Below, piece by piece: positions 1 to 64,000 of a stretch of DNA of 64,000 bases. The notes beneath the pieces were generated by a model. It did not search any database. It saw only the letters and a program-made list of their open reading frames with translations, and was not told the DNA's origin. The stretch's first letter is position 1; each line of letters opens with the position of its first letter. The position numbers and the translations under genes are program-made. The stretch lies in the NCBI RefSeq assembly GCF_000403785.1, contig NZ_APHJ01000022.1:62001-126000 (forward strand), in the 5' to 3' direction. This DNA comes from Gillisia sp. CAL575. GTDB taxonomy: Bacteria; Bacteroidota; Bacteroidia; Flavobacteriales; Flavobacteriaceae.

Positions 1-765
1 TTTCCAATTAGATCTAGAAAACAAACTCTTTATAAATACAATTATAAAAAGATAAAAAAAATTCTTTGTGTTTCTGAAGCTACTAAGGCCATTACAGAAA
101 CCAATATCACAGATCCTAAAAGGTTAGTTTCAATATATCATGGTACTAAGGTTAATTCACATAACGCTGATAAACCTATGTGTATAAAAGATCAATTCAA
201 TATCGCTGCTTCTACAAAGATCATCGGTAATATTGCAAATCATAACTGGCCGAAAGATCTGGATACTTTTATTAAGGTTGCTTATAACATAGTATACAAA
301 AGAGGGATTACGAACATTCATTTTATTCAGATTGGAAAGTTCACCACCGAAACTCCTGAGCTTATTGATAAAATAGAAAAATTAAAACTTTCAAAGTATA
401 TCACCTTGACGAATGTGATTCCAAATGCATCATTTTTAATTCCTCAATTTGATATTTCTCTGGTTACTTCAAAAAGCGAAGGAATCCCTCAATTTATTTA
501 TGAATCGTTTTTAAATAAAGTCCCAGTAATAAGTACCAATGTTGGAGGTATTTCAGAAGTTATAGCTCATGGCGCAAATGGCTATTTAACAGACTCCGGA
601 AATCACGAAGTACTTGCAGATCAAATTATAGAACTTTTAACCAACCCAGAGTTGATGAAGAGATTTACAGCTATTTCATTTAAAAATGTGCACGAAAAGT
701 ATACAACAGAAATGATGGCATTAAAAACATTACAAGAATATAAATTAGTTCTCAATGGAAAATAA
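1..765 (+). CDS. Glycosyltransferase family 4 (GT-B), 5'-truncated by the window edge
   Basis: The frame is open from base 1, so only the C-terminal ~254 residues are present and the ATG at 178 is probably internal. The C-terminal half has the GT-B donor-binding signature of GT4 enzymes: an EGIPQFIYESF block (E-x7-E type), then VPVISTNVGGISEVI and a closing helix. Such enzymes transfer a sugar from a nucleotide-sugar to a glycan or lipid acceptor, usually for surface polysaccharide. The donor and acceptor cannot be read from sequence. The stop overlaps the next start by 11 bp, implying co-translation with tsaC, an unusual partner for a polysaccharide gene. The family is clear; the missing N-terminus prevents a finer call. 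Confidence 0.85.
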   Translation, partial: FPIRSRKQTLYKYNYKKIKKILCVSEATKAITETNITDPKRLVSIYHGTKVNSHNADKPMCIKDQFNIAASTKIIGNIANHNWPKDLDTFIKVAYNIVYKRGITNIHFIQIGKFTTETPELIDKIEKLKLSKYITLTNVIPNASFLIPQFDISLVTSKSEGIPQFIYESFLNKVPVISTNVGGISEVIAHGANGYLTDSGNHEVLADQIIELLTNPELMKRFTAISFKNVHEKYTTEMMALKTLQEYKLVLNGK

Positions 766-1327
766 TATAAAACAGGAAATAGAAAACACGCTTGAAGTTT
801 TAAAAAAGGGTGGCATAATTTTATATCCAACAGATACCGTTTGGGGAATAGGCTGTGATGCTACAAACCCAGAAGCAGTTGCAAAAGTTTATAAGCTTAA
901 AAAAAGAGAAGAAAAAAAAGCGATGATTTGTTTGGTTAATTCTGTTAAAATGTTGGAACAGTATGTAAACAAAATTCCAAATATTGCTTATGATCTTATA
1001 GATTATGCGGTTAAACCGACCACCATTATCTACGATGATCCAATAAAGGTTGCAAACAATTTAATTGCTGAAGATGAAACTTTAGCAATTCGAGTAGTAG
1101 ACGATAAATTTTGCGAACCATTGATCTATAAATTTAGAAGAGCATTGGTATCAACCTCTGCAAATATTAGTGGAGAGCCAACTCCAAAATCTTTCTCTCA
1201 AATAAGCCCGGAAATTTTAAAAGGTGTAGACTATATAGTAAATTTGCAGCATTCAAAAACATCAGACCAACCATCCTCTATTATCAAAATTGGTAAGGAC
1301 GGAAGCGTTAAAGTGATTCGACAATAA
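755..1327 (+). CDS. tsaC: L-threonylcarbamoyladenylate synthase (YrdC/Sua5 family)
   Basis: 190 aa, the usual length of a single-domain YrdC protein without the Sua5 extension. The family makes threonylcarbamoyl-AMP from threonine, bicarbonate and ATP for the t6A modification at position 37 of ANN-decoding tRNAs, in the cytoplasm. Visible signatures are YPTDTVWGIGCD near residues 23-34, the basic KLKKREEKKAM stretch that lines the active site, and STSANISGEPTP near residue 131. The start overlaps the upstream glycosyltransferase stop, and the CCA-adding enzyme starts 3 bp downstream, so two tRNA-maturation genes are adjacent. Confidence 0.93.
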   Translation: MENNIKQEIENTLEVLKKGGIILYPTDTVWGIGCDATNPEAVAKVYKLKKREEKKAMICLVNSVKMLEQYVNKIPNIAYDLIDYAVKPTTIIYDDPIKVANNLIAEDETLAIRVVDDKFCEPLIYKFRRALVSTSANISGEPTPKSFSQISPEILKGVDYIVNLQHSKTSDQPSSIIKIGKDGSVKVIRQ

Positions 1328-1330
1328 AAT

Positions 1331-2761
1331 ATGCCTAAAAACACAAACTACAAATCAGCTTTAAAACATCCCATTTTTAAGATCATCTCTCAAGCAGCAG
1401 AGAATCTAAATTTAGAGAGTTATGTGATTGGCGGATTTGTAAGAGATTTTCTGCTTGATCGTGGAGAACCAAAAGATATAGACATCGTTGCAATTGGAAG
1501 TGGAATTGAATTGGCTACCGAAGTATCCAAATTATTACCCAACAATCCCAAAATCCAAATTTTCAAAACTTACGGTACTGCAATGCTCAGAGCTTTTGAT
1601 CTGGAGATCGAGTTTGTTGGTGCCAGAAAGGAAAGTTATACAGAAGATAGCAGAAATCCGGTTGTGGAGGACGGAAGTCTTGAAGATGATCAAAAAAGAC
1701 GTGATTTCACAATAAACGCCTTGGCGCTGAATTTAATCAAGACAAATTTTGGAGACCTAGTAGATCCTTTTAACGGTATTGATGATCTAAAGCATCAATT
1801 AATTCAAACTCCTTTAGATCCAGATATTACTTATTCAGATGATCCTTTAAGGATGTTAAGGGCAATACGCTTTGCAACGCAGCTACACTTTAAAATTGAA
1901 CCTAAATCTTTGGCTTCAATTTCTAAGAATAAGAAAAGGATCAAGATCATTTCTAAAGAACGAATTATTGACGAGATCAATAAAATTCTTCTTTCAGAAA
2001 AACCTTCTATAGGATTTGCTCTATTGCATAAAACAGGCCTTTTGCCAATAATTTTTCCGCAGTTAACCGCATTAGAAGGAATTGAAGAAATAGAAGGGCA
2101 AAAGCATAAAGATAATTTTTGGCATACGCTGGAGGTGGTAGATAATATTTCTGAAAACACGAATGATCTTTGGTTGCGTTGGGCAGCACTTTTACATGAC
2201 ATAGGTAAAGCGCCAACAAAAAAATTTCATAAAAAGATTGGGTGGACCTTTCACGGGCACGAATTCGTGGGCTCCAAGATGGTTTACAAGCTTTTTAAGC
2301 AAATGAAAATGCCTTTGAATGATAAGATGAAACTAGTGCAAAAACTCGTTTTAATGAGCTCTAGACCTATTGTTATTTCAGATGAAAACGTCACCGATTC
2401 TGCAGTTAGAAGGTTGGTTTTTGATGCTGGAAACGATATTGAAGATCTTATGACACTTTGTGAAGCCGATATCACCACGAAAAATCCAAAGCGATATAAA
2501 AAATATCATAACAATTTCAAAAAGGTTCGAGAGAAAATTAAGGAAGTAGAAGAAAAAGATCATATCCGAAATTTCCAGCCACCGGTTTCTGGAGAAGAGA
2601 TTATGACCTTTTTCAATTTGAAACCTTCTCGCGAGATAGGGATTATTAAAGAAGCTATTAAAGAAGCTATTTTAGAAGGAGAAATTCCAAATGAATATGA
2701 GGCTGCAAAGTCCTTTATGTTGAAGAAAGGAAAAGAACTCGGTTTGGAAAGTGTAAAATAA
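1331..2761 (+). CDS. CCA tRNA nucleotidyltransferase with HD domain
   Basis: 476 aa class II polymerase-beta-like nucleotidyltransferase that builds or repairs the 3' CCA end of tRNAs from CTP and ATP. GGFVRDFLL starts at residue 34, and the metal-binding carboxylates are D49 and D51 in KDIDIV. RRDFTINALAL follows near residue 120 and the RNA-binding neck helices near 170-220. An HD domain follows, with HDIGK at 289-293; in relatives it gives phosphatase or phosphodiesterase activity. It starts 3 bp after tsaC. The length and the HD domain fit the bacterial bifunctional form seen in Bacteroidota. Confidence 0.92.
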   Translation: MPKNTNYKSALKHPIFKIISQAAENLNLESYVIGGFVRDFLLDRGEPKDIDIVAIGSGIELATEVSKLLPNNPKIQIFKTYGTAMLRAFDLEIEFVGARKESYTEDSRNPVVEDGSLEDDQKRRDFTINALALNLIKTNFGDLVDPFNGIDDLKHQLIQTPLDPDITYSDDPLRMLRAIRFATQLHFKIEPKSLASISKNKKRIKIISKERIIDEINKILLSEKPSIGFALLHKTGLLPIIFPQLTALEGIEEIEGQKHKDNFWHTLEVVDNISENTNDLWLRWAALLHDIGKAPTKKFHKKIGWTFHGHEFVGSKMVYKLFKQMKMPLNDKMKLVQKLVLMSSRPIVISDENVTDSAVRRLVFDAGNDIEDLMTLCEADITTKNPKRYKKYHNNFKKVREKIKEVEEKDHIRNFQPPVSGEEIMTFFNLKPSREIGIIKEAIKEAILEGEIPNEYEAAKSFMLKKGKELGLESVK

Positions 2762-2816
2762 AATATTAAAATTTATAAATATTCACAAGTAGCTTTTAGC
2801 GCTTAATTTAATCAAG

Positions 2817-3842
2817 GTGTATAGAAAATTTGCAAAAATATCGCTAATTCTCGTTTATTTGGTAATTATTGCTGGAGCCGTTGTTCGCATGACAGGATCT
2901 GGAATGGGTTGCCCAGACTGGCCAAAATGTTTTGGATATTACATTCCTCCAACTGAAATAACTGAAGTTCAATTTCAAGCGGATAGAGAGTATAAAAAAG
3001 GACAGGTTATTATTGTAGACGAATCTTTAATGACTGCAGAACAAGATTTTAAAACAGGTTCAACATACAATACTCAAGATTGGGTTAAATACACTAAACA
3101 CGATTATGCCATTTTTAATCCTTGGCATACTTGGATAGAATATATAAATCGGCTATTCGGGGCATTGGCAGGGATAGCAGTTTTGATCATGGCGTTTTTA
3201 TCTCTAAAATATTGGCAGGAAAACAAGAAGATTACCTTACTCTCGTGGTTATCTGTATTTCTTATGGGTTTCCAAGGATGGCTTGGCGCAACAGTCGTAT
3301 ATTCTGTCCTCTCCCCTATTAAGATCACTATTCACATGGTAATGGCTCTTGTAATTGTAGCTTTAATTCTATATCTGCTTCATATTTCTAAACCGAAATC
3401 TATAACCAAGATTGGCTTAAAAAGTTTTAGAAGTCTTACACTTTTTGCTGTTATTTTCACTTTGATCCAAATTGTTTTGGGAACACAGGTAAGGCAATTT
3501 GTAGATGAGCAAATAAAAATTGTTGGTTACAATATGCCAGAACAATGGCTATCCAAACCTTCAATTATATTTTATATACATAGATCCTTTTCAATTTTAG
3601 TGCTTATTTTGAATCTGCTCATTTGGTGGCAAAATAAAAAACTAAATCTTGGGTTTAACAAAGTGAATTGGATCTTAGCATTTATCGGTTTAGAAATTAT
3701 CACCGGGATTGCTATGTATAATTTCGACTTTCCAGCTTTATCTCAGCCTTTGCATCTGGTAATTGCAACCTTATTATTTGGGGTTCAGTTTTATATTTTA
3801 TTGGAAGCTTTGCGTGCGCCTATTCGCATAAAAAGTTTGTAA
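2817..3842 (+). CDS. ctaA: Heme A synthase, COX15/CtaA family
   Basis: 341 aa integral inner-membrane protein that oxidises the C8 methyl of heme O to a formyl group, giving heme A for aa3-type cytochrome oxidases. The GSGMGCPDWPKCFG block near residue 26 is the family hallmark. About eight hydrophobic segments follow, with conserved histidines in helices (for example HMVMAL and HRSFSIL) expected to ligate hemes. The start is GTG, chosen because it leaves the first helix intact; an upstream AAGG could serve as a weak ribosome site. It stands alone, about 55 bp after the CCA enzyme. It implies an aerobic heme-copper oxidase in this organism. Confidence 0.92.
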   Translation: MYRKFAKISLILVYLVIIAGAVVRMTGSGMGCPDWPKCFGYYIPPTEITEVQFQADREYKKGQVIIVDESLMTAEQDFKTGSTYNTQDWVKYTKHDYAIFNPWHTWIEYINRLFGALAGIAVLIMAFLSLKYWQENKKITLLSWLSVFLMGFQGWLGATVVYSVLSPIKITIHMVMALVIVALILYLLHISKPKSITKIGLKSFRSLTLFAVIFTLIQIVLGTQVRQFVDEQIKIVGYNMPEQWLSKPSIIFYIHRSFSILVLILNLLIWWQNKKLNLGFNKVNWILAFIGLEIITGIAMYNFDFPALSQPLHLVIATLLFGVQFYILLEALRAPIRIKSL

Positions 3843-3847
3843 CTTTG
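3840..3847 (+). promoter_or_regulatory. Possible Bacteroidota -7 box
   Basis: TAACTTTG matches the consensus TAnnTTTG and lies about 20 bp before the ATG at 3868. The only TTG upstream is 27 bp away, longer than usual, so only the -7 box is supported. Confidence 0.45.
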
Positions 3848-3867
3848 CCCCCACAAAAATTATCATA

Positions 3868-4371
3868 ATGGTTTATAGATTTAGAGTTATTTTGGATGCA
3901 CAAGATGACGTTTTTAGAGATATTGAAATTTTAGAAGAGGACACTTTGGAAGATTTTCATAACTCTATCGTGAATGCTTTTGGTTTTGATGGAAATGAAA
4001 TGGCAGCTTTTTATATAAGTGACGATGAATGGAATCAGGGTGAAGAAATTTCTCAGTTTGATCTTGGTGAAGACCTAGGTTCTGTTAGGTTAATGAATGA
4101 AACTACTTTAGATAGTGTAGTTTCTAAGAACCATAGAAAGCTTATCTACGTTTACGATTTTCTAAGTATGTGGACTTTTCTTATTGAATTAGCAGATATT
4201 GCTGAAATTGAAGATGGACGTGATTATCCTAACTTAATGTATGTTCATGGACAAATACCTACGGATGCTCCAGATAAGGAATTTGTAGCCGATAAGAATG
4301 AATTTGATGATGACTCAGATTTAGATCTGGATAATTTTGATGATTTGTCTTATGACGATATTTGGAATTAA
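3868..4371 (+). CDS. pRiA4b ORF-3-like (TnpR-passenger-like) acidic protein
   Basis: 167 aa soluble protein. The first ~120 residues match the plasmid pRiA4b ORF-3-like fold, often annotated as IS1096 element passenger TnpR family protein: an N-terminal YRFRVILDAQDDVFRDIEI strand-turn and a central IYVYDFLSMWTF strand. The last ~40 residues are almost all Asp/Glu/Asn. Despite the family name there is no transposase or resolvase catalytic motif, and no insertion sequence surrounds it. The function is unknown; it is common as a stand-alone gene in flavobacteria. Confidence 0.75.
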   Translation: MVYRFRVILDAQDDVFRDIEILEEDTLEDFHNSIVNAFGFDGNEMAAFYISDDEWNQGEEISQFDLGEDLGSVRLMNETTLDSVVSKNHRKLIYVYDFLSMWTFLIELADIAEIEDGRDYPNLMYVHGQIPTDAPDKEFVADKNEFDDDSDLDLDNFDDLSYDDIWN

Positions 4372-4375
4372 GCCT

Positions 4376-4409
4376 TTGAACTAAGTTCAAGGTGACAGTT
4401 TGAAAACTG
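4376..4409. repeat. Two small perfect inverted repeats
   Basis: TTGAACT-A-AGTTCAA (4376-4390) is followed by CAGTTT-GA-AAACTG (4396-4409), just after the stop at 4371. Neither is followed by a T-run, so a terminator role is uncertain. The remaining ~100 bp to the next gene is AT-rich with no other recognisable signal. Confidence 0.4.
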
Positions 4410-4508
4410 AATACTGTTTTCGGTTCAGGTTTCAAGTTTACTTTAATTGATTAATTTTTTTCTCTATACTCAATACTATTTTCTCAAATCTAATATCTCA
4501 ATTGTAAA

Positions 4509-5567
4509 ATGATCAATCTGTATAATGCCCAAATTGAATCCCTATCTATTCATAGAGTTGGGAATAAAAGTAGAAACGAAAATATTTTCCTTTCTGGTGC
4601 TCCTTTTGAGCTTAATGATGAAATTGCTCCTTTGATCAAGGAATATTTCCTGAAATCTTTCAGAGAAAAAGAAGAGAATTACTACCAGTTTACTCATGAA
4701 ACTGATCTAGAATTTAATGAATTATATAATTATGCAAATCAAATTTTTGATGCTCCAGAGTCGGTACATGAAGTTTCTAAAAAAATAACCACTTTTTTAT
4801 TTGAACAATCTTCTCATCCCCATATTAAAAGTGGAGAAGTGTATGTTGTTTATTTTGAAAACATGCTGTTGGATAATGAAAAGGTATCGGCAATAGGGAT
4901 TTTTAAATCTGAATTAAAGCATGATTTCCTTCAGTTTCAGGAAAAAGGTTCTTTATTAGAAATGGTAATTCAGCAGGGTATCAATCTTCAGAAAATGGAT
5001 AAAGGAGCCTTGATCTTCAATAAAAATAGAGCTGAAGGCTACAAGATCCTTTCTGTAGATTCTAATAGATATGATACTAAATATTGGTTAGAAAACTTCT
5101 TAGGAGTAGATGTGCTGGCAGATGAAAATTTCTACACCAAGAAATACCTTAAGTTTTGCCAGAATTTCGCTAAAGATGTAGTGCTTCCTGCTGAGGATAA
5201 AAAAGAGGAAGTAATGTTTATGAACCGAAGTGTAGATTATTTTGCAAAAAACGACTCCTTTGAAGAGAACAACTTCTTAAGCTCTGTTATAGATAATCCA
5301 GATCTTATCCCGGAATTTAAGAATTACAAACAAGAGAAGGCACCAAAATATAAGATCGAAGATCTTACTGAGTTCTCTATTGCAAATGCAGCGGTAACTT
5401 CAGCAAGAAAGTCTATTAAGAATACTATTAATTTAGATACCAATATTCAAATTAAATTGGATTTCATCAATCCAGAATCGGCGCAGAAATTCGTTGAAAA
5501 AGGTTGGGATGAAGAAAAGCAAATGTATTATTACTTGGTATATTTTAATAAAGAAGAAAAGAGTTAA
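4509..5567 (+). CDS. 37-kDa nucleoid-associated protein (NdpA/YejK-like family)
   Basis: 352 aa, matching the length of the NA37/NdpA family of nucleoid-associated proteins. The N-terminus (MINLYNAQIESLSIHRVGNK) and the central KSGEVYVVYFENMLLDNEKV to IGIFKSE section are typical. The C-terminal third contains the NRSVDYF block and ends in two strands. E. coli YejK binds DNA in the nucleoid; the precise role in Bacteroidota is not established. It converges on the next gene, the two stop codons overlapping within a hairpin. Confidence 0.82.
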   Translation: MINLYNAQIESLSIHRVGNKSRNENIFLSGAPFELNDEIAPLIKEYFLKSFREKEENYYQFTHETDLEFNELYNYANQIFDAPESVHEVSKKITTFLFEQSSHPHIKSGEVYVVYFENMLLDNEKVSAIGIFKSELKHDFLQFQEKGSLLEMVIQQGINLQKMDKGALIFNKNRAEGYKILSVDSNRYDTKYWLENFLGVDVLADENFYTKKYLKFCQNFAKDVVLPAEDKKEEVMFMNRSVDYFAKNDSFEENNFLSSVIDNPDLIPEFKNYKQEKAPKYKIEDLTEFSIANAAVTSARKSIKNTINLDTNIQIKLDFINPESAQKFVEKGWDEEKQMYYYLVYFNKEEKS

Positions 5568-5583
5568 ACTCTTCTCTTCTTTA
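5549..5583. terminator. Bidirectional hairpin formed by the ends of two converging genes
   Basis: Arms 5549-5565 and 5567-5583 are complementary with one mismatch. The purine-rich arm reads AAGAAGAAAAGAGTT and the other AACTCTTCTCTTCTT. The centre carries the overlapping TAA stops of the plus gene (5565-5567) and the minus gene (5564-5566). The stem is therefore made of the last codons of both genes and is likely to end transcription both ways. Confidence 0.65.
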
Positions 5584-6628
5584 GATTTACATTTTCGTAA
5601 TTTCTTTTTACAAATTCTAATGCCGTTCTTAAGATTTGCCCCATGGTTTTAGCTCTCTTAAACTTCATGTCATTTGTGAATAAGTAAAGGTCTTTTCTTA
5701 GCATCTTAACATTTGCAGGAGTAGAAACATGATCGTTGATCATACATCTCACCAATTCCTTAAAACGGGATTGAGCATTGATCATACGCTTAGCTAGCAA
5801 CGAACGTTCTTCTTTTCTATACTGTTCTATAGAACTATGCTCTAATTTTTGGGTAACCAATTCTACCATTTTTAAATTCTCCTTGAAGAACTGCGGACGG
5901 TAAACTTTTAAATTACCTTCATAACACTGCTGATCGAAATCTATAGCGCGTATTGTATATTCTACATGGTCAAAATCGTGTGTTGGAATCACCACATAAT
6001 TGTAAGATCGCATATCTCCTAACAAACGGATGGTGCATCGTTCATTAAATTTCACGAATTGTTTAGCGATTTGGGTTTTTGCACGATCATCACAATGTGG
6101 CAATTCATCCTGAATAAAAACATCTCCTGGAATCCCAGCAATATGCTCTTCAATCAAGGTTTCCTTATAAACCAAAAAATTGATCCTATTAGGTGAAAGG
6201 ATGTGTTCGAATTCTAAACCATAAATTCTGGAGGCATCGGCTATCTTTACATAGAAATAAGTAAAACTATCATTTAGAGTATTTCTCACCCGTATTCTGA
6301 AGGGTTTAGAGTTTCCAAAAGTGCAATAATCTATAGCATCTATATTTAAAAATGGCAAAGAATCGTCACTCCCATCGGAATGCAAAATGGTATATATTTG
6401 TTTTAAAGATTCATCAATTTCTATACGCTCGCTGTCAGAATAATAGCAACGCACCCAAAGTGTGTCTTCATCATTTTGATCATAAACAACAATGGATCCA
6501 GAAAATCTAAGAAGATCATCATAAAAAACATGGATCTTTGTAGCCCTGTTATATTTTTCCAAATATTTATGTAAACGTTCATTTACAGGAAAGGAAGGTT
6601 TTTTCCTGGACATTAAGTTTTCTTCCAT
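5564..6628 (-). CDS. Conserved hypothetical protein, 354 aa
   Basis: I do not recognise a named family. The protein is soluble, with no signal peptide or membrane helix. The first ~250 residues alternate hydrophobic and charged residues like a mixed alpha/beta fold. A block around residues 178-235 (DELPHCDDRAKTQIAKQF, then IRLLGDMRSYNYVVIP and IRAIDFDQQCYEGN) has an arrangement faintly recalling a kinase-like fold, but no confident catalytic triad. The C-terminal ~90 residues are strongly basic and helical, ending in KKRRV, which could bind nucleic acid. Translation could start at M1 or at M6 (6613). It converges on the nucleoid-associated protein gene and may be a stand-alone transcript. Confidence 0.7.
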   Translation of the reverse strand: MEENLMSRKKPSFPVNERLHKYLEKYNRATKIHVFYDDLLRFSGSIVVYDQNDEDTLWVRCYYSDSERIEIDESLKQIYTILHSDGSDDSLPFLNIDAIDYCTFGNSKPFRIRVRNTLNDSFTYFYVKIADASRIYGLEFEHILSPNRINFLVYKETLIEEHIAGIPGDVFIQDELPHCDDRAKTQIAKQFVKFNERCTIRLLGDMRSYNYVVIPTHDFDHVEYTIRAIDFDQQCYEGNLKVYRPQFFKENLKMVELVTQKLEHSSIEQYRKEERSLLAKRMINAQSRFKELVRCMINDHVSTPANVKMLRKDLYLFTNDMKFKRAKTMGQILRTALEFVKRNYENVNLKKRRV

Positions 6629-6684
6629 TCTTAGGGTTTTTTCAAAAATACAGTATCTGTTTCACTTCTGCAGTAACAAAACGT

Positions 6685-6692
6685 TAACTTCG
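6685..6692 (+). promoter_or_regulatory. Possible -7 box (TAACTTCG) for the ABC exporter operon
   Basis: TAACTTCG differs by one base from TAnnTTTG and lies 27 bp before the TTG start at 6720. No clear TTG -33 box is seen. Confidence 0.35.
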
Positions 6693-6719
6693 ACGTCCTA
6701 TTAAAAAATTCAGATTAAT

Positions 6720-7622
6720 TTGGAAACAATTCTTACAATAAATCAGCTTACCAAAAAATATGGAAGTTTAACTGCTGTTAACAATCTTTCCTTTACAATT
6801 AAAAAAGGAAATGTTTACGGAATTTTAGGCCCAAATGGGAGTGGGAAATCTACAACTTTGGGAATGGTTTTAAATGTGGTGAATAAGACTAGTGGTGATT
6901 TTCATTGGTTCGACGGAACCGATTCTACCCATGAGGCATTAAAAAAAGTAGGTGCAATTATAGAACACCCTAATTTTTATCCATATATGACCGCTTCTCA
7001 AAATCTTGCTTTAGTGTGCAAGATCAAAGGAGTTCAGAAAAATAAAATAGACGAAAAACTAGAAATAGTTGGGTTGCTAGACCGAAAGGATAGTAAGTTC
7101 AAAACTTTTTCTTTGGGGATGAAACAACGCTTGGCCATCGCCTCTGCCCTCTTAAACGATCCTGAGATTTTAATTCTAGATGAACCTACCAACGGATTGG
7201 ATCCGCAAGGGATTCATCAAATTAGGGAGATCATTAGAAAGATAGCATCTATGGGAACTACGATTCTCTTAGCATCTCATTTACTGGATGAAGTTGAAAA
7301 AGTTTGTTCTCACGTGGTCATCATTAGAAAAGGAATCAAACTTTATAGCGGTAGAGTTGATGAGATGAATGCTAGTCATGGGTTTTTCGAGCTTAAAGCA
7401 AATGATCTTGTTAAACTTCAGCAATTATTGGAGCAGCATCCTTCAATTGGAAAGATTACATTAAATGAAGATTTAATAACTGCCATTTTGGAAGAACCTT
7501 TGGGAGCTGATGATTTAAACTCATTTCTTCATCAAAGAGGAATGGTAATTTCTTATTTGGTGAAAAGAAAAGAAAGTCTTGAAGAACAATTTTTACAATT
7601 AACCAACGAAAATGCTAAGTAA
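6720..7622 (+). CDS. ABC transporter ATP-binding protein (ABC-2 exporter type)
   Basis: 300 aa. Walker A is GPNGSGKST near residues 38-46, the signature is FSLGMKQRL near 130, Walker B is ILILDEPTNGLD near 150, and the switch histidine is in LLASHLLDEVE. The C-terminal ~80 residues are the usual accessory domain of exporter ATPases. It powers the membrane protein encoded by the next gene, which begins at the base after this stop. The start is TTG; the next Met codons would cut into the first strand of the ATPase. The substrate cannot be inferred; bacitracin-type or gliding-type exporters have this layout. Confidence 0.9.
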   Translation: METILTINQLTKKYGSLTAVNNLSFTIKKGNVYGILGPNGSGKSTTLGMVLNVVNKTSGDFHWFDGTDSTHEALKKVGAIIEHPNFYPYMTASQNLALVCKIKGVQKNKIDEKLEIVGLLDRKDSKFKTFSLGMKQRLAIASALLNDPEILILDEPTNGLDPQGIHQIREIIRKIASMGTTILLASHLLDEVEKVCSHVVIIRKGIKLYSGRVDEMNASHGFFELKANDLVKLQQLLEQHPSIGKITLNEDLITAILEEPLGADDLNSFLHQRGMVISYLVKRKESLEEQFLQLTNENAK

Positions 7623-8459
7623 ATGTTACGACTATTAAATATAGAATTACATAAATTGAGATATAGCAGATCTGCTAAGATCCTTATAAGCACCTATTTT
7701 ATCTTAATTACTTTTATCGCTTTGATCGCTTCTATTGAATTTGATTTGGGACCTGTACATTTTAGACTGGCAGATCAAGGGATTTTTAATTTCCCCTTTA
7801 TATGGCATTTCAATAGTTATATAGCAGCTATTTTAAAGCTCTTTCTTGCAATTGTTATAGTTTCTATGATGTCTAATGAATATAGCCATAGGACACTTAA
7901 ACAGAACCTTATTGATGGCTTGAGCAAGAAAGAATTTGTCTTGTCAAAATTCATAACCGTTCTATTATTTGCATTGTTATCAACTATCTTTCTATTTGTA
8001 GTCTCACTAATACTTGGCTATTCATTTTCAGATTTTACAGAACTTTCCATCGTCTTTTCAGATATGGAATATCTCGTAGGTTATTTTATTAAGCTTCTTG
8101 GGTTTTTCACCTTCTGTATGTTCATTGGAATCCTAATTAAGCGCTCAGCATTTGCCTTAGGCTTTCTATTTATTTGGTGGATTTTTGAAGGAATTCTTTA
8201 CGGGGTTTTAAATTTTAGATTGTTTAGAGATAGTGACCTTCCTGAAAATATTATGCAGTTCTTTCCGCTTACAGCCATGAGTAACATTGTTATAGAGCCG
8301 TTTTCCCGATTAAATTTTATTTCAACAGCAGCTACACAAATTGGAGAAGAGATAAATAAGGATTATGCAGTGCATTGGTACCAATTATTAATTGTGATTG
8401 CTTGGACAGTTATCTTCGTATATTTATCACTTGCCCTACTTAAGAAGAGAGATTTGTAA
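7623..8459 (+). CDS. ABC-2 type transporter permease
   Basis: 278 aa with about six hydrophobic segments and an N-terminal amphipathic stretch (LLNIELHKLRYSRSAK) typical of ABC-2 permeases. A large polar loop follows the first helix. ATG follows the ATPase stop with no gap (TAAATG), so the two are translationally coupled and form one exporter. The substrate is unknown. Confidence 0.85.
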   Translation: MLRLLNIELHKLRYSRSAKILISTYFILITFIALIASIEFDLGPVHFRLADQGIFNFPFIWHFNSYIAAILKLFLAIVIVSMMSNEYSHRTLKQNLIDGLSKKEFVLSKFITVLLFALLSTIFLFVVSLILGYSFSDFTELSIVFSDMEYLVGYFIKLLGFFTFCMFIGILIKRSAFALGFLFIWWIFEGILYGVLNFRLFRDSDLPENIMQFFPLTAMSNIVIEPFSRLNFISTAATQIGEEINKDYAVHWYQLLIVIAWTVIFVYLSLALLKKRDL

Positions 8460-8480
8460 ATCTTGATCAAAACAGTATAT

Positions 8481-11243
8481 ATGAGGCAACCAATTGCGAT
8501 AGTAACATTTTTACTAATACTATTTTGCCAGCAAGTATTCGCCCAAAAGGAAGCTGCAAACTGGTATTTTGGAGACCATGCTGGAATATCTTTTAAATCT
8601 GGCTCTCCCGTCGCTTTACAAGATGGGCAAATTCAAACAATTGAGGGTGCAACTACAATTTCAGATAGAAACGGGAACTTATTATTTTATACTGATGGAC
8701 TTACCGTTTACGACAGGAATCACAATATAATGCAAAATGGTACTGGCCTAAAGGGAAATGTTTCTAGTACTCAGTCTGCGATAGTTGTCCCAAGACCTTC
8801 AAAACCTGGACGATATTACATATTCACTGTAGATAAGCCAGATTATTTTAGAGTCACCGCAGACCCTATAGAAGGCGTGAATTATTCGGAAGTAGATATG
8901 TTTTTAAATAACGGTAATGGAGCAATTATCACGGGGCAAAAGAATGTCCATCTTGTAACCTATAACCCCGGAAATTCATTAGAAAAAGAATTTAAGAGTT
9001 CAGAGAAAATTTCTGCAGTAATAAGTGGAGATTGCGTATCGTATTGGGTAGTAACACAATTTACAAATAAATTTTACTCATTCAATGTGAGTGCTTCTGG
9101 AGTAAATTCTTCTCCAATAATTTCAACTTTATCCAATAATTTCCCACCACTTATTAACGATCAAGATATAAATGTAACCGCTGCTGGTTATTTAAAAATC
9201 TCACCTAACGGTAAAAAAATGGCAGCTGCTTATGCCAATACATCCTTGGGTAGTCCAAGAACTGGTGGTGCTAAAAACAATGGAAAAGTCTTTTTATATG
9301 ATTTTGATGATTTATCTGGAAAAGTTAGTAATGAGCAATTAATTTTATTTAAAACTTATCCTTATGGAGTCGAGTTTTCTTCAGAATCTACAAAATTATA
9401 TGCCACAGCAAATACTTTTAATGATGAAGATCAATTACAAAGTGGAGAACTCTATCAATTTGATTTAAATAGTTCTAACGTAGCGGAATCCCAAATACTA
9501 ATTAATTCGTCTAATAATGTTGCAGGTGCTTTACAGCTTTCTATAGATGGTAAAATATATAGAGCTGGATATCCTATGGTTTCTGGTGCTGTACATCACT
9601 CCAAACTTTCAGTAATCAATAATCCCGAACTTCTAGGGACAGCAATTAATTATGCACATAATAGTTTTGATATTTCACCCAAAGATGTAAAACTAGGGCT
9701 ACCTCCATTTGTGCAATCTCTATTTAATAGTGATTTTGATGTTGATGATCTCTGCTTTGGAGATGCAACCTTGTTTACTATTAGTGGTAATAAAGATTAT
9801 GATACGGTGAACTGGGATTTTGGTGATAACACCAGCTCATTACTAGAAAACCCTACCCATGTATACTCTAATTCAGGTATCTATACAGTAAGTTTAACCA
9901 AAACCCTAAATGGTATTCCTTTAGATCCTGTTTGTAAAGAAATTACAATCGTAAAAATACCTCAAGTTGCAAACAATGTTGTTCTTAGTCAATGTGATAC
10001 ACAAGATAATAACCCAAATGATGGGCTAACAGAATTCAATCTTCAATTAGCTAAAGATGATTTAACGAATAATGATCAAACTCTACAAATATTTTTTTAC
10101 ACTTCTCGGCAGGATGCAGAAATGGATACTTTAAATGAAAATGCCTTAAATAATATTTACAGAAACACTTCCCCATCGGAAACTTTATTTGCTAAGGTTT
10201 TAGGTTTTGGATCGGAATGCTTTGATATTACTACCATTAAATTAAATACAACCACTAGCGTAGATCTAACTTCTAGTCCGGCAAGTGGCTGTGACCTTGG
10301 TGATGGTACGGCAGAGTTTAATTTTTCTGCAATCGAGAGAAATCTTATTCAGGAGTTAAATTTGCCAAATAATATTGATCTTACTTTCCATGAAGAAGAA
10401 GCTGATGCAGCTTTAGGAGAAAAACCTTTGCAAGAAAATTATATATCTGCACCTAGAACAATATTTATAAGAGCAAACAATGATGCAGTTTGTTACGGTT
10501 TTGGCAAAATAGAATTAGAGTTAACACCATTTCCTCGATTAGCCTTAATAAACGACATAAATGCATGTACATCACAATTTCCTTTAGAAATTGGTAATGC
10601 TATAAATCTAAATAATCCTGAAGATTATAATTTTACCTGGAGTACTGGTGAAAACACCCCTACAATTTATATCATTGAGGGAGGTATTTATGATTTAAGA
10701 ATAGAAGATCCTTTGCTTGGCTGCGGAAGAAAAATATCTTTTAATATAAATGAAGAACAGAGCCCTCAAATAATTGATGTACAAGTAGAAAACAATGGGA
10801 TTTCCAGTGATGTCACAGTTATTACTGATGCTATTGATACCCAAGTTTATTTCTCTTTAGATAATATGGAAGGTAATTATCAAAATTCTCCAGTTTTTAA
10901 AAATGTTCCCGGCGGCACATATACTGTTTATATAAAAGGAGAAAATGATTGTGCTATAGGTCAAACTGAAATTACTCTTTTTGGCTTTCCATCCTTTTTT
11001 ACTCCAAATAATGATGGAACACATGACTACTGGAAGCCATTAAATTCTAATGACCCAGATGTAAGGATTAGCGGGATTTATATTTACGATCGTTATGGGA
11101 AATTATTGAAACAATTAAACCCGAATGGTCATGGTTGGGATGGGACATTTAATGGGAATAATATGCCAAGTGATGATTATTGGTTTAAGATCTTTTTAGC
11201 GAACGGAAAAGAATTCGGGAGTCATTTTAGTCTTATTAGATAA
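8481..11243 (+). CDS. T9SS-secreted PKD-domain protein with type B (CHU_C) sorting domain
   Basis: The open frame extends back to a TTG at 8463, but the ATG at 8481 begins directly with a signal peptide (MRQPIAIVTFLLILFCQQ...FAQ), so I prefer it. Residues ~25-400 form a WD/beta-propeller-like region; NWYFGDHAGISF at its head is frequent in gliding-associated surface proteins. A PKD domain around 415-490 carries VNWDFGDNTSS. The C-terminal ~90 residues are the gliding-motility-associated tail: FFTPNNDGTHDYW, IYDRYGK and GWDGTFNG. Such tails direct export through the type IX system and cell-surface attachment. It starts 21 bp after the ABC permease, so it may share that transcript. The ligand or substrate is unknown. 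Confidence 0.85.
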   Translation: MRQPIAIVTFLLILFCQQVFAQKEAANWYFGDHAGISFKSGSPVALQDGQIQTIEGATTISDRNGNLLFYTDGLTVYDRNHNIMQNGTGLKGNVSSTQSAIVVPRPSKPGRYYIFTVDKPDYFRVTADPIEGVNYSEVDMFLNNGNGAIITGQKNVHLVTYNPGNSLEKEFKSSEKISAVISGDCVSYWVVTQFTNKFYSFNVSASGVNSSPIISTLSNNFPPLINDQDINVTAAGYLKISPNGKKMAAAYANTSLGSPRTGGAKNNGKVFLYDFDDLSGKVSNEQLILFKTYPYGVEFSSESTKLYATANTFNDEDQLQSGELYQFDLNSSNVAESQILINSSNNVAGALQLSIDGKIYRAGYPMVSGAVHHSKLSVINNPELLGTAINYAHNSFDISPKDVKLGLPPFVQSLFNSDFDVDDLCFGDATLFTISGNKDYDTVNWDFGDNTSSLLENPTHVYSNSGIYTVSLTKTLNGIPLDPVCKEITIVKIPQVANNVVLSQCDTQDNNPNDGLTEFNLQLAKDDLTNNDQTLQIFFYTSRQDAEMDTLNENALNNIYRNTSPSETLFAKVLGFGSECFDITTIKLNTTTSVDLTSSPASGCDLGDGTAEFNFSAIERNLIQELNLPNNIDLTFHEEEADAALGEKPLQENYISAPRTIFIRANNDAVCYGFGKIELELTPFPRLALINDINACTSQFPLEIGNAINLNNPEDYNFTWSTGENTPTIYIIEGGIYDLRIEDPLLGCGRKISFNINEEQSPQIIDVQVENNGISSDVTVITDAIDTQVYFSLDNMEGNYQNSPVFKNVPGGTYTVYIKGENDCAIGQTEITLFGFPSFFTPNNDGTHDYWKPLNSNDPDVRISGIYIYDRYGKLLKQLNPNGHGWDGTFNGNNMPSDDYWFKIFLANGKEFGSHFSLIR

Positions 11244-11254
11244 GCACATGACAC

Positions 11255-11288
11255 TTGTTTAAATAGGCAAGATATTTGCTTATTTTCG
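11255..11288 (+). promoter_or_regulatory. Predicted promoter of uvrB
   Basis: TTG at 11255-11257 is followed after 23 bp by TATTTTCG at 11281-11288, one base off TAnnTTTG. It lies 19 bp before the uvrB ATG. Confidence 0.5.
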
Positions 11289-11307
11289 TGAGGCTAAGAA
11301 AAGATTC

Positions 11308-13311
11308 ATGAAATTCGAAATAAAATCAGATTACAAACCTACTGGAGACCAACCTCAAGCGATTGAAAAGTTGGTTGCGGGTATAGATAAGAACGAGCAA
11401 TACCAAACCCTTTTAGGAGTTACAGGTTCTGGAAAAACCTTTACAGTAGCGAATGTTATAGAAAAAATTCAGCGACCTACTCTTATTTTGGCGCATAATA
11501 AAACTTTAGCTGCTCAGCTTTATTCAGAATTTAAACAATTCTTTCCTGATAATGCTGTAGAGTATTTTGTGAGTTATTATGATTATTACCAACCTGAAGC
11601 ATTTATTCCATCTTCTGGAACCTATATAGAAAAAGATCTTTCCATTAATGAAGAACTTGAAAAGCTTCGACTAAGCACTACTTCCTCCCTATTGAGCGGT
11701 AGACGTGATATTTTAGTAGTCGCATCTGTTTCCTGTCTTTATGGTATTGGAAATCCTGTTGAATTCAAAAAAAATGTGGTATCGATTGAAAAAGATATGC
11801 ATATTTCAAGAACCAAGTTATTACACAGGCTTGTGCAGAGTTTATATTCCAGAACTGAATCAGATTTTAATCGGGGTAATTTCAGAATAAAAGGAGATAC
11901 TGTAGATGTATTTCCAAGCTATGCCGATAATGCCTTTAGAATTCACTTTTTTGGAGATGATATAGAAGAGATTGAAGAATTTGATCCTCAAACCAATGAG
12001 GTTTTGGAGAAATATGAAAAGCTAAATATCTATCCTGCCAACATGTTTGTTACCTCTCCAGATGTATTACAAGGTGCCATAAGAGAGATCCAGGATGATT
12101 TAGTGAAGCAGGTAGATTATTTCCAAGACATAGGAAAACATTTAGAGGCAAAGCGCTTGGATGAACGAACCAACTTTGATCTTGAAATGATTAGGGAGTT
12201 AGGTTATTGTTCGGGGATCGAGAATTATTCTCGATATCTGGATGGAAGACTTCCGGGAACCAGACCTTTCTGTCTATTAGATTATTTCCCAGATGACTAT
12301 TTAATGGTTGTAGATGAAAGTCACGTGACCATACCACAAGTGCATGCTATGTATGGTGGTGATAGATCTAGAAAAGAGAATTTGGTAGATTATGGATTTA
12401 GATTACCAGCCGCAATGGATAACCGACCTCTTAAGTTTGAAGAATACGAGGCCTTGCAAAATCAGGTTATCTATGTAAGTGCAACCCCTGCAGATTATGA
12501 ATTACAGAAAACCGAGGGAGTTTATATAGAACAAGTTATTAGACCAACAGGACTGTTGGATCCAATTATTGAAGTTCGCCCAAGTTTAAATCAGATTGAT
12601 GATCTAATTGAAGAAATTCACATAAGAACAGAAAAGGATCAACGAGTGTTAGTGACCACTCTTACTAAGAGAATGGCGGAAGAGCTAACAAAATATCTCA
12701 CCCGCATTAATGTGAGATGTAGATATATTCATTCTGACGTTGATACGCTTGAGCGTGTCGAAATTATGCAGGATCTTAGAAAAGGTATTTTTGATGTACT
12801 TATTGGAGTTAATTTATTAAGAGAAGGGTTAGATCTCCCAGAAGTATCTCTTGTAGCAATTTTGGATGCTGATAAAGAAGGATTTTTAAGAAGCAATAGA
12901 TCTTTGACACAAACTATTGGGCGTGCTGCGAGGCATTTAGAAGGTAGAGCTATTATGTATGCAGATAAAATAACCAACAGTATGCAAACAACAATAGATC
13001 AGACCAATTACAGACGGGAAAAGCAAATTGCTTATAACACCAAACATAATATAACACCAACTGCTTTGGTGAAAAGCATAGGAAGTTCTCTGGTTAAAAA
13101 CAAGTTAGATCCATACGTTATAGAAACTGCTCCAACCCTAAAGGCAGCGGAAAAAGAAACAGAATATTTTAGCAAGTCTCAACTAGAAAAACGAATTCGT
13201 GCGAAACGAAAGGAAATGGAAGCGGCAGCGAAAGATCTGGATTTTATGAGTGCTGCAAGACTTCGAGATGAAATTAAAATGTTACAGGATAAAACCAAGG
13301 AATTGAGTTAA
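11308..13311 (+). CDS. uvrB: Excinuclease ABC subunit B
   Basis: 667 aa, the normal size. UvrB is the damage-verifying helicase of nucleotide excision repair: it is loaded by UvrA and recruits UvrC. Walker A is GVTGSGKT near residue 38. The beta-hairpin that clamps DNA is in the YYDYYQPEAFIP region near 92-103. The helicase motifs include DESHVTIPQ near 338 and the RAARHLEGRA motif VI near 540. A UVR domain (LEKRIRAKRKEMEAAAKDLD) closes the protein and binds UvrC. It is a single-gene unit in this context. Confidence 0.97.
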   Translation: MKFEIKSDYKPTGDQPQAIEKLVAGIDKNEQYQTLLGVTGSGKTFTVANVIEKIQRPTLILAHNKTLAAQLYSEFKQFFPDNAVEYFVSYYDYYQPEAFIPSSGTYIEKDLSINEELEKLRLSTTSSLLSGRRDILVVASVSCLYGIGNPVEFKKNVVSIEKDMHISRTKLLHRLVQSLYSRTESDFNRGNFRIKGDTVDVFPSYADNAFRIHFFGDDIEEIEEFDPQTNEVLEKYEKLNIYPANMFVTSPDVLQGAIREIQDDLVKQVDYFQDIGKHLEAKRLDERTNFDLEMIRELGYCSGIENYSRYLDGRLPGTRPFCLLDYFPDDYLMVVDESHVTIPQVHAMYGGDRSRKENLVDYGFRLPAAMDNRPLKFEEYEALQNQVIYVSATPADYELQKTEGVYIEQVIRPTGLLDPIIEVRPSLNQIDDLIEEIHIRTEKDQRVLVTTLTKRMAEELTKYLTRINVRCRYIHSDVDTLERVEIMQDLRKGIFDVLIGVNLLREGLDLPEVSLVAILDADKEGFLRSNRSLTQTIGRAARHLEGRAIMYADKITNSMQTTIDQTNYRREKQIAYNTKHNITPTALVKSIGSSLVKNKLDPYVIETAPTLKAAEKETEYFSKSQLEKRIRAKRKEMEAAAKDLDFMSAARLRDEIKMLQDKTKELS

Positions 13312-13452
13312 AATTATGTTTTGCGTTAATAAATAAACTAATTGAATTAAATAATGTCATAAAATACTCAATATCAATCACTTATTTTAATACCTTTAAA
13401 TTTCATTCTTCACATTAACCCTATGTCTTGTGGTGGCTTAATTGTGTTACAA

Positions 13453-14676
13453 ATGAAAATTTACTTCTTTTCTATATTCTTTTTACCCGTTTTTGCTTTT
13501 TGCCAAGTTGGTATTAATACTTCTTCCCCAAAAGCACAATTAGATATTGTTTCGGTTTCCCCTGATTCTCCATTAGGAATTGATGGGATACTGATTCCAA
13601 GAATCCAAAAATTCCCAGCAGATCCTCCCAATAAAGACCAGCATGGTATGCTGGTCTTTTTAAATTCCAAGGTACTCCCTCAAAAAAGTGGATTTTACTA
13701 TTGGAATAATGATGTGCTAAAATGGGAGGCCTTAACTGGAAATCCTTCTGAAAATTTTTATAAACCTAGCACGACCGCAAGTCCAAATAATATTACAGAT
13801 GCACTATTTAGAAACGGGAATATTGGAATTGGAACTCAGGATATCAGCTCAAAATTACAAATAGCCTTAAATTCTGCTACAGATGCAGCAATTAAGAAAG
13901 GATTGGAAGTAGATAACAATAATCCAACAGTGGATAATCTTACAACCTATGGAATAATTAGTGACAATCGTAGTGCAACCAATGGCAATAAGTACGGGAT
14001 TAAAAATAATGTAGGTGGTATTGGGATAGGAATCCATTATGGTTTTTTCAATGAAACCTATCAAAATTCCGGAACTAATGATATTTATGGAATTTACAAC
14101 AGAGTTGGAATAACTTTAGGCGCGAAAAGCAGCAATTTTGGTATTTATTCCATCATAGGTAATGAAACAAGTCTCGGAACCATTTATGGCATTTATAGTG
14201 CCGCACAGGGAAGTAGTAATGCAAAAGTTTATGCGGGTTACTTTGTGGGAAAAGTGGGTATTGGACGAACTCCACAGGACGAATATATCTTACCTGAAAC
14301 TAGAGGGAGCGCCGGACAAACATTAATAATTGATTCCCAGGGAAATGCAAACTGGACTTATCCTCATACAGGAATCTACTCTACTACTGGCGGAGCCACA
14401 GGAGATTTTGTTATTCAAGAAGACACTTATCATTTGAGGATCAATGATGGGATTTCAGGACTAGTTATTCCTTCTGCTAATATAAACAAAGGTAGAATAA
14501 TCACTCTTACTGCATGGAAAGGCACTAAGACAAAACCTTTTATTTTTTCTGGAACAGAAGATATTTATGACCCTATAACGGAAACGTCTCTTCCTTCAAT
14601 TTCTGGAGCTCAAATGTTGACAATTCAAAGTGCGGGGAATAGGTGGTTGGTTATGAATATCAGAAAAGCCCTATAG
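13453..14676 (+). CDS. Secreted hypothetical surface protein
   Basis: The frame runs from an ATG at 13423, but the ATG at 13453 opens a clean signal peptide (MKIYFFSIFFLPVFAFCQ) and is the better start, giving 408 aa. The mature protein begins with VGINTSSPKAQLDIVS, a motif seen at the head of many Bacteroidota cell-surface proteins and tail-fibre-like stalks. It repeats the theme with NIGIGTQDISSKLQIA and VGIGRTP. The middle is Gly/Asn/Tyr-rich with YGIYN/YGIYS repeats, suggesting a beta-helical stalk. No type A or B T9SS tail is visible. The function is unknown; adhesion or surface structure is plausible. Confidence 0.75.
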   Translation: MKIYFFSIFFLPVFAFCQVGINTSSPKAQLDIVSVSPDSPLGIDGILIPRIQKFPADPPNKDQHGMLVFLNSKVLPQKSGFYYWNNDVLKWEALTGNPSENFYKPSTTASPNNITDALFRNGNIGIGTQDISSKLQIALNSATDAAIKKGLEVDNNNPTVDNLTTYGIISDNRSATNGNKYGIKNNVGGIGIGIHYGFFNETYQNSGTNDIYGIYNRVGITLGAKSSNFGIYSIIGNETSLGTIYGIYSAAQGSSNAKVYAGYFVGKVGIGRTPQDEYILPETRGSAGQTLIIDSQGNANWTYPHTGIYSTTGGATGDFVIQEDTYHLRINDGISGLVIPSANINKGRIITLTAWKGTKTKPFIFSGTEDIYDPITETSLPSISGAQMLTIQSAGNRWLVMNIRKAL

Positions 14677-14877
14677 ACAAATTAAAAATAATCCTATTCT
14701 TTAAGTTCTATCTCTCCTTCTCATTTTTGAAAAGATTATCAACCTATTTCAAAACAATTAAAATCCTAAATTTATCAGAGTTGGTTACTATTTATAATAT
14801 GTATAAAGTCTAAATTATTGTGAAGTATGTGAAAGGCTAATTCTTAAAATGTTATTTTTAAATTCTGAAACCTTTTT

Positions 14878-16188
14878 ATGAAAAAATTATTATTTAGAAC
14901 TCTCTCTTTTTTTAATATCATTGAAAGTAAAATCGCCTTCTACCCTACCGTTTTAGCCTTGTTTGGGATATTCTTTGCTTTTCTATTAATGTATTTAGAA
15001 AGTTTAGGAATTTCAAAATACCTATTAGATAAAGCTCCTATACTTGTTGTAGATAATGGTACTACCGCTATGACTTTACTTTCTGCCTTTATTTCAGGGC
15101 TTATATCGGTTATAGTTTTTAGCTTTTCTATGGTGATGCTCTTACTAAGTCAGGCCTCCAGTAACTACTCCCCAAGATTATTGCCCGGATTAATATCAGA
15201 TAAAAAACACCAGATAATTTTAGGGATCTACTTGTCTACAATCCTATATAACATCTTTATTCTATTTTCGATCCAACCAACCGGAGATAAATATCAGATT
15301 CCAGGGTTTTCTGTTCTAGTAGGGGTTGTCGGGACCGTAATTTGTATCTATGCCTTCATCTTTTTTATTCATAATATCTCACAGTCCATCCAAATAAGCA
15401 ATATCTTAAAGATGATTTATACAAAATCAAAAAATAGGTTGGACGAAGTGATTGAAAAAGAAGGCCCACATTTGGCAACTTTCCCCGATAGTGATGACTG
15501 GTATGAATACCAATCAGAAAAAAGTGGTTACTTACAGAATATCTCATACACAAATATGATTGATTTCAGTATAGAAAATAACACTCAACTTCATTTTCTG
15601 CCTTTTAAGGGCAACTTTATATTGAATGGGATTCCCATGTTTAGATCTAAAATTAAGCTTGAAAAAGATCAAGTAGATCAAATTTTAAACAATATAAGTT
15701 ATGCTAGAGAAGAATTGGTGGAAGACAATTATGTTCTAGGTTTCAAACAGTTAAGCGAAATTATTTTAAAAGCAATGTCTCCAGGAATCAATGATCCTGG
15801 AACCGCGATAAATGCAATAGATTATCTTACAGAATTATTCGCCCTAAGAATGCAAAAAAAAGATCTCAATATAATTAGAAGAGATGAAATTCCTTATTTA
15901 AAAGTTAAAACAATAGATTTTAAGGATCTCCTTTATCAAGTTATGGTGGCCGTTAGAACCTATTGTAAACATGATGTTACCCTGAATCAAAAGCTATTAG
16001 TGATGTTGCACTATTTACTTCATCAAAAAACCTATAATAAGGATTACTATGATTACATAAAGGAAGAAGCCTCACTTCTGTTATCTGACGCCAAGGGAGC
16101 CATAAAAAATCCTGTAGATATTGAAAGACTTACAAGTTTAGCTGATTCTTTCACATTCAAATTAAATGAGGCTGCTGAAGATGAATAA
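14878..16188 (+). CDS. DUF2254 membrane protein
   Basis: 436 aa. Four hydrophobic segments lie in the first ~170 residues (near 20-45, 62-90, 112-130, 142-165), followed by a long cytosolic domain. The sequences SQASSNYSPRLL after helix 2 and MSPGINDPGTAINAIDYL near residue 300 are the conserved DUF2254 landmarks. The function is not established. Its last codons overlap the start of the esterase gene by 8 bp (ATGAATAA), so the two are translated together. Confidence 0.85.
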   Translation: MKKLLFRTLSFFNIIESKIAFYPTVLALFGIFFAFLLMYLESLGISKYLLDKAPILVVDNGTTAMTLLSAFISGLISVIVFSFSMVMLLLSQASSNYSPRLLPGLISDKKHQIILGIYLSTILYNIFILFSIQPTGDKYQIPGFSVLVGVVGTVICIYAFIFFIHNISQSIQISNILKMIYTKSKNRLDEVIEKEGPHLATFPDSDDWYEYQSEKSGYLQNISYTNMIDFSIENNTQLHFLPFKGNFILNGIPMFRSKIKLEKDQVDQILNNISYAREELVEDNYVLGFKQLSEIILKAMSPGINDPGTAINAIDYLTELFALRMQKKDLNIIRRDEIPYLKVKTIDFKDLLYQVMVAVRTYCKHDVTLNQKLLVMLHYLLHQKTYNKDYYDYIKEEASLLLSDAKGAIKNPVDIERLTSLADSFTFKLNEAAEDE

Positions 16189-17005
16189 AGTATTTTACTT
16201 AAGTTTCAGTTTTTTAATTGTAATCCTAACTGTACTTCCAACTATGGCTCAATCAACGGCTTCAAAAAATATAAGCACATTTTCTATACAGGCTAAACAA
16301 CTAGATACTATAAAAAAGATATGGGTGTATTTGCCAGAAAGCTACTCTTCTAATAATAAAAAATTTCCGGTTTTATATCTTCAAGATGCTCAGAATTTAT
16401 TTGATAAATCCACTTCGTTTGTAGGAGAATGGCGCGTAGATGAATCTTTGGATAGTCTTAATCTTGATTTAATTGTGATAGGAATAGAACATGGTAATGA
16501 AAAACGGATAGACGAATTAACACCTTATCCTCATTCTGAATATAAAGGTGGAAAAGCTGATTCTTACCTGGATTTTATAATGAACACTTTAAAACCCCAT
16601 GTAGATTCACTTTATCATACTTCATCATCTGCTGAAAATACTTTTATTGGAGGCAGTTCTTTAGGTGGGCTTTTCTCTTATTACGCTACGCTAAAACATC
16701 CAGATGTATTTGGGAAAGCAATAGTCTTCTCCCCTAGTTTTTGGTATTCTGAAGATATATTTGATTTTACAGAAAGTTTAGAACTAAAAAGCCTATCTAA
16801 AAATCAATTCTACTTTAGAGCCGGAGAAAAAGAAAGCGAAAAGATGCTGCCGCTAATGTATAAAATGAAAGAATTGCTTTCTACAAAGCTAGCTTCTAAT
16901 ACACAAATAAATATCGATTCTATTCCGGATGGAGAACATAATGAAAAACTCTGGTCAAAGTCGTTTGCTGATGCTGCAATTTGGCTATTAGAATTGGATA
17001 AGTAA
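16181..17005 (+). CDS. Secreted alpha/beta-hydrolase, putative esterase family
   Basis: The best start is the ATG at 16181, inside the end of the DUF2254 gene: it opens a signal peptide (MNKVFYLSFSFLIVILTVLP...MAQ). An in-frame ATG at 16166 would spoil it. The mature protein is an esterase-D/PF00756-type alpha/beta hydrolase: the nucleophile elbow is GGSSLGGL near residue 160, an FPVLYLQDAQNLFD strand precedes it, and the probable catalytic His is in GEHNEKLW near the end. Relatives hydrolyse carbohydrate or siderophore esters; the substrate here is unknown. It is probably periplasmic. Confidence 0.85.
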   Translation: MNKVFYLSFSFLIVILTVLPTMAQSTASKNISTFSIQAKQLDTIKKIWVYLPESYSSNNKKFPVLYLQDAQNLFDKSTSFVGEWRVDESLDSLNLDLIVIGIEHGNEKRIDELTPYPHSEYKGGKADSYLDFIMNTLKPHVDSLYHTSSSAENTFIGGSSLGGLFSYYATLKHPDVFGKAIVFSPSFWYSEDIFDFTESLELKSLSKNQFYFRAGEKESEKMLPLMYKMKELLSTKLASNTQINIDSIPDGEHNEKLWSKSFADAAIWLLELDK

Positions 17006-17035
17006 TTTTAAATCTCTAATACCTTTAATCAAAAA

Positions 17036-17083
17036 AGCCACAAATTCAGGAATTAAATAGTTTTTATTCCTGAATTTGTGGCT
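17036..17083. terminator. Strong bidirectional terminator hairpin
   Basis: Perfect 18-bp arms at 17036-17053 and 17066-17083 (GCCACAAATTCAGGAAT and its complement) enclose a 12-nt loop. The A-run at 17031-17036 gives a U-tract to transcripts from the DUF885 gene on the minus strand. On the plus strand the T-run is weaker. It separates converging units. Confidence 0.85.
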
Positions 17084-17107
17084 AATCCTTTTTAATATAA
17101 GGACAAA

Positions 17108-18937
17108 TTATGCCTTCTTAGATTTTACCCATTCTTGCACCATTTCTTCTAAAACATTCAGTGGTACTGCGCCATTAGTAAGCACAACATCGTGAAATTC
17201 CCTGATGTCGAAATCTTCACCTAATTGAACTTTAGCTTCTTCTCTTAATTCAACGATCTTATTCATCCCGATTTTATAAGCCGTAGCCTGTCCAGGCATT
17301 ACAATATGTCTTTCAACCATTTTCACACAGTCACTTTCTGCATTTGGAGTATTCTCTTTATAATAAGCAATACCTTCTTCTCTAGTCCACTTTTTTGCAT
17401 GAATGCCAGTATCTACAACCAATCTACATGATCTCCATAATTCCATAGCCAATCTTCCGAAATCTGAATACGGGTCCTTATAGAACCCCATTTCTTTAGG
17501 TATTAATTCACTATACAATCCCCATCCTTCGGTATATGCAGTATAAGATGAAAATTTTCTAAACATTGGTACACTATCCAATTCTTGAGCTATTGCTATT
17601 TGCATATGATGTCCTGGAATTCCTTCATGAAAAGCCAATGCTTCCATTTGATAGGTTGGCATTGCCGCCATGTCATACAGGTTTGCATAATAAGTTCCTG
17701 GTCTGGAACCATCAATAGCTGGCGACTGATAAAATGCTTTTCCAGCACTTTTCTCCCTAAATGCTTCTACAGCTTTCACTACAATATCAGCTTTAGGCTT
17801 TGTTATAAAAAGCTCATTTAATTTGCCCTTCATAGTATTTATTAAGCTCGTAGCTTCAGATAAATAACGTTTTTTACCTTCAGGAGTATTTGGATAATAG
17901 AACTGTTCATCTGTTCGCATAAATTCAAAGAAATCCTGCAGGGAACCTTTAAATCCAGTAGTCTTCATGATCTCCTCCATCTCTCCATGGATCCTGCCAA
18001 CTTCACTTAGACCAATTTCATGAATCTCATTAGCTGTTAAACTTGTGGTAGTAATCCTTTTAAGACGATTGTTATAATAATCTTCACCTTTTGGAAACTT
18101 CCAAGCTCCATGATCTGTAGTAGCACGTTGTTGTTGATCTTCTAATTTTGCAATTAAATTTTCGTAGCCTTGTCTTACAGATGTATTTAAAGCATTTTCT
18201 GCTTTGTTAATAAGAACCAATTGTTCCTTTTCAGGTAATTTCAAGTTTTTCAATTTGCTTTTAAAATCCTCTAGTAAAGCACTTACTTCCTTAGAATTTG
18301 TAAAAGGTTTTCCCTTGATAACATTTCGGGAATCCTCGATCACTTTTTCAAACACGAATTTTGGAGGCACAATCCCGTTTTGTTCTCTTACTTTTAAGCC
18401 TTCAACAATTTGTTCCATCACCTTTGGAATCCCATTCAATCTTTCTATATACGCTTCAGCATCTGCCACAGAATCTATGCGGTGCATGTTGATTAAGAAA
18501 GCTGGAATTTCAGCATGATAGCCATGCATTTGATTAATAGGATAACTATAGAATCTGTAATCGTAATCTGCTATTTCTTCTTTTAAAGCTTGCTTAGCAA
18601 GTCTATAGCTTAATTGAGTGCTTTTGTCTAAACTTACCTGATCTACTTTCTTATCAAGATAATCTAAACGCTTTTTAGCTTTCTCCAGATCATCGGTATA
18701 TTTCTGAGTAGAAAAATCATCCCACTTACCATAATCGGTTTTTCTACCTAACATGGTTTGCATCATCGGAGAATCTGCTACATCCTTTTCAAATTCAGCA
18801 TCGAAATATGCATTTAATTCTGCTGAACTTTTTTCAATTTCGGAGTCTGATAAATCTTTATCTGAAACATCGTCTTTACACGAAACCATGGCTAAAATGG
18901 AGAAAAGAAAAAATAAACTTTTAATTTTAAATTTCAT
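17108..18937 (-). CDS. DUF885 family lipoprotein, probable metallopeptidase
   Basis: 609 aa. A lipoprotein signal (MKFKIKSLFFLFSILAMVSC) ends in a lipobox Cys at residue 20. The DUF885 body carries the zinc-ligand motif AFHEGIPGHHMQ near residues 440-450, with a downstream YTEGWGLYSE glutamate block, the pattern of gluzincin-type peptidases in this family. It is likely anchored in the periplasm or outer membrane and may degrade peptides. It lies in the same direction as the CocE-like hydrolase upstream, with a 56-bp gap. Both are exported enzymes that could feed on peptides. Confidence 0.87.
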   Translation of the reverse strand: MKFKIKSLFFLFSILAMVSCKDDVSDKDLSDSEIEKSSAELNAYFDAEFEKDVADSPMMQTMLGRKTDYGKWDDFSTQKYTDDLEKAKKRLDYLDKKVDQVSLDKSTQLSYRLAKQALKEEIADYDYRFYSYPINQMHGYHAEIPAFLINMHRIDSVADAEAYIERLNGIPKVMEQIVEGLKVREQNGIVPPKFVFEKVIEDSRNVIKGKPFTNSKEVSALLEDFKSKLKNLKLPEKEQLVLINKAENALNTSVRQGYENLIAKLEDQQQRATTDHGAWKFPKGEDYYNNRLKRITTTSLTANEIHEIGLSEVGRIHGEMEEIMKTTGFKGSLQDFFEFMRTDEQFYYPNTPEGKKRYLSEATSLINTMKGKLNELFITKPKADIVVKAVEAFREKSAGKAFYQSPAIDGSRPGTYYANLYDMAAMPTYQMEALAFHEGIPGHHMQIAIAQELDSVPMFRKFSSYTAYTEGWGLYSELIPKEMGFYKDPYSDFGRLAMELWRSCRLVVDTGIHAKKWTREEGIAYYKENTPNAESDCVKMVERHIVMPGQATAYKIGMNKIVELREEAKVQLGEDFDIREFHDVVLTNGAVPLNVLEEMVQEWVKSKKA

Positions 18938-18993
18938 TAAATCGAAGTTAATTTGATTTGTAATTTATTCAATATTTCAAAAAGCCTCGAAAT

Positions 18994-20847
18994 TTACTCT
19001 TTCAAGACAGAGAATTCAATATAAGAATCTCCAAAAATGGTATGGGTTTGCTTTTTAAAATCTTCCACTTTTGCTTTGAAAATATTAGGTACAAAAGTTT
19101 GAGGATTAAGATCTATTAAAGGAAACCATGTGCTTTGAACCTGAATTTGCAGTTTATGTCCCTTTTTAAAGGTGTGATTTACATCCTGTAATTCAAATGA
19201 AACTTCTGTTTTCTTTCCAGCTTCAAAAGGTTCTGGGTTTTCAAAACTATTTCTGAATCTTCCTCTCATCACTTCACTACGCACCATCATATGATAGTTA
19301 CTCATTTTGAGATAAGCCTGAGTTTCCTCAGTATCTTCAGCATCTTCAGGATATACATCTATCACTTTTACAACCCAGTCTGCATCGGTTCCTGTGGTAG
19401 ATACATTTAAATGCGCTTGAATAGCTCCAACTAAACTCATATCTTCTTTAAGAACAGGAGTTTCATAAACCATAACATCTGGTCTTCTAGCAGCAAAACG
19501 CTGATCATCTGTCATATATTTCCTTGGTGTGAAAACCATTTTAATATCCTCAGAATAAGGAACTGGTTTTTTAGGATCGCTCACAAAAGACACTTCTGTT
19601 TCAGAGGCAGTATCTGTTAGCGCTTCATCTACTCCTAAATACATCTTTTTAGTAGTGGTTTGATTTGGAGGCCAAACTTCAAAACTATCCCATTGCATGT
19701 TTCCAGTATCATATACATAAGCTTCTGGTAAGCCAGAATCCTTGGTGCCAGATCCTTTTAAGAAATGGTTGAAGAATTTGGTTTCTATATCCTTCTGATA
19801 ATTCTTAGAAATATCATCTCCAAAATATACATTTCCAATCGCTTGTCTTTTAGAGTCTCTTGCCCAATCACCATGGCTCCAAGGTCCAAAAACAATGGTG
19901 TTATAATTATCACTTTTTGCTTCAATATTTTTATAAGATTCAAAAGGACCATAAAGATCTTCGGCATCAAATAAACCACCCACGATCATTACTGCCGGTT
20001 TGATATCTTTTAAATGCTGAATTAAACCTCTAGACTTCCAAAATTCATCATAACTAGAATGCTCTTTCAGCTGAGTCCAGAAAACATTGTCTTCTTTATA
20101 GTATTCATCTAAGTTGCTAAGCGGACCATTATCTAAAAAGAATTGATATTGATCTTTAGACTTCAACTCTGGAAATTTGTACCAAGCAGTATCAGATGGT
20201 TTAGTCTTTTCATATCCAAATAAGGCTGTTGCTCTCCAGTAACTTAATAAATAAGCTCCGTTATGATGAAAATCATCAAAGAAAAAATCTCCAATTCCCG
20301 CTTGTGGGGAAACAGCTTTTAAAGCCGGGTGTGCATCTAAAAGAGAATATAATGCATAATAACCAGGATAAGATATGCCCCAAGTTCCAACTTTCCCTGT
20401 ATTGTTTTTTACATTTTTAACCAGCCAGTCTATAGTTTCATAAGTATCACTTGCCTCATCTACTTGCTTTCCCTTTTTCTTCGGAATGTAAGCACGCATG
20501 TTATCATAAACTCCTTCACTCATCCATCTTCCACGAACGTCTTGATAAACAATGATGTTTCCTTCTTTCATCAAGTATTCATTAGGGCCAATCTTGGATC
20601 TAAATTGGTCTTGTCCATAAGGTTGCGAGCTATATGGAGTACGCTGCATAATGATTGGATACTTTTTTGAAGTATCTTTTGGAGAATAAATAGTGGTATG
20701 AAGTTTAATACCATCTCGCATGGTGATTTCTACTTCTTGTTTGGTATAATTGTCGGCTACTTTATATTCTTCTTCAGTTTGAGAATAAACCGAAATGGAT
20801 AAAAAAAGACTTATTACAAAAATAAACGGGGAAAGGATTAATTTCAT
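18994..20847 (-). CDS. Secreted CocE/NonD-family serine hydrolase (X-Pro dipeptidyl-peptidase-like)
   Basis: 617 aa with an N-terminal signal peptide (MKLILSPFIFVISLFLSIS...). The alpha/beta-hydrolase domain shows QRTPYSSQPYG, then GTWGISYPGYYAL, whose Ser near residue 160 is the nucleophile (GxSYxG). VGGLFDAEDLYGP contains a likely catalytic Asp and FGPWSHGDW the catalytic His. The C-terminal ~200 residues are the jelly-roll X-Pro-peptidase C domain, ending in VPNIFKAKVEDFKK. Homologues include cocaine esterase, glutaryl-7-ACA acylase and X-Pro dipeptidyl-peptidase; the substrate here is open. It is the first gene of a two-gene minus run with DUF885. Confidence 0.88.
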   Translation of the reverse strand: MKLILSPFIFVISLFLSISVYSQTEEEYKVADNYTKQEVEITMRDGIKLHTTIYSPKDTSKKYPIIMQRTPYSSQPYGQDQFRSKIGPNEYLMKEGNIIVYQDVRGRWMSEGVYDNMRAYIPKKKGKQVDEASDTYETIDWLVKNVKNNTGKVGTWGISYPGYYALYSLLDAHPALKAVSPQAGIGDFFFDDFHHNGAYLLSYWRATALFGYEKTKPSDTAWYKFPELKSKDQYQFFLDNGPLSNLDEYYKEDNVFWTQLKEHSSYDEFWKSRGLIQHLKDIKPAVMIVGGLFDAEDLYGPFESYKNIEAKSDNYNTIVFGPWSHGDWARDSKRQAIGNVYFGDDISKNYQKDIETKFFNHFLKGSGTKDSGLPEAYVYDTGNMQWDSFEVWPPNQTTTKKMYLGVDEALTDTASETEVSFVSDPKKPVPYSEDIKMVFTPRKYMTDDQRFAARRPDVMVYETPVLKEDMSLVGAIQAHLNVSTTGTDADWVVKVIDVYPEDAEDTEETQAYLKMSNYHMMVRSEVMRGRFRNSFENPEPFEAGKKTEVSFELQDVNHTFKKGHKLQIQVQSTWFPLIDLNPQTFVPNIFKAKVEDFKKQTHTIFGDSYIEFSVLKE

Positions 20848-21109
20848 CTGGTTATATAAGTTTATAGTTAATAGGAAATATGCGATTTGCCAATTAGCAT
20901 TTGCTAAAAAAGCAAATAATACAATGGCTTATTCCATAGTTTCAGAATTTAAAACCTAAAGATATAGAAACAAGAGTCTCGGGACAAGCCTATGAGTTAT
21001 ATATAGGGAATTAATTTCTAAATATTTAAGGCAGCTAGATAATAACTATTCCTAAAAGAAATAAACTCATCATGGGCACTATTATTATTTAAGTCGAAAA
21101 AATTAAAAA

Positions 21110-23107
21110 CTATTCAGCTTCAACTTTTTGAAAACCTTGATTCAGCCAAGTTAAATATTCCTTTTCATTTGGAGTATACCCTATTGGAGCATTCAATAAA
21201 TTTAGATCTGTGTCTAACAACACATAAAAGGGTTGTGAATTATTCTGAAAGTTCACGGTCTGGAAAGTAGCCCATTTATCACCAATTGTCTTAATCTTTT
21301 TTATACTTCCATTAGCTCTCACATAATTAAATTGCTCTTGTTCTGGCAGTTCTTCCCTGTCATCAACATACATAGAGATTAGGATATATTTATTCTTTAA
21401 AACTTCATAAACTTCAGGATCACTCCAGACTTGCTCCTCCATTTTCCGACAGTTCACACAAGCCCAGCCCGTAAAATCTAGCATTATTGGCTTATTCTCT
21501 AGTTTAGCAGCTTCTAAGCCTTTCTCCCAGCTTTTATAAGCCTTTAGGCCTAATGGACCTTGAGTATCCTTTTCATAAACACTATAAAACAAAGGTGGTG
21601 GAAAACCACTTAGCAGTTTAAGGTTTGCAAAGGCAGAATTGGTTAAACCTGGAATTAGATATAGTACAAATAAAAAGGTGAGCGAGCCAAAACCAAATCT
21701 TGTCTTTGTCAACTTCTTTTTTGGCCCATCATGAGGAAATCTAATTAAGCCGAATAAATAAAGCATTAGTCCAATACCAACTAAAATCCAAATCCCAATA
21801 AAGATCTCTCTTTTTAAAATTCCCCAATGCTCTACAAGATCTGCGTTTGATAAGAATTTAAAGGCCAAACCTAATTCCAAGAATCCTAGCACCACTTTCA
21901 CTGTATTAAGCCATCCTCCACTTTTAGGTAAAGAATTTAACCAATTTGGGAATAAAGCGAACAAGGCAAATGGCAATGCTAAAGCTAGACCAAAACCACC
22001 CATACCAAAGGATAACTGGGTTGCTCCTCCATCACTACTTAAAGATCCTCCTAATAAAGAACCAAGGATTGGTCCTGTACAAGAAAAAGATACTAATGCT
22101 AGCGTTAATGCCATAAAAAAGATTCCGACAACACCACCTATACTGGAAGCTTTGTCGTCCATCTTACTACTCCAACTGGCTGGAAGAGTTATCTCGTAGT
22201 ATCCAAAAAAAGAAAAAGAGAAGATTATAAAAATTATAAAGAATACAATATTCAGTGTAACATTGGTAGAAATATTATTTAAGATCTCTGGCGCTAGACT
22301 ATCCAAAAGATGGAAGGGTAAGCTTAATAATAAATATATTAAAAAGATAAAGAGTCCATATAAAATGGCATTTATTAATCCTTGCTTTCTGGTTTTCGCT
22401 CCTTTGGTGAAAAAAGAAACGGTCAAAGGAATCATAGGAAACACGCAAGGTGTAAGCAATGCGATTAACCCTCCTAAGAAGCCTAAAAGGAAGACGGTTA
22501 AAAATCCATCTTTCTCTTCTACTTCAGGTTTATAAGCATCCCAACCTTGTAGATCTAATGTTAAATCTTTTGTTTTTTGAATATCTAAAGGTGTAATATT
22601 CTCATTAGCATAACCTTTATTTACAGAATTATCTGCAACAGAGAATTGAAACGGCACTACATCTGGAGGTAAACATTTGGTATCATTACATACCATAAAC
22701 TCCACCTCAACTTCTATTACGGCATCTTTGTCCAGTACTTTAATAGTTTGAAAAAATGTTGCTTCATCTTCAAAATATTTGATCTCCATTCCAAATACCT
22801 CATCAAAGATGGTTGGCACATTTGGCTCTGAAGTTTCTCCAACCAATTCAAAGGCTACTCCAGCATTGGCGAATGTAAAATTGGTAGCAATTGGGCCTCC
22901 TTCTTCAATATCCTGAGCATACAAATGCCAGCCCTTTTCTAGTTTTGCGGTAAAGCTGATTTTATAAATACTATCATTTTCTTTTTCCAAATGAGAATCC
23001 CAAGAAATAGGTTCTTCAACCTGAGAATCTTCGTCTACAGAGGTAAATACTTGAGAAAATGAAAGGGATACAGTTAAAATAAATATTAGTGACCAGAAAT
23101 ATTTCAT
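21110..23107 (-). CDS. dsbD: Thiol:disulfide interchange protein DsbD
   Basis: 665 aa fused reductase moving electrons from cytosolic thioredoxin to the periplasm. A signal peptide and an N-terminal DsbD-alpha-like domain contain a cysteine pair in CNDTKCLPP near residue 140. A central eight-helix DsbD/CcdA domain holds LTPCVFPMIPLTV and SFSCTGPILGSLLGG, the two membrane cysteines. The C-terminal thioredoxin-like domain has GWACVNCRKMEE near residue 545. All three cysteine pairs are present, so it should be functional. The start overlaps the tilS stop by 4 bp (ATGA), so it is translated from the same message. Confidence 0.95.
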   Translation of the reverse strand: MKYFWSLIFILTVSLSFSQVFTSVDEDSQVEEPISWDSHLEKENDSIYKISFTAKLEKGWHLYAQDIEEGGPIATNFTFANAGVAFELVGETSEPNVPTIFDEVFGMEIKYFEDEATFFQTIKVLDKDAVIEVEVEFMVCNDTKCLPPDVVPFQFSVADNSVNKGYANENITPLDIQKTKDLTLDLQGWDAYKPEVEEKDGFLTVFLLGFLGGLIALLTPCVFPMIPLTVSFFTKGAKTRKQGLINAILYGLFIFLIYLLLSLPFHLLDSLAPEILNNISTNVTLNIVFFIIFIIFSFSFFGYYEITLPASWSSKMDDKASSIGGVVGIFFMALTLALVSFSCTGPILGSLLGGSLSSDGGATQLSFGMGGFGLALALPFALFALFPNWLNSLPKSGGWLNTVKVVLGFLELGLAFKFLSNADLVEHWGILKREIFIGIWILVGIGLMLYLFGLIRFPHDGPKKKLTKTRFGFGSLTFLFVLYLIPGLTNSAFANLKLLSGFPPPLFYSVYEKDTQGPLGLKAYKSWEKGLEAAKLENKPIMLDFTGWACVNCRKMEEQVWSDPEVYEVLKNKYILISMYVDDREELPEQEQFNYVRANGSIKKIKTIGDKWATFQTVNFQNNSQPFYVLLDTDLNLLNAPIGYTPNEKEYLTWLNQGFQKVEAE

Positions 23108-24426
23108 ACAGTGTAGGTAATTTTTAATATTTTTTGAGAAGGATCTGTTAAAGCAAATCTATTGTCTGCTCTTCTATTTACGATCCAAACAATATCATTC
23201 CCAGAGCAAAGTAACCAAGTACTTTCCTTCTCGGGCAAAGATAATTTATTGTCATTAAAAAAGTCGCTTAACTTTTTCTTTCCTTTCATACCAAAGGGAT
23301 AGAAAATATCACCAGTATTCCATTTTCTCAAGACCAGCGGAAAAGTGAGTTTCTCTTTATTTAAATAAACACAATTGGGCGAAGTATTGGAAATTTCTTC
23401 AACTTCAGCAAGTGAGAATCTTCCTATTGGTAACATTACGATGTCCTCCCCTTCTTTTATCTGATATTCCATTTTATTCTGTTCAGATTCCCTTTCGGTA
23501 AGGATCAAAACATTTCTATCCTTGATTAATCTATGGCTAACAGAATAAACAATCTTCCCAGATTGAGCATCTAATAATTGGTACACATCTTCCCATTCAG
23601 AAAACCCAAAGGTCTTCAGCAATTCATACAGCACTGCTTTAGTATTGGGCAATTTCTGCAGAAAATCTATCTTAAGATTATAACCGTACATAGTCTTGGA
23701 AACTATTTCAGGATAGATCAAGCCAATATAATCTTCCACAAGTTTTAAACTATCATTTAAATGAGACTGTGTATTGGCAAAACCATCTAATAACTGCGGA
23801 TTCAATTCTTCCAGAACTGGAACAATATCATGTCTTATTTTATTGCGAAGATATTTGTTAGAAGCATTACTACTATCTTCTCTCCATAGAATTTTATGCT
23901 CTACAGCATAGGCTTCAATCTCCTTTCGAGTAGAAGATAATAAAGGGCGTATTACAGAATTATGAACCGATTTGATTCCTGTAAAACCCTCTAAACCAGT
24001 ACCACGAACAAGATTAATAATAAAAGTTTCAAGATTATCATTGGCATGATGAGCCGTTAAAATATAGTCGAATTTAAAAGCGCTGCTCAATTCTTCAAAC
24101 CAGTGATATCTCAACTCTCTGGCAGCCATCTGTATAGAGATTTTAGCATCTTCAGCAAAAGTAGTTGTATCAAAATTTTCTATAAAAACCTCAACATCTA
24201 ATCTTTCAGCAAGATCCAGAACAAATTCCTCATCGGCATCACTTTCAGCATCGCGAAGATTAAAATTACAATGAGCAATGGAAAAATTTAATTTTGCAAG
24301 CTTACACAAATGAGCCAAAACCACACTATCTACTCCCCCACTAACTGCCAGCAAGATTTTGCTTTGGCATAAAAAGGGAAAATCAGATTTCAGATGGTTT
24401 TTAAAGGCTTTTTCCATAGAAATCAA
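23104..24426 (-). CDS. tilS: tRNA(Ile)-lysidine synthase
   Basis: 440 aa. The N-terminal PP-loop ATPase motif SGGVDS is at residues 29-34. The enzyme converts cytidine-34 of the CAU-anticodon tRNA-Ile to lysidine, so that it reads AUA. TAHHANDNLETF near 130 and the RNKIRHDIVP block near 215 are family landmarks, and the C-terminal TilS domain (WNTGDIFYPFGMKG near 370) is complete. Either M1 or M4 may be the start. It overlaps dsbD by 4 bp and is separated from pabB by 65 bp. Confidence 0.95.
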   Translation of the reverse strand: MISMEKAFKNHLKSDFPFLCQSKILLAVSGGVDSVVLAHLCKLAKLNFSIAHCNFNLRDAESDADEEFVLDLAERLDVEVFIENFDTTTFAEDAKISIQMAARELRYHWFEELSSAFKFDYILTAHHANDNLETFIINLVRGTGLEGFTGIKSVHNSVIRPLLSSTRKEIEAYAVEHKILWREDSSNASNKYLRNKIRHDIVPVLEELNPQLLDGFANTQSHLNDSLKLVEDYIGLIYPEIVSKTMYGYNLKIDFLQKLPNTKAVLYELLKTFGFSEWEDVYQLLDAQSGKIVYSVSHRLIKDRNVLILTERESEQNKMEYQIKEGEDIVMLPIGRFSLAEVEEISNTSPNCVYLNKEKLTFPLVLRKWNTGDIFYPFGMKGKKKLSDFFNDNKLSLPEKESTWLLCSGNDIVWIVNRRADNRFALTDPSQKILKITYTV

Positions 24427-24491
24427 AGATAGGAAATAAGGCTGTTTTAAATGTCGACATTCCCTAGAACCTTTTAAACAGAGTTTTTAAT

Positions 24492-25799
24492 TTAACTTGT
24501 CTCTAGCGCCTGAAGCATAGCTTTTGCTTTTAGCAAGCATTCTTCATATTCTTGCTCTGGAATAGATCTGGAAGTGATCGCGCCACCAACAGAGAAAGAC
24601 ACATAATTTAAATTTGCATTGTAAAGGATACTTCTTATCACCACGTTGAAATCAAAATCACCATCTGGAGTAAAATAACCCACTGCTCCACTATAAAGCC
24701 CGCGCTTGCTTTCCTCTAGTTCTTCAATAATTTTCATTGCCGAAATTTTTGGAGCGCCAGTCATGCTTCCCATAGGAAAAGTTGCCTGAAGTACTTCTAC
24801 GGGAGTGCATCCCAATTCTAATTCTGCTGAAATAGTTGAAATTAACTGATGTACCTGTTTAAAAGAATAAACTTTACAAAGTTCATCTACCTGCACACTG
24901 CCTTTTTTAGCAACTCTAGAAATATCATTTCGCACAAGGTCTACAATCATCACATTTTCTGAAAGTTCTTTTGGATCTTTAGCCAACATTTCAATGATCT
25001 TGACATCTTCTTCTTCTGTTTCAGCTCGTCTTGCCGTTCCCTTAATAGGTTGAGAAATCACTTTAGCTCCTTCCTTTTTAATATAACGTTCTGGGGAAGC
25101 CGAAAGCAAATAAAAATTTTCAAGTTTTAAAAATGAGGCAAAGGGTGGAGAAGAGATTTCATTTAGATTCTGAAATACCTTTAAAGCATTTATATTTCGG
25201 TTTTCTGCGAAATATTCCTGACAAAAGTTAGCTTCATAAATATCTCCACGATGAATATGCTCCAGCATTTCTGAAACTTTTGATAGATATTGCTCTTTTG
25301 AAATTCTTGGTTGAATCGGGGAAACTTCAGTAATAATTTCAGAAGAAACAGCGTGATTATGTAATTCTAACTTAAGTATTTCTTCATAATCTGAAGCCAT
25401 TTCGTCATCTACCATATTTAGATATCGAAATTCAACCTTTTCATTTCCAACTAGGATTAATTTCTGGGGTTGAAAGAAATACAGATCAGGAAATTTTAAA
25501 CCATCAAAATTTTTGGAGCTCAAATTCTCTAGATCATTTTTAAGATCGTAAGACAAATAACCAAAGATCCAGTCTTTAGTGATCTCCTGATATTCTTTTA
25601 ATTGGTCAAAAGCACCATGATGATCGGTCTTTAAAGCGGTAAAAGCTTCTACTGCAAGTACGGCTTCAAAATTAGAAGCTGTTTGCGGATAATTATTACT
25701 ATCTAACCAAGCTATTTCTTGGAATTGAGAACCCCATTGGAAAAGCTTCTTTTTGAATGCTATTGGATCTTCTAATAAATATTCTGTTGTAGTACGCAC
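24492..25799 (-). CDS. pabB: Aminodeoxychorismate synthase component I
   Basis: 435 aa chorismate-binding enzyme that, with a glutaminase partner, makes 4-amino-4-deoxychorismate for folate. Landmarks are HRGDIYEANFCQEYFA near 190, PIKGTARR near 258, DLVRNDISRVAKKGSV near 290 and GSMTGAPKISAMKIIEELE near 345. The PIKGTARR motif favours PabB over TrpE. The start is GTG, immediately after the TAG of the upstream FMN-reductase gene, indicating tight coupling. No pabA or pabC is in the window. Confidence 0.9.
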   Translation of the reverse strand: MRTTTEYLLEDPIAFKKKLFQWGSQFQEIAWLDSNNYPQTASNFEAVLAVEAFTALKTDHHGAFDQLKEYQEITKDWIFGYLSYDLKNDLENLSSKNFDGLKFPDLYFFQPQKLILVGNEKVEFRYLNMVDDEMASDYEEILKLELHNHAVSSEIITEVSPIQPRISKEQYLSKVSEMLEHIHRGDIYEANFCQEYFAENRNINALKVFQNLNEISSPPFASFLKLENFYLLSASPERYIKKEGAKVISQPIKGTARRAETEEEDVKIIEMLAKDPKELSENVMIVDLVRNDISRVAKKGSVQVDELCKVYSFKQVHQLISTISAELELGCTPVEVLQATFPMGSMTGAPKISAMKIIEELEESKRGLYSGAVGYFTPDGDFDFNVVIRSILYNANLNYVSFSVGGAITSRSIPEQEYEECLLKAKAMLQALETS

Positions 25800-26336
25800 C
25801 TATTCTTCAATTTCATGCGCAAAGGTAGTCAAGACATCTTCAATCCCCATATTCAAAACTTCATTTTGAATTTCATCATTAGCAAAATTGTCGTTGAAAG
25901 AAGGAAAACTAAAGCTTTCTATTACTTGACCTCCAAATCGCGGCAGAATTCCTTTGGTATATTCCAGTGAAGATGCAGCGCCGCGAGCTCCGGGTGAAGT
26001 ACTCACCAACAGTATTTTTTTGTCTGCTAAAAAGTTTCTATCTAATCTTGAAAGCCAATCTAAAATATTTTTAAAAAAAGAGGAGACGGCACCATTATGC
26101 TCATTTACCGAGATCATTAAAGCATCATGTTCTGAAATTAAGTTTTTAATTACCTGAATATCTAAAGGAAATCCACTGGTATTTTCTTTGTCTACGCTAA
26201 AAACAGGAATATCATACTCTCTTAATTCAATAATCTTAATGTCATGGCCATTAATTCTATTCGCTATATGCGTGATAAACTGATGATTGATAGATGTGCT
26301 GCTATTAGAGCCAGCAAAGGCCAAGATCTTTTTCAT
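25800..26336 (-). CDS. NADPH-dependent FMN reductase family protein
   Basis: The open frame reaches 26360, but the ATG at 26336 starts directly at the first strand (MKKILAFAGSNSSTSINHQF), so I prefer it; 178 aa. This is a flavodoxin-fold, FMN-binding quinone/azo-type reductase: the phosphate-binding loop is GSNSSTSIN, and the LMISVNEHNGAVSSFFKN and LVSTSPGARGAASSLE segments contact flavin and nicotinamide. The physiological acceptor is unknown. It is directly followed by pabB with no gap. Confidence 0.87.
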   Translation of the reverse strand: MKKILAFAGSNSSTSINHQFITHIANRINGHDIKIIELREYDIPVFSVDKENTSGFPLDIQVIKNLISEHDALMISVNEHNGAVSSFFKNILDWLSRLDRNFLADKKILLVSTSPGARGAASSLEYTKGILPRFGGQVIESFSFPSFNDNFANDEIQNEVLNMGIEDVLTTFAHEIEE

Positions 26337-26470
26337 ATTAAGTATTTTCAAGATTCTCAAAAATACCTAAATTATTGGAAAAGTTTAAAAATGAACTAGA
26401 TTAAAAACTGCTTATTATATGTAAAGGCTATTTCCATCACTTTTTTCTCTTATTCCTTATCTGCAAAAGG

Positions 26471-26478
26471 TATCTTTG
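26471..26478 (+). promoter_or_regulatory. Bacteroidota -7 box of the DEAD-box helicase gene
   Basis: TATCTTTG followed by CA is a perfect TAnnTTTG box, 24 bp before the TTG start at 26502. The region 17-23 bp upstream is T-rich but lacks an exact TTG. Confidence 0.6.
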
Positions 26479-26501
26479 CAGCTAATTAAAACAATTTCAA
26501 G

Positions 26502-27851
26502 TTGACTTTTCAGGATCTTAATTTAAACACCCCTCTATTAAACGCGTTAGAAGATTTAAAATTCGATACGCCTACACCTATTCAGGAACAAGCATTTTCG
26601 TCTATAATGTCTGGGAAAGATGTAGTTGGGATAGCACAAACGGGAACTGGTAAAACATTTGCTTATATGTTGCCTATTCTTAGAATGCTAAGGTATTCTG
26701 AACAAAAAAACCCCAGAGTTTTAATTTTAGTGCCTACCAGAGAACTGGTGGTGCAAGTTAGGGAGGAGATAGAAAAGTTAACAGCTTATATGAATACTCG
26801 TGTTACAGGTATTTATGGAGGAACTAACATTAACTCACAGCATTCAGATTTATTACAAGGTTTAGATATTATTGTTGCTACTCCAGGTAGATTATACGAT
26901 CTTATTTTACGTCGTGCGGTGCAGATGAAATCTATTCAGAAATTAGTAATAGATGAAGTAGATGTGATGTTAGATCTAGGTTTTAGATTTCAGATAAATA
27001 ACATTATTGAATTGCTTCCGCAGAATAGACAGAACATTATGTTCTCTGCAACCATGACCGAAGCTGTGGAAGAAATTATTGACATTAGTTTTAAGCAACC
27101 AATAAAAATTTCAGTTGCAATTAGTGGAACTCCACTAGATAATATAGAACAACGCGGTTATAAAATTCCAAATTTTCACACGAAAGTTAATTTTCTGAGG
27201 GATTTATTAAAGGATAAGGAGACATATACTAAGGTGCTTATTTTTGTTGCATATAAGCGTTTAGCAGATAGACTTTTTGAAAGTTTGGCAGAAGAATTCT
27301 TAGATGAATGTACTGTAATTCACTCCAATAAAACTCAAAATTATAGATTGAGAAGCATCAAGCAGTTTGGAGAAGGATTTAGTAGAATTCTTGTTGCTAC
27401 AGATGTAATGGCACGTGGTCTGGATATAGAAAATGTATCTCACGTAATCAATTTTGATACTCCAGAATATCCAGAAAACTACATGCACCGTATTGGTAGA
27501 ACAGGACGTGCAGAAAAAGAAGGTATTTCTTTCCTTCTATCTACAGAAAAGGAACAAGACAATTTAGAAAAGATCGAAGCTCTTATGAATATGAAGGTGC
27601 CTCAATTTGAGTTGCCAGATAATATAGAGATCTCAACTATTCTTATTCCAGAAGAGCAACCTAAGATCTTCGAAATAAACAATCCTAATAAAAGAGGAGA
27701 TGATGATGCACCCGGGCCTGCTTTTCATGATAAAAGTGAGAAAAATAGCAAGGAGAATCTTGGAGGTTCTTATAGACGAGAGATTGCTAAAAAATATAAG
27801 AAACCCCAAACCAGAGGAGATAAAGGTGCAAATAGACGTCATAAAAAATAA
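26502..27851 (+). CDS. DEAD-box RNA helicase (RhlE-like)
   Basis: 449 aa. The Q motif is PTPIQEQAF near 25-33, Walker A is AQTGTGKT near 46-53, and the other landmarks are PTRELVVQV, TPGRLYDL, the DEVDVM form of motif II (D-E-V-D rather than D-E-A-D), SATM, and RIGRTGRAEKEG. The C-terminal ~70 residues are basic and low-complexity, as in RNA-binding tails of RhlE/CsdA proteins. It unwinds RNA in ribosome assembly or decay. The start is TTG: there is no better ATG before the Q motif, and a -7 box lies 24 bp upstream. Val for Ala in motif II occurs among close relatives. Confidence 0.92.
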   Translation: MTFQDLNLNTPLLNALEDLKFDTPTPIQEQAFSSIMSGKDVVGIAQTGTGKTFAYMLPILRMLRYSEQKNPRVLILVPTRELVVQVREEIEKLTAYMNTRVTGIYGGTNINSQHSDLLQGLDIIVATPGRLYDLILRRAVQMKSIQKLVIDEVDVMLDLGFRFQINNIIELLPQNRQNIMFSATMTEAVEEIIDISFKQPIKISVAISGTPLDNIEQRGYKIPNFHTKVNFLRDLLKDKETYTKVLIFVAYKRLADRLFESLAEEFLDECTVIHSNKTQNYRLRSIKQFGEGFSRILVATDVMARGLDIENVSHVINFDTPEYPENYMHRIGRTGRAEKEGISFLLSTEKEQDNLEKIEALMNMKVPQFELPDNIEISTILIPEEQPKIFEINNPNKRGDDDAPGPAFHDKSEKNSKENLGGSYRREIAKKYKKPQTRGDKGANRRHKK

Positions 27852-27952
27852 GATTTCAACTTTTCAATAACTTATTTAGAGGTCAGTAGATAATTACTTA
27901 CGATTTTTATAATTTATTTTGTTGATTTTCAAACAGTTAGCATATCTCGTTT

Positions 27953-28020
27953 TGTCTGTTTGAGCGCAGTCGAGAACTTTTGAGCTTAAAAAGGAGGTTT
28001 CGACTCCGCTCAACCTGACA
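27953..28020. repeat. REP-like imperfect palindrome of Bacteroidota type
   Basis: TGTCTGTTTGAGCGCAGTCG and its continuation (27953-27977) pair imperfectly with GGTTTCGACTCCGCTCAACC and its continuation, ending in TGACA at 28020. The half-sites GAGCGCAGTCGAGAAC and GAGCGGAGTCGAAACC are of the kind that recurs between genes in many flavobacteria. It is the only GC-rich block in a very AT-rich gap. It could be a REP element spread by a RAYT-type transposase, or act as a terminator for the helicase gene. Confidence 0.7.
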
Positions 28021-28081
28021 TCCCCTAATACATGTTATAATTTTGATATGAAAATAACTATTAACCTTTAAATTTGTTTTT

Positions 28082-28969
28082 ATGAAAAATGTAGTGATAC
28101 ATAAATTAGAAAATGAATTTTTAAGCGTAGGTATAAAATCTATTGGCGCTGAACTTTGCAGCATAGTAAATAAACTTACCGGTAAAGAATATATGTGGCA
28201 AGGAGATCCTGCTTTTTGGGCAAGCCACGCTCCTATTCTCTTCCCCATTATTGGTGCTCTTAAAAACGACACCTACTTTGTTGAGGGAAAAGAATATCAC
28301 TTACCTAAACACGGCTTTTTTCGAAATAATGAAGCGGTGGTTTTAAAACGACATGAAAATGATCATTTGGTATTTAGTCTTAAATTTTCTGAGGAAATTT
28401 TAGAAGCATATCCTTTCAAATTCGAGTTTGAGGTTAGTTTTATTTTGAAGGGAAAATCTTTAGAAGTAAAACATGAGGTTTTTAATCTGGACGAAGAGCC
28501 TATTTATTTTTCTGTGGGAGGACATCCTGCCTTTAATGTTCCTCTCTTTCCCGGCGAAACTTATGAAGATTATTATCTAGAGTTCGACCAAAAAATGGAG
28601 TTAAAAACTGCTGTATTGTCTAAAGATGGTTTGATCTCTAATAAATCTGAAACTATCTTAAACGATGAAAATAAAATCCATTTAAGAAAAGATCTTTTTA
28701 ATAATGACGCGCTGATCTTCGTAGCAATTCCTTCCAAAAATATAAACCTCGTAAGCGAACATTCAGGCAAGATCTTAACTGTGGAGTATTCAGATTTTGA
28801 ATATCTAGGAATTTGGGCTAAGCCAAATGCCCCTTATGTTTGTATTGAACCTTGGCTAGGAATTGCAGATTTTGAAGATACCGATCAGGATCTTAAAAAT
28901 AAAAAAGGCATTAATAAATTAATGCCTAGTCAAATTTTTAGTGCTACCTACACAATTTTGATAGCCTAA
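28082..28969 (+). CDS. Aldose 1-epimerase family protein (LacX-like)
   Basis: 295 aa of galactose-mutarotase fold. Landmarks are YMWQGDPAFWASHAPILFP near 38, PKHGFFRN near 76, SVGGHPAFNVP near 152 (catalytic-type His), and the late Glu in CIEPWLG near 265. The family interconverts the anomers of aldoses or phosphorylated sugars, in the cytosol. It has no signal peptide, and the neighbours give no pathway. It is a single gene after the REP-like palindrome. Confidence 0.85.
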   Translation: MKNVVIHKLENEFLSVGIKSIGAELCSIVNKLTGKEYMWQGDPAFWASHAPILFPIIGALKNDTYFVEGKEYHLPKHGFFRNNEAVVLKRHENDHLVFSLKFSEEILEAYPFKFEFEVSFILKGKSLEVKHEVFNLDEEPIYFSVGGHPAFNVPLFPGETYEDYYLEFDQKMELKTAVLSKDGLISNKSETILNDENKIHLRKDLFNNDALIFVAIPSKNINLVSEHSGKILTVEYSDFEYLGIWAKPNAPYVCIEPWLGIADFEDTDQDLKNKKGINKLMPSQIFSATYTILIA

Positions 28970-28978
28970 GGATATTAT

Positions 28979-29086
28979 TTAACTTTTAGTTTTCTTCTTT
29001 GCAGCTTTTGCAGCACGCTTTTCTTTTAAACTCAACACAGGTTCTTTCTTTGCTGAATTTTTTGAAGGGGATTTTTCTTTAGCCAT
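28979..29086 (-). CDS. Small basic Lys/Ala-rich protein, 35 aa
   Basis: A short reading frame starting MAKEKSPSKNSAKKEP and ending KAAKKKTKS. 14 of 35 residues are Lys or Arg and there is no hydrophobic core. The composition and MAKEK start resemble short basic proteins found next to core genes in flavobacteria; binding to nucleic acid is possible but inferred. It converges with the epimerase gene (10 bp between stops). It could be chance, but codon use matches real genes. Confidence 0.6.
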   Translation of the reverse strand: MAKEKSPSKNSAKKEPVLSLKEKRAAKAAKKKTKS

Positions 29087-29151
29087 GATTTCTGTTTTAT
29101 TACAGTTAATGGATTAAATGTATGAAAACTTAAGATACAAAATTCAATTTT

Positions 29152-29598
29152 TTACATCCTTTGTGCTTCCCTTGTTTCGGATTCATTATCCTTGTAGATC
29201 CACGTTAGAATAAACGTAGCAATCCTTCCAATTAGGAAAACCAACCAGCCAAAAAGCGGAGCCAATAATGCAACTTTAATTCCACCTGCGAATGATGCCG
29301 GGTTCACCTTATCAAGGCTTTCAAAAGCATCAAATACCTGAATTAATCCGACTAGCTGAGTAAATAAACCAATTACCAATGCAACCAACGCAATTTGATT
29401 AACTAATGAAACGTATTTCTTAAATCTGGAATAATTCGATCCCAATTTAACTGAAGCCTTGAAGATTAAAAAGATCATTAGAAAAAAGCTAATTAAGATC
29501 AAGCTCATTGGTAACATTCCGCCTTCTGATATTCTATTACCAAGCTCTGACAGAAAACCTGGACGCTGAAAAAAAATAAATAATGTAAGACTTAACAT
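29152..29598 (-). CDS. MotA/TolQ/ExbB-like membrane protein
   Basis: 148 aa with three hydrophobic segments (near 1-12, 28-48, and 68-90 plus 105-130) and a cytosolic KASVKLGSNYSRFKKYVS loop. LFTQLVGLIQVFDAFESLDKV near 78 and IKVALLAPLFGWLVFLIGR near 108 are reminiscent of the MotA/TolQ/ExbB proton-channel family. There is no ExbD/TolR or MotB partner beside it, so it may be a stand-alone homologue. The role is not inferred. Confidence 0.65.
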   Translation of the reverse strand: MLSLTLFIFFQRPGFLSELGNRISEGGMLPMSLILISFFLMIFLIFKASVKLGSNYSRFKKYVSLVNQIALVALVIGLFTQLVGLIQVFDAFESLDKVNPASFAGGIKVALLAPLFGWLVFLIGRIATFILTWIYKDNESETREAQRM

Positions 29599-29812
29599 AT
29601 TGATTGAGTTTTAGGATTATTTCAGCTAAACTACTAGTTAAACACACCTTCCAAATAAATTTGCGACGAACTGCAAATTTAGTACTGGTTTCTACGAATG
29701 GAAATTAATTTTCAGCTTTTTAAATTCAGAATTGGTTAAAACCAGTTGTCTACAAGTTATTCATCGCAAAAGTTTGAGGTTTTAAATATAAAGCGGCATA
29801 TTTAAGAAATAT

Positions 29813-30889
29813 ATGAAACTCCTTAGATTTCTTAAATATTTTGGTAAAAAGACCCTCTTTCACGGAATTTTGTGGATTGCGGTTCTTTTATTTTTTAGCG
29901 TATTTTTTGGAGTAGAAGGAGCAAGTTTCACCACTGTTATTGAGTTTTCGCTGTATCTTCTGCCTATAACTATTTTTACAACTTATACATTTGTCTATTA
30001 CATTATTCCGAAATTTTTACTGCTTCAGAAATATGTGGATTTTGTACTCTATTCACTGTGCGCTGTTATATTTTCCTGTGTTTATATAATTATTTCCACC
30101 TTTTACGGATTGGTTTTTTTATCGAAAATGGATATTGCCGGTAAATTTCCGATTTCCAAAAGTGTGTTTTTTATTATTACCGCTGTGTATATTGTGGTTC
30201 TAATAGCTTGTGCCTTTACCCTGCTGAAGAATTATTACGTTACACTTTCTGTTAATAAAGAATTGAATAATTCAATTTTACAGGGTGAATTGCAGATAAA
30301 AGAACAGCAACTGAAATATTTAAAAATGCAGATCCATCCTCATTTTTTATTCAACACGTTAAACACCTTGTATGCTTTTGCTCTTCATAAAAATGAAAAG
30401 ACTCCTGAAATGATTCTCCAATTATCTAATTTACTGGATTACATTATTTATCAAACCCAAAAACCGCAGGTTTTTCTAACTGATGAAATTAAGCACCTGC
30501 AGGATTTTATTGAAATGGAAAAGAACCGGTTTCAGGATAGATTAAAAATTAAATTTACCACCGAAGGAATTTCAGAATACACTCAAATTCCACCTATGTT
30601 ATTTTTACCATTTTTAGAAAACAGCTTTAAACACGGCAAAGATGAAAACGGCAATCTTATCATTGATATTAAAATCAATCAGGATAAAACCGATTTATCA
30701 TTCGAAATTATAAATTCTAAAGGTTTGATAAAAAAGGAAGATATATCTATTGAAAGCGAAAATGGAATTGGATTGGAAAATGTAAAACAGAGACTGGATC
30801 TTTTATTTAAAGATAAATATGCCTTGAAGATTACTAACCAGCTAGCGCAGTTTAAAGTTAATCTGAAACTTCAGCTAAAAGAACAATGA
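29813..30889 (+). CDS. LytS-type sensor histidine kinase
   Basis: 358 aa. Four N-terminal membrane helices (to ~145) are followed by a coiled-coil linker and the short histidine-kinase module of the LytS/YehU group: MQIHPHFLFNTLNTLYAFAL near 172-191 holds the phospho-acceptor His, FLPFLENSFKHG near 262 is the N box, and GIGLENVKQRL near 322 is the G box. It has no sensory domain beyond the helices. The stop overlaps the response regulator start (ATGA), so they form a two-component pair. Confidence 0.92.
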   Translation: MKLLRFLKYFGKKTLFHGILWIAVLLFFSVFFGVEGASFTTVIEFSLYLLPITIFTTYTFVYYIIPKFLLLQKYVDFVLYSLCAVIFSCVYIIISTFYGLVFLSKMDIAGKFPISKSVFFIITAVYIVVLIACAFTLLKNYYVTLSVNKELNNSILQGELQIKEQQLKYLKMQIHPHFLFNTLNTLYAFALHKNEKTPEMILQLSNLLDYIIYQTQKPQVFLTDEIKHLQDFIEMEKNRFQDRLKIKFTTEGISEYTQIPPMLFLPFLENSFKHGKDENGNLIIDIKINQDKTDLSFEIINSKGLIKKEDISIESENGIGLENVKQRLDLLFKDKYALKITNQLAQFKVNLKLQLKEQ

Positions 30890-31605
30890 TGAAGGATAAA
30901 ATTAAATGTATACTGGTAGATGATGAGCCTATGGCAATCGATATTTTAAAAACGCATCTTTCAAAAATTGAAAAGGTCAAAATCATTGGTACTTGCAACA
31001 ATGCTACTGAAGCTTTTAATATTATTGGTAACGAGCAGATTGATTTAATCTTCCTAGATATCAATATGCCGGGCATCTCAGGAATTTCCTTTGCGAAATC
31101 TATACACAGTTCTATCAAAATTATTTTTACCACCGCATATAGAGAGTATGCCATAGACGGTTTTAATCTACACGCAGTAGATTATTTATTAAAGCCTATA
31201 TCCTATGAGCGTCTACTTGATGCGCTGAATAATTTTTCTGAAACTTATAATCATCTAAGCAACTCAAAAATTCAGAAAGAAGAGCTACCTCCATTTATTT
31301 TTATAAGAGTGGATAGAAGAATGGTGAAGTTAATATTTGGAGAAATCCTATACATAGAAAGTTTAAGCGATTATCTAAAGATCCATCTTCTAAAAGGCGG
31401 AAACTTAGTGATTAGGGAAACCATTACAAATATTAGCGAAAAACTACCTAGCAAGCAATTTTTCAGAATTCATCGGTCCTTTATTATCAACATAAATGAA
31501 ATTGAATCCTTTAGTAATGAAGAGGTAATTATTAGAAGTAATTCCCTTCCAATAAGTAGAAGTTATAAGGAGCAAGTGCATAATTATCTGAATAGTTTCA
31601 AATAA
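30886..31605 (+). CDS. LytTR-family response regulator
   Basis: 239 aa. The receiver domain has VDDEPMAID near 11, the phospho-acceptor in LIFLDINMPG near 57, and the Lys in LLKPISYER near 106. The LytTR DNA-binding domain lies at ~135-235 and includes FIRVDRRMVKL, LYIESLSDYLKIH and FRIHRSFIIN. It is paired with the upstream kinase by a 4-bp overlap. LytTR regulators bind paired short direct repeats upstream of their targets. A terminator follows the stop, so the pair is bicistronic. Confidence 0.93.
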   Translation: MMKDKIKCILVDDEPMAIDILKTHLSKIEKVKIIGTCNNATEAFNIIGNEQIDLIFLDINMPGISGISFAKSIHSSIKIIFTTAYREYAIDGFNLHAVDYLLKPISYERLLDALNNFSETYNHLSNSKIQKEELPPFIFIRVDRRMVKLIFGEILYIESLSDYLKIHLLKGGNLVIRETITNISEKLPSKQFFRIHRSFIININEIESFSNEEVIIRSNSLPISRSYKEQVHNYLNSFK

Positions 31606-31642
31606 AAAAACCCTAACAATCAAAGATCAATAGGGTTTTTTT
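31604..31642. terminator. Bidirectional terminator between the LytTR regulator and lpd
   Basis: AAAAAAACCCTA (31604-31615) pairs with TAGGGTTTTTTT (31631-31642) around a 15-nt loop. T-runs face both strands, so it ends the regulator transcript and the converging lpd transcript. Confidence 0.8.
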
Positions 31643-31661
31643 ATTAAATAGAGCTTAGCCC

Positions 31662-33065
31662 TTAGATGTGCATTGCTCTATCATTTGCTGCCATGGCCGC
31701 TTCCTTCACAGCTTCAGCGTATGTTGGATGTGCATGACTCATTCTTGCTATATCTTCAGCAGAAGCTCTAAATTCCATTGCTGTTACCGCTTCAGCTATA
31801 AGATCGGCTACGCGAGCTCCAATCATATGAACTCCTAATACCTCATCGGTCTTAGCGTCTGTTAAGATCTTCACAAACCCATCGGTATCTCCACTGGCAC
31901 GAGATCTACCTAAGGCTCTCATTGGGAATTTCCCTTCTTTATAATCTATACCAGCATCCTTCAATTCTTCTTCAGTTTTACCAACTGCAGAAACTTCCGG
32001 CCACGTGTAAACAACACCTGGAATAAGGTTATAATTAATATGTGGTTTTTGCCCTGCGATCAATTCAGCAACCATAGTTCCTTCCTCTTCCGCTTTGTGA
32101 GCTAACATTGCTCCACGCACAACATCACCAATTGCATAAATATTCTTCACATTGGTTTGTAAATGATCGTTCACTTCTATCATTCCGCGTTCTCCCATTT
32201 TCACTCCTGCTGCATCTGCATTCAATCCATCTGTGAAAGGTCTACGTCCTACAGAAACCAGGCAGTAATCTGCCTTGAATTCTACCTCGTTCCCTTTTTT
32301 ATCATCTGCCTTTATCGTGATCTCATCTCCATTACGCTCTACAGATTTCACTTTATGACTCGCATTGATCTTCATTCCCTGCTTCTTGAGAACTTTATTA
32401 AGTTCTTTTGAAAGCGCAGAATCCATAGTTGGGATAATTCTATCCATAAACTCTACTACAGTAACTTCAGATCCAAGTCTTTTATAAACCTGACCTAATT
32501 CTAATCCAATTACTCCTCCTCCAATAACAACCAGATGTTTTGGGATTTCCTTAAGTTTTAAAGCTTCAGTTGAAGTAATTACTCGCTCTTTGTCCAAATT
32601 GATAAATGGCAAATTAGATGGTTTAGAACCCGTCGCGATAATAGTATGTTTTGCTTCTAAAGTTTCTTGTCCGCCTTCAGTTTTATCTACAAGTATATGA
32701 GTTGCATCTTTAAAAGAACCAACTCCCTCAAAAACATCTACTTTATTTTTATCCATCAAGAATTTCACACCGTCGCAAGTTTGAGATACCACAGTAGATT
32801 TCCTGCTCATCATTTGCTCTAAATTCACCTTAACCTCTCCAGTGATCTCAATTCCATGCTCTTCAAAATGCTTAACCGCATCATCATAATGGTGTGAAGA
32901 ATCTAATAAAGCTTTACTTGGAATACAACCTACATTTAAACAAGTTCCTCCTAAAGTGGAATATTTTTCAATGATCGCAGTTTTCATTCCTAACTGTGCG
33001 CAACGTATGGCAGCCACATATCCTCCGGGACCAGATCCAATTATTACTACATCATATGTACTCAT
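31662..33065 (-). CDS. lpdA: Dihydrolipoyl dehydrogenase
   Basis: 467 aa flavoprotein, the E3 subunit of pyruvate, 2-oxoglutarate and branched-chain dehydrogenase complexes. The FAD motif is IGSGPGGYVAAIRCAQLG at the N-terminus, and the redox disulfide is GGTCLNVGCIPSK near 39-51. The NAD-binding GGGVIGLELGQV is near 182, and the C-terminal HAHPTYAEAVKEAA supplies the catalytic His-Glu pair. It is complete and stand-alone. A good TTG-N20-TAGTTTTG promoter lies 36-66 bp upstream. Confidence 0.96.
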   Translation of the reverse strand: MSTYDVVIIGSGPGGYVAAIRCAQLGMKTAIIEKYSTLGGTCLNVGCIPSKALLDSSHHYDDAVKHFEEHGIEITGEVKVNLEQMMSRKSTVVSQTCDGVKFLMDKNKVDVFEGVGSFKDATHILVDKTEGGQETLEAKHTIIATGSKPSNLPFINLDKERVITSTEALKLKEIPKHLVVIGGGVIGLELGQVYKRLGSEVTVVEFMDRIIPTMDSALSKELNKVLKKQGMKINASHKVKSVERNGDEITIKADDKKGNEVEFKADYCLVSVGRRPFTDGLNADAAGVKMGERGMIEVNDHLQTNVKNIYAIGDVVRGAMLAHKAEEEGTMVAELIAGQKPHINYNLIPGVVYTWPEVSAVGKTEEELKDAGIDYKEGKFPMRALGRSRASGDTDGFVKILTDAKTDEVLGVHMIGARVADLIAEAVTAMEFRASAEDIARMSHAHPTYAEAVKEAAMAANDRAMHI

Positions 33066-33100
33066 AAGTGTGTTTTTTATTTTTTGTCAAAAATCGATTA

Positions 33101-33131
33101 CAAAACTACGACTATTATACACAATGTCCAA
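33101..33131 (-). promoter_or_regulatory. Predicted promoter of lpdA
   Basis: On the minus strand TTG (33131-33129) is followed after exactly 20 bp by TAGTTTTG (33108-33101), matching the Bacteroidota consensus TTG-N17-23-TAnnTTTG. It lies 36 bp before the lpdA start. Confidence 0.7.
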
Positions 33132-33164
33132 TCGCAGCATGCGCCGTTTTAAGAATTTTCATGC

Positions 33165-33623
33165 TCATAATGCTATAGCCGTGGTACTTTTAACCGAACT
33201 AATTAAAAAGGTACTTTGAGTACTGCCAATATGTTCCAGACTTGTAAGTTTATTCAATAGAAATTCTCTGTATGCTTCCATATCTTTAACTAAGACTTTC
33301 AAGATATAATCGTATTCTCCACTCACATGATAACATTCCAAGACTTCGTTTAGTTGTGCTACTTCCTTTTCGAATTTAATAACATAAGCCTTGGTGTGTT
33401 GCACCAGTTTGATCTGACAAAAGACCATAAAAGATTTATCAACTTCCGCAGGTTCCACTAAGGCAACATAACTGGAGATCACCATATTACGCTCCAACTT
33501 TTTAATGCGCTCAAAAATGGCAGTTACAGATAAGTTTAATTCTGAAGACAACATTTTGTTAGTGATCTTGCTATCAATTTGGAGTTTCTGAAGGATTTTT
33601 TTATCTATTTCATCTAAGATCAT
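33165..33623 (-). CDS. Lrp/AsnC-family transcriptional regulator
   Basis: 152 aa. The helix-turn-helix is at residues ~3-60 (LDEIDKKILQKLQIDSKI, then LNLSVTAIFERIKKLE), and the ligand-binding RAM domain is at ~70-145 (YHVSGEYDYILKVLVKDM). Members respond to amino acids and act as dimers and octamers. The gene is divergent from the PLP-dependent lyase, sharing a 159-bp intergenic region, so it is likely to regulate that gene and itself in response to an amino acid such as methionine. Confidence 0.9.
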   Translation of the reverse strand: MILDEIDKKILQKLQIDSKITNKMLSSELNLSVTAIFERIKKLERNMVISSYVALVEPAEVDKSFMVFCQIKLVQHTKAYVIKFEKEVAQLNEVLECYHVSGEYDYILKVLVKDMEAYREFLLNKLTSLEHIGSTQSTFLISSVKSTTAIAL

Positions 33624-33727
33624 ATAGATTTTTTTTCGGTTTCTAAATCTGAATTTATTAAATTTTAAACTAAAAATCTAATTAAATTAAATATTAATGA
33701 ATTTTAACCTGAATTAAGTTTCATCTA

Positions 33728-33758
33728 TTGACTAATAATCTGTTTAATCTTAGTTTTA
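33728..33758 (+). promoter_or_regulatory. Possible promoter of the PLP-dependent lyase gene
   Basis: TTG (33728-33730), 20 bp, then TAGTTTTA (33751-33758), one base off the consensus, 24 bp before the ATG. It lies between the divergent Lrp gene and the lyase, where an Lrp site is expected. No clear palindromic operator was identified. Confidence 0.45.
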
Positions 33759-33782
33759 TTTAAATATAACAAATCAACTATC

Positions 33783-35000
33783 ATGAAATATAAGCCAGCA
33801 AATCACATTCAGGACCTTCAATATTTTGGAGAATTTGGAGGAGTTAATCCTTCTATTTCCGATTCTTCTACCTACACTTTTCTTTCTGCCAAGACCATGT
33901 TCGACACCTTCGAAGGAAATCAAGATGGATGTTATTTATATTCCAGGCACTCTACACCTTCTAACCTTTACCTAGGGGAAGCCTTAGCTGCTATGGAAGG
34001 AACCGAGACTGCAAATGTAGCAGCATCTGGAATGGGAGCAATTACTGGTGCACTTTTACAACTTTGTAAGGCAGAAGACCATATCGTTTCCAGCAGAACA
34101 ATTTATGGTGGAACGTATGCCTTTCTAAAGAATTTTACTCCTAGATTTAATATACAAACCAGCTTTGTAGATATTACTAAACTAGAAGCTGTTGAAGCCG
34201 CTATCACTCCAAATACTAAAGTGTTGTATTGTGAGTCTGTCAGTAATCCTTTGTTGGAAGTAGCAGATATCGCAGGACTTTCAAAGATCGCTAAGAAGCA
34301 TGGGCTAACACTTATTGTAGATAACACGTTCTCTCCGCTTTCTATTACTCCAACCGAGTTAGGAGCAGATGTGGTAATTCATAGTTTAACTAAATTCATA
34401 AACGGTAGCAGTGATACTGTGGGTGGTGTGACTTGTGGGTCTCAGGAATTCATCAACTCATTAAGAAGTGTAATAGATGGAGCTAATATGTTGTTAGGTC
34501 CAACGATGGACAGTTTGCGTTCGGCTTCGATCCTTAAGAACATGAGAACTTTGCATATAAGAATGAAGCAACACAGTAAAAATGCGCTATTCTTAGCTGA
34601 AAAATTTGAAGCTGATGGCTTTAGAACCGTTTATCCTGGATTACCTTCGCACCCGAGTCATAAACTTTTCAAGTCTATGATGAATGAGGATTACGGATTT
34701 GGAGGAATGTTAACTATAGATGTGGGAAGTCTGGATAAGGCAAATGAACTTATGGAATTAATGCAGGAACGAAATCTTGGATATCTTGCGGTTAGTTTAG
34801 GCTTTTACAAAACCTTATTCAGTGCTCCGGGAACCTCTACTTCCTCTGAAATTCCTGCAGATGAACAATTTGAGATGGGACTTACAGATGGACTAATTAG
34901 ATTTTCTATAGGATTAGATAATGATATTGAACGTACTTATAAAATGATGAAAGATTGTATGGAAACCGTTGGACTATTGGAAAACATTGGCGTAAACTAA
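33783..35000 (+). CDS. Cys/Met-metabolism PLP-dependent lyase (methionine gamma-lyase-like)
   Basis: 405 aa fold-type I PLP enzyme. YLYSRHSTPSN near 56 supplies the phosphate-contacting Tyr and Arg, and ANVAASGMGAI near 78 is the phosphate loop. The Schiff-base Lys is in IHSLTKFINGSSD near 203, and the C-terminal RFSIGLDND is typical. Members cleave methionine, homocysteine or cystathionine. The position of the methionine-gamma-lyase Cys (YGCT) is Gly (TIYGGTYAFL), so true methioninase specificity is uncertain. It is divergent from an Lrp regulator and followed by a terminator. Confidence 0.87.
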   Translation: MKYKPANHIQDLQYFGEFGGVNPSISDSSTYTFLSAKTMFDTFEGNQDGCYLYSRHSTPSNLYLGEALAAMEGTETANVAASGMGAITGALLQLCKAEDHIVSSRTIYGGTYAFLKNFTPRFNIQTSFVDITKLEAVEAAITPNTKVLYCESVSNPLLEVADIAGLSKIAKKHGLTLIVDNTFSPLSITPTELGADVVIHSLTKFINGSSDTVGGVTCGSQEFINSLRSVIDGANMLLGPTMDSLRSASILKNMRTLHIRMKQHSKNALFLAEKFEADGFRTVYPGLPSHPSHKLFKSMMNEDYGFGGMLTIDVGSLDKANELMELMQERNLGYLAVSLGFYKTLFSAPGTSTSSEIPADEQFEMGLTDGLIRFSIGLDNDIERTYKMMKDCMETVGLLENIGVN

Positions 35001-35024
35001 AAGTTTTTATGAATAAAAAAGAAT

Positions 35025-35060
35025 GCCTAGTAGAATGAATTTTCTATCAGGCGTTTTTTT
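35025..35060 (+). terminator. Rho-independent terminator after the lyase gene
   Basis: GCCTAGTAGAA (35025-35035) pairs with TTCTATCAGGC (35042-35052) apart from two mismatches, followed by a T-run to 35060. Confidence 0.75.
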
Positions 35061-35105
35061 TATGGAGAATTTTTACCTTAGAGACTTATTAAAATCATAC
35101 TCATT

Positions 35106-35765
35106 ATGAAATCTATTAATTCTTATATAGACCACACCCTGCTTAAATCTACTGCGACTATAGAAGACATCACCGCTTTGTGTAATGAAGCCAAGACTTA
35201 TAAATTCTTTTCAGTATGTATTAATGGGTAATACGTGCCATTGGCGGAAGAGCTTTTAAAGAATTCTCCAGTCAAGATTTGTACTGTAGTGGGATTTCCT
35301 CTAGGAGTTATGTCTTCAAGATCGAAAATATTTGAAGCAGAAGATGCTATCGGATATGGAGCAGATGAAGTTGATATGGTAATGAACCTTGGTCTTCTGA
35401 AATCTAAAAAATTGAAATTGTTAGAAACTGAAATAGCTTCAGTTAAAAATATTATAGGAATAAAAATATTGAAAGTTATTATTGAAACCTGCTATCTTAC
35501 TTCTGAAGAAATAAGCGTAGCTAGTAAAATAGTTGAAAATGCTGGTGCAGATTATGTAAAGACGTCCACTGGTTTTGGTCCTAAAGGAGCCAGCTTAGAA
35601 GTGGTTTCAGAAATAAAAGCATCTATCTCCTCTAAAATGAAGATAAAAGCCTCTGGCGGGATTAAAGATTATTTAACTGCTAAATCATATATAGACCTTG
35701 GAGTATCCCGAATTGGAACTTCCTCGGGTATTGCCATTCTTAATGGAGAAAATAGTTTATTATAA
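35106..35765 (+). pseudogene. deoC: Deoxyribose-phosphate aldolase interrupted by an in-frame TAA
   Basis: Reading from the ATG at 35106 gives [20 protein letters not shown]...VCING, then TAA at 35229-35231 as codon 42, then YVPLAEELL and the rest of the enzyme in the same frame to 35765 (219 codons in all). DeoC cleaves deoxyribose-5-phosphate to acetaldehyde and glyceraldehyde-3-phosphate. The first strand with IDHTLLK lies before the stop. The catalytic residues (Asp in DEVDMVMNLG, Lys in DYVKTSTGFG, Lys in IKASGGIKD) lie after it. One base changes a sense codon to TAA, with no other damage, so this is a recent nonsense mutation or a sequencing error. Restart at GTG 35235 would lack the N-terminal strand. 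Confidence 0.85.
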
Positions 35766-36093
35766 TTTCTGTGTGTTTGGTTGAAGATTCAGAAAGGCTG
35801 AACGCTAATAAACACATCGATATTATGCTGCAACTAAACTTACAGAGTTTCAGCATTTTTCTGAAATTTTAATTAGATTCTAAGCTTATTTTAAATTTAC
35901 ATAATTATTTCAAGAGAATGAAATGCATAAAAGCTCATATCAAATTTTAAAAACTAATTTACAATTCCCTTCAGAAAAGCCTTGATTTTATCCTTTATAA
36001 ATTCCTAAATTCCTTCAGCAAGAAGACTTGAAATATTAGGGTTGCAAAATATGTGTTAAAATCGTAACATTACGAACCAAAAAATAAATCTTA
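35766..36093. other. Intergenic region, 328 bp
   Basis: AT-rich; no gene, repeat or terminator stands out. A TTG followed 20 bp later by TAACATTA, shortly before the nhaC start, could be a weak promoter. Confidence 0.5.
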
Positions 36094-37578
36094 ATGGAAG
36101 GCTCTACGAATCACCAAGAAAACGACCCTATACTTGTAAACCCAGAATTGAATATCTGGGAAGCACTTATCCCAGTATTTTGTTTAATTGGAATGCTTGC
36201 ATTTAATGTTTTTGTGTTTGGAGATGATGCACTTAGCGGATCTAACCAATTTATACTATTACTTGGAGGGGCAATTGCTGCAATTGTAGGAGTTTTTAAT
36301 AAGGTGAAGTTTGATACCATGATAGATGAGGTTGCCAATAATGTACAAAGTACGGCTGGAGCAATTCTTATTTTGCTTATGGTGGGCTCGCTAGCCGGGA
36401 CCTGGATGGTTAGCGGGATTATCCCAACAATGATCTATTACGGACTTCAAATATTAAATCCTACCATATTTTTACCTGCTACGGTTATTATATGTTCTAT
36501 TATCTCAGTTGCCACAGGTAGTAGTTGGACAACATCGGCTACCGTAGGTATTGCTTTAGTAGGAATTGCAAATGCCTTGGATATCTCTGTTGGAATGACA
36601 GCAGGAGCGATACTTTCCGGAGCTTATTTTGGAGATAAAATTTCTCCTTTAAGTGACACTACCAACCTTGCACCCGCAATGGCAGGAACAGATTTGTTTA
36701 CACACATTAGATATATGTTGCTTACTACGGTACCAACCATAGTGATCACCATAATTATTTTTATCATCATCGGGCTTAATCTGGACGTATCTGGTTCTAC
36801 CGATACTTCAGCCATTTTAAATACTATAGAATCTACATTCACCATAACACCTTGGCTATTTGTTATCCCGGCGATCGTTATATTCCTTATCGTAAAGAAG
36901 ACCTCTCCACTTATCGCCTTATTAATTGGGACTCTTTTGGGAGCTGCGGCAGCTGTGATCTTTCAACCAAATATATTAGCGCAGATCTCTGGTGTAGAAA
37001 ATTTAGATTTTATTTCGGGGTACAAAGCCATTATGAATTCTATGACGGTAGATACCGCTATTGTAACCGACAATGAAACGCTGAATGACTTGTTTTCTTC
37101 AGGAGGAATGTCCGGGATGTTGGGAACCATTTGGTTAATCCTTTGTGCAATGGTCTTTGGGGGAATTATGGAGGCTATAGGTGCTTTGGCAAGAATTAGT
37201 TCTGCTTTGCTTAATCTCTTCCATACTACATTTGGACTATTTGCCAGTACAGTATTTAGTTGTTTGGCACTGAATGTAACTGCATCAGACCAATATCTTG
37301 CAATCGTGGTCCCTGGAAAAATGTTTGCAAAAGCCTATAAAGATAAAGGCTTAGCACCCGAAAACTTAAGTAGAACCTTAGAGGATTCAGGAACTGTAAC
37401 TTCCGTTCTTGTGCCTTGGAATACTTGTGGAGCATACCATAGTGGAGTATTGGGAGTACCAACTTTAAGTTATGCTGGTTATGCTTTCTTTAATTATTTA
37501 AGTCCATTCATGACCCTATTGTTTGCTGCTTTCAGCATAAAAATAAAAGAATTAAACACACAAACGGCTAAGGCTTAA
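36094..37578 (+). CDS. nhaC: Na+/H+ antiporter, NhaC family
   Basis: 494 aa with about 11-12 hydrophobic segments. NhaC landmarks include SVATGSSWTTSATVGIAL near 147 and GAILSGAYFGDKISPLSDT near 168. A later half repeats the fold (FGGIMEAIGALARI near 350; ALNVTASDQYLAIVVPGK near 390; DSGTVTSVLVPWNTCGAYH near 425). It exchanges sodium for protons across the inner membrane, useful for a marine or salt-adapted cell; some NhaC proteins couple malate-Na to proton-lactate exchange. It stands alone and is followed by a perfect 12-bp palindrome. Confidence 0.93.
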   Translation: MEGSTNHQENDPILVNPELNIWEALIPVFCLIGMLAFNVFVFGDDALSGSNQFILLLGGAIAAIVGVFNKVKFDTMIDEVANNVQSTAGAILILLMVGSLAGTWMVSGIIPTMIYYGLQILNPTIFLPATVIICSIISVATGSSWTTSATVGIALVGIANALDISVGMTAGAILSGAYFGDKISPLSDTTNLAPAMAGTDLFTHIRYMLLTTVPTIVITIIIFIIIGLNLDVSGSTDTSAILNTIESTFTITPWLFVIPAIVIFLIVKKTSPLIALLIGTLLGAAAAVIFQPNILAQISGVENLDFISGYKAIMNSMTVDTAIVTDNETLNDLFSSGGMSGMLGTIWLILCAMVFGGIMEAIGALARISSALLNLFHTTFGLFASTVFSCLALNVTASDQYLAIVVPGKMFAKAYKDKGLAPENLSRTLEDSGTVTSVLVPWNTCGAYHSGVLGVPTLSYAGYAFFNYLSPFMTLLFAAFSIKIKELNTQTAKA

Positions 37579-37607
37579 CCCCCTACAGCATAGATAATAG
37601 AATTAAT

Positions 37608-37632
37608 CTATTGTAATTTTAAATTACAATAG
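37608..37632. repeat. Perfect 12-bp palindrome after nhaC
   Basis: CTATTGTAATTT (37608-37619) and AAATTACAATAG (37621-37632) pair perfectly with a single central base. It is AT-only apart from a few bases and has no T-run, so it may be a protein-binding site or a weak hairpin at the nhaC 3' end. Confidence 0.5.
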
Positions 37633-37667
37633 TCAAAATTTATAACGAGATAAGAAATTAAAATTTC

Positions 37668-37703
37668 AATAGCCCGCTCTTGCGGGCTATTTTAATATTT
37701 TTG
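37668..37703 (+). promoter_or_regulatory. Terminator hairpin abutting a -7 box before the peroxiredoxin gene
   Basis: AATAGCCCGC (37668-37677) and GCGGGCTATT (37682-37691) form a tight hairpin with a 4-nt loop, likely ending nhaC transcription. Five bases later TATTTTTG (37696-37703) matches the Bacteroidota -7 box, 34 bp before the peroxiredoxin ATG. A proper -33 TTG is not evident, so the promoter part is tentative. Confidence 0.5.
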
Positions 37704-37737
37704 CACCAGAAATTAATAACAATAAAATATAATTAAT

Positions 37738-38376
37738 ATGTCAATAGTAGGAAAAAAGTTCCCAGATTTAAGTGTAAATGCAATGAATGATATGGGTGAC
37801 ACCTTCAAACTAAATATTCTTGAAGAAGCTCAAAAAAGCAATAAAAAAGTATTATTGTTCTGGTACCCAAAAGATTTCACTTTTGTTTGTCCAACAGAAT
37901 TACATGCATTTCAAGCTGCACTAGGAGATTTCGAAAAAAGAAATGTTATGGTAATTGGAGCCTCTTGTGATACTCCAGAAGCACATTTTGCATGGTTAAA
38001 TACTCCTAAGGATAATGGAGGAATTGAAGGGATTACATACCCAATTCTTGCAGATTCTAATAGAAATCTTAGTTCTCAACTTGGTATTTTAGACATCACT
38101 AACGAAGAGTATAACGAAGAAACTGGAGCAGTAACTGTAGAAGGTGATAATGTAACTTATCGTGCAACTTACTTAATAGATGAAGAAGGAACTGTATTTC
38201 ATGAAGGTGTTAACCATATGCCACTTGGAAGAAACGTACAGGAGTTCCTTAGGTTAGTAGATGCCTACACTCACGTACAGGAAAAAGGAGAAGTTTGTCC
38301 TGCAAATTGGGAAGAAGGAAAAGAAGCTATGACGGCAGATCGTAAAGGTGTGGCTTCATATTTAAGCTTAAACTAA
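37738..38376 (+). CDS. 2-Cys peroxiredoxin (AhpC/TSA family)
   Basis: 212 aa. The peroxidatic Cys51 sits in FTFVCPTELHAF, and the resolving Cys near 187 in GEVCPANW. It reduces H2O2 and organic hydroperoxides in the cytosol and is recycled by a thioredoxin, plausibly the one encoded 11 bp downstream. The fold landmarks are WYPKDFTF and the GRNVQEFLRLVDA helix. It forms an operon with the thioredoxin-like and DUF6952 genes. Confidence 0.94.
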   Translation: MSIVGKKFPDLSVNAMNDMGDTFKLNILEEAQKSNKKVLLFWYPKDFTFVCPTELHAFQAALGDFEKRNVMVIGASCDTPEAHFAWLNTPKDNGGIEGITYPILADSNRNLSSQLGILDITNEEYNEETGAVTVEGDNVTYRATYLIDEEGTVFHEGVNHMPLGRNVQEFLRLVDAYTHVQEKGEVCPANWEEGKEAMTADRKGVASYLSLN

Positions 38377-38387
38377 AAAAACAAATC

Positions 38388-38702
38388 ATGGTAAAGGAAT
38401 TAGAACAAGATAATCTGCAGGAGATCATCGCTGAAAATGGTACTGTAATGGTACAGTATATGGCCGGATGGTGTGGTAACTGTAGAGTGATGAAGCCAAA
38501 ATTTAAAAAATTGGCTGGAGAGAATGAAAACGCTACATTTTTAATGGTAGATGCAGAAAAATTTCCTGAATCTAGAAAAATGGCAAATGTTGATAATTTA
38601 CCAACCTTTGCCGCTTTTAAAGACGGAAAATTAGTGAACCAAGTTCAAACCAATAAATTTGAACTACTAAAAGACCTAGTAAATGAAGTTACCAGTAATT
38701 AA
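38388..38702 (+). CDS. Thioredoxin-family protein with WCGNC active site
   Basis: 104 aa. The active site is WCGNC (C29, C32), differing from the classical WCGPC. Pro of the cis-proline loop is present in VDNLPTFAAF. With a peroxiredoxin gene 11 bp upstream, it is the probable dedicated reductant. It overlaps the next gene by 20 bp, so the three genes are translationally linked. Confidence 0.9.
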   Translation: MVKELEQDNLQEIIAENGTVMVQYMAGWCGNCRVMKPKFKKLAGENENATFLMVDAEKFPESRKMANVDNLPTFAAFKDGKLVNQVQTNKFELLKDLVNEVTSN

Positions 38703-38931
38703 ACATTTGCAACGTAACAATGATGCTGAAAAACTTCAAAATACAATAGATGTATTAGAAAGTTTTACAGAGCACAGATCTGTGACTGATGAGGAAATGG
38801 ATGTGATTGGTGAGTTGCTTACTAATTTATGTGGTGCCGTAGAAGTACATCAAATGATTAAAAACGGTGATTCTGAAATGGATGCTGCCAACAATTTCGT
38901 TAAAAAAGTGATGGGTTCTATAGACCGATAA
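38683..38931 (+). CDS. DUF6952 family small protein
   Basis: 82 aa, predicted all-helical, beginning MKLPVIKHLQRNNDAEKL and containing NLCGAVEVHQMIKNG near the middle with a single Cys. It matches the small DUF6952 proteins that in flavobacteria follow a peroxiredoxin and a thioredoxin. Its start lies 20 bp inside the thioredoxin gene. The position suggests a role in peroxide metabolism, perhaps binding the peroxiredoxin; this is inferred from linkage only. Confidence 0.8.
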   Translation: MKLPVIKHLQRNNDAEKLQNTIDVLESFTEHRSVTDEEMDVIGELLTNLCGAVEVHQMIKNGDSEMDAANNFVKKVMGSIDR

Positions 38932-38949
38932 TAAATAAGATTATTTATT

Positions 38950-38986
38950 AAAGAAGGCTGATTTAAATATTAAATCAGCCTTCTTT
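38950..38986. terminator. Strong terminator of the peroxiredoxin operon
   Basis: AAAGAAGGCTGATTTA (38950-38965) and TAAATCAGCCTTCTTT (38971-38986) are perfectly complementary 16-bp arms around a 5-nt loop; GTTTT follows. Confidence 0.85.
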
Positions 38987-39061
38987 GTTTTATGATAATT
39001 TTAGTAAAACCCCATTCCATATACATTAAATTTAGCTTTTATAACAAAAGACACGGGATTT

Positions 39062-39562
39062 ATGCCACAGATAACTTTAAGAGAGAATAAGATTACCACT
39101 TATGGTAATTTACCTGAAACGGGAGAAAAAGCACCATATTTTGAATTGATCCGATCAGATATGTCCAAAGCAAATTTAAATGATTTCAAGGGCAAAAGAG
39201 TGATTATGAATATTTTTCCAAGTATAGATACCAATGTTTGTGCTACCTCTGTAAGAAACTTTAATGAACGTGCTACAGGTTTAAAGAATACTGAAGTTCT
39301 TAGTATCTCTAGAGATTTACCATTTGCTTTAAAGCGCTTTGTAGATGATGAAGGATTAGACAAAGTAACAAACCTATCTGACTTTAGACAAGGGGATTTT
39401 GGAAAAGATTACGGCGTAGAAATGATGGATGGCCCCCTAGAAGGCTTGCTTTCCCGAGTTGTAATAGTTTTAGACGAAGAAGGAAAAGTAATACATAGTC
39501 AGCAAGTTCCTGATATATCTCAAGAACCGGATTATCTTGCGGCCTTAAAATCGTTGTTATAG
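39062..39562 (+). CDS. tpx: Thiol peroxidase Tpx lacking the resolving cysteine
   Basis: 166 aa, the usual Tpx length. The peroxidatic Cys60 is in PSIDTNVCATSVRNF, and the rest aligns with Tpx (SRDLPFALKRF, LSDFRQGDFGKDYGV, PDYLAALKSLL). The resolving-Cys region, RFCxAEG in E. coli Tpx (Cys95), reads RFVDDEG here, with Val at 94. Cys60 is the only cysteine in the whole protein, so this should be a 1-Cys enzyme needing an external thiol. It overlaps the dgkA GTG start by one base. Confidence 0.9.
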   Translation: MPQITLRENKITTYGNLPETGEKAPYFELIRSDMSKANLNDFKGKRVIMNIFPSIDTNVCATSVRNFNERATGLKNTEVLSISRDLPFALKRFVDDEGLDKVTNLSDFRQGDFGKDYGVEMMDGPLEGLLSRVVIVLDEEGKVIHSQQVPDISQEPDYLAALKSLL

Positions 39563-39939
39563 TGAAGAACAGTTATCTGGGAAAAAGAATACGTGGTGGA
39601 GGTTACGCTATTAAAGGAGCATGGATCTTACTAAAAACAGAACCAAGTATACAAGTACAAGCAATAATCTCTATTGTGGTTTGTATCGCTGGTTTTTATT
39701 TTAATATAACAAAGACTGAGTGGATATTTCAAGTTTTAGCTATTGGAATAGTGCTAAGTACGGAGGGTCTTAATAGTTCAATAGAAGGAATTGCAGATTT
39801 TGTTCATCCAGATTTTCATAGTAAAATTGGATACATCAAGGATGTTGCTGCTGGAGCTGTTCTTTTTGCTGCACTTACAGCGGTTGTAATTGCTTGTTTT
39901 ATATACCTCCCTTATATATTTCCAACTTTATTTAGTTAG
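39562..39939 (+). CDS. dgkA: Diacylglycerol kinase / undecaprenol kinase family
   Basis: 125 aa with three membrane helices. GGGYAIKGAWILLKTEPSIQ near 15, the acidic EGLNSSIEGIADFV near 73 and KDVAAGAVLFAAL near 95 are the DgkA signatures. It phosphorylates a lipid alcohol (undecaprenol or diacylglycerol) using ATP in the inner membrane, feeding envelope lipid cycles. The start is GTG, with the first base shared with the tpx TAG stop, a coupled arrangement. Confidence 0.88.
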   Translation: MKNSYLGKRIRGGGYAIKGAWILLKTEPSIQVQAIISIVVCIAGFYFNITKTEWIFQVLAIGIVLSTEGLNSSIEGIADFVHPDFHSKIGYIKDVAAGAVLFAALTAVVIACFIYLPYIFPTLFS

Positions 39940-39978
39940 AAATAAGTTGGGTTAGGTTTAGGTTCTTAGAGTTCTTAA

Positions 39979-40161
39979 TTATACGAACATAGCCATTAAG
40001 CTGCCACCAATAGCTCCCGAACTTACACCCGTAATTATTCCTAAGACAGGAACTCCAATTACACCACCTAAAATAAATCCAATGCATAATCCTAATATGC
40101 AGCCTATGGATAACCCAATAAAAATGTGAAGTTTATTCTTGTAAAATTTTTTCATAATCAA
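39979..40161 (-). CDS. Small Gly-rich membrane protein, 60 aa
   Basis: Starts MIMKKFYKNKLHIFIGLSIG; the second Met at 40155 is an alternative. The rest is a continuous Gly/Ile/Val/Leu hydrophobic stretch, likely two short helices with GxxxG packing. It has no known function and converges with dgkA. It resembles small glycine-zipper membrane proteins; confidence rests on composition and a good start. Confidence 0.5.
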   Translation of the reverse strand: MIMKKFYKNKLHIFIGLSIGCILGLCIGFILGGVIGVPVLGIITGVSSGAIGGSLMAMFV

Positions 40162-40382
40162 ATAAATAATATAAATAAAGGGGTTGGTTAATCCTTTAAT
40201 TAATACTACTAGATCACTTAATAAATCTTAGGGAATAATTTATTCTTGGGGAGACCTCAAAATAGTAAACAAAAGTGAATTCCATTAATTCATCTTTAAA
40301 AAAATCTCGAAGGAAGGGCATTCGTGAATTGAAGTTTAAAATTAGTTTAATTATTTTACCTAACAAAACACAATCAATTATT

Positions 40383-40832
40383 TTAAAGAGATTTGCTAAA
40401 ACAAACACTACTCTTTATTCCTAGATATTGGCCGTAATTTTTGGAGATCTCATAGCCAGTCTTAATATATAGGCCAATCGCGTCTTTAAAACTTCCCCCT
40501 GTCTCTAAGATACATGTATTATATCCTAACTCTTTAGACCATTCCTCTAATTCTTTGAGCACCCTAGAAGCAATCATCTTACCACGAGCTTCTGGCAAGA
40601 CGAACATTCGTTTAATTTCTGCTTTTTCTCTATCAAACATTTTTATTGCTCCACAACCTACAGCATCTCCATTATCATAAGCGACTATAATATGATTAAT
40701 GGTATCTATTTTATTGAATTGATCAAAAAAGGCGTGTTCATCTCCATCCCTAATTGTTAATTCCATATCTAAAATTTTATTTAAATAATTAAAATCTGGA
40801 TCTTTTGAAGTGGTTCTTTTTAACTCGATCAT
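40383..40832 (-). CDS. GNAT-family N-acetyltransferase
   Basis: 149 aa. The acetyl-CoA motif A is IKRMFVLPEARGKMIASRVL near 75-95, with ILETGGSFKDAIGLYIKTGY as motif B near 113. The substrate is unknown. It is 38 bp downstream of the second acetyltransferase in the same direction. Confidence 0.85.
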   Translation of the reverse strand: MIELKRTTSKDPDFNYLNKILDMELTIRDGDEHAFFDQFNKIDTINHIIVAYDNGDAVGCGAIKMFDREKAEIKRMFVLPEARGKMIASRVLKELEEWSKELGYNTCILETGGSFKDAIGLYIKTGYEISKNYGQYLGIKSSVCFSKSL

Positions 40833-40870
40833 GTTTTCATTTTAAAGTAATAATGCTAACTATATTTATT

Positions 40871-41416
40871 TCATTTTGTAAGAGCATCATCTAAATAATT
40901 GAATTCCCATACATAAAGCAATAAGGCATCCTTAGTATTAGGTAACCTAATTTCTTTTTCAAACCTAAGATCAAGTTTTTCCAGTAATTTTTGAGAACCT
41001 ATATTGTTTCTATTAGTTATAGCGCTTAACTTATCCAGTTTAAAATCCTTTAAAGCCACCTCTTTAATTTTAAAAGCACTTTCAAAGGCATAACCTAAGC
41101 CTTCATATTGTGGTAAGAATGCAAATCCAATATCGATACCCTCTACTCCTTCCCTATCATACAATCCGCAACACCCAATTTTCAAATCATCAGATTTTCT
41201 AAAGACCGTGAAATTACCATATCCATTCTTTTTAATCACTGGTAATATTGTATTTTGGATATATGCTTCAGCATCTTCAATATTTCGAATATTTCTATCT
41301 CCAATAAATTGGCTCCATTTGGGTGTATTCAGCAATTCAAAAATAAAATCAGCATCTTCCAAAGTGGTTTTCTTAATTATTAACCGAGCGGTTTCGTATA
41401 TTAAAGATTGATTCAT
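40871..41416 (-). CDS. GNAT-family N-acetyltransferase, RimJ/RimL-like
   Basis: 181 aa. It begins with TARLIIKKTTLEDADFIFEL, and IDIGFAFLPQYEGLGYAFES near 100 and LSAITNRNNIGSQKLLEKL near 135 are typical of RimJ/RimL-type enzymes that acetylate amino groups of proteins, peptides or small amines. The pair of different acetyltransferases in one minus-strand run fits an accessory region. Confidence 0.85.
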   Translation of the reverse strand: MNQSLIYETARLIIKKTTLEDADFIFELLNTPKWSQFIGDRNIRNIEDAEAYIQNTILPVIKKNGYGNFTVFRKSDDLKIGCCGLYDREGVEGIDIGFAFLPQYEGLGYAFESAFKIKEVALKDFKLDKLSAITNRNNIGSQKLLEKLDLRFEKEIRLPNTKDALLLYVWEFNYLDDALTK

Positions 41417-41469
41417 TTAAAAAAGGATATCAGCTAAAGCTCTAAAGTTTAAAGTTACTTCTTATTTTC

Positions 41470-41598
41470 CTAAGGTCTTTCTATTCCAATTAGTAGGTTC
41501 TGCGGCATTAGTGTAAGTGCTTTGTAAAATGATAGTATCATATTAGAAGGATCTTCAAATTGTTGCACAACCTTATAAGGTAAGCTCAATTTGTGCAA
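41470..41598 (-). pseudogene. Possible gene remnant, 42-codon open frame
   Basis: A frame without ATG (first usable codon TTG at 41598) ends with FEDPSNMILSFYKALTLMPQ and IGIERP. The peptide is protein-like, with a helical middle, but I cannot name its family. It may be the tail of a degraded gene, or chance coding in AT-rich DNA. Confidence 0.3.
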
Positions 41599-41612
41599 TA
41601 GTAAATCCCCAA

Positions 41613-42074
41613 TTAATTAATCTCAAATTCTAACTGCTTATTATTTTCAAGTGCTCTTCTATCCATTTCTATTCCAATAACAAGACCTATTGCCATGCCA
41701 ATTGGAAGTCCTAAGGCGAAAGCGGATATATTATCTAAAATGGAGGTAAAAACTACACCTAAAGAAACTCCAAAAACTAACATTCCAAGAGCTGACCAAA
41801 GATTGCGATAATAATTTTTAGGAACAATCTCTAGATCGTTGAGAAGTGAATTGAGGACTTTCTTTTTGACCGATTTCACGTAGAAGTATAACTTTAAATG
41901 ATGATCTAAAACATCATTTAAGCGTTCTATTTCCTGATTCATTTCCACGACCACTTCGGGAGGTAAATCTCTGTGTTGTAATTCCTGAACAAGCTGTTCA
42001 AGCAATGCATATTCCTTACTTATCGCTTTTTTCTTATCCGAAAAAAAACGGGTCTTTAAGCCTTCTAGTTCCAT
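41613..42074 (-). CDS. Hypothetical membrane protein with N-terminal coiled coil
   Basis: 153 aa. Residues 1-70 are charged heptads (KAISKEYALLEQLVQELQHR and later LNDVLDHHLKLYFYVK), probably coiled coil. Two Gly-rich helices follow (LWSALGMLVFGVSLGVVF near 88 and FALGLPIGMAIGLVIGIE near 118), and the end is polar. It lies in the accessory minus-strand run; function unknown. Confidence 0.6.
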   Translation of the reverse strand: MELEGLKTRFFSDKKKAISKEYALLEQLVQELQHRDLPPEVVVEMNQEIERLNDVLDHHLKLYFYVKSVKKKVLNSLLNDLEIVPKNYYRNLWSALGMLVFGVSLGVVFTSILDNISAFALGLPIGMAIGLVIGIEMDRRALENNKQLEFEIN

Positions 42075-42433
42075 TCTCTAAAATTTTATCACTGTACTTG
42101 CAAATAAATTGTAGGGAACTCATTATTGCTTTAATTATAAGACGCCATATTAATTTTTTGTTACTGATTAATTTTTACTTTTTTCTAAAAAAAATATATT
42201 CTATTCTAAATTACTTTAGGATTTTAAAAGTACAGAAAAAACAATTACAAGTTATGCTTTAAGGCATAGACATCATTTGTGATAATATCTATAAATTCTT
42301 TTTTGTAAAATCATTTAATCCAAATCCCTAATGGAGTCCGATAGGAAGTATCAAAGCGACCATTAACAAAAAAGAGATGCTTTAAATCTCGTTTTACAAT
42401 TTTCATGATCTTAAAGATTTTGGTTTCTTAAGT
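42075..42433. other. Intergenic region, 359 bp, with TCTCTAAA and GTAGGG motifs and a short open frame
   Basis: Holds TCTCTAAA with TTATCACT at 42075-42093 and GTAGGG at 42111-42116, both also seen in other gaps of the accessory part. A 31-codon frame at 42311-42406 on the minus strand (start MKIVKRDLKHLFFVNGRF, end IK) is possible but unsupported. Confidence 0.4.
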
Positions 42434-43102
42434 TTATAATTTAAATTCTAAACCTAAATTAAAAACTGAAGATTTTAGATTATTATCTCTTTCATTTAAA
42501 CCTCGAAAATATCTAGCTGATAGTGTCAAATCTTCAGATATTTTATACCCTGTTCCTAGATTTAATCCATATTCAAACTTATCATAATCAAAATTATTTG
42601 GGTCATTGGGATCTTCTCTTTCTATAGGAATATCTGGGCTAAGATAATTTCCTTCAGCTTTATATTTTCGATCTACTAAATATCCTAATTGTGGTCCTGC
42701 TTCTACAAAGTACTTCTCTGTAAAGTAAAACCTTATTTCAAGAGGAAGTATTATTGTAAGATCACTCACCTTAGATTTAAAATCGAAAAGAACTGGACTA
42801 CTACCGAACCCACCCTGAGTTTCAACATCTTCAATTACTAATCGAGTTCCTTGCATTGCTAGGAGTAATTCGGGTTGAAGCTCAAATTTTTCAGAGATTC
42901 TAATATTTAAAAAACCACCCGCATAATACCCTATCTTTCTCTTGTAATCACCCAATTCATTTCCGTAGAACAGAGGGTTGGGAGTAAATTGAGCAAAATT
43001 CGCTCCTGCTTTTAACCCAAATTCAAGTGTATTAGATTGAGCTGATACATTAAAGGAACTAAGGATTATACTAAGTATTAATACAGTTGTTAATTTTTTC
43101 AT
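42434..43102 (-). CDS. Outer-membrane beta-barrel protein (porin/PorT-like)
   Basis: 222 aa with a signal peptide (MKKLTTVLILSIILSSFNVSA). The mature part alternates polar and aromatic residues in eight or so strands (LEFGLKAGANFAQFTPN, YYAGGFLNIRISEKFELQPE, FGLEFKL-type ending), typical of Bacteroidota outer-membrane beta-barrel PF13568-type proteins. The ligand or channel role is unknown. Confidence 0.78.
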   Translation of the reverse strand: MKKLTTVLILSIILSSFNVSAQSNTLEFGLKAGANFAQFTPNPLFYGNELGDYKRKIGYYAGGFLNIRISEKFELQPELLLAMQGTRLVIEDVETQGGFGSSPVLFDFKSKVSDLTIILPLEIRFYFTEKYFVEAGPQLGYLVDRKYKAEGNYLSPDIPIEREDPNDPNNFDYDKFEYGLNLGTGYKISEDLTLSARYFRGLNERDNNLKSSVFNLGLEFKL

Positions 43103-43149
43103 TTTATAGATTCTGATTTCTTAATAAATTATTTTGTGTACCGTCCTAC

Positions 43150-43646
43150 TTATTCGCTTTCAAAGATCAAAGTTCTTCCATAATCTCCCTTTTCTCCAGC
43201 AGCAAATAACATTCTATCTTCATCTAGCCCCATGAGTGATAATGTGAAAACCATATTTGAAACAACATCACCAGATATTTTTCTTCTCACCATATCTATG
43301 AATACTAAACCAGATTCTTCATATAAACGGTATTCTGAAGCAGCTATTTCTGAATCTCCATAAAAACAATTTTTCATACCGGCAGTTACTTCAACGATCC
43401 CCTCGGGTTTAAAAATATAGGTTTCATCTATGAAACAATCATTATTATTATGCAAATATTCTGGATATCTGCTATAATACCCAACTAAATTCCAGGTTTA
43501 AGAGCTGTTATTATGTATTAAGTTTAGATCTTCACTCTTATAGGTATATATAAAGTTGTATCGTCATCCATACTACAACCCATAAATACAAGCATCAATA
43601 AAGTGATGATCAGCAGAGATTTTAATTCATTTAGGGACTTGATCAT
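43150..43646 (-). pseudogene. Lipocalin-like lipoprotein broken by a frameshift and a stop
   Basis: From ATG at 43646 the frame gives a lipoprotein signal (LLIITLLMLVFMGC, lipobox FMGC) and then DDDTTLY before it ends in a TAA after VKI. Moving one base in the TATATATA run near 43546 enters the frame that reads YKSEDLNLIHNNSS, hits a TAA at 43500-43498, and continues TWNLVGYYSRYPEYLHNNND to the normal end at 43150. TWNLVGYYS is the start of a lipocalin-like strand, and the remaining ~100 residues look intact. So a secreted lipoprotein of about 160 aa carries two lesions. The family name is tentative. Confidence 0.7.
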
Positions 43647-43714
43647 TTTTAGTTTTTTATATTCAAAGTTAATTTCCATGTTTGTTTCTCATTGAGAGTA
43701 GACTTTAACTCATC

Positions 43715-44122
43715 TTATGCTTTTGCCACTTTTTTTGTGTTCTTTGTGATGTAAAAGCTTATTAAGAAGTAAGAGAAAATCAAAAGCAATAACTCATAGC
43801 TATTTTTCATCTCAAACGAATCCTGTGCATAAAATATCGCAGATAAGGAATCGAAAATCACAACAACAACTCCAAAGCCTAAACACTCAATTAATTTTTG
43901 AATTCTAATTTTTTGAATATGTGAAGATTCATTTTTCTCTTTAGAGAATACGAATGCAATTATTGATAAAAGAATAAGATCTTTCAGAACCCAATTCAGT
44001 CTGATTTCCTCTAGATTTATGAAATCTGATAATGGAGCTGAAAAAACAAGACCAAGAATTAAAAAAAGCAAAATTGGCAACACGATTTTTCTTATGGAAT
44101 TGGAGAGTAGTTTTTCGTTCAT
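43715..44122 (-). CDS. Hypothetical membrane protein, four helices
   Basis: 135 aa. Hydrophobic segments lie near 13-33, 46-60, 80-95 and 108-127, with short polar loops (KEKNESSHIQKIRIQK). No family is recognised. It is one of a series of small membrane proteins on the minus strand between 43.7 and 45.9 kb, perhaps co-inherited. Confidence 0.6.
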   Translation of the reverse strand: MNEKLLSNSIRKIVLPILLFLILGLVFSAPLSDFINLEEIRLNWVLKDLILLSIIAFVFSKEKNESSHIQKIRIQKLIECLGFGVVVVIFDSLSAIFYAQDSFEMKNSYELLLLIFSYFLISFYITKNTKKVAKA

Positions 44123-44168
44123 TTTCTTTTTTAAATATGAGTTTCTTTCAGGCTTCTAAATTTACCTA

Positions 44169-44345
44169 TTAATGACTTAAATTATAAAAGGCTTCTCCAA
44201 TCGCTTTGCCAAATAAATATATGAACCCAATGCTAAAAATGGCTGCATATATTCTTATAAATAATTTTCTAGCTCTTATAGACTTAGTGGTTTTTATACT
44301 GGTATAAGCTGCCAGTCCAAAAACGATGCAGATAAAATAATTCAT
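44169..44345 (-). CDS. Small membrane protein, 58 aa
   Basis: Starts MNYFICIVFGLAAYTS, then a basic stretch KTTKSIRARKLFIR, then a second helix AAIFSIGFIYLFGKAIG. Two membrane spans with a positive cytoplasmic loop fit a genuine small membrane protein. Unknown function. Confidence 0.55.
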   Translation of the reverse strand: MNYFICIVFGLAAYTSIKTTKSIRARKLFIRIYAAIFSIGFIYLFGKAIGEAFYNLSH

Positions 44346-44702
44346 AATGGATTGTAAGTGAATATTCGCTGTATTGGTAGGGATTTACTCAGAATGTTAC
44401 AACAAATTACCCTTTTTATCCTTTCTAATAAGCATTAATTGCAGTGATTTTATATAAGGATCGAAGTGAATATCAATATCGAATAGTTTAATACTTACAG
44501 AATCTTAAATAGACTTCGAACATATTCTCCATTTTAAAATCCAACCTAAGATAAGCTTACAATATCTTTACGCTTATAACTACCTATTTCTTTCTACAAG
44601 ATCTTTTCCTTTAAAGTAGCTAGTAACTATTGCATGGGAATTCTAAAAATAAAAAGATCGCGAAATAGAAGGTTTCAAATCAAAACTAATATTTTTGAGA
44701 AA
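44346..44702. other. Intergenic region, 357 bp
   Basis: AT-rich. It holds a GTAGGG at 44377-44382, the hexamer seen upstream of other minus-strand genes here, followed by TTTACTCAG. No other gene or repeat is apparent. Confidence 0.4.
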
Positions 44703-45146
44703 TCAAGCAGGTAAGATACCTAAGGCATCTATAATAATTACAAATAGAAATAGGAGCACAAAGGTTAATACCAATCCAAGCAACGAGATCCCGATGATCC
44801 TTCCCCATCCAAACTCTTCACCTCCAGATTCCACATGAGCTAACATACTTGGACCTTGGTAATATTTAGAATAAAGATAGGCTGCCATTGTATAGGTAAC
44901 AGGAATCACAATTGCTGGAAAATTTTCAAATTTTGGAATAAGAAGACCCAAAGAAAATATTAAAATAGTTAATGGAATGGTATAGGTCCATGTTGTCTTT
45001 GCATTTTCAGGATCGTTAAAGGCTTTATAATTCTCTGCTATAAAATACCCAGCTATTAAGGGTCCACCCACAAAAGAACCTACCCAAATGGCTCTTTCCT
45101 TATAAATTTTATCTTTTGGTGTAGAAGTTTCTCCTAGCTTATCCAT
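44703..45146 (-). CDS. Hypothetical membrane protein, 147 aa
   Basis: A soluble lead (MDKLGETSTPKDKIYKERA) precedes three or four hydrophobic segments (near 20-38, 48-65, 72-90, 115-140). WVGSFVGGPLIAGYFIAENY near 22 is a Gly-rich helix. Family not recognised; a stand-alone accessory gene. Confidence 0.6.
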   Translation of the reverse strand: MDKLGETSTPKDKIYKERAIWVGSFVGGPLIAGYFIAENYKAFNDPENAKTTWTYTIPLTILIFSLGLLIPKFENFPAIVIPVTYTMAAYLYSKYYQGPSMLAHVESGGEEFGWGRIIGISLLGLVLTFVLLFLFVIIIDALGILPA

Positions 45147-45258
45147 GTATTTATTTGAAAGAAATTAAAGTTTACAAGATTATTTCCAATTAGGCGAAAC
45201 CAGTAAACTTAAAGGCGGCAAAAATAAGAATAAATTGTAGAAATCTATGCTTATATCT

Positions 45259-45414
45259 TCAGCTAAACTTTTTAGATATCCCAATAATTATAAGACTTCC
45301 GCCTGAGCCCATAATAGCTCCTATCCAAAATCCATATGTGCTTTTATCTACCAGATAATGAGCAGCAATTCCTGCAAATAAAATTATAATTCCGAGTACT
45401 ATTAATTTATTCAT
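45259..45414 (-). CDS. Small membrane protein, 51 aa
   Basis: MNKLIVLGIIILFAGIAAHY forms one helix and FWIGAIMGSGGSLIIIGISK a second, separated by a polar DKSTYG hinge. The start, length and hydrophobicity suggest a real two-span protein, close to the 58-aa one in style but not homologous by eye. Confidence 0.55.
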   Translation of the reverse strand: MNKLIVLGIIILFAGIAAHYLVDKSTYGFWIGAIMGSGGSLIIIGISKKFS

Positions 45415-45449
45415 TTTGTGCATATAATTAAAAAATCAAAAAACTACTT

Positions 45450-45857
45450 TCAACTCTGTGTAGACTTAAATTGTATCTTATAAAATACATACAGAAAAAA
45501 GAGAAAGAAGATAAAGTCATTTATTCCATAAACGGAATAGAATATACCTGCAAACAGATCTTTTTCATAAACATCTATCACATTATTATTAATCATCCAC
45601 AATAACCAAGCGACCACGTAAATAAACTTTTCAATCACAACGGTAGCAACTACCCATTTCGCACTTCTATAATTGAATGCCAAGGCAATGTATAAAAAAC
45701 CCCAAACTATAATCATTAATAACCCGAAATTAGACATTACCACAGGGTCTTGTTCAGGAATAACTTCATTTGTGAAAAACCTTGATAATATTAAAACTGC
45801 TACAATATTCATGAGCCCCGCAGCTATAAATCCTTTACGTAATGTTTTTTCAGTCAT
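45450..45857 (-). CDS. Hypothetical four-helix membrane protein
   Basis: 135 aa. Segments lie near 8-25, 45-60, 70-88 and 106-126. A short N-terminal MTEKTLRKG is cytosolic. The order of helices and the WGFLYIALAFNYRSAKW section recall DoxX-like or DUF-type small membrane proteins, but no family is certain. Confidence 0.6.
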   Translation of the reverse strand: MTEKTLRKGFIAAGLMNIVAVLILSRFFTNEVIPEQDPVVMSNFGLLMIIVWGFLYIALAFNYRSAKWVVATVVIEKFIYVVAWLLWMINNNVIDVYEKDLFAGIFYSVYGINDFIFFLFFLYVFYKIQFKSTQS

Positions 45858-46336
45858 ATTTTATTGATCTAAATTCAAGTTTGCTCATTCAAAATCTTAA
45901 ATTCTATTAATATCGAAAGATAACTCAAAATTTGGCTTATACTTTAATACTCTATAATGATTATAATTTGACCATTCGATTAGTTGAAATTAGAAAATTT
46001 CTCATCATTAATTTTTAAAACATTGAATCTGGCGGCTAACCTAATATGATTTTAAGCTTCAATTGTGTCTGCTATAGAGAGTAAAATTAGATAAGTTATA
46101 TCTACCAAAAACTCTCCAAGCCTTATGTTAACTTTATCTTAAAAATTAAACTTGAAATTTTGTGATTTCTTTCAGAATATTAGTAGTTTTGGCAAAGGGA
46201 CAATCTGATTAGATTGCTGAAAACCAAGCTTTAAAATAAGTAAATATTTGGAATAAATAATTTACTATCCGTTATAGAATAAAATAAACGTAAGAGAACT
46301 CCCTAAGAATTTTAACATTTCTTTTAGATATTATCC
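45858..46336. other. Intergenic region of 479 bp upstream of the FG-GAP/haloperoxidase pair
   Basis: Apart from the promoter at 46160-46191, no gene, repeat or RNA was recognised. It divides the divergent minus-strand membrane-protein genes from the plus-strand pair. Confidence 0.5.
46160..46191 (+). promoter_or_regulatory. Predicted promoter of the FG-GAP/haloperoxidase pair
   Basis: TTG (46160-46162), 21 bp, then TAGTTTTG (46184-46191), both consensus. It would leave an untranslated leader of about 140 nt before the ATG at 46337, long for this organism, so regulation in the leader is possible. Confidence 0.55.
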
Positions 46337-49300
46337 ATGAGACTAATACTAATCATAGTAGCGATCTGCACTCTTAATATTTCTTGTTCCGATGATAAAG
46401 CTCCTATGGAGAAAATTACAGAGGAAAGTGACTATCTTTTAGAATCCATTGCTCCCGAATTATCAGGGTTAAATTTCAGTAATAATATTACTGAAGACGC
46501 GGAACATTCTATTATAAATTATATCTACTATTACAACGGTGCAGGGGTGGCAGTTGGAGATGTAAATAACGATGGTCTGCCCGACCTTTATTTCGTGGGA
46601 AATTCTATCCCCAATAAACTATACCTGAATTTGGGTGATTTTAAGTTTGAGGATATCACAGAGAAGGCCGAGGTTGCCGGGAAAGCTAGCTGGCAAACCG
46701 GGGTTACTATGGTGGATATTAACCAAGATGGCTGGATGGATATTTATGTGAGTGCAGTATCCAACCTTTTGGATTTTACCGGTCATAATGAATTATATAT
46801 TAATAACCAGGATGGGACCTTTACTGAGTCTTCTGCAGATTATGGCTTAGATATAGCGTCTTATGCAACCCAGGCTTATTTTTTTGACTATGACCATGAT
46901 GGTGACCTAGATGTTTATATTGTCAATCATAGTGTACACACAACTTATTCTTACGGCCCTGCCGAAACCCGAAATGACAGAAAGCCACTGGTTGGCGATT
47001 TACTACTTAGGAATAATAATGGAAAATTTGAGGATGTAAGCGAGATCGCCAATATATATGGGGGTGCAAACAACTATGGTCTCAGCGCTAGTCTAGCCGA
47101 TTTTAATAAAGACGGGTGGACAGATATTTATGTTTGTAATGATTTTCATGAGAACGATTACTATTATATAAATAATCAGGATGGCACATTCACAGAAAAG
47201 GTAGACGAAGCATTTTCTATTATAAGCAATTTCTCCATGGGCAGTGATGCAGCCGATATAAATGCTGATGGACTGCCGGATTTGATAACTTTAGATATGC
47301 TTCCGGAAAAGGAGCGTATCCTAAAGGAGACTGAAGGTGATGATGCACTCTATTTCATTCAGCAACGTCTTAGAAAATTGGGATATAAAGACCAATTTGC
47401 CCGTAATATGCTCCAAATAAATCACAACGATGGTAAGTTATTCACTGAAAAAGCATTGATGGATGGCGTGGCAGCTACCGATTGGAGTTGGGCCGCATTG
47501 TTTGCCGATTTCAACAATGACACACACCAAGATCTTTTTATAACCAATGGGATCTTGCGTCGTCCTAATAGCCTAGACTTTAAGAAATATGTGGCGAGTG
47601 CTTTCAAAGGCAGAAACCAGAATGATGGTTTAGCCTGGCTATTCAAATCTATTGACAGTATGCCAAGCGGCAAGGTTTCAAATAAGATCTTTGAAGGAAA
47701 TTCAGTAACTTTTAATAACCGTTCAGGGAAATGGTTAAATGATGAGCCAAGCCTCTCAAATGGTGCTGCCTATGCAGACTTGAATTTGGACGGTAATTTA
47801 GATCTGGTATTAAATAATCTTAACGGAACTGCCTCCATTTATAAGAACATCAATCCATCTCCTTCCAATTATATTTCATTTAAACTTAATTATCTCAAAC
47901 CTAATCTCAATGGAATTGGGACAACTATAAATTTATACGCTGGTCAAAAATTACAGTCTAAGAGTTTATACAAATCCCGCGGGTTTTTATCGGGTATGAC
48001 AGATCAATTACATTTTGGATTGGGTAAAAATAATGCTATAGATTCTGTGGTAGTGATATGGCCAAATCTTAAAAAACAGGTTCTTACCAACCTGGAATCC
48101 AACCGCCTGCAAGAGGTTAATTATGTTCAGGATTTAGAAGATAATAGTTTTCGGGCAGCAAAACCAGGCAAGGCAGCCTTTCAAAAAACAGATCAAATGG
48201 AATTCCAGCATCAGGAAGACCTATACAATGACTTCCTAAACGAAAAGCTTATTCCTTATAAAGTTTCCACTATGGGTCCTGCAGTAGCTGTTGGAGATGT
48301 GACGGGGAATGGATTTGATGACCTATATATAGGAAATGCAGCAGGGAAACCTGCAAAGTTCTATTTGAATAACGGTAATGAATTGGTGCTAACTCCCATA
48401 AAAGTTTTTTCAAATGATAGTATTTATGAGGATAACACAGCGGTTTTCTTTGATGCAGATGGGGATGGAGACCAAGATCTCTATGTTGGTAGCGGTATAA
48501 GTAAACGAGGTGATGCAAATTATTTAGACAGATTATATCTTTTTGAACAGGGAACATTTAAAAGAACCCCAAGTTCTATTCCTGATAATAAATTAGTTAC
48601 GACAGTTGTAAAGGCTAATGATTTTGATCTCGATGGAGATATAGATCTTTTTGTTGGTAATCTCACAGAATCTAAGCATTTTGGATCCTCCGTAAATTCC
48701 TATATATTGGTAAATGATGGTAAGGCCAATTTCTCTAAACTTAAATCATTTAAACTTAATTCCAAAGTGAACGATGCTATATGGAAGGATGTTAATGGAG
48801 ATGGCAGAAGTGACCTTATAGTCGCAACAGAATGGGATGGGCCCAAGTTGTTTTTTAACACAGTGTCCGGCTTTAAACCAAAAGACTTACCATCCAAGCT
48901 TAATGGACTATGGCAAAGCGTATTTGTTTCAGATATAGACCAGGATGGCGATGAGGATATTCTACTTGGTAACTGGGGTTTAAATTCCAAGTTCAAGCCT
49001 ACCCCAATGACACCCCTTAAAATGTATTATTTGGATTTTGACAAAAACGGTAATACCGAAACAGTGATTGCTTATCATAAAAATGGTTCTTATTATCCGT
49101 TACATTCCAGAGACGAACTTGCTAGCCAACTTACTATCATTAAAAAGCGCTATGTGAGGAATAAAGATTATGCTCTTAAAACCATGGAAGATATTTTCAC
49201 ACCTTACACCTTAAATGAAGCACAACTTAATGAAGTACATAGTTTTGCATCTGGATATCTCGAAAACAATAATGGAGAATTTTCCAAATTTGTGGAATTT

Positions 49301-49597
49301 CCGTACCAGCTCCAACTAGCCCCTATCAATTCATTTCAGAAGATTAATGTAAATAATAAAGAACATATCATTGTAGGCGGAAATTCTTATCGAAGTAATA
49401 ATTACCAGGGCACCTATTCAGCCTTGAAAGGATTTATGTTCAGCAGTCTAGATTCCATTGTTCCGGTAAGTAATTTTGGAATAGATTCCTTTAAGGAGGA
49501 GGTAAAGACAATTGAAACTATTAGCATTAGAAACCACAAGATTCTGCTAATTATAAGTAATGATGGCCCAATAAAAACATACAGATATGAGAATTAG
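46337..49597 (+). CDS. Large FG-GAP/VCBS and ASPIC/UnbV lipoprotein (CRTAC1-like)
   Basis: 1086 aa. A lipoprotein signal (MRLILIIVAICTLNISC, Cys near 17) anchors it in the outer membrane or surface. The body is a run of calcium-binding DxDxDGxxD loops: DVNNDGLPDLYFVG, DINQDGWMDIY, DYDHDGDLDVY, DFNKDGWTDIY, DINADGLPDL, DFNNDTHQDL, DLNLDGNLDL. An ASPIC/UnbV domain is centred near 540-600 (FLSGMTDQLHFGLGK, DSVVVIWPNLKKQVL). A second set of repeats follows (DADGDGDQDLYVG, DFDLDGDIDLF, DVNGDGRSDL, DIDQDGDEDIL). The fold is one or more beta-propellers, likely surface-exposed. Its last 11 bases overlap the haloperoxidase start, so the two are made together. Confidence 0.87.
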   Translation: MRLILIIVAICTLNISCSDDKAPMEKITEESDYLLESIAPELSGLNFSNNITEDAEHSIINYIYYYNGAGVAVGDVNNDGLPDLYFVGNSIPNKLYLNLGDFKFEDITEKAEVAGKASWQTGVTMVDINQDGWMDIYVSAVSNLLDFTGHNELYINNQDGTFTESSADYGLDIASYATQAYFFDYDHDGDLDVYIVNHSVHTTYSYGPAETRNDRKPLVGDLLLRNNNGKFEDVSEIANIYGGANNYGLSASLADFNKDGWTDIYVCNDFHENDYYYINNQDGTFTEKVDEAFSIISNFSMGSDAADINADGLPDLITLDMLPEKERILKETEGDDALYFIQQRLRKLGYKDQFARNMLQINHNDGKLFTEKALMDGVAATDWSWAALFADFNNDTHQDLFITNGILRRPNSLDFKKYVASAFKGRNQNDGLAWLFKSIDSMPSGKVSNKIFEGNSVTFNNRSGKWLNDEPSLSNGAAYADLNLDGNLDLVLNNLNGTASIYKNINPSPSNYISFKLNYLKPNLNGIGTTINLYAGQKLQSKSLYKSRGFLSGMTDQLHFGLGKNNAIDSVVVIWPNLKKQVLTNLESNRLQEVNYVQDLEDNSFRAAKPGKAAFQKTDQMEFQHQEDLYNDFLNEKLIPYKVSTMGPAVAVGDVTGNGFDDLYIGNAAGKPAKFYLNNGNELVLTPIKVFSNDSIYEDNTAVFFDADGDGDQDLYVGSGISKRGDANYLDRLYLFEQGTFKRTPSSIPDNKLVTTVVKANDFDLDGDIDLFVGNLTESKHFGSSVNSYILVNDGKANFSKLKSFKLNSKVNDAIWKDVNGDGRSDLIVATEWDGPKLFFNTVSGFKPKDLPSKLNGLWQSVFVSDIDQDGDEDILLGNWGLNSKFKPTPMTPLKMYYLDFDKNGNTETVIAYHKNGSYYPLHSRDELASQLTIIKKRYVRNKDYALKTMEDIFTPYTLNEAQLNEVHSFASGYLENNNGEFSKFVEFPYQLQLAPINSFQKINVNNKEHIIVGGNSYRSNNYQGTYSALKGFMFSSLDSIVPVSNFGIDSFKEEVKTIETISIRNHKILLIISNDGPIKTYRYEN

Positions 49598-50966
49598 AGC
49601 CTTTTTTATTCCTATTGCTTTAGGTATAATAACACTTTTACATTATAGCTGTGAACCAAAGGAAGATATTGAAGTAGCGGCGAGAGATTATCACCTTTTG
49701 ATAGATAAAGTAACAGCAATAATGGTGAACGATATATTTTCTCCTCCCCAAGCGAGCAGAGTTTACGTTTATCCAAATATTGCAGCTTATGAAGCTTTAA
49801 ATGCACATTCAGGAAGCTATAAGTCTCTTATCCCGCAACTGAATGGTTTCGATAAGAACACTAAAATTAAGGTTCCAGACGCCGATACTAATCTTAAGCT
49901 TGCAGCTTTACTGGCCTATATGCAAGTTGCTGAAAAACTGGTTTTTTCTGAAGACGTAATACGTACCTATCGTGATAGTTTAACCAACCAATGGGCAAGT
50001 CAAAATCCTGAAAGTCTCAAAAAAGCAGAAGCATATGCTAATGAAGTCTCTGCAAATGTAATTGCTTGGATGGAGAATGATTTATACAGGGAAACTAGAA
50101 GCATGCCCGATTATGATTTTTTTAATCAAGATCCGGGAAGATGGCAACCCACCCCTCCCTCTTATATGAAAGGCATAGAGCCTCATTGGGCAAAGATAAG
50201 ACCAATGGTCATGGATTCGGCTTCACAATTCAAACCTTTACCACCACCAAGCTTCTCACTGGATAAAGCAAGTAAATTTTACCGCGAGTTAAATGAAGTA
50301 TACCAAATAAGTGAAGCTATTAGGGCAGACGGAAATGACTCCGAGGAGATTGGAATTGCAAGGTTTTGGGATTGCAATCCTTACGTTTCCATTACGAAAG
50401 GCCATTTTATGTTCGCCGAGAAAAAAATAACTCCTGGTGCACACTGGATGGGAATTTGTAAAATAGCCTCATTAAAGTCGGGAGCAGATTTTGACCTAAC
50501 TGTATTGGCATACACCAAGACTTCTATAGCACTCTTTGATGCATTTATAAGTTGTTGGGATGAAAAATATCGGTCTAACCTTATTAGACCTGAAACCCTT
50601 ATCGCAGAGTATATAGATCCAACTTGGCAACCAATCTTGCAAACGCCACCGTTCCCGGAATATTCCAGTGGGCACTCCGTTATTTCCAATGCAGCTTCGA
50701 AAGTTCTCACTTCTATATATGGTGACAACTTCGGATTCGTAGATGATACTGAAGTCCCTTACAAATTACCGGAGAGAACATTCTCGTCCTTTTATGATGC
50801 GGCTACAGAAGCAGCTCTAAGCCGATTATACGGTGGGATTCACTATAGGAGTGCTATTGAAGAAGGGGCTACCCAGGGAGAAAATGTTGGGGATTATGTA
50901 AACAATAAACTTCAGTTAAATAAAGAGTCATCTAAGACAAAAGATATGATAACTTCTAATCACTAA
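49587..50966 (+). CDS. Vanadium-dependent haloperoxidase-like (PAP2-superfamily) lipoprotein
   Basis: 459 aa. A lipoprotein signal (MRIRAFFIPIALGIITLLHY, then SCEP) leads to a vanadate-binding module: K327 and R334 in KYRSNLIRP (the K-x6-RP motif), YSSGH with H363, and SRLYGGIH with R413 and H419. These match the vanadium haloperoxidase / acid-phosphatase core, with SSGH rather than PSGH. The enzymes oxidise halides with H2O2 or act as phosphatases; the choice is not readable from sequence. It is translated with the large FG-GAP lipoprotein (11-bp overlap) and is exported. Marine flavobacteria carry iodo- and bromoperoxidases of this kind. Confidence 0.85.
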   Translation: MRIRAFFIPIALGIITLLHYSCEPKEDIEVAARDYHLLIDKVTAIMVNDIFSPPQASRVYVYPNIAAYEALNAHSGSYKSLIPQLNGFDKNTKIKVPDADTNLKLAALLAYMQVAEKLVFSEDVIRTYRDSLTNQWASQNPESLKKAEAYANEVSANVIAWMENDLYRETRSMPDYDFFNQDPGRWQPTPPSYMKGIEPHWAKIRPMVMDSASQFKPLPPPSFSLDKASKFYRELNEVYQISEAIRADGNDSEEIGIARFWDCNPYVSITKGHFMFAEKKITPGAHWMGICKIASLKSGADFDLTVLAYTKTSIALFDAFISCWDEKYRSNLIRPETLIAEYIDPTWQPILQTPPFPEYSSGHSVISNAASKVLTSIYGDNFGFVDDTEVPYKLPERTFSSFYDAATEAALSRLYGGIHYRSAIEEGATQGENVGDYVNNKLQLNKESSKTKDMITSNH

Positions 50967-51126
50967 CGTGGAAGCAAACAAAATATAGCATAACTATTTT
51001 AATAATTGTTCTCGTTTATCTCTTCTGCAATAGATTGGGTTATTAATTTTTAAAAATAGCGACAGATGAACCTTTGATCTGCCGCTAGTCAATTAAATAT
51101 TTTAATAATCTTAATTGTGTTTTAAT

Positions 51127-51747
51127 CTAAAGTTTAAAAAGAATACCTAAATTCAAGCTACTCCTACTATTTCTAACAGCATCACCTGGATTATTCTCAA
51201 ATACGTCGGTAAAACCAGATTGTCCATCATACTCAATATAAAGTTTCATCCTATCGCTAATTTCAAATTTATATCCAATACCTAGGGCCAAACCAAAATC
51301 TGTGCTTTTAAAGTTATCCTTTACATCTAGTCCTAATTCAGAAGCTTCAGCATATAATAAAAGCCCAGCATAAGGACCGAAATTTAGATACCAATTTCTA
51401 TTGGATCCAAAATGCCAGTTTGCCATAATAGGAATTGTAAGGTAGCAAAGTTCAAAATCGGTTATGACTAAGAACTCAATTTCATCTGCAAGAAATCCAT
51501 CAGACCAACCTTTATTATCGTAAATCAACTTAGTTTTTATTCCCCATCTATCTGAAAAATAGTATTCCCCAGAAACGCCTCCGTTGATAGAAGTAAGGTA
51601 ATCTGCATTACTTTGCCCATCTGTTGTAGACACATTAGATAAACTTACACCTACTCCTCCACCTAATTCAATATCCCCATTATCTTGAGAATATCCATTG
51701 AAAATTCCAAAAATTGAAATTGATGCAATCCATAATAACTTTTTCAT
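51127..51747 (-). CDS. Outer-membrane beta-barrel protein
   Basis: 206 aa with signal peptide MKKLLWIASISIFGIFNGYS. The mature part begins DIELGGGVGVSLSNVSTTDG, passes through strands with YYFSDRWGIKTKLIYDN and LNFGPYAGLLLYAEASELG, and ends LGILFKL, the terminal-Leu ending typical of Bacteroidota barrels. The function is unknown. Confidence 0.78.
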   Translation of the reverse strand: MKKLLWIASISIFGIFNGYSQDNGDIELGGGVGVSLSNVSTTDGQSNADYLTSINGGVSGEYYFSDRWGIKTKLIYDNKGWSDGFLADEIEFLVITDFELCYLTIPIMANWHFGSNRNWYLNFGPYAGLLLYAEASELGLDVKDNFKSTDFGLALGIGYKFEISDRMKLYIEYDGQSGFTDVFENNPGDAVRNSRSSLNLGILFKL

Positions 51748-51845
51748 ACTCTTACTTTTTTTGTTTTATTGTTTGATTATTAATATTCATCTTCTTCGTT
51801 TAATTATGAATTAATTATCTAAAAAATTATCAGTTTGCTAAATGA

Positions 51846-52280
51846 TTACTTTCTAATATAATCTGATTTCGAATTTATTTTTATCGACATTATATATTGA
51901 GTTATTCTACTAATGCCAAAAACCAAACCAGCAATAATACCTGAGAAGATCAAACCAGTAATAAATAAAATATTTCTTCCAATGTCAGAAGTTACCTTTC
52001 GCATTGCGGCTGATTGTTCGGTTGTAATTTCCTTTCCGCTAAAAAATCCGTCTCTGTTTAAATCGAAAGTTTGTAATGTGATTTTATTTGAAATATCCAA
52101 ATAAGTTGCACCACTTAGAATAAAAAGATAAAAAGCAAAGAACAACGTTAGACATATCCAAAACAATTTTAATTTTCCAGTTTTAAACAAACTTTCTCTC
52201 TTAAATATTATTACTACTAACATTAGGACAGAAAATATTATAGGAATAATCAAATAATAAGGTAAACTTATTTCTTTCAT
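51846..52280 (-). CDS. Membrane protein with an EF-hand calcium loop
   Basis: 144 aa. Two N-terminal helices (near 8-23 and 37-55) are followed by an extracytoplasmic loop near residues 72-90 containing DLNRDGFFSGKE, which fits the canonical EF-hand loop (D1, N3, D5, S9, E12). A third helix (NILFITGLIFSGIIAGLVFG) closes it. Binding of calcium is thus predicted from motif only. Family unknown. Confidence 0.65.
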   Translation of the reverse strand: MKEISLPYYLIIPIIFSVLMLVVIIFKRESLFKTGKLKLFWICLTLFFAFYLFILSGATYLDISNKITLQTFDLNRDGFFSGKEITTEQSAAMRKVTSDIGRNILFITGLIFSGIIAGLVFGISRITQYIMSIKINSKSDYIRK

Positions 52281-52399
52281 TGATGTGATTAATTAGGCCT
52301 AAACAAACATAACGGTATTGGCTAATGTATAACAATTAAAGTCAATTAAATTTCATAGAATTTAAAAATTTTAATTCACTTTTTTAACTAGTTGTATCT

Positions 52400-52735
52400 C
52401 TAAAAAATTACATTCAGACTTTTCAACATCATATTCAGATAAATTATTGATTCTGGGTCTATCATTGCAGTATCTATTCCGAGTTCGGTATTATCAGAAA
52501 CCAGGATATATTCACCAGTGACCTTTTTAATAAATTTTATTTTTTCAAATTCCATTTTCTTAGAAAATGGAGAATTAAAATATATCACCTTCTCTTCAAC
52601 TGTTAGATATTGTTTTAAGTATTGATACATATATGTGACAATAAATAAAATAGGTAAAACTAAACCTACGCTCTGTGACCATATATGAAAATGATTAAAA
52701 AACATAATTACAATTAGTAATATGAGCAAGATCAT
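52400..52735 (-). CDS. Hypothetical PH-like membrane protein, possibly frame-disrupted at its start
   Basis: 111 aa: two helices near residues 2-35, then a soluble strand-rich part (EEKVIYFNSPFSKKMEFEKI) reminiscent of bacterial PH domains. A reading frame of 12 codons starting at 52770 (MYKIRISGLISL) begins 6 bp after the hydrolase stop and ends in TGA overlapping this ATG (ATGA). So either it is a coupled leader, or a single base is missing and the true protein begins MYKIRISGLIS, followed by the helices. Confidence 0.55.
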   Translation of the reverse strand: MILLILLIVIMFFNHFHIWSQSVGLVLPILFIVTYMYQYLKQYLTVEEKVIYFNSPFSKKMEFEKIKFIKKVTGEYILVSDNTELGIDTAMIDPESIIYLNMMLKSLNVIF

Positions 52736-52775
52736 AAACTTATCAGTCCAGAGATTCTAATTTTATACATTTCAC

Positions 52776-53687
52776 TTATTTTTCTAAGATCCATTGTATT
52801 AAGTTTTCTTTGTCAACTATAGACCAACTGTGAGGATTACGCTCAGCATTCGCTCTATAACCCTTATTCTTAGTTGGAATATATTCCACCTTTTTAAAAT
52901 TATTCGAATTCAAAAATTCTGATAATCTTTTTATATGAAAAGCATTCATTTGTTCGTAATCCACACCCATATTTTCTTTCCACCAAACCTTATCTGGTTC
53001 GGTATAAAAACGAAGTTTAGTGTTCTTTAAAGCCTTTAAATTCTGGAAATTCTTAGTTTCATAGGTAAATGTAGAATACTTTTCATAAGGCGCAATTTCC
53101 AAGTCTGGATCTCCAAGTTGATCATTAAAATAATTAAATATAAATGTACTTTCCCCAACTGCTGACTCAGAAAAGTTTTTTTCAATATTCTGTTCTACAA
53201 CATCATATAAAGCCGCAAGATCAATAGGAGAATCTACGACAAAGATCCCTGAAGGATTGATGTTATAAGCCGGATTTTCAGTAAGAAAATTACCAAGTAA
53301 AAGTGCCATATTTCCACCACTAGATAATCCTCCAATATATATATTTTCAGATGGTAAATTATTTGCAGTAATCATTTCGTTAATACTATTTGCCAGTTGT
53401 ACTTTTTCTACATCTTCCAACCATATTTTTCTATTAAAATTTGAATACGCCACTGCTATATTCCTATCTAAAGCCATCCTAGTTATAGGATACTCAGTTT
53501 CTATGTCAACAGCAGTTTCTGGAAAGCCTCCAAAAAGAATTAGTAGAGCTTCTGTTGTATCTGGCACATATAAGTTATAAGATTCAGATTCAATAAGTTT
53601 TAATTGCTCCTCTACTTCTTGAGCAAAGTTTAAAGAGGTTGAAAATAGAATGCTTAAAAAGCTAAGAATCTTTATTATCTTTTTCAT
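52776..53687 (-). CDS. Secreted alpha/beta-hydrolase-like protein
   Basis: 303 aa with signal peptide MKKIIKILSFLSILFSTSL. The GGLSSGGNMALLLG elbow near residue 120 contains the likely nucleophilic Ser, ALLILFGGFPETAVD near 48 is a nucleophile-preceding strand, and NPHSWSIVDKENLIQWIL at the end may hold the His. No substrate or subfamily is clear. A Bacteroidota -7 box lies about 50 bp upstream. Confidence 0.72.
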   Translation of the reverse strand: MKKIIKILSFLSILFSTSLNFAQEVEEQLKLIESESYNLYVPDTTEALLILFGGFPETAVDIETEYPITRMALDRNIAVAYSNFNRKIWLEDVEKVQLANSINEMITANNLPSENIYIGGLSSGGNMALLLGNFLTENPAYNINPSGIFVVDSPIDLAALYDVVEQNIEKNFSESAVGESTFIFNYFNDQLGDPDLEIAPYEKYSTFTYETKNFQNLKALKNTKLRFYTEPDKVWWKENMGVDYEQMNAFHIKRLSEFLNSNNFKKVEYIPTKNKGYRANAERNPHSWSIVDKENLIQWILEK

Positions 53688-53735
53688 ATAAATATCGTTT
53701 ACAAGGCTCTTATATTAATTAAAGTTAATCAAATG

Positions 53736-53743
53736 CAAATTTA
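53736..53743 (-). promoter_or_regulatory. Possible -7 box of the secreted hydrolase gene
   Basis: On the minus strand TAAATTTG (53743-53736) matches TAnnTTTG, followed by CATTTG; 48 bp separate it from the start at 53687. No matching TTG lies at the right distance. Confidence 0.4.
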
Positions 53744-53970
53744 AATAACTACAGTAATTACTGAATAACTCGTTTTTTAAAAGAAAACTAAAATATCACT
53801 TTTTTTATTATAACTGATTTTTTTATGATAACGGTCATGGTTAATAATTAATGGTTTGTATTTGTGCTTACAAAAATTGAAACATTTTCTACTTTAAGAA
53901 TTTTATTTTTAGTGGAGCACTATTACATAGAATTCCAACTCTTTATTTTAATATTGAACTGTTTATTATT

Positions 53971-54633
53971 CTAAAACATTGACATATCAAGTTCTTGAAA
54001 GTCTTTAATTTCTGATAGTTTTATTGGTCTATCAAGATTTATCGTACTCCAAGATTCTTTAAATACTTCAACTTCACCCTCTAGATTTTCGTTGGTGTTC
54101 TCAGATATTAATTTTTTCTGAGTTAGAAAATTAATACTTGTCTTGTAATTTACTACAGGTCCGCTATTTGCGCTTGACTCGTATCCAATTAAATTAAAGT
54201 CATATTTATCATATTCAAAAATATATTTCCAATATCCGTATCTGCCGTGACTATAATGAATCTCTAACTTTTGATTACTAATATTAAAGGAAAGTTGTGG
54301 CGGGAAATAAACTCCTCCATTCTCATTTTCAGAAGAAAAACAATCTAAATTTTCAACAATTACTTCATAAACAAATTCCTTGTTTAAAAGAATAATTATC
54401 CCCCTCCTATTACGATCAACATCATCATTATATTTATTTGTTACAATATTTACGTTTCTCGTATCCTTTACTACCAAAACGCAGTCTTCTAAACCATCAT
54501 TATTTAAATCTCCATAATATTCACTAAATAAAACATATCCCTCAGGGATGTTTTGCGATATTTCTTTATTCTGAGCTTTACAAAAGCTGCTACTTAAAAT
54601 AATTAAGGAAACGAATAACAAATTTAATTTCAT
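53971..54633 (-). CDS. Secreted protein with a calcium-type DLNNDG motif
   Basis: The open frame extends to 54699, but the ATG at 54633 begins the signal peptide MKLNLLFVSLIILSSSFCKAQ, so I prefer it; 220 aa. YGDLNNDGLEDCVLVV near residue 40 resembles an FG-GAP calcium loop. The remaining sequence shows no known domain. It is a single accessory gene in the minus-strand run. Confidence 0.62.
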   Translation of the reverse strand: MKLNLLFVSLIILSSSFCKAQNKEISQNIPEGYVLFSEYYGDLNNDGLEDCVLVVKDTRNVNIVTNKYNDDVDRNRRGIIILLNKEFVYEVIVENLDCFSSENENGGVYFPPQLSFNISNQKLEIHYSHGRYGYWKYIFEYDKYDFNLIGYESSANSGPVVNYKTSINFLTQKKLISENTNENLEGEVEVFKESWSTINLDRPIKLSEIKDFQELDMSMF

Positions 54634-54795
54634 GTATATGTCATTTTTAAATTTCCGATAATGGAAGTTTCTGCAATAATTTAGATAATTAATAGTCAAA
54701 TTAGTAAGAGTACCCTTATAACTATGCGATGTGCCAATTTATATTTTTTAATTAATCTCAAAATCCTTAAAACTTTCTATTACAAATTGCGAAAA

Positions 54796-55320
54796 TTATT
54801 TATAATGTTCGTTATCTGGTGCGTGGATATGATATGAGTATTCAGATTTATTTTTATTTTTTATTGTTACTTCTAATTGATATGCATCAAGAACTCGGTT
54901 TTTATTCTTTTCTATTTCTTTTAAAATAGCTTCTTTAGAGCTTATAATTAAATCGCTCAATTTAATAATTGAATCCTTAGCTGAATAAATAAAACACTCT
55001 TTTGAGAATATTTTTGCCTTATCAAATAGTTCCTCAATTTCCTTGTGTTCAGCAGTTGTCCGATCTTTTTTTAGAAATAATTCTTCAATTCTTTTTTTAT
55101 CAGTTTTATTAAAGTTGTTTTCTCCAGTATATTTTAAAAAATAGATTTTAGTATTTTGACTATTCCTGTGAACATCTACATTAAATTCAAGCGCAGGCAT
55201 ATTACCACTTACCTTGACTTTCAACTGATAATCGGTTTGCGAAAAACAATTTATATGAATGAGTATTATGAAAAACGTAATAATCTTGCGCACACATGTT
55301 TCTTTTAATGAATATTCCAA
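54796..55320 (-). CDS. Secreted hypothetical protein
   Basis: Up to 174 aa. A GTG at 55293 gives a clean start to the signal peptide (RKIITFFIILIHINCFSQ), whereas the upstream ATG adds nine polar residues; the GTG is preferred. The mature part has a polar beta-strand start (DYQLKVKVSGNMPALEFNVD) and helical, highly charged middle (EELFLKKDRTTAEHKEIEEL). The single late His/Glu-rich end (YSYHIHAPDNEHYK) is unusual. No family is recognised. Confidence 0.55.
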   Translation of the reverse strand: MEYSLKETCVRKIITFFIILIHINCFSQTDYQLKVKVSGNMPALEFNVDVHRNSQNTKIYFLKYTGENNFNKTDKKRIEELFLKKDRTTAEHKEIEELFDKAKIFSKECFIYSAKDSIIKLSDLIISSKEAILKEIEKNKNRVLDAYQLEVTIKNKNKSEYSYHIHAPDNEHYK

Positions 55321-55441
55321 GTAATAGTTACCTCTACAACCGGCGACATTTGGGGATGAAAATTTATTCTCATTATGCTTTGTTTCTGAATTTCTTAAAC
55401 ATCATTATTCTATCGAATTCCTACTTATTTTGATATTTTGA

Positions 55442-56152
55442 TTAAGATTTACTCAGAAGATCTAAAATATCAATTTCATCTGTTCGCTGAAATTCCCGAA
55501 TCAACTTACCTTTCTTATCCAAAATTAAAGTCGTTGGAAAATATCTTATATTTAATTTCTGATGGAAATTATAACCATCTGGGATTAGTTTAAAATTTGA
55601 ATCGATAAGATCGAATCCCTTATGTATTTGCTGCTTAGTGGCGTCGAATATTATTATCGCTGCTATCTCAGATTTTTTGTTGCTCAGATTAATTTTCGCA
55701 TCTAAATCTGCAATTTCATGTTTTTTAAACCTAAAAGTATCAGCTTCCATTTCCATTCTCAGAATCACCATTTTACCTTTTAAATCCTTAATCTTTATAG
55801 TTTCTCCATCTATAGTTTTAAAGACTAATTTCGAAAAATATTCACCTTTTTCTAGCGTCTCAAAGTCCTTATTATTCGTGGAGACAGAATTTTCTTTATC
55901 TGGATTATATAAATATTTTACAATATTTCCTTTGTTATCATATATTCTCTCTAGCTGAAGGTTGGGATTGTTTGTGACTAAAACCCCAAATTCCTTCTCA
56001 GATATTTTTTTTCCGGTATTCTTATTGAACAATTTATCTATACTAAATTCAGTATCTATTCTCTTTACTTCTCTTTGCACTTTGATTTCATTCTGTGCGA
56101 AAATTTGAAAACTGAAGAAAAAAAATACTATTATAATTTTTATATGTCTCAT
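55442..56152 (-). CDS. Secreted thioredoxin-fold protein without active-site cysteines
   Basis: The open frame starts at 56176, but the ATG at 56152 begins the signal MRHIKIIIVFFFFSFQIFAQ. 236 aa with this start. The C-terminal half looks like a TlpA/redoxin fold: IKDLKGKMVILRMEMEADTF sits where a WCxxC motif normally follows the hydrophobic strand, and LNIRYFPTTLILDKKGKL provides the cis-Pro strand. No Cys is present in the protein at all. It is probably a redox-dead structural or binding relative. Confidence 0.62.
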   Translation of the reverse strand: MRHIKIIIVFFFFSFQIFAQNEIKVQREVKRIDTEFSIDKLFNKNTGKKISEKEFGVLVTNNPNLQLERIYDNKGNIVKYLYNPDKENSVSTNNKDFETLEKGEYFSKLVFKTIDGETIKIKDLKGKMVILRMEMEADTFRFKKHEIADLDAKINLSNKKSEIAAIIIFDATKQQIHKGFDLIDSNFKLIPDGYNFHQKLNIRYFPTTLILDKKGKLIREFQRTDEIDILDLLSKS

Positions 56153-56165
56153 ATATTTTTTTTTA

Positions 56166-56291
56166 GCCAATAGCATTGGTCATCATACGTAGGGCGAAAT
56201 GGGTTTATGTCTTGAGGATTATTTAGGTTATTTTTAATGATTTTATGCGATCTCTAAATTATCACTATTCACTAGAAAACCCACTATTGGC
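56166..56291. repeat. Long two-block inverted repeat in the gap at 56.2 kb
   Basis: GCCAATAG (56166-56173) and TGGGTTT (56200-56206) together pair with one contiguous AAACCCACTATTGGC (56277-56291). The 126-bp span contains GTAGGG and the TCTCTAAA block. It could form a bulged hairpin. Confidence 0.45.
56236..56277. repeat. 42-bp repeated intergenic block, copy A
   Basis: Aligned by eye with 62279-62320: 33 of 42 positions match, including GATCTCTAAA and CACT with ACTAGAA. A shorter version with TCTCTAAAATAA lies at 60141-60152, and another TCTCTAAA with TTATCACT at 42075. Confidence 0.55.
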
Positions 56292-56315
56292 ATTTAATGA
56301 TATTATTAATTTTAG

Positions 56316-56942
56316 TTAATCGTTTGAAATATATTTTTTATGCCAACCTAAACCTACTACAGCAGATAATCCAATGTAATAATTTTTTGAAATATTACCA
56401 GATAATTTTGCTCCATAACTAAATCCAAATGGATTTTTCTTTTCTTTCTTAAACCATTTTATGTTTGTCTCAAAAGCTGCTCCAAAAGCACGGACTTTTT
56501 GTTTCTCCGAATTATCAATATTATTCAAAGAATAGAAATTATAGGATGGTCCTATGGATAAACTAATTGAATGTCCGTTTATAATCTTCCTCCTACCATA
56601 TAAGAGTGAAATTTCATCGGCATAAGCATTTGTGTTCGTCACTGGAACAGGTAAAGGTACAAGTGCCGCAAAAAGTTCGTTTGAGAAACCGATATCATTT
56701 ATTTTAGTATATCTTAATGTGAGTAAATTCTTTTTTATCTGATAATTTACTTCGCTTCCCCATAAAATTCCGCCAGATTCTCCCCCATACCCACCTCCAA
56801 ATAATTCAGCATAGATAATAGGAGGGTCAATTTGTTCATTTTGGCTAATTCCCTGTAAACCAATGAACATAAAAATTAACAGGCTTAATGATCTTTGTAG
56901 AATCTTATCCTTAGTGATCGGTAAGTTAAATTTTAAATACAT
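56316..56942 (-). CDS. Probable outer-membrane protein, unknown
   Basis: 208 aa. The N-terminus (LQRSLSLLIFMFIGLQGISQ) acts as a signal after a short lead. The mature part has Gly-rich and aromatic strands (IIYAELFGGGYGGESGG, YYIGLSAVVGLGWHKKY), fitting a small beta-barrel. It lies 48 bp downstream of the lipoprotein gene, probably the same transcript. No specific family is recognised. Confidence 0.6.
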   Translation of the reverse strand: MYLKFNLPITKDKILQRSLSLLIFMFIGLQGISQNEQIDPPIIYAELFGGGYGGESGGILWGSEVNYQIKKNLLTLRYTKINDIGFSNELFAALVPLPVPVTNTNAYADEISLLYGRRKIINGHSISLSIGPSYNFYSLNNIDNSEKQKVRAFGAAFETNIKWFKKEKKNPFGFSYGAKLSGNISKNYYIGLSAVVGLGWHKKYISND

Positions 56943-56990
56943 AAATTTTGTTTTAAACCCCAGTGTTATTATGTCGAAATAAAATTTCAG

Positions 56991-57317
56991 CTAAAGACGT
57001 TCCTCTTCTAATTCCTGCCACTTATTATCTTTATTATAAATGAGAAGTGATTTAGGTATCACATCCTTCCTTTGTCTAACAAAATAGAATTTTTTCATAT
57101 TAAGAAATGTAGCTGCTTCGATTTCTAAATCTTCTGTTGAAACTAAATCAGGCGAAAATGATTCAAGAATCAAGCTAGGTAGTTTTTGAACAAAGAAGAA
57201 TTCTTCTTTAGGGAACAGCTTATTATAATTATCCTTAAAATTGATTATTTTGCTATTACAAACATTCAAAACCAATGCAAAAACGAATATAAGCGGCAAT
57301 AAAAGGATTTTTTCCAT
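56991..57317 (-). CDS. Small lipoprotein-like hypothetical
   Basis: 108 aa. The signal MEKILLLPLIFVFALVLNVC ends in a plausible lipobox Cys near residue 20. The remaining 88 residues are charged, without recognised motifs (FFFVQKLPSLILESF, FYFVRQRKDVIPKSL). It is followed at 48 bp by the barrel-like gene. Confidence 0.55.
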   Translation of the reverse strand: MEKILLLPLIFVFALVLNVCNSKIINFKDNYNKLFPKEEFFFVQKLPSLILESFSPDLVSTEDLEIEAATFLNMKKFYFVRQRKDVIPKSLLIYNKDNKWQELEEERL

Positions 57318-57818
57318 TTGTTATGAAATATAAAAATCTTCTTTCCAAATTATTTTTTTTCTTTTATTAAAGCGTGAATATATATAAAGCTCCAGTATTG
57401 CAAACGAATAATTCCTTAAGTAAATCTAGAGGCAACACATGCAACCCGACTTGGGTTTCAGCTCAATATCAACATGTTTTTATATTCAGTTTTTGCAAGC
57501 ATCATTTTCACCTGAAGTTTGCTCGAAAACTGAGGAACAAATCGCTAATGCAGCAGTGAGTATTAATTTCTTCCTCGGATTCATTTTTTCCTAACGGTCT
57601 TGCATAAAATCAGATTCGTTGCTTAAATAACTAATTTAGTAATTACAAACGGTAATATAAATCTGTTTCTCCTAATACTTCGGGCTTTATAAGTATAGTT
57701 CCTCTGAAATTAGTAATATCCTTTGTGAATTGATCATTAAAGCATCATTTTTTTTAATAATCAACTTACTATGCTTAATTAATTATTTGGGCACGTATTT
57801 CCTTTGGATGTTCTTTTT
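57318..57818. other. 501-bp gap with no intact gene
   Basis: Holds the secreted-gene remnant at 57486-57584 and a TAACGGTC motif at 57592-57599. A TTACCGTTTGTAATTAC segment lies near 57650. The rest is AT-rich without other signals. Confidence 0.45.
57486..57584 (-). pseudogene. Remnant of a secreted protein gene
   Basis: An ATG at 57584 starts MNPRKKLILTAALAICSS, a good signal peptide, and runs to a TGA after 32 codons. In the same frame, past TGA and TAA, the text KHVDIELKPKSGCMCCL continues before a TAG. It is probably a decayed exported Cys-rich protein; family unknown. Confidence 0.45.
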
Positions 57819-58919
57819 TTACTTTTCTGATTTCTTTTTAGCAATCACATCCTTAAAAAAATCAGCAACTTTTGCAGCTCCATTTATACCATCATCATCT
57901 TTGTTAGACAATATCACTACTGTAAAGTGGTCATTCATAAAGTCCATCAATTCGCAATGAATTCCATACCATCCTCCACTATGACCAAGAATTACTTGAT
58001 CATACCTTTGGTCAACATCAATTCCATATCCTAAATGGGTATTATATCCTTTGACTTTTGGCTTGAACATCAAATCAGTAGTTTCTTTTTGTAAAAGTTT
58101 ATAGCTTCTTAAGGCTTTTGAAAAATTGAATAAATCATTGACAGTAGAATAATAAAAACCAGCTGGTGATGCTTTTGTTAAATAATAGTCATTCTTCTTG
58201 AGGATTTTATTGTCTCCAAACATAGAAGTGTATCCACTTGCTTTATTGCTCACAATAGAATCAACTTCCAATTCTGTTGTATTTGGCATTCCCGCAGGCT
58301 TAAAAATGTTATCTTTTAAATAGTCATAAAAGTTCTTTCCACTAACTTTTTCTATGATTAAACCAAGAACTACAAATCCTGTTGCACTATAATCGTATTT
58401 AGTACCTGGATTTGATAAAAGCGTGTCATTTACAAAAAGAGGAACAAAATCTGATATTTTCTTGTATTCAGAATTCCTAATCTTATCCAAATTTGCCACA
58501 TAAAAATTATTAAGCCCCGAAGTATGAGTTAGTAGCTGATGAATGGTTACAGAATCTCTAACAAGCTTATTAGGATAGTCAGGTAAATAGTCGCCAATAG
58601 GACTTTTTAAATTTAACTTGCCTTGCTCATATAATTGCAAGGTAGCAACCGCAGTAAACATTTTGGTAATAGATGCAATGTTGAATTTTGTATCTACATT
58701 GTTCTTTATATCAAATTCTATATTTGAGAGTCCATAAGCTCTCTTTTCGATAATTTCGTCATTATGGGAAACTAAGATTACTCCAGAAAAATCATCTTGG
58801 TTTAAACTGTCAAGAAATGTAGTAATTACAAATTCCTTTTTATCGTTTGATTGCCCGAAAGCCAAAATACCCAAAAATAAAATGGAGGTTGTCAAATAAT
58901 TTCTCAGTTCGCCTATCAT
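57819..58919 (-). CDS. Beta-lactamase-fold serine hydrolase (class C-like)
   Basis: 366 aa with an N-terminal hydrophobic signal (LTTSILFLGILAFGQ). Catalytic landmarks are SITK (SxxK) near residue 81, YSATG near 174, and HSGGW near 315, in the order of class C beta-lactamase/DD-peptidase/esterase enzymes. QLLTHTSGLNNFY is the usual helix before the active site. The start overlaps the upstream hydrolase stop by 4 bp (ATGA). Likely periplasmic; it may be an esterase or peptidase rather than a drug-resistance enzyme. Confidence 0.85.
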   Translation of the reverse strand: MIGELRNYLTTSILFLGILAFGQSNDKKEFVITTFLDSLNQDDFSGVILVSHNDEIIEKRAYGLSNIEFDIKNNVDTKFNIASITKMFTAVATLQLYEQGKLNLKSPIGDYLPDYPNKLVRDSVTIHQLLTHTSGLNNFYVANLDKIRNSEYKKISDFVPLFVNDTLLSNPGTKYDYSATGFVVLGLIIEKVSGKNFYDYLKDNIFKPAGMPNTTELEVDSIVSNKASGYTSMFGDNKILKKNDYYLTKASPAGFYYSTVNDLFNFSKALRSYKLLQKETTDLMFKPKVKGYNTHLGYGIDVDQRYDQVILGHSGGWYGIHCELMDFMNDHFTVVILSNKDDDGINGAAKVADFFKDVIAKKKSEK

Positions 58920-60058
58920 ATTTTTTCTTTAGTTAATTCAAGCACCAATGCCTCTAACACATTTTTTCTTAATATTCTTTCATCACGCTCTAAAATAAAA
59001 ACAGCTATGGAGCTGTCTAATTTTGGAAAATACAAAACCACTGTACCCCAAAATCCGCCGTGTCCATAACTCGTATAACCTTTTACATTTCCTATTGATA
59101 AACCTAAACCGTATTTATTGTCTTTTCCATCTTTGGTATCGATTGTTGTAAAAATTTGGTTGAGTATGTTTTTGTCCTTTATAATTTTATTATTAAATAA
59201 ATAATAAGAGAATCGCGCCAGTTCTTCTGTCGTAGTTGCAATTCCACCACCTCCATATAAATCCCAAGAAATATCGTGATTATAAGAATCCCAATTTTTT
59301 TCTCCCCAATATTGATGAACTAAGGATTTTGTTTGTTGCTTTTTAGTCTCTAAAATTGGAAACCAAGTATTAGAAAAACCTAGTTCCTCATATTTAAGTA
59401 AGTCTCTTATAGATTCATAAAAAGGCTTATTTGTTACGTTTTCAATTATCTCTGTACATAACAAATAATTAGCATCGGCATAATTAAAAGTATCTTCCGG
59501 CTCCCCTAGTGGATTACCAACTTTTATGGTAAGTTCAAGCTGTTCATCTCTTGTCCATCTATGTTTTTGGTTCTTATCTACCCAGTCTAAATACTCATCG
59601 TTCGCATAATCTTCTATTCCACTTGTATGAGATAATAAATGCTTAATTTTTATACGATCTAAATCATAGCCATCAGATTCAAATAACTTGATAGTTCTAT
59701 TGCTTAGATAATTTTTAATAGGATCTTCTATAGACAGTTTGTTTTGTTCCTGAAGCCTCAAGAGGCTTGCAGAAATGTATGTTTTTATACTGCTCGCAAT
59801 TAATGCAGGCTGATCAGAGACTAGTTTTGTTTTATTTTCAGCATCTGAATATCCGACACTTCCGCTCCAAGATATTCCCTTTTTTGGGGATTCTATATGC
59901 ACCATAATCCCAACTGATTTAGGATTAATTTGGTATATAGAGTCAATTATTTTTTGAAATTCAACATCTTTATTTGCTGAGTTTTCAATTTTTGCTGTAC
60001 CACAACTTTGTAAAACTATAACTGAAATTAGCAAAAAAATATACTTCTCTATTCTCAT
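58916..60058 (-). CDS. Beta-lactamase-fold serine hydrolase lipoprotein
   Basis: 380 aa. The lipoprotein signal (IFLLISVIVLQSC, Cys ~20) is followed by SSIK (SxxK) near 93, HLLSHTSGIEDYAN, YADAN near 190 and HGGFWG near 335. It has the same fold as the next gene but diverged. The two may be old duplicates or a functional pair, made from one message (4-bp overlap). Substrate unknown; a membrane-anchored and a soluble form are together. Confidence 0.85.
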   Translation of the reverse strand: MRIEKYIFLLISVIVLQSCGTAKIENSANKDVEFQKIIDSIYQINPKSVGIMVHIESPKKGISWSGSVGYSDAENKTKLVSDQPALIASSIKTYISASLLRLQEQNKLSIEDPIKNYLSNRTIKLFESDGYDLDRIKIKHLLSHTSGIEDYANDEYLDWVDKNQKHRWTRDEQLELTIKVGNPLGEPEDTFNYADANYLLCTEIIENVTNKPFYESIRDLLKYEELGFSNTWFPILETKKQQTKSLVHQYWGEKNWDSYNHDISWDLYGGGGIATTTEELARFSYYLFNNKIIKDKNILNQIFTTIDTKDGKDNKYGLGLSIGNVKGYTSYGHGGFWGTVVLYFPKLDSSIAVFILERDERILRKNVLEALVLELTKEKI

Positions 60059-60140
60059 ATGTTTTTGAAAAGTGATAAAATTATAGTTTAAAGTAATAGT
60101 CTGTAACAGGGATACGTAGGGAATATCATTTGTTTCTTAT

Positions 60141-60152
60141 TCTCTAAAATAA
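60141..60152. repeat. Short copy of the TCTCTAAA repeat
   Basis: TCTCTAAAATAA is identical to the core of the 62.3-kb copy; GTAGGG lies 20 bp away at 60116-60121. Only the core is shared. Confidence 0.4.
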
Positions 60153-60207
60153 TGATTATTATTTAAATGCTCATTTTTTGCTGATGTGTTATTGAATTAG
60201 CATATTT

Positions 60208-61307
60208 TCACTTCATTGAAATATTCAATTTTCTTACTAAATCCTCAAAATTTTTATTTTCTTTTGAAGCACCTTCATATCTACCTACTACTTTTCCCTT
60301 TGGATCAATTAAAATATAAGCTGGGATTGGTTGAATATCATATTTATAACTAATTGATTCTTTAGATTGATAATTCTTACTCCCAATAAAAACATGATCC
60401 CACATACTAATATTATGTTTTTTTATACCTTTTTTCCAATCATCTTCAGTACGATCAAAAGAAACAAACAATACTTTTAAACCTTTCTCGCCATATACGT
60501 CAATTAGCGATTTTACTTCTGGAAATTTTTCGATACATGGTTTACACCAATCTGCCCAGAAATCAATAAGTAAGTAATTTCCTTTGTATGACTCGAGTGA
60601 TAACATATCACCCGAAATACCTCTGACAGTGAAATCCGGTGCAATATCATTGACTTTTATAATTTTTTTGTTAAGCAATTCATTAATTCTTTTCCGTAAG
60701 TAGAACTTTTATTTTCAAGTGAAAATGAATTGTAAATAACATTTACAGAATCTAGAGGGATACTTCTCATATAGAACTGGAGAAAATATGGACTTAGCTT
60801 AGATTCTGGATTTTCAATAGCATAGCACAATTCTATCTTCTGAATTTTTTCGTGTCCTGAAATAATTAAATCTGTAGAATTTCCTGATCTGTTTTTGGAA
60901 ATGCTGTCCACTTTTAGAAATATTGGTTTTGTTTTCTTTTCTAATAGCTTCAACTCATCTTGAGTACTGGACCCAGTCACCACTATATTTTTAAAGTCAT
61001 CTTCTTTCAATATTACTTTAATAATTCCTGGTTCCAGAAAGAAATCCCCAAGATTAGGATCCTCCATGCTTTTTAATTCAGTATTTCCAATTATAGAAAC
61101 TCTTTGGGCATTGCTCATTTTTCCAGAAGTATGAAACTTTCCATTTTCTACCTTCATTGTATCACTTACATAGTTCCCAATTAAATTGGTGTATCTCAAT
61201 ACAATTATCTCTGTATTTTTTCCTGAAAAATCTCCAGTCAATTTAAAATCCTGGGAAAACATAAATATTGGAAAAAGAAGAACTAGAGTAAAATTTGTTG
61301 CTTTCAT
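60208..61307 (-). pseudogene. DUF4369-TlpA-type thioredoxin protein, frameshifted
   Basis: The N-terminal frame (ATG at 61307, signal MKATNFTLVLLFPIFMFSQ, DUF4369 region with FSGKNTEIIVLRYTNLIG) ends in TAA at 60657. The TlpA-like part with DFWADWCKPCIEKFP begins in another frame upstream of that stop (22-bp overlap). Frame one reads STYGKELMNCLTKKL and the other INELLNKKIIKVNDIAPDF, so one added A in the GGAAAAGAA tract near 60693 restores a ~366 aa protein of normal family size. Such proteins are periplasmic redox enzymes in flavobacteria. Frameshift, phase variation or sequencing error are all possible. Confidence 0.8.
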
Positions 61308-61379
61308 AATCTTCAAATATTTGCTTATCACTTATTAATTTAAAGCTCGCTCTTTCCGTTTATGCGGATTACCAATAGG

Positions 61380-62198
61380 TTATTTAAAAATATCTATTGT
61401 GGCTTTTTTGGAAAATGGCTTAGTAAAAAAATCGTTTAAAATTAAATTAAACAGATCAGGTTTTTCATAAGAACCAAAATGCGTTGCGCCAGGCATAATA
61501 AAAAGATTTGAATTTTCAATATGATTAAAAATTTCTACGCTATGCTCAAGTCTTATTGCATCTCTGTCTCCACTCATAATTAAAACTGGAATTTGAATTT
61601 TACCTAATTCTGAATATTCAATTTGAGGTTGAAATTTTAATAGATCAAACAATCTCTTTTCATGATTGTCTTTAGTTTTTTTGGAATTTTCATCCACCCA
61701 ATTAACTATAGATTTATGTACGGCAGAAGTATCAGGTTTTAAATTAGCCCCGAATATTGCAAGTTTTTTCACTTTATCTGGGAAGTCCATAGCTAATCTC
61801 AATCCTATAATTCCACCATCACTTTGTCCCCATATATAGCAGGAATCAATTTTCAATAGATTTAAAAGTTCATTTATATCACTTGTCATATTCTTATATG
61901 TCAAGCTATCTCCAATATCCTCAGTTTTTCCATGAGCGCGACTATCAGTTGCGATTACTTTATATTTTTTTTTGAAATATTCAATTTTCCCGGCATGTCC
62001 TCTAATTGAACCACCATTCCCGTGAATTAAAAGTAATGGATCTCCTTCGCCATACACTTCATAATATAATTTTATACCATTTACTTCAGCATAATGTCCA
62101 GCGTCTAAATTATTTCCATATTCAATTTTAGATTCCTGGCCATAACTATTTAGAATTCCAGCAAATGCTATACTGATTAGTAATAGTAATTTTCTCAA
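61380..62198 (-). CDS. Secreted alpha/beta-hydrolase
   Basis: The open frame extends back to 62276, but its first ~26 residues run through the repeated intergenic module. The TTG at 62198 starts the signal (MRKLLLLISIAFAGILN...) and is preferred; 272 aa. LLIHGNGGSIRGHAG near 50 is the oxyanion loop, WGQSDGGIIGLR near 120 holds the nucleophilic Ser, MSGDRDAIRLEHS the acid and PGATHFGSYEKPD the His. The protein is of the abhydrolase 6 type; substrate unknown. Confidence 0.83.
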   Translation of the reverse strand: MRKLLLLISIAFAGILNSYGQESKIEYGNNLDAGHYAEVNGIKLYYEVYGEGDPLLLIHGNGGSIRGHAGKIEYFKKKYKVIATDSRAHGKTEDIGDSLTYKNMTSDINELLNLLKIDSCYIWGQSDGGIIGLRLAMDFPDKVKKLAIFGANLKPDTSAVHKSIVNWVDENSKKTKDNHEKRLFDLLKFQPQIEYSELGKIQIPVLIMSGDRDAIRLEHSVEIFNHIENSNLFIMPGATHFGSYEKPDLFNLILNDFFTKPFSKKATIDIFK

Positions 62199-62220
62199 AT
62201 TTAATTTCTTTAAATTATTG

Positions 62221-62258
62221 TCAACGGTCTGGATTATAGCAAGTAGCCTGGAGTAGGG
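62221..62258. repeat. Intergenic module with TCAACGGTC and GTAGGG motifs
   Basis: AACGGTC at 62223-62229 and GTAGGG at 62253-62258 lie 24 bp apart, within the leader of the alpha/beta-hydrolase gene. Both motifs recur in other gaps of the accessory part. Confidence 0.45.
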
Positions 62259-62278
62259 ATGGCTTCTTGGAGGCATAA

Positions 62279-62320
62279 AACAATTTTACTTGATCTCTAA
62301 AATAACACTTTTAACTAGAA
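62279..62320. repeat. 42-bp repeated intergenic block, copy B
   Basis: 33 of 42 bases match copy A at 56236-56277. GTAGGG lies 21 bp to the left. The copies share orientation relative to the flanking minus-strand genes. Confidence 0.55.
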
Positions 62321-62415
62321 TGTCTGCAATTTGCACTTTAATTATCTTGTATTTCCTGCTATCTTTCTAATGAGGTTCTAAATAAATTCTGAAAATAATT
62401 AGCCTTCCTATATTT

Positions 62416-63233
62416 TTAATCAGCTTCTGGTGGAAACATTGGTAAAGGTTCAATCTGTGGATGATATATTTTTAGTTCTTCATAAATAGAGATTAAAAGA
62501 CCTTGCGTTTTTGACTTAAAGTTGTTTAAAACATTTAAAGAATATCTTTTGCTTGATAAATCTTTTGAAATTATCATGCGCCCTCTTATAGATGTAATAA
62601 ATTTTATGCTATTCTGCCTATTTATCTCCCTAATTTCTTCTCTAGATTGATTATAGAATGCGGGAAATTCAAATTCAACAATATCATCATAGCTAAAGGC
62701 AAATGCATCTTGTTCATATTCTAAATATTCCACGTATTTCTTATACATTTCAAAAACAAAACTCATTGCTAATTTCAAGAACTCAACATCAGAGTTATAA
62801 TATTTATTTGAGTGTTTAGTGTATCATTTTTAGTTAATGAGGTCAGTCCTAAATTTTTCATTTTGTTGAACGTCAATTCGCTAATATTAAAACCTAGGTT
62901 TATTGGTTTAATGATCATATTGATGCTATCAAGTGGCAATTCGGCTATATTTTTAGTCCTTAATGCAGCTTCTTGATTTTTAATGTTCTTGTCCAATAAT
63001 TTAATACGTCCATCAATCATAAAAAGATCGTTTTGGACTTCATTTCTCATTTCGGTTAAGTATTTATATCCCAAGATCCTTTTGTTCTTATTTTCTTTAT
63101 GAGAGTTTAGTTGCAACACATTTAAAATTCCAATCACTACCAATATTATTTCTCCAATCGCATATAATAAATATTTGCTGAATTTGCTTTCAGTTAACAT
63201 TCGCTGTCGAATTTTTCTAAAGAATTTTATTAT
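62416..63233 (-). pseudogene. DUF6090 family protein with lost start codon and frameshift
   Basis: Frame one encodes IKFFRKIRQRMLTESKFSKY and on to LLYAIGEIILVVIGIL, the hallmark DUF6090 N-terminus with a membrane helix. The codon where ATG is expected (63233-63231) is ATA; the first ATG is 11 codons in (63200). The frame stops at 62775. The C-terminal frame (LKLAMSFVFEMYKKYVEYLE...) starts within it, and shifting near 62800 restores NKYYNSDVEFLK in continuity. Repaired length is about 270 aa, near the family norm. The family is flavobacterial and of unknown function. Confidence 0.8.
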
Positions 63234-63391
63234 TGGTTTGTTAATTCAACGCAAATAAAGCTAAGGGTTTAGAATAAGAATAATACCAGATTTTAACCAC
63301 TTCATTTCAGTTAGCAGAATCCAGTTTAAATTCACAAAAATCGTTTTATCGATTAAACCTCTATAATTTTATACTTTTTTAACTACGGCCT

Positions 63392-63862
63392 CTATATTAT
63401 TAATATTATAAAATTAGCCAATAATATAATTTGAAGCACAATTATTAAAATGCTAATTTTCTTTTTATATAAGTAGGCTAAGGCAATTGTAATAATTACT
63501 AGTAGAGGAAGCACTAAACCTGATACGATTCTAAAAGAATAGATGGTACTATTTTTAGATGAAAGTAAACTATATCTATTTATTTCTTTAAAGATAAAAG
63601 AAACCGAATATTGGATTTTTTTATTCTGAACTGATTTTGCAAAATCTTCTGATACTGAAAAATGATGCTGAGATGTAATTACCTTGTATGAGTAGTGGTA
63701 ATTTCCAGCTGCATTGTAATATTGTTGTCTTTCCTTTTGGATTGCTATTACCTCCTTCGTGAATACCTTACCTGGAAAGGTAAAATCAATCAATATAACC
63801 AATGATGCTATTAGGCTAATTCCATATTACAAAAGCTGTATTTTATTTATTTCTCTAATCAT
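63392..63862 (-). pseudogene. Membrane protein interrupted by an in-frame TAA at codon 12
   Basis: ATG at 63862 reads MIREINKIQLL, then TAA (63829-63827), then in the same frame YGISLIASLVILIDFTFPGK, which is a membrane helix followed by a polar loop. Two C-terminal helices (LVLPLLVIITIALAYLY and IIVLQIILLANFIILII) complete about 156 aa. A single A-to-T change (AAA to TAA) explains the stop. A TTG at 63802 could restart but would miss half of the first helix. The family is unknown. Confidence 0.7.
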
Positions 63863-63882
63863 TTTTTAAACTTAACAAGATC

Positions 63883-63990
63883 TTAAAACCTGTAAATAAA
63901 CATCTTTTCATTCGTTATAAGATCTTCATATTCAGTAAATTTTTCCGAGTATTTAATTAAATTTTTAATCAGTTTCTCTTTATCGGTCAT
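63883..63990 (-). CDS. Short charged protein, 35 aa, uncertain
   Basis: Starts MTDKEKLIKNLIKYSEKF and ends MFIYRF. It is helical and charged, and precedes the broken membrane protein by 20 bp. It could be a small gene or the first part of a decayed one; the window ends 10 bp beyond it. Confidence 0.35.
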   Translation of the reverse strand: MTDKEKLIKNLIKYSEKFTEYEDLITNEKMFIYRF

Positions 63991-64000
63991 TTATAATTAA

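Follow-up and report, generated by a model that had tools for sequence, protein, structure and literature searches.

In the window, the 64,000-nucleotide stretch of Gillisia sp. CAL575 DNA analyzed here, a large FG-GAP/UnbV (FG) lipoprotein gene directly precedes a gene for an enzyme that, judged by sequence, fold, and vanadate residues, is a member of the Zobellia-type vanadium-dependent iodoperoxidase family. This neighborhood is conserved far beyond chance in related bacteria. We give an even chance to the reading that the Ca2+-binding double-propeller lipoprotein is a surface partner of the iodoperoxidase-type enzyme, the set being derived from a SusCD-type system.

The two lipoproteins of the window

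An initial annotation of the window described a 1,086-aa FG-GAP/ASPIC-UnbV protein whose reading frame overlaps that of a 459-aa enzyme by 11 bp, and both frames were recovered with these lengths, coordinates, and strand (Table 1). It also called both proteins lipoproteins, consistent with their lipobox-like signals (LNISC-SDDKAP in the FG protein, LHYSC-EPKEDI in the enzyme). The S-D-D that follows C17 of the FG protein may be a surface-export signal. Both window sequences (C-SDDKAP and C-EPKEDI) fit the rule of an acidic export signal after the lipobox Cys, although their relatives are not uniform, with two or more acidic residues after the lipid-bearing Cys in 23 of 70 FG and 27 of 80 enzyme sequences. 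Both lipoproteins may be located at the cell surface.

Table 1. Coordinates of the gene pair and its features in the window
Feature	Position	Strand	Evidence
FG-GAP/UnbV (CRTAC1-like) lipoprotein, 1086 aa	46337..49597	+	ORF, Pfam, structure model
Signal peptide and lipobox-like LNIS-C17, then SDDKAP	46337..46387	+	Sequence
FG-GAP propeller and UnbV_ASPIC (Pfam 526-590), residues 31-600	46427..48136	+	Matches murine CRTAC1; Pfam
Second beta-propeller, residues 608-1086	48158..49594	+	Propeller matches and strands in model
Overlap of both reading frames, 11 bp	49587..49597	+	ORF coordinates
Vanadium-dependent iodoperoxidase-family lipoprotein, 459 aa	49587..50966	+	phmmer, Foldseek, identity to L163
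Signal peptide and lipobox-like LHYS-C22, then EPKEDI	49587..49652	+	C22 invariant in 53-row alignment
Vanadate site motif 1, K327 ... R334-P	50565..50588	+	Alignments
Vanadate site motif 2, S361-G362-H363	50667..50675	+	Alignments
Vanadate site motif 3, R413 ... H419	50823..50843	+	Alignments

Pfam assigned FG-GAP_3 (1.8e-61) and UnbV_ASPIC (2.8e-17) to the FG protein, in which an FG-GAP propeller is followed by the UnbV_ASPIC domain, the order characteristic of CRTAC1 and FG-GAP-UnbV proteins. Residues 31-598 of the predicted structure (mean pLDDT 90.5, pTM 0.89) superpose on murine CRTAC1 (cartilage acidic protein 1; PDB 9etn) with a Z score of 37.2 and an rmsd of 2.6 (VIA-align; 460 residues aligned, 22% identity). 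While the FG-GAP and UnbV_ASPIC domains are common to both, the bacterial protein adds a second propeller, a lipoprotein signal, and an adjoining enzyme gene. Eleven predicted calcium motifs (D-x-[DN]-x-[DN]-[GDT]-x-x-D) are found in the FG protein, compared with a mean of 0.07 and a maximum of 1 in 500 residue shuffles. Beyond CRTAC1, Foldseek matched the whole model to many unrelated propeller or repeat proteins with poor rmsd; no meaning was drawn from these or from a match to a sugar-lyase propeller (4a7k, 9% identity). No NCBIfam family scored above its cut-off for the FG protein or for the enzyme.

The initial annotation knew of no described function for the pair; the enzyme itself has a crystallized close relative in the Zobellia galactanivorans iodoperoxidase (PDB 4CIT, 4USZ). 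phmmer matched the enzyme to 4cit at 3.2e-171, and the best Foldseek matches were 4usz/4cit, bacterial acid phosphatases coming after the haloperoxidases. In Pfam, PAP2 (3.8e-08) was the sole family above its cut-off, a VCPO_2nd match remaining below its own. Compared with L163, the gene whose translation equals the 4cit chain, 249 of 442 positions are identical (56%). The full vanadate-binding set proposed earlier (K-x6-RP, SSGH, SRxYGGIH) is present in its entirety: K327, R334, S361, G362, H363, R413, and H419 align with iodoperoxidase K324, R331, S358, G359, H360, R410, and H416, and these seven residues are unchanged in all 80 retrieved relatives of the window enzyme. The lipobox-like Cys is likewise common to the window and Zobellia enzymes. 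By family membership, iodide would be the best-supported substrate.

Conservation of the gene neighborhood

Conserved adjacency of the two families in Bacteroidota, a test set beforehand, was found at three scales. In the first set, the best 80 of 581 confirmed loci ranked by similarity to the window enzyme, an FG gene lies directly upstream of the enzyme gene in 73 (genes called by longest-ORF heuristics). The two genes overlap in 22 of these 73 relatives and are 0 to 20 bp apart in 41, the full range being -35 to +84 bp. Most of the 80 loci contain two or three FG genes; with flanks of 10 kb, most three-FG loci are truncated short of SusD, and some loci stop at the end of a contig. An adjacent FG gene is lacking in six (L037, L049, L055, L070, L079, L085). 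At L049, an FG gene is located about 5 kb from the enzyme gene.

The second set comprised 60 genomes sampled evenly from the family. Of their 27 enzyme genes, 19 are within 340 bp of a same-strand FG gene, while 0.012 would be expected under random placement; the FG gene is upstream in 17 of the 19, and the order is reversed in 2. The remaining 8 of the 27 are not adjacent to an FG gene. We judged adjacency visually from the gene positions, with only 12 FG candidates scored in some genomes, and of five cases scored as having no FG gene, G021, G025, and G036 were rechecked in fetched regions, with G027:C2 and G046:C12 outside this recheck. Both families occur together in 21 genomes, which are all of the enzyme-bearing ones, FG genes alone in 11, and neither in 28 (Fisher p 1.6e-8, for genomes that are not independent). 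Most of the enzyme-bearing genomes in this sample have more FG genes than enzyme genes.

At the level of the phylum, 45 of 198 genomes gave 76 matches, from which we hand-picked 40 regions. An FG gene is directly upstream in 17 (including L126) and within three genes in 3, and 20 have none within three genes upstream. The eight weakest enzyme relatives of these regions (<200 bits) have no adjacent FG gene, one of them (L155) being at a contig start. In the genus Zobellia, the FG gene is directly upstream of the enzyme gene in 9 of 9 genomes, as in the window pair, and it precedes the gene encoding the exact crystallized chain by 7 bp. Among the literature matches listed, which leave the 2014 structure paper outside their scope, there was no account of the genes encoded with the Zobellia iodoperoxidase.

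Because 6 of 80, 8 of 27, and 20 of 40 enzyme genes are without a nearby FG gene, the enzyme can do without the FG protein or work with it from afar. The pairing nonetheless recurs in many related bacteria, so the two proteins probably work together. The two window genes are probably co-transcribed; a search for promoters gave a TTTG-N21-TAnnTTTG match at 46159-46191 that is not above chance (3 in the window, 4.05 expected).

Sus-type operons and the one-FG lineage

In addition to the window pair, the Gillisia genome contains an operon with the order SusC-SusD-FG-FG-FG-enzyme (SusC/SusD at L087 8162-12967). Of 20 genomes with three-FG operons, 19 have SusD upstream of the three FG genes, within 240 bp in 16 and at 2.3-2.4 kb in 3 (SusD assigned to loci from its coordinates and strand; locus L039 not in the set). 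Like Sus-type surface uptake loci, these operons comprise SusC, SusD, lipoproteins, and then an enzyme lipoprotein, but the enzyme is a haloperoxidase homologue and not a glycoside hydrolase. The Zobellia operon is without adjacent SusCD, and the window pair also differs from Sus-type loci in having no SusC or SusD beside it: no other same-strand ORF of at least 150 aa is present in 40000-58000, and none down to 40 aa was found upstream in 43000-46500. Those minus-strand flanking genes that were scanned matched OMP_b-brl_2.

The window enzyme belongs to a 13-row clade of one-FG loci in the enzyme tree (support 100/99), separate from the three-FG clade that includes the Zobellia iodoperoxidase. 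In the FG tree (67 rows: full-length FG sequences of one-FG loci, those from every third locus with several FG genes, and the genome's own), the window FG protein falls in a matching 13-row clade, whose sister group is the enzyme-adjacent FG proteins of the operons; the other two FG groups are separate. Judging from these trees, the enzyme gene of the window lineage was copied together with its adjacent FG gene. The direction would have been from the operon to the one-FG pair. The window copy does lack genes that the genome's other copy has (SusC, SusD, and two more FG genes), as a decaying leftover of an operon might, but with both frames intact, the active site complete, and the one-FG form common to 13 rows, including the window, that are a supported clade in both trees, such decay is highly improbable.

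FG-GAP/UnbV genes also follow SusC-SusD directly at loci without the enzyme (11 of 20 loci hand-picked from the FG list of the 60-genome sample). The FG protein could therefore be part of the SusCD uptake step while the enzyme acts alone, both serving one locus without contact. This explanation, which we consider possible but doubtful, agrees with the six enzyme loci that have no adjacent FG gene and with our co-divergence test, for which 32 of the 35 three-FG loci remained after short frames had been set aside: once the other two FG genes are controlled for, enzyme divergence and adjacent-FG divergence have a partial correlation of 0.017 (permutation p 0.43), which gives no sign of pair-specific co-evolution. 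It fits less well with the enzyme-adjacent FG proteins being a separate clade and the only FG proteins that accompany the enzyme in the window lineage; of 12 other loci in this lineage, only L025 has SusC-SusD directly before the pair (SusC-SusD-FG-enzyme). Twenty-five positions also separate the enzyme-adjacent FG proteins from the other two groups, although descent alone can give such positions. These positions, for example in 245-293, 334-358, 409-410, 858-865, and 973-988, are candidate sites of contact with the enzyme.

The gene neighbors bear on the chemistry as well. Between the halide and glycan chemistries suggested by the initial annotation, family membership would favor iodide, while the neighbors of some operons point to sugars. 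A trehalase-family gene flanks 16 of 80 loci, GH97, GH100-like, MFS, or PfkB genes are present at several (Pfam on examples), xylA/xylB/SSS-like genes occur at others (named by eye from sequence), and the operon of the window genome is near 3-keto-disaccharide hydrolase and GMC oxidoreductase genes. Sugar genes are no obvious match for iodide. They make a phosphatase or sugar-linked role possible, in which the enzyme in vivo would carry out phosphatase or other PAP2-superfamily oxyanion chemistry on a phosphorylated sugar or a similar SusCD-handled substrate, iodide oxidation being something that the vanadate-loaded form does in vitro; PAP2 as the sole Pfam family and acid phosphatases as the next fold matches point the same way. 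We regard this role as unlikely: the closest structure is that of an iodoperoxidase, the neighboring sugar genes vary between clades, and none is directly beside the window pair. The invariance of the vanadate residues also speaks for a peroxidase, yet phosphatases of the PAP2/haloperoxidase fold share much of this site.

Two further links were given up. Peroxide supply by the GMC oxidoreductase whose gene immediately precedes SusC in the operon of the window genome was dropped as a general mechanism because, among the 20 operon genomes, such a gene is near the operon only in the genome of L034. The SSS-like gene beside several loci (names by eye) might suggest a sodium/iodide symporter, but SSS-like genes are also found next to xylose-isomerase-like and xylulokinase-like ones; a sugar role is the simpler reading, and the symporter link was rejected.

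A candidate surface partner and iodine handling

In the explanation that we favor, the two genes are probably transcribed together and would encode a surface system of two lipoproteins. H2O2 would bind the vanadate held by K327, R334, S361-G362-H363, R413, and H419; once in the peroxo form, the enzyme would oxidize iodide to HOI. The upstream protein, predicted to be a calcium-stabilized double propeller (a CRTAC1-like propeller with the UnbV domain and then the second propeller), would act as a dedicated surface partner that holds the enzyme or its substrate at the outer membrane, with physical contact between the two proteins. The system would have originated from the SusC-SusD-FG-FG-FG-enzyme operon, in which FG proteins would stand in place of the surface-binding lipoproteins of Sus-type loci, and the window pair would represent a lineage that has the enzyme gene and, of the FG genes, just the one adjacent to it.

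Iodine uptake by Arenibacter sp. C-21 requires glucose, O2, and Ca2+ and is H2O2 dependent, and a membrane haloperoxidase has been proposed for it; this strain encodes at least five homologues of 4USZ, none of which the paper assigns to uptake (PMC5064120). Two Arenibacter genomes other than C-21 carry FG-FG-enzyme sets (L029, L051). By analogy, the calcium need of C-21 would fit an FG partner, though it may have another cause.

It is tempting to go further and view FG-GAP/UnbV double-propeller lipoproteins as general SusCD companions, the enzyme-adjacent clade forming a Ca2+-dependent holoenzyme with the iodoperoxidase, so that marine Bacteroidota would have a dedicated surface system tying the chemistry of a vanadate peroxidase to TonB-dependent uptake. 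This broader proposal is speculative and quite unlikely; if true, it would account for why iodine uptake in flavobacteria needs calcium, and it would assign a function to bacterial CRTAC1-like proteins. The conserved FG-GAP, often SusCD, setting in itself provides these proteins with a candidate enzyme partner, opens the biological role of the iodoperoxidase to deletion tests in an established genetic system, Zobellia galactanivorans, where a gene knock-out has been made (PMC8490876), and bears on the handling of iodine by marine bacteria.

Two lipoprotein genes and their products

The initial annotation had reported a 1086-aa FG-GAP/UnbV lipoprotein (FG protein) gene overlapping that of a 459-aa lipoprotein (the enzyme), and both were recovered as ORFs on the plus strand, with reading frames that share 11 bp. 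ORFs 5′ of the pair (43000 to 46337) lie mainly on the minus strand, while plus-strand frames there reach at most 64 aa, a layout by which the pair looks like a transcription unit of its own. One minus-strand OMP_b-brl_2 gene stands on each side of the pair. A promoter-like TTTG-N21-TAnnTTTG occurs ~145 bp ahead of the FG start; matches to this pattern across the window showed no excess over chance.

Locations of the features discussed (window positions, unless a locus, L, or a genome and contig, G:C, is named)
Feature	Location	Strand	Basis
FG gene, 1086-aa product	46337-49597	+	ORF
Enzyme gene, 459-aa product	49587-50966	+	ORF
OMP_b-brl_2 outer-membrane beta-barrel gene, 5′ of pair	42434-43102	-	family scan
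OMP_b-brl_2 outer-membrane beta-barrel gene, 3′ of pair	51127-51747	-	family scan
Promoter-like match	46159-46191		
Operon region of the window's genome (L087, L088)	G000:C25:82000-120000		
GyrI-like protein gene, example	L014:11333-12223		
Split operon FG genes	L033:3447-6740; L075:96-3379		
FG gene with no enzyme beside it (L175)	G048:C54:21849-25031		
Trehalase-flanked loci	L019, L022, L023, L028, L030, L033, L035, L036, L038, L040, L064, L067, L068, L073, L078, L082		

A sequence search matched the enzyme to the vanadium-dependent haloperoxidase chain 4cit (E 3.2e-171). Its model (mean pLDDT 82.5; residues 183-195 and 267-276 of low confidence) has 4usz and 4cit as top Foldseek matches, with a TM-score of 0.81 over the query and 55 to 56% identity; the PDB titles of both entries read “first bacterial vanadium dependant iodoperoxidase.” The translation of a Zobellia locus (L163) equals the 4cit chain across all 450 residues, and the window enzyme is identical to it at 249 of 442 positions (56%). 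K324, R331, S358, G359, H360, R410, and H416, reported as the vanadate-binding residues of 4CIT, are present at the aligned positions of the window enzyme, in agreement with the vanadate motifs initially annotated, and are kept in 80 of 80 relatives. The enzyme is a further member of an already known family.

According to a 2014 study, Zobellia enzymes of the iodoperoxidase kind are reportedly strictly iodide-specific. A passage of a 2026 paper counts the Zobellia enzyme among iodoperoxidases and describes the residues that set halide specificity as largely unknown (PMC13198595), and an excerpt of another reports upregulation of vIPO3, one Zobellia iodoperoxidase, during contact with the brown alga A. 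nodosum (PMC9296495). Given the relationship to 4CIT, the conserved residues, and the Zobellia literature, iodide is the likely substrate of the window enzyme.

The FG protein model is confident (mean pLDDT 90.5, pTM 0.89). Its residues 31-598 superpose on murine CRTAC1 (Z 37.2, rmsd 2.6, 460 residues), from which the FG fold is already known, and residues 608-1086 form a second propeller, whose structural matches are propellers of diverse function. The protein holds 11 calcium-type motifs, versus 0.07 expected.

Conservation of the pairing

The initial annotation had read the coupling of the two genes as suggesting one surface complex. Adjacency of the two families is conserved in Bacteroidota. 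Among the 80 loci most similar to the window enzyme (best 80 of 581), an FG homologue lies directly upstream on the same strand in 73, with an FG fragment at the contig edge in 1 more; in 6 the enzyme has no adjacent FG. With the signal peptide used to guess start codons, the FG stop and enzyme start of these 73 loci are −35 to +84 bp apart (overlapping in 22, 0-20 bp in 41, and 21-84 bp in 10).

In 60 genomes drawn from the family independently of the enzyme gene, 21, the window's own included, carry 27 enzyme copies, 19 of which lie within 340 bp of a same-strand FG gene (upstream in 17, downstream in 2) versus a chance expectation of 0.012. The other 8 comprise copies in G012 and G019 ~5 kb from FG, one on G038:C163 with a G012-like layout and the FG end at the contig edge, and 5 with no FG listed; xylose-type genes separate FG from enzyme in G012. 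The FG family occurs in all 21 enzyme genomes and alone in 11, and 28 have neither (Fisher p 1.6e-8, the genomes being related to one another). At the phylum level, 45 of 198 genomes possess the enzyme; in 40 hand-picked regions, FG is directly upstream in 17, within three genes in 3, and not within that distance upstream in 20.

Three loci (L049, L182, L176) have a xylose-type cluster, named by eye as xylulokinase-like, xylose-isomerase-like, and SSS-like transporter genes, in a ~5-kb gap between FG and enzyme. At L175, an FG gene scores as the enzyme-adjacent type with no enzyme beside it, the next ORF (438 aa) being on the opposite strand; the enzyme may have been lost there. A contig titled Candidatus Rokubacteria (L080), possibly mis-binned, bears an FG-enzyme operon clustering with those of Flavobacteriaceae.

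Operon forms, SusCD setting, and descent

Consecutive FG genes directly upstream of the enzyme, counted up to three, number three in 35 of the 80 loci, two in 23, one in 16, and none in 6, some loci being cut by contig ends. When positions of SusD homologues were compared with the locus ranges of this set, SusD of the outer-membrane uptake pair SusC-SusD (SusCD) was found upstream of the leading FG gene in 19 of 20 three-FG genomes, at ≤240 bp in 16 and at 2.3-2.4 kb in the other 3, which are all Robertkochia; in the remaining genome (L086), it lies elsewhere. The window's genome has at a second site SusC, SusD, three FG genes, the enzyme, and a GyrI-like gene, in that order. GMC oxidoreductase and gluconate-2-dehydrogenase-subunit-3-like genes lie just upstream of this operon, and 3-keto-disaccharide hydrolase and GFO/IDH/MocA genes are found near it. 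The operon of the Zobellia genome whose enzyme is the 4cit chain comprises three FG, enzyme, GyrI-like, and SdiA-like genes but has a divergent SSS-like gene in place of SusCD, and that of a second Zobellia genome is likewise without SusCD.

A GyrI-like gene directly follows the enzyme in 57 of 80 loci (Pfam on two examples) and is absent from the window pair; its product, with an effector-binding domain, has an N-terminal hydrophobic stretch. L033 and L075 each have one operon FG gene split into two reading frames, which may reflect a defective copy or an error in sequencing. Among 20 hand-picked FG loci away from the enzyme (L183-L202), genes for FG-GAP/UnbV proteins of ~1100 aa directly follow SusC-SusD in 11; proteins of this kind and length thus seem to be companions of SusCD in general.

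A 90-enzyme tree places the window enzyme inside a 13-row clade (100/99) exclusively of one-FG loci, nested in a Flavobacteriaceae group with Zobellia and the window genome's operon copy. The 67 FG proteins of a second tree separate cleanly into four groups, one for each of the three operon positions and one for the one-FG lineage; the lineage of the window is sister to the enzyme-adjacent operon position (36 rows; FastTree local support 100). The two trees thus show a common descent of the pair, its FG and enzyme genes having been copied together. That copying ran from operon to pair, not the reverse, we infer from the enzyme tree, in which the pair clade sits amid operon clades, with weak support at some inner forks. 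A Tenacibaculum member of the window lineage (L025) has SusC and SusD directly ahead of its pair.

We found no account of the conserved enzyme-FG pairing or of its SusCD setting among the matches listed from an open-access library (20 of 876 for a wider search that included TonB/SusC).

Sugar genes, calcium, and a proposed mechanism

A trehalase-family gene flanks 16 of 80 enzyme loci, several of which also have GH97, GH100-like, MFS, and PfkB genes (Pfam on examples). This recurrence of sugar genes beside the operon, together with the hydrolase gene near the window genome's own operon, speaks against a purely iodine-based reading and for its main rival, in which the enzyme acts as a phosphatase within a sugar locus.

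A calcium link between the FG partner and iodine uptake is hinted at by Arenibacter C-21: its iodine uptake requires glucose, oxygen, and calcium, a membrane haloperoxidase has been proposed for it, and homologues of 4USZ are encoded by at least five genes of the strain (PMC5064120). FG-FG-enzyme sets are present in two other Arenibacter genomes (L029, L051). The link is suggestive only. A co-divergence test of adjacent FG and enzyme, potentially able to reveal pair-specific contact, was negative. In the mechanism we propose, the FG protein would be a surface-anchored, calcium-bound partner that may contact the enzyme, the enzyme would be the catalyst, probably acting on iodide, and the parent form of the system would feed the SusCD porin.
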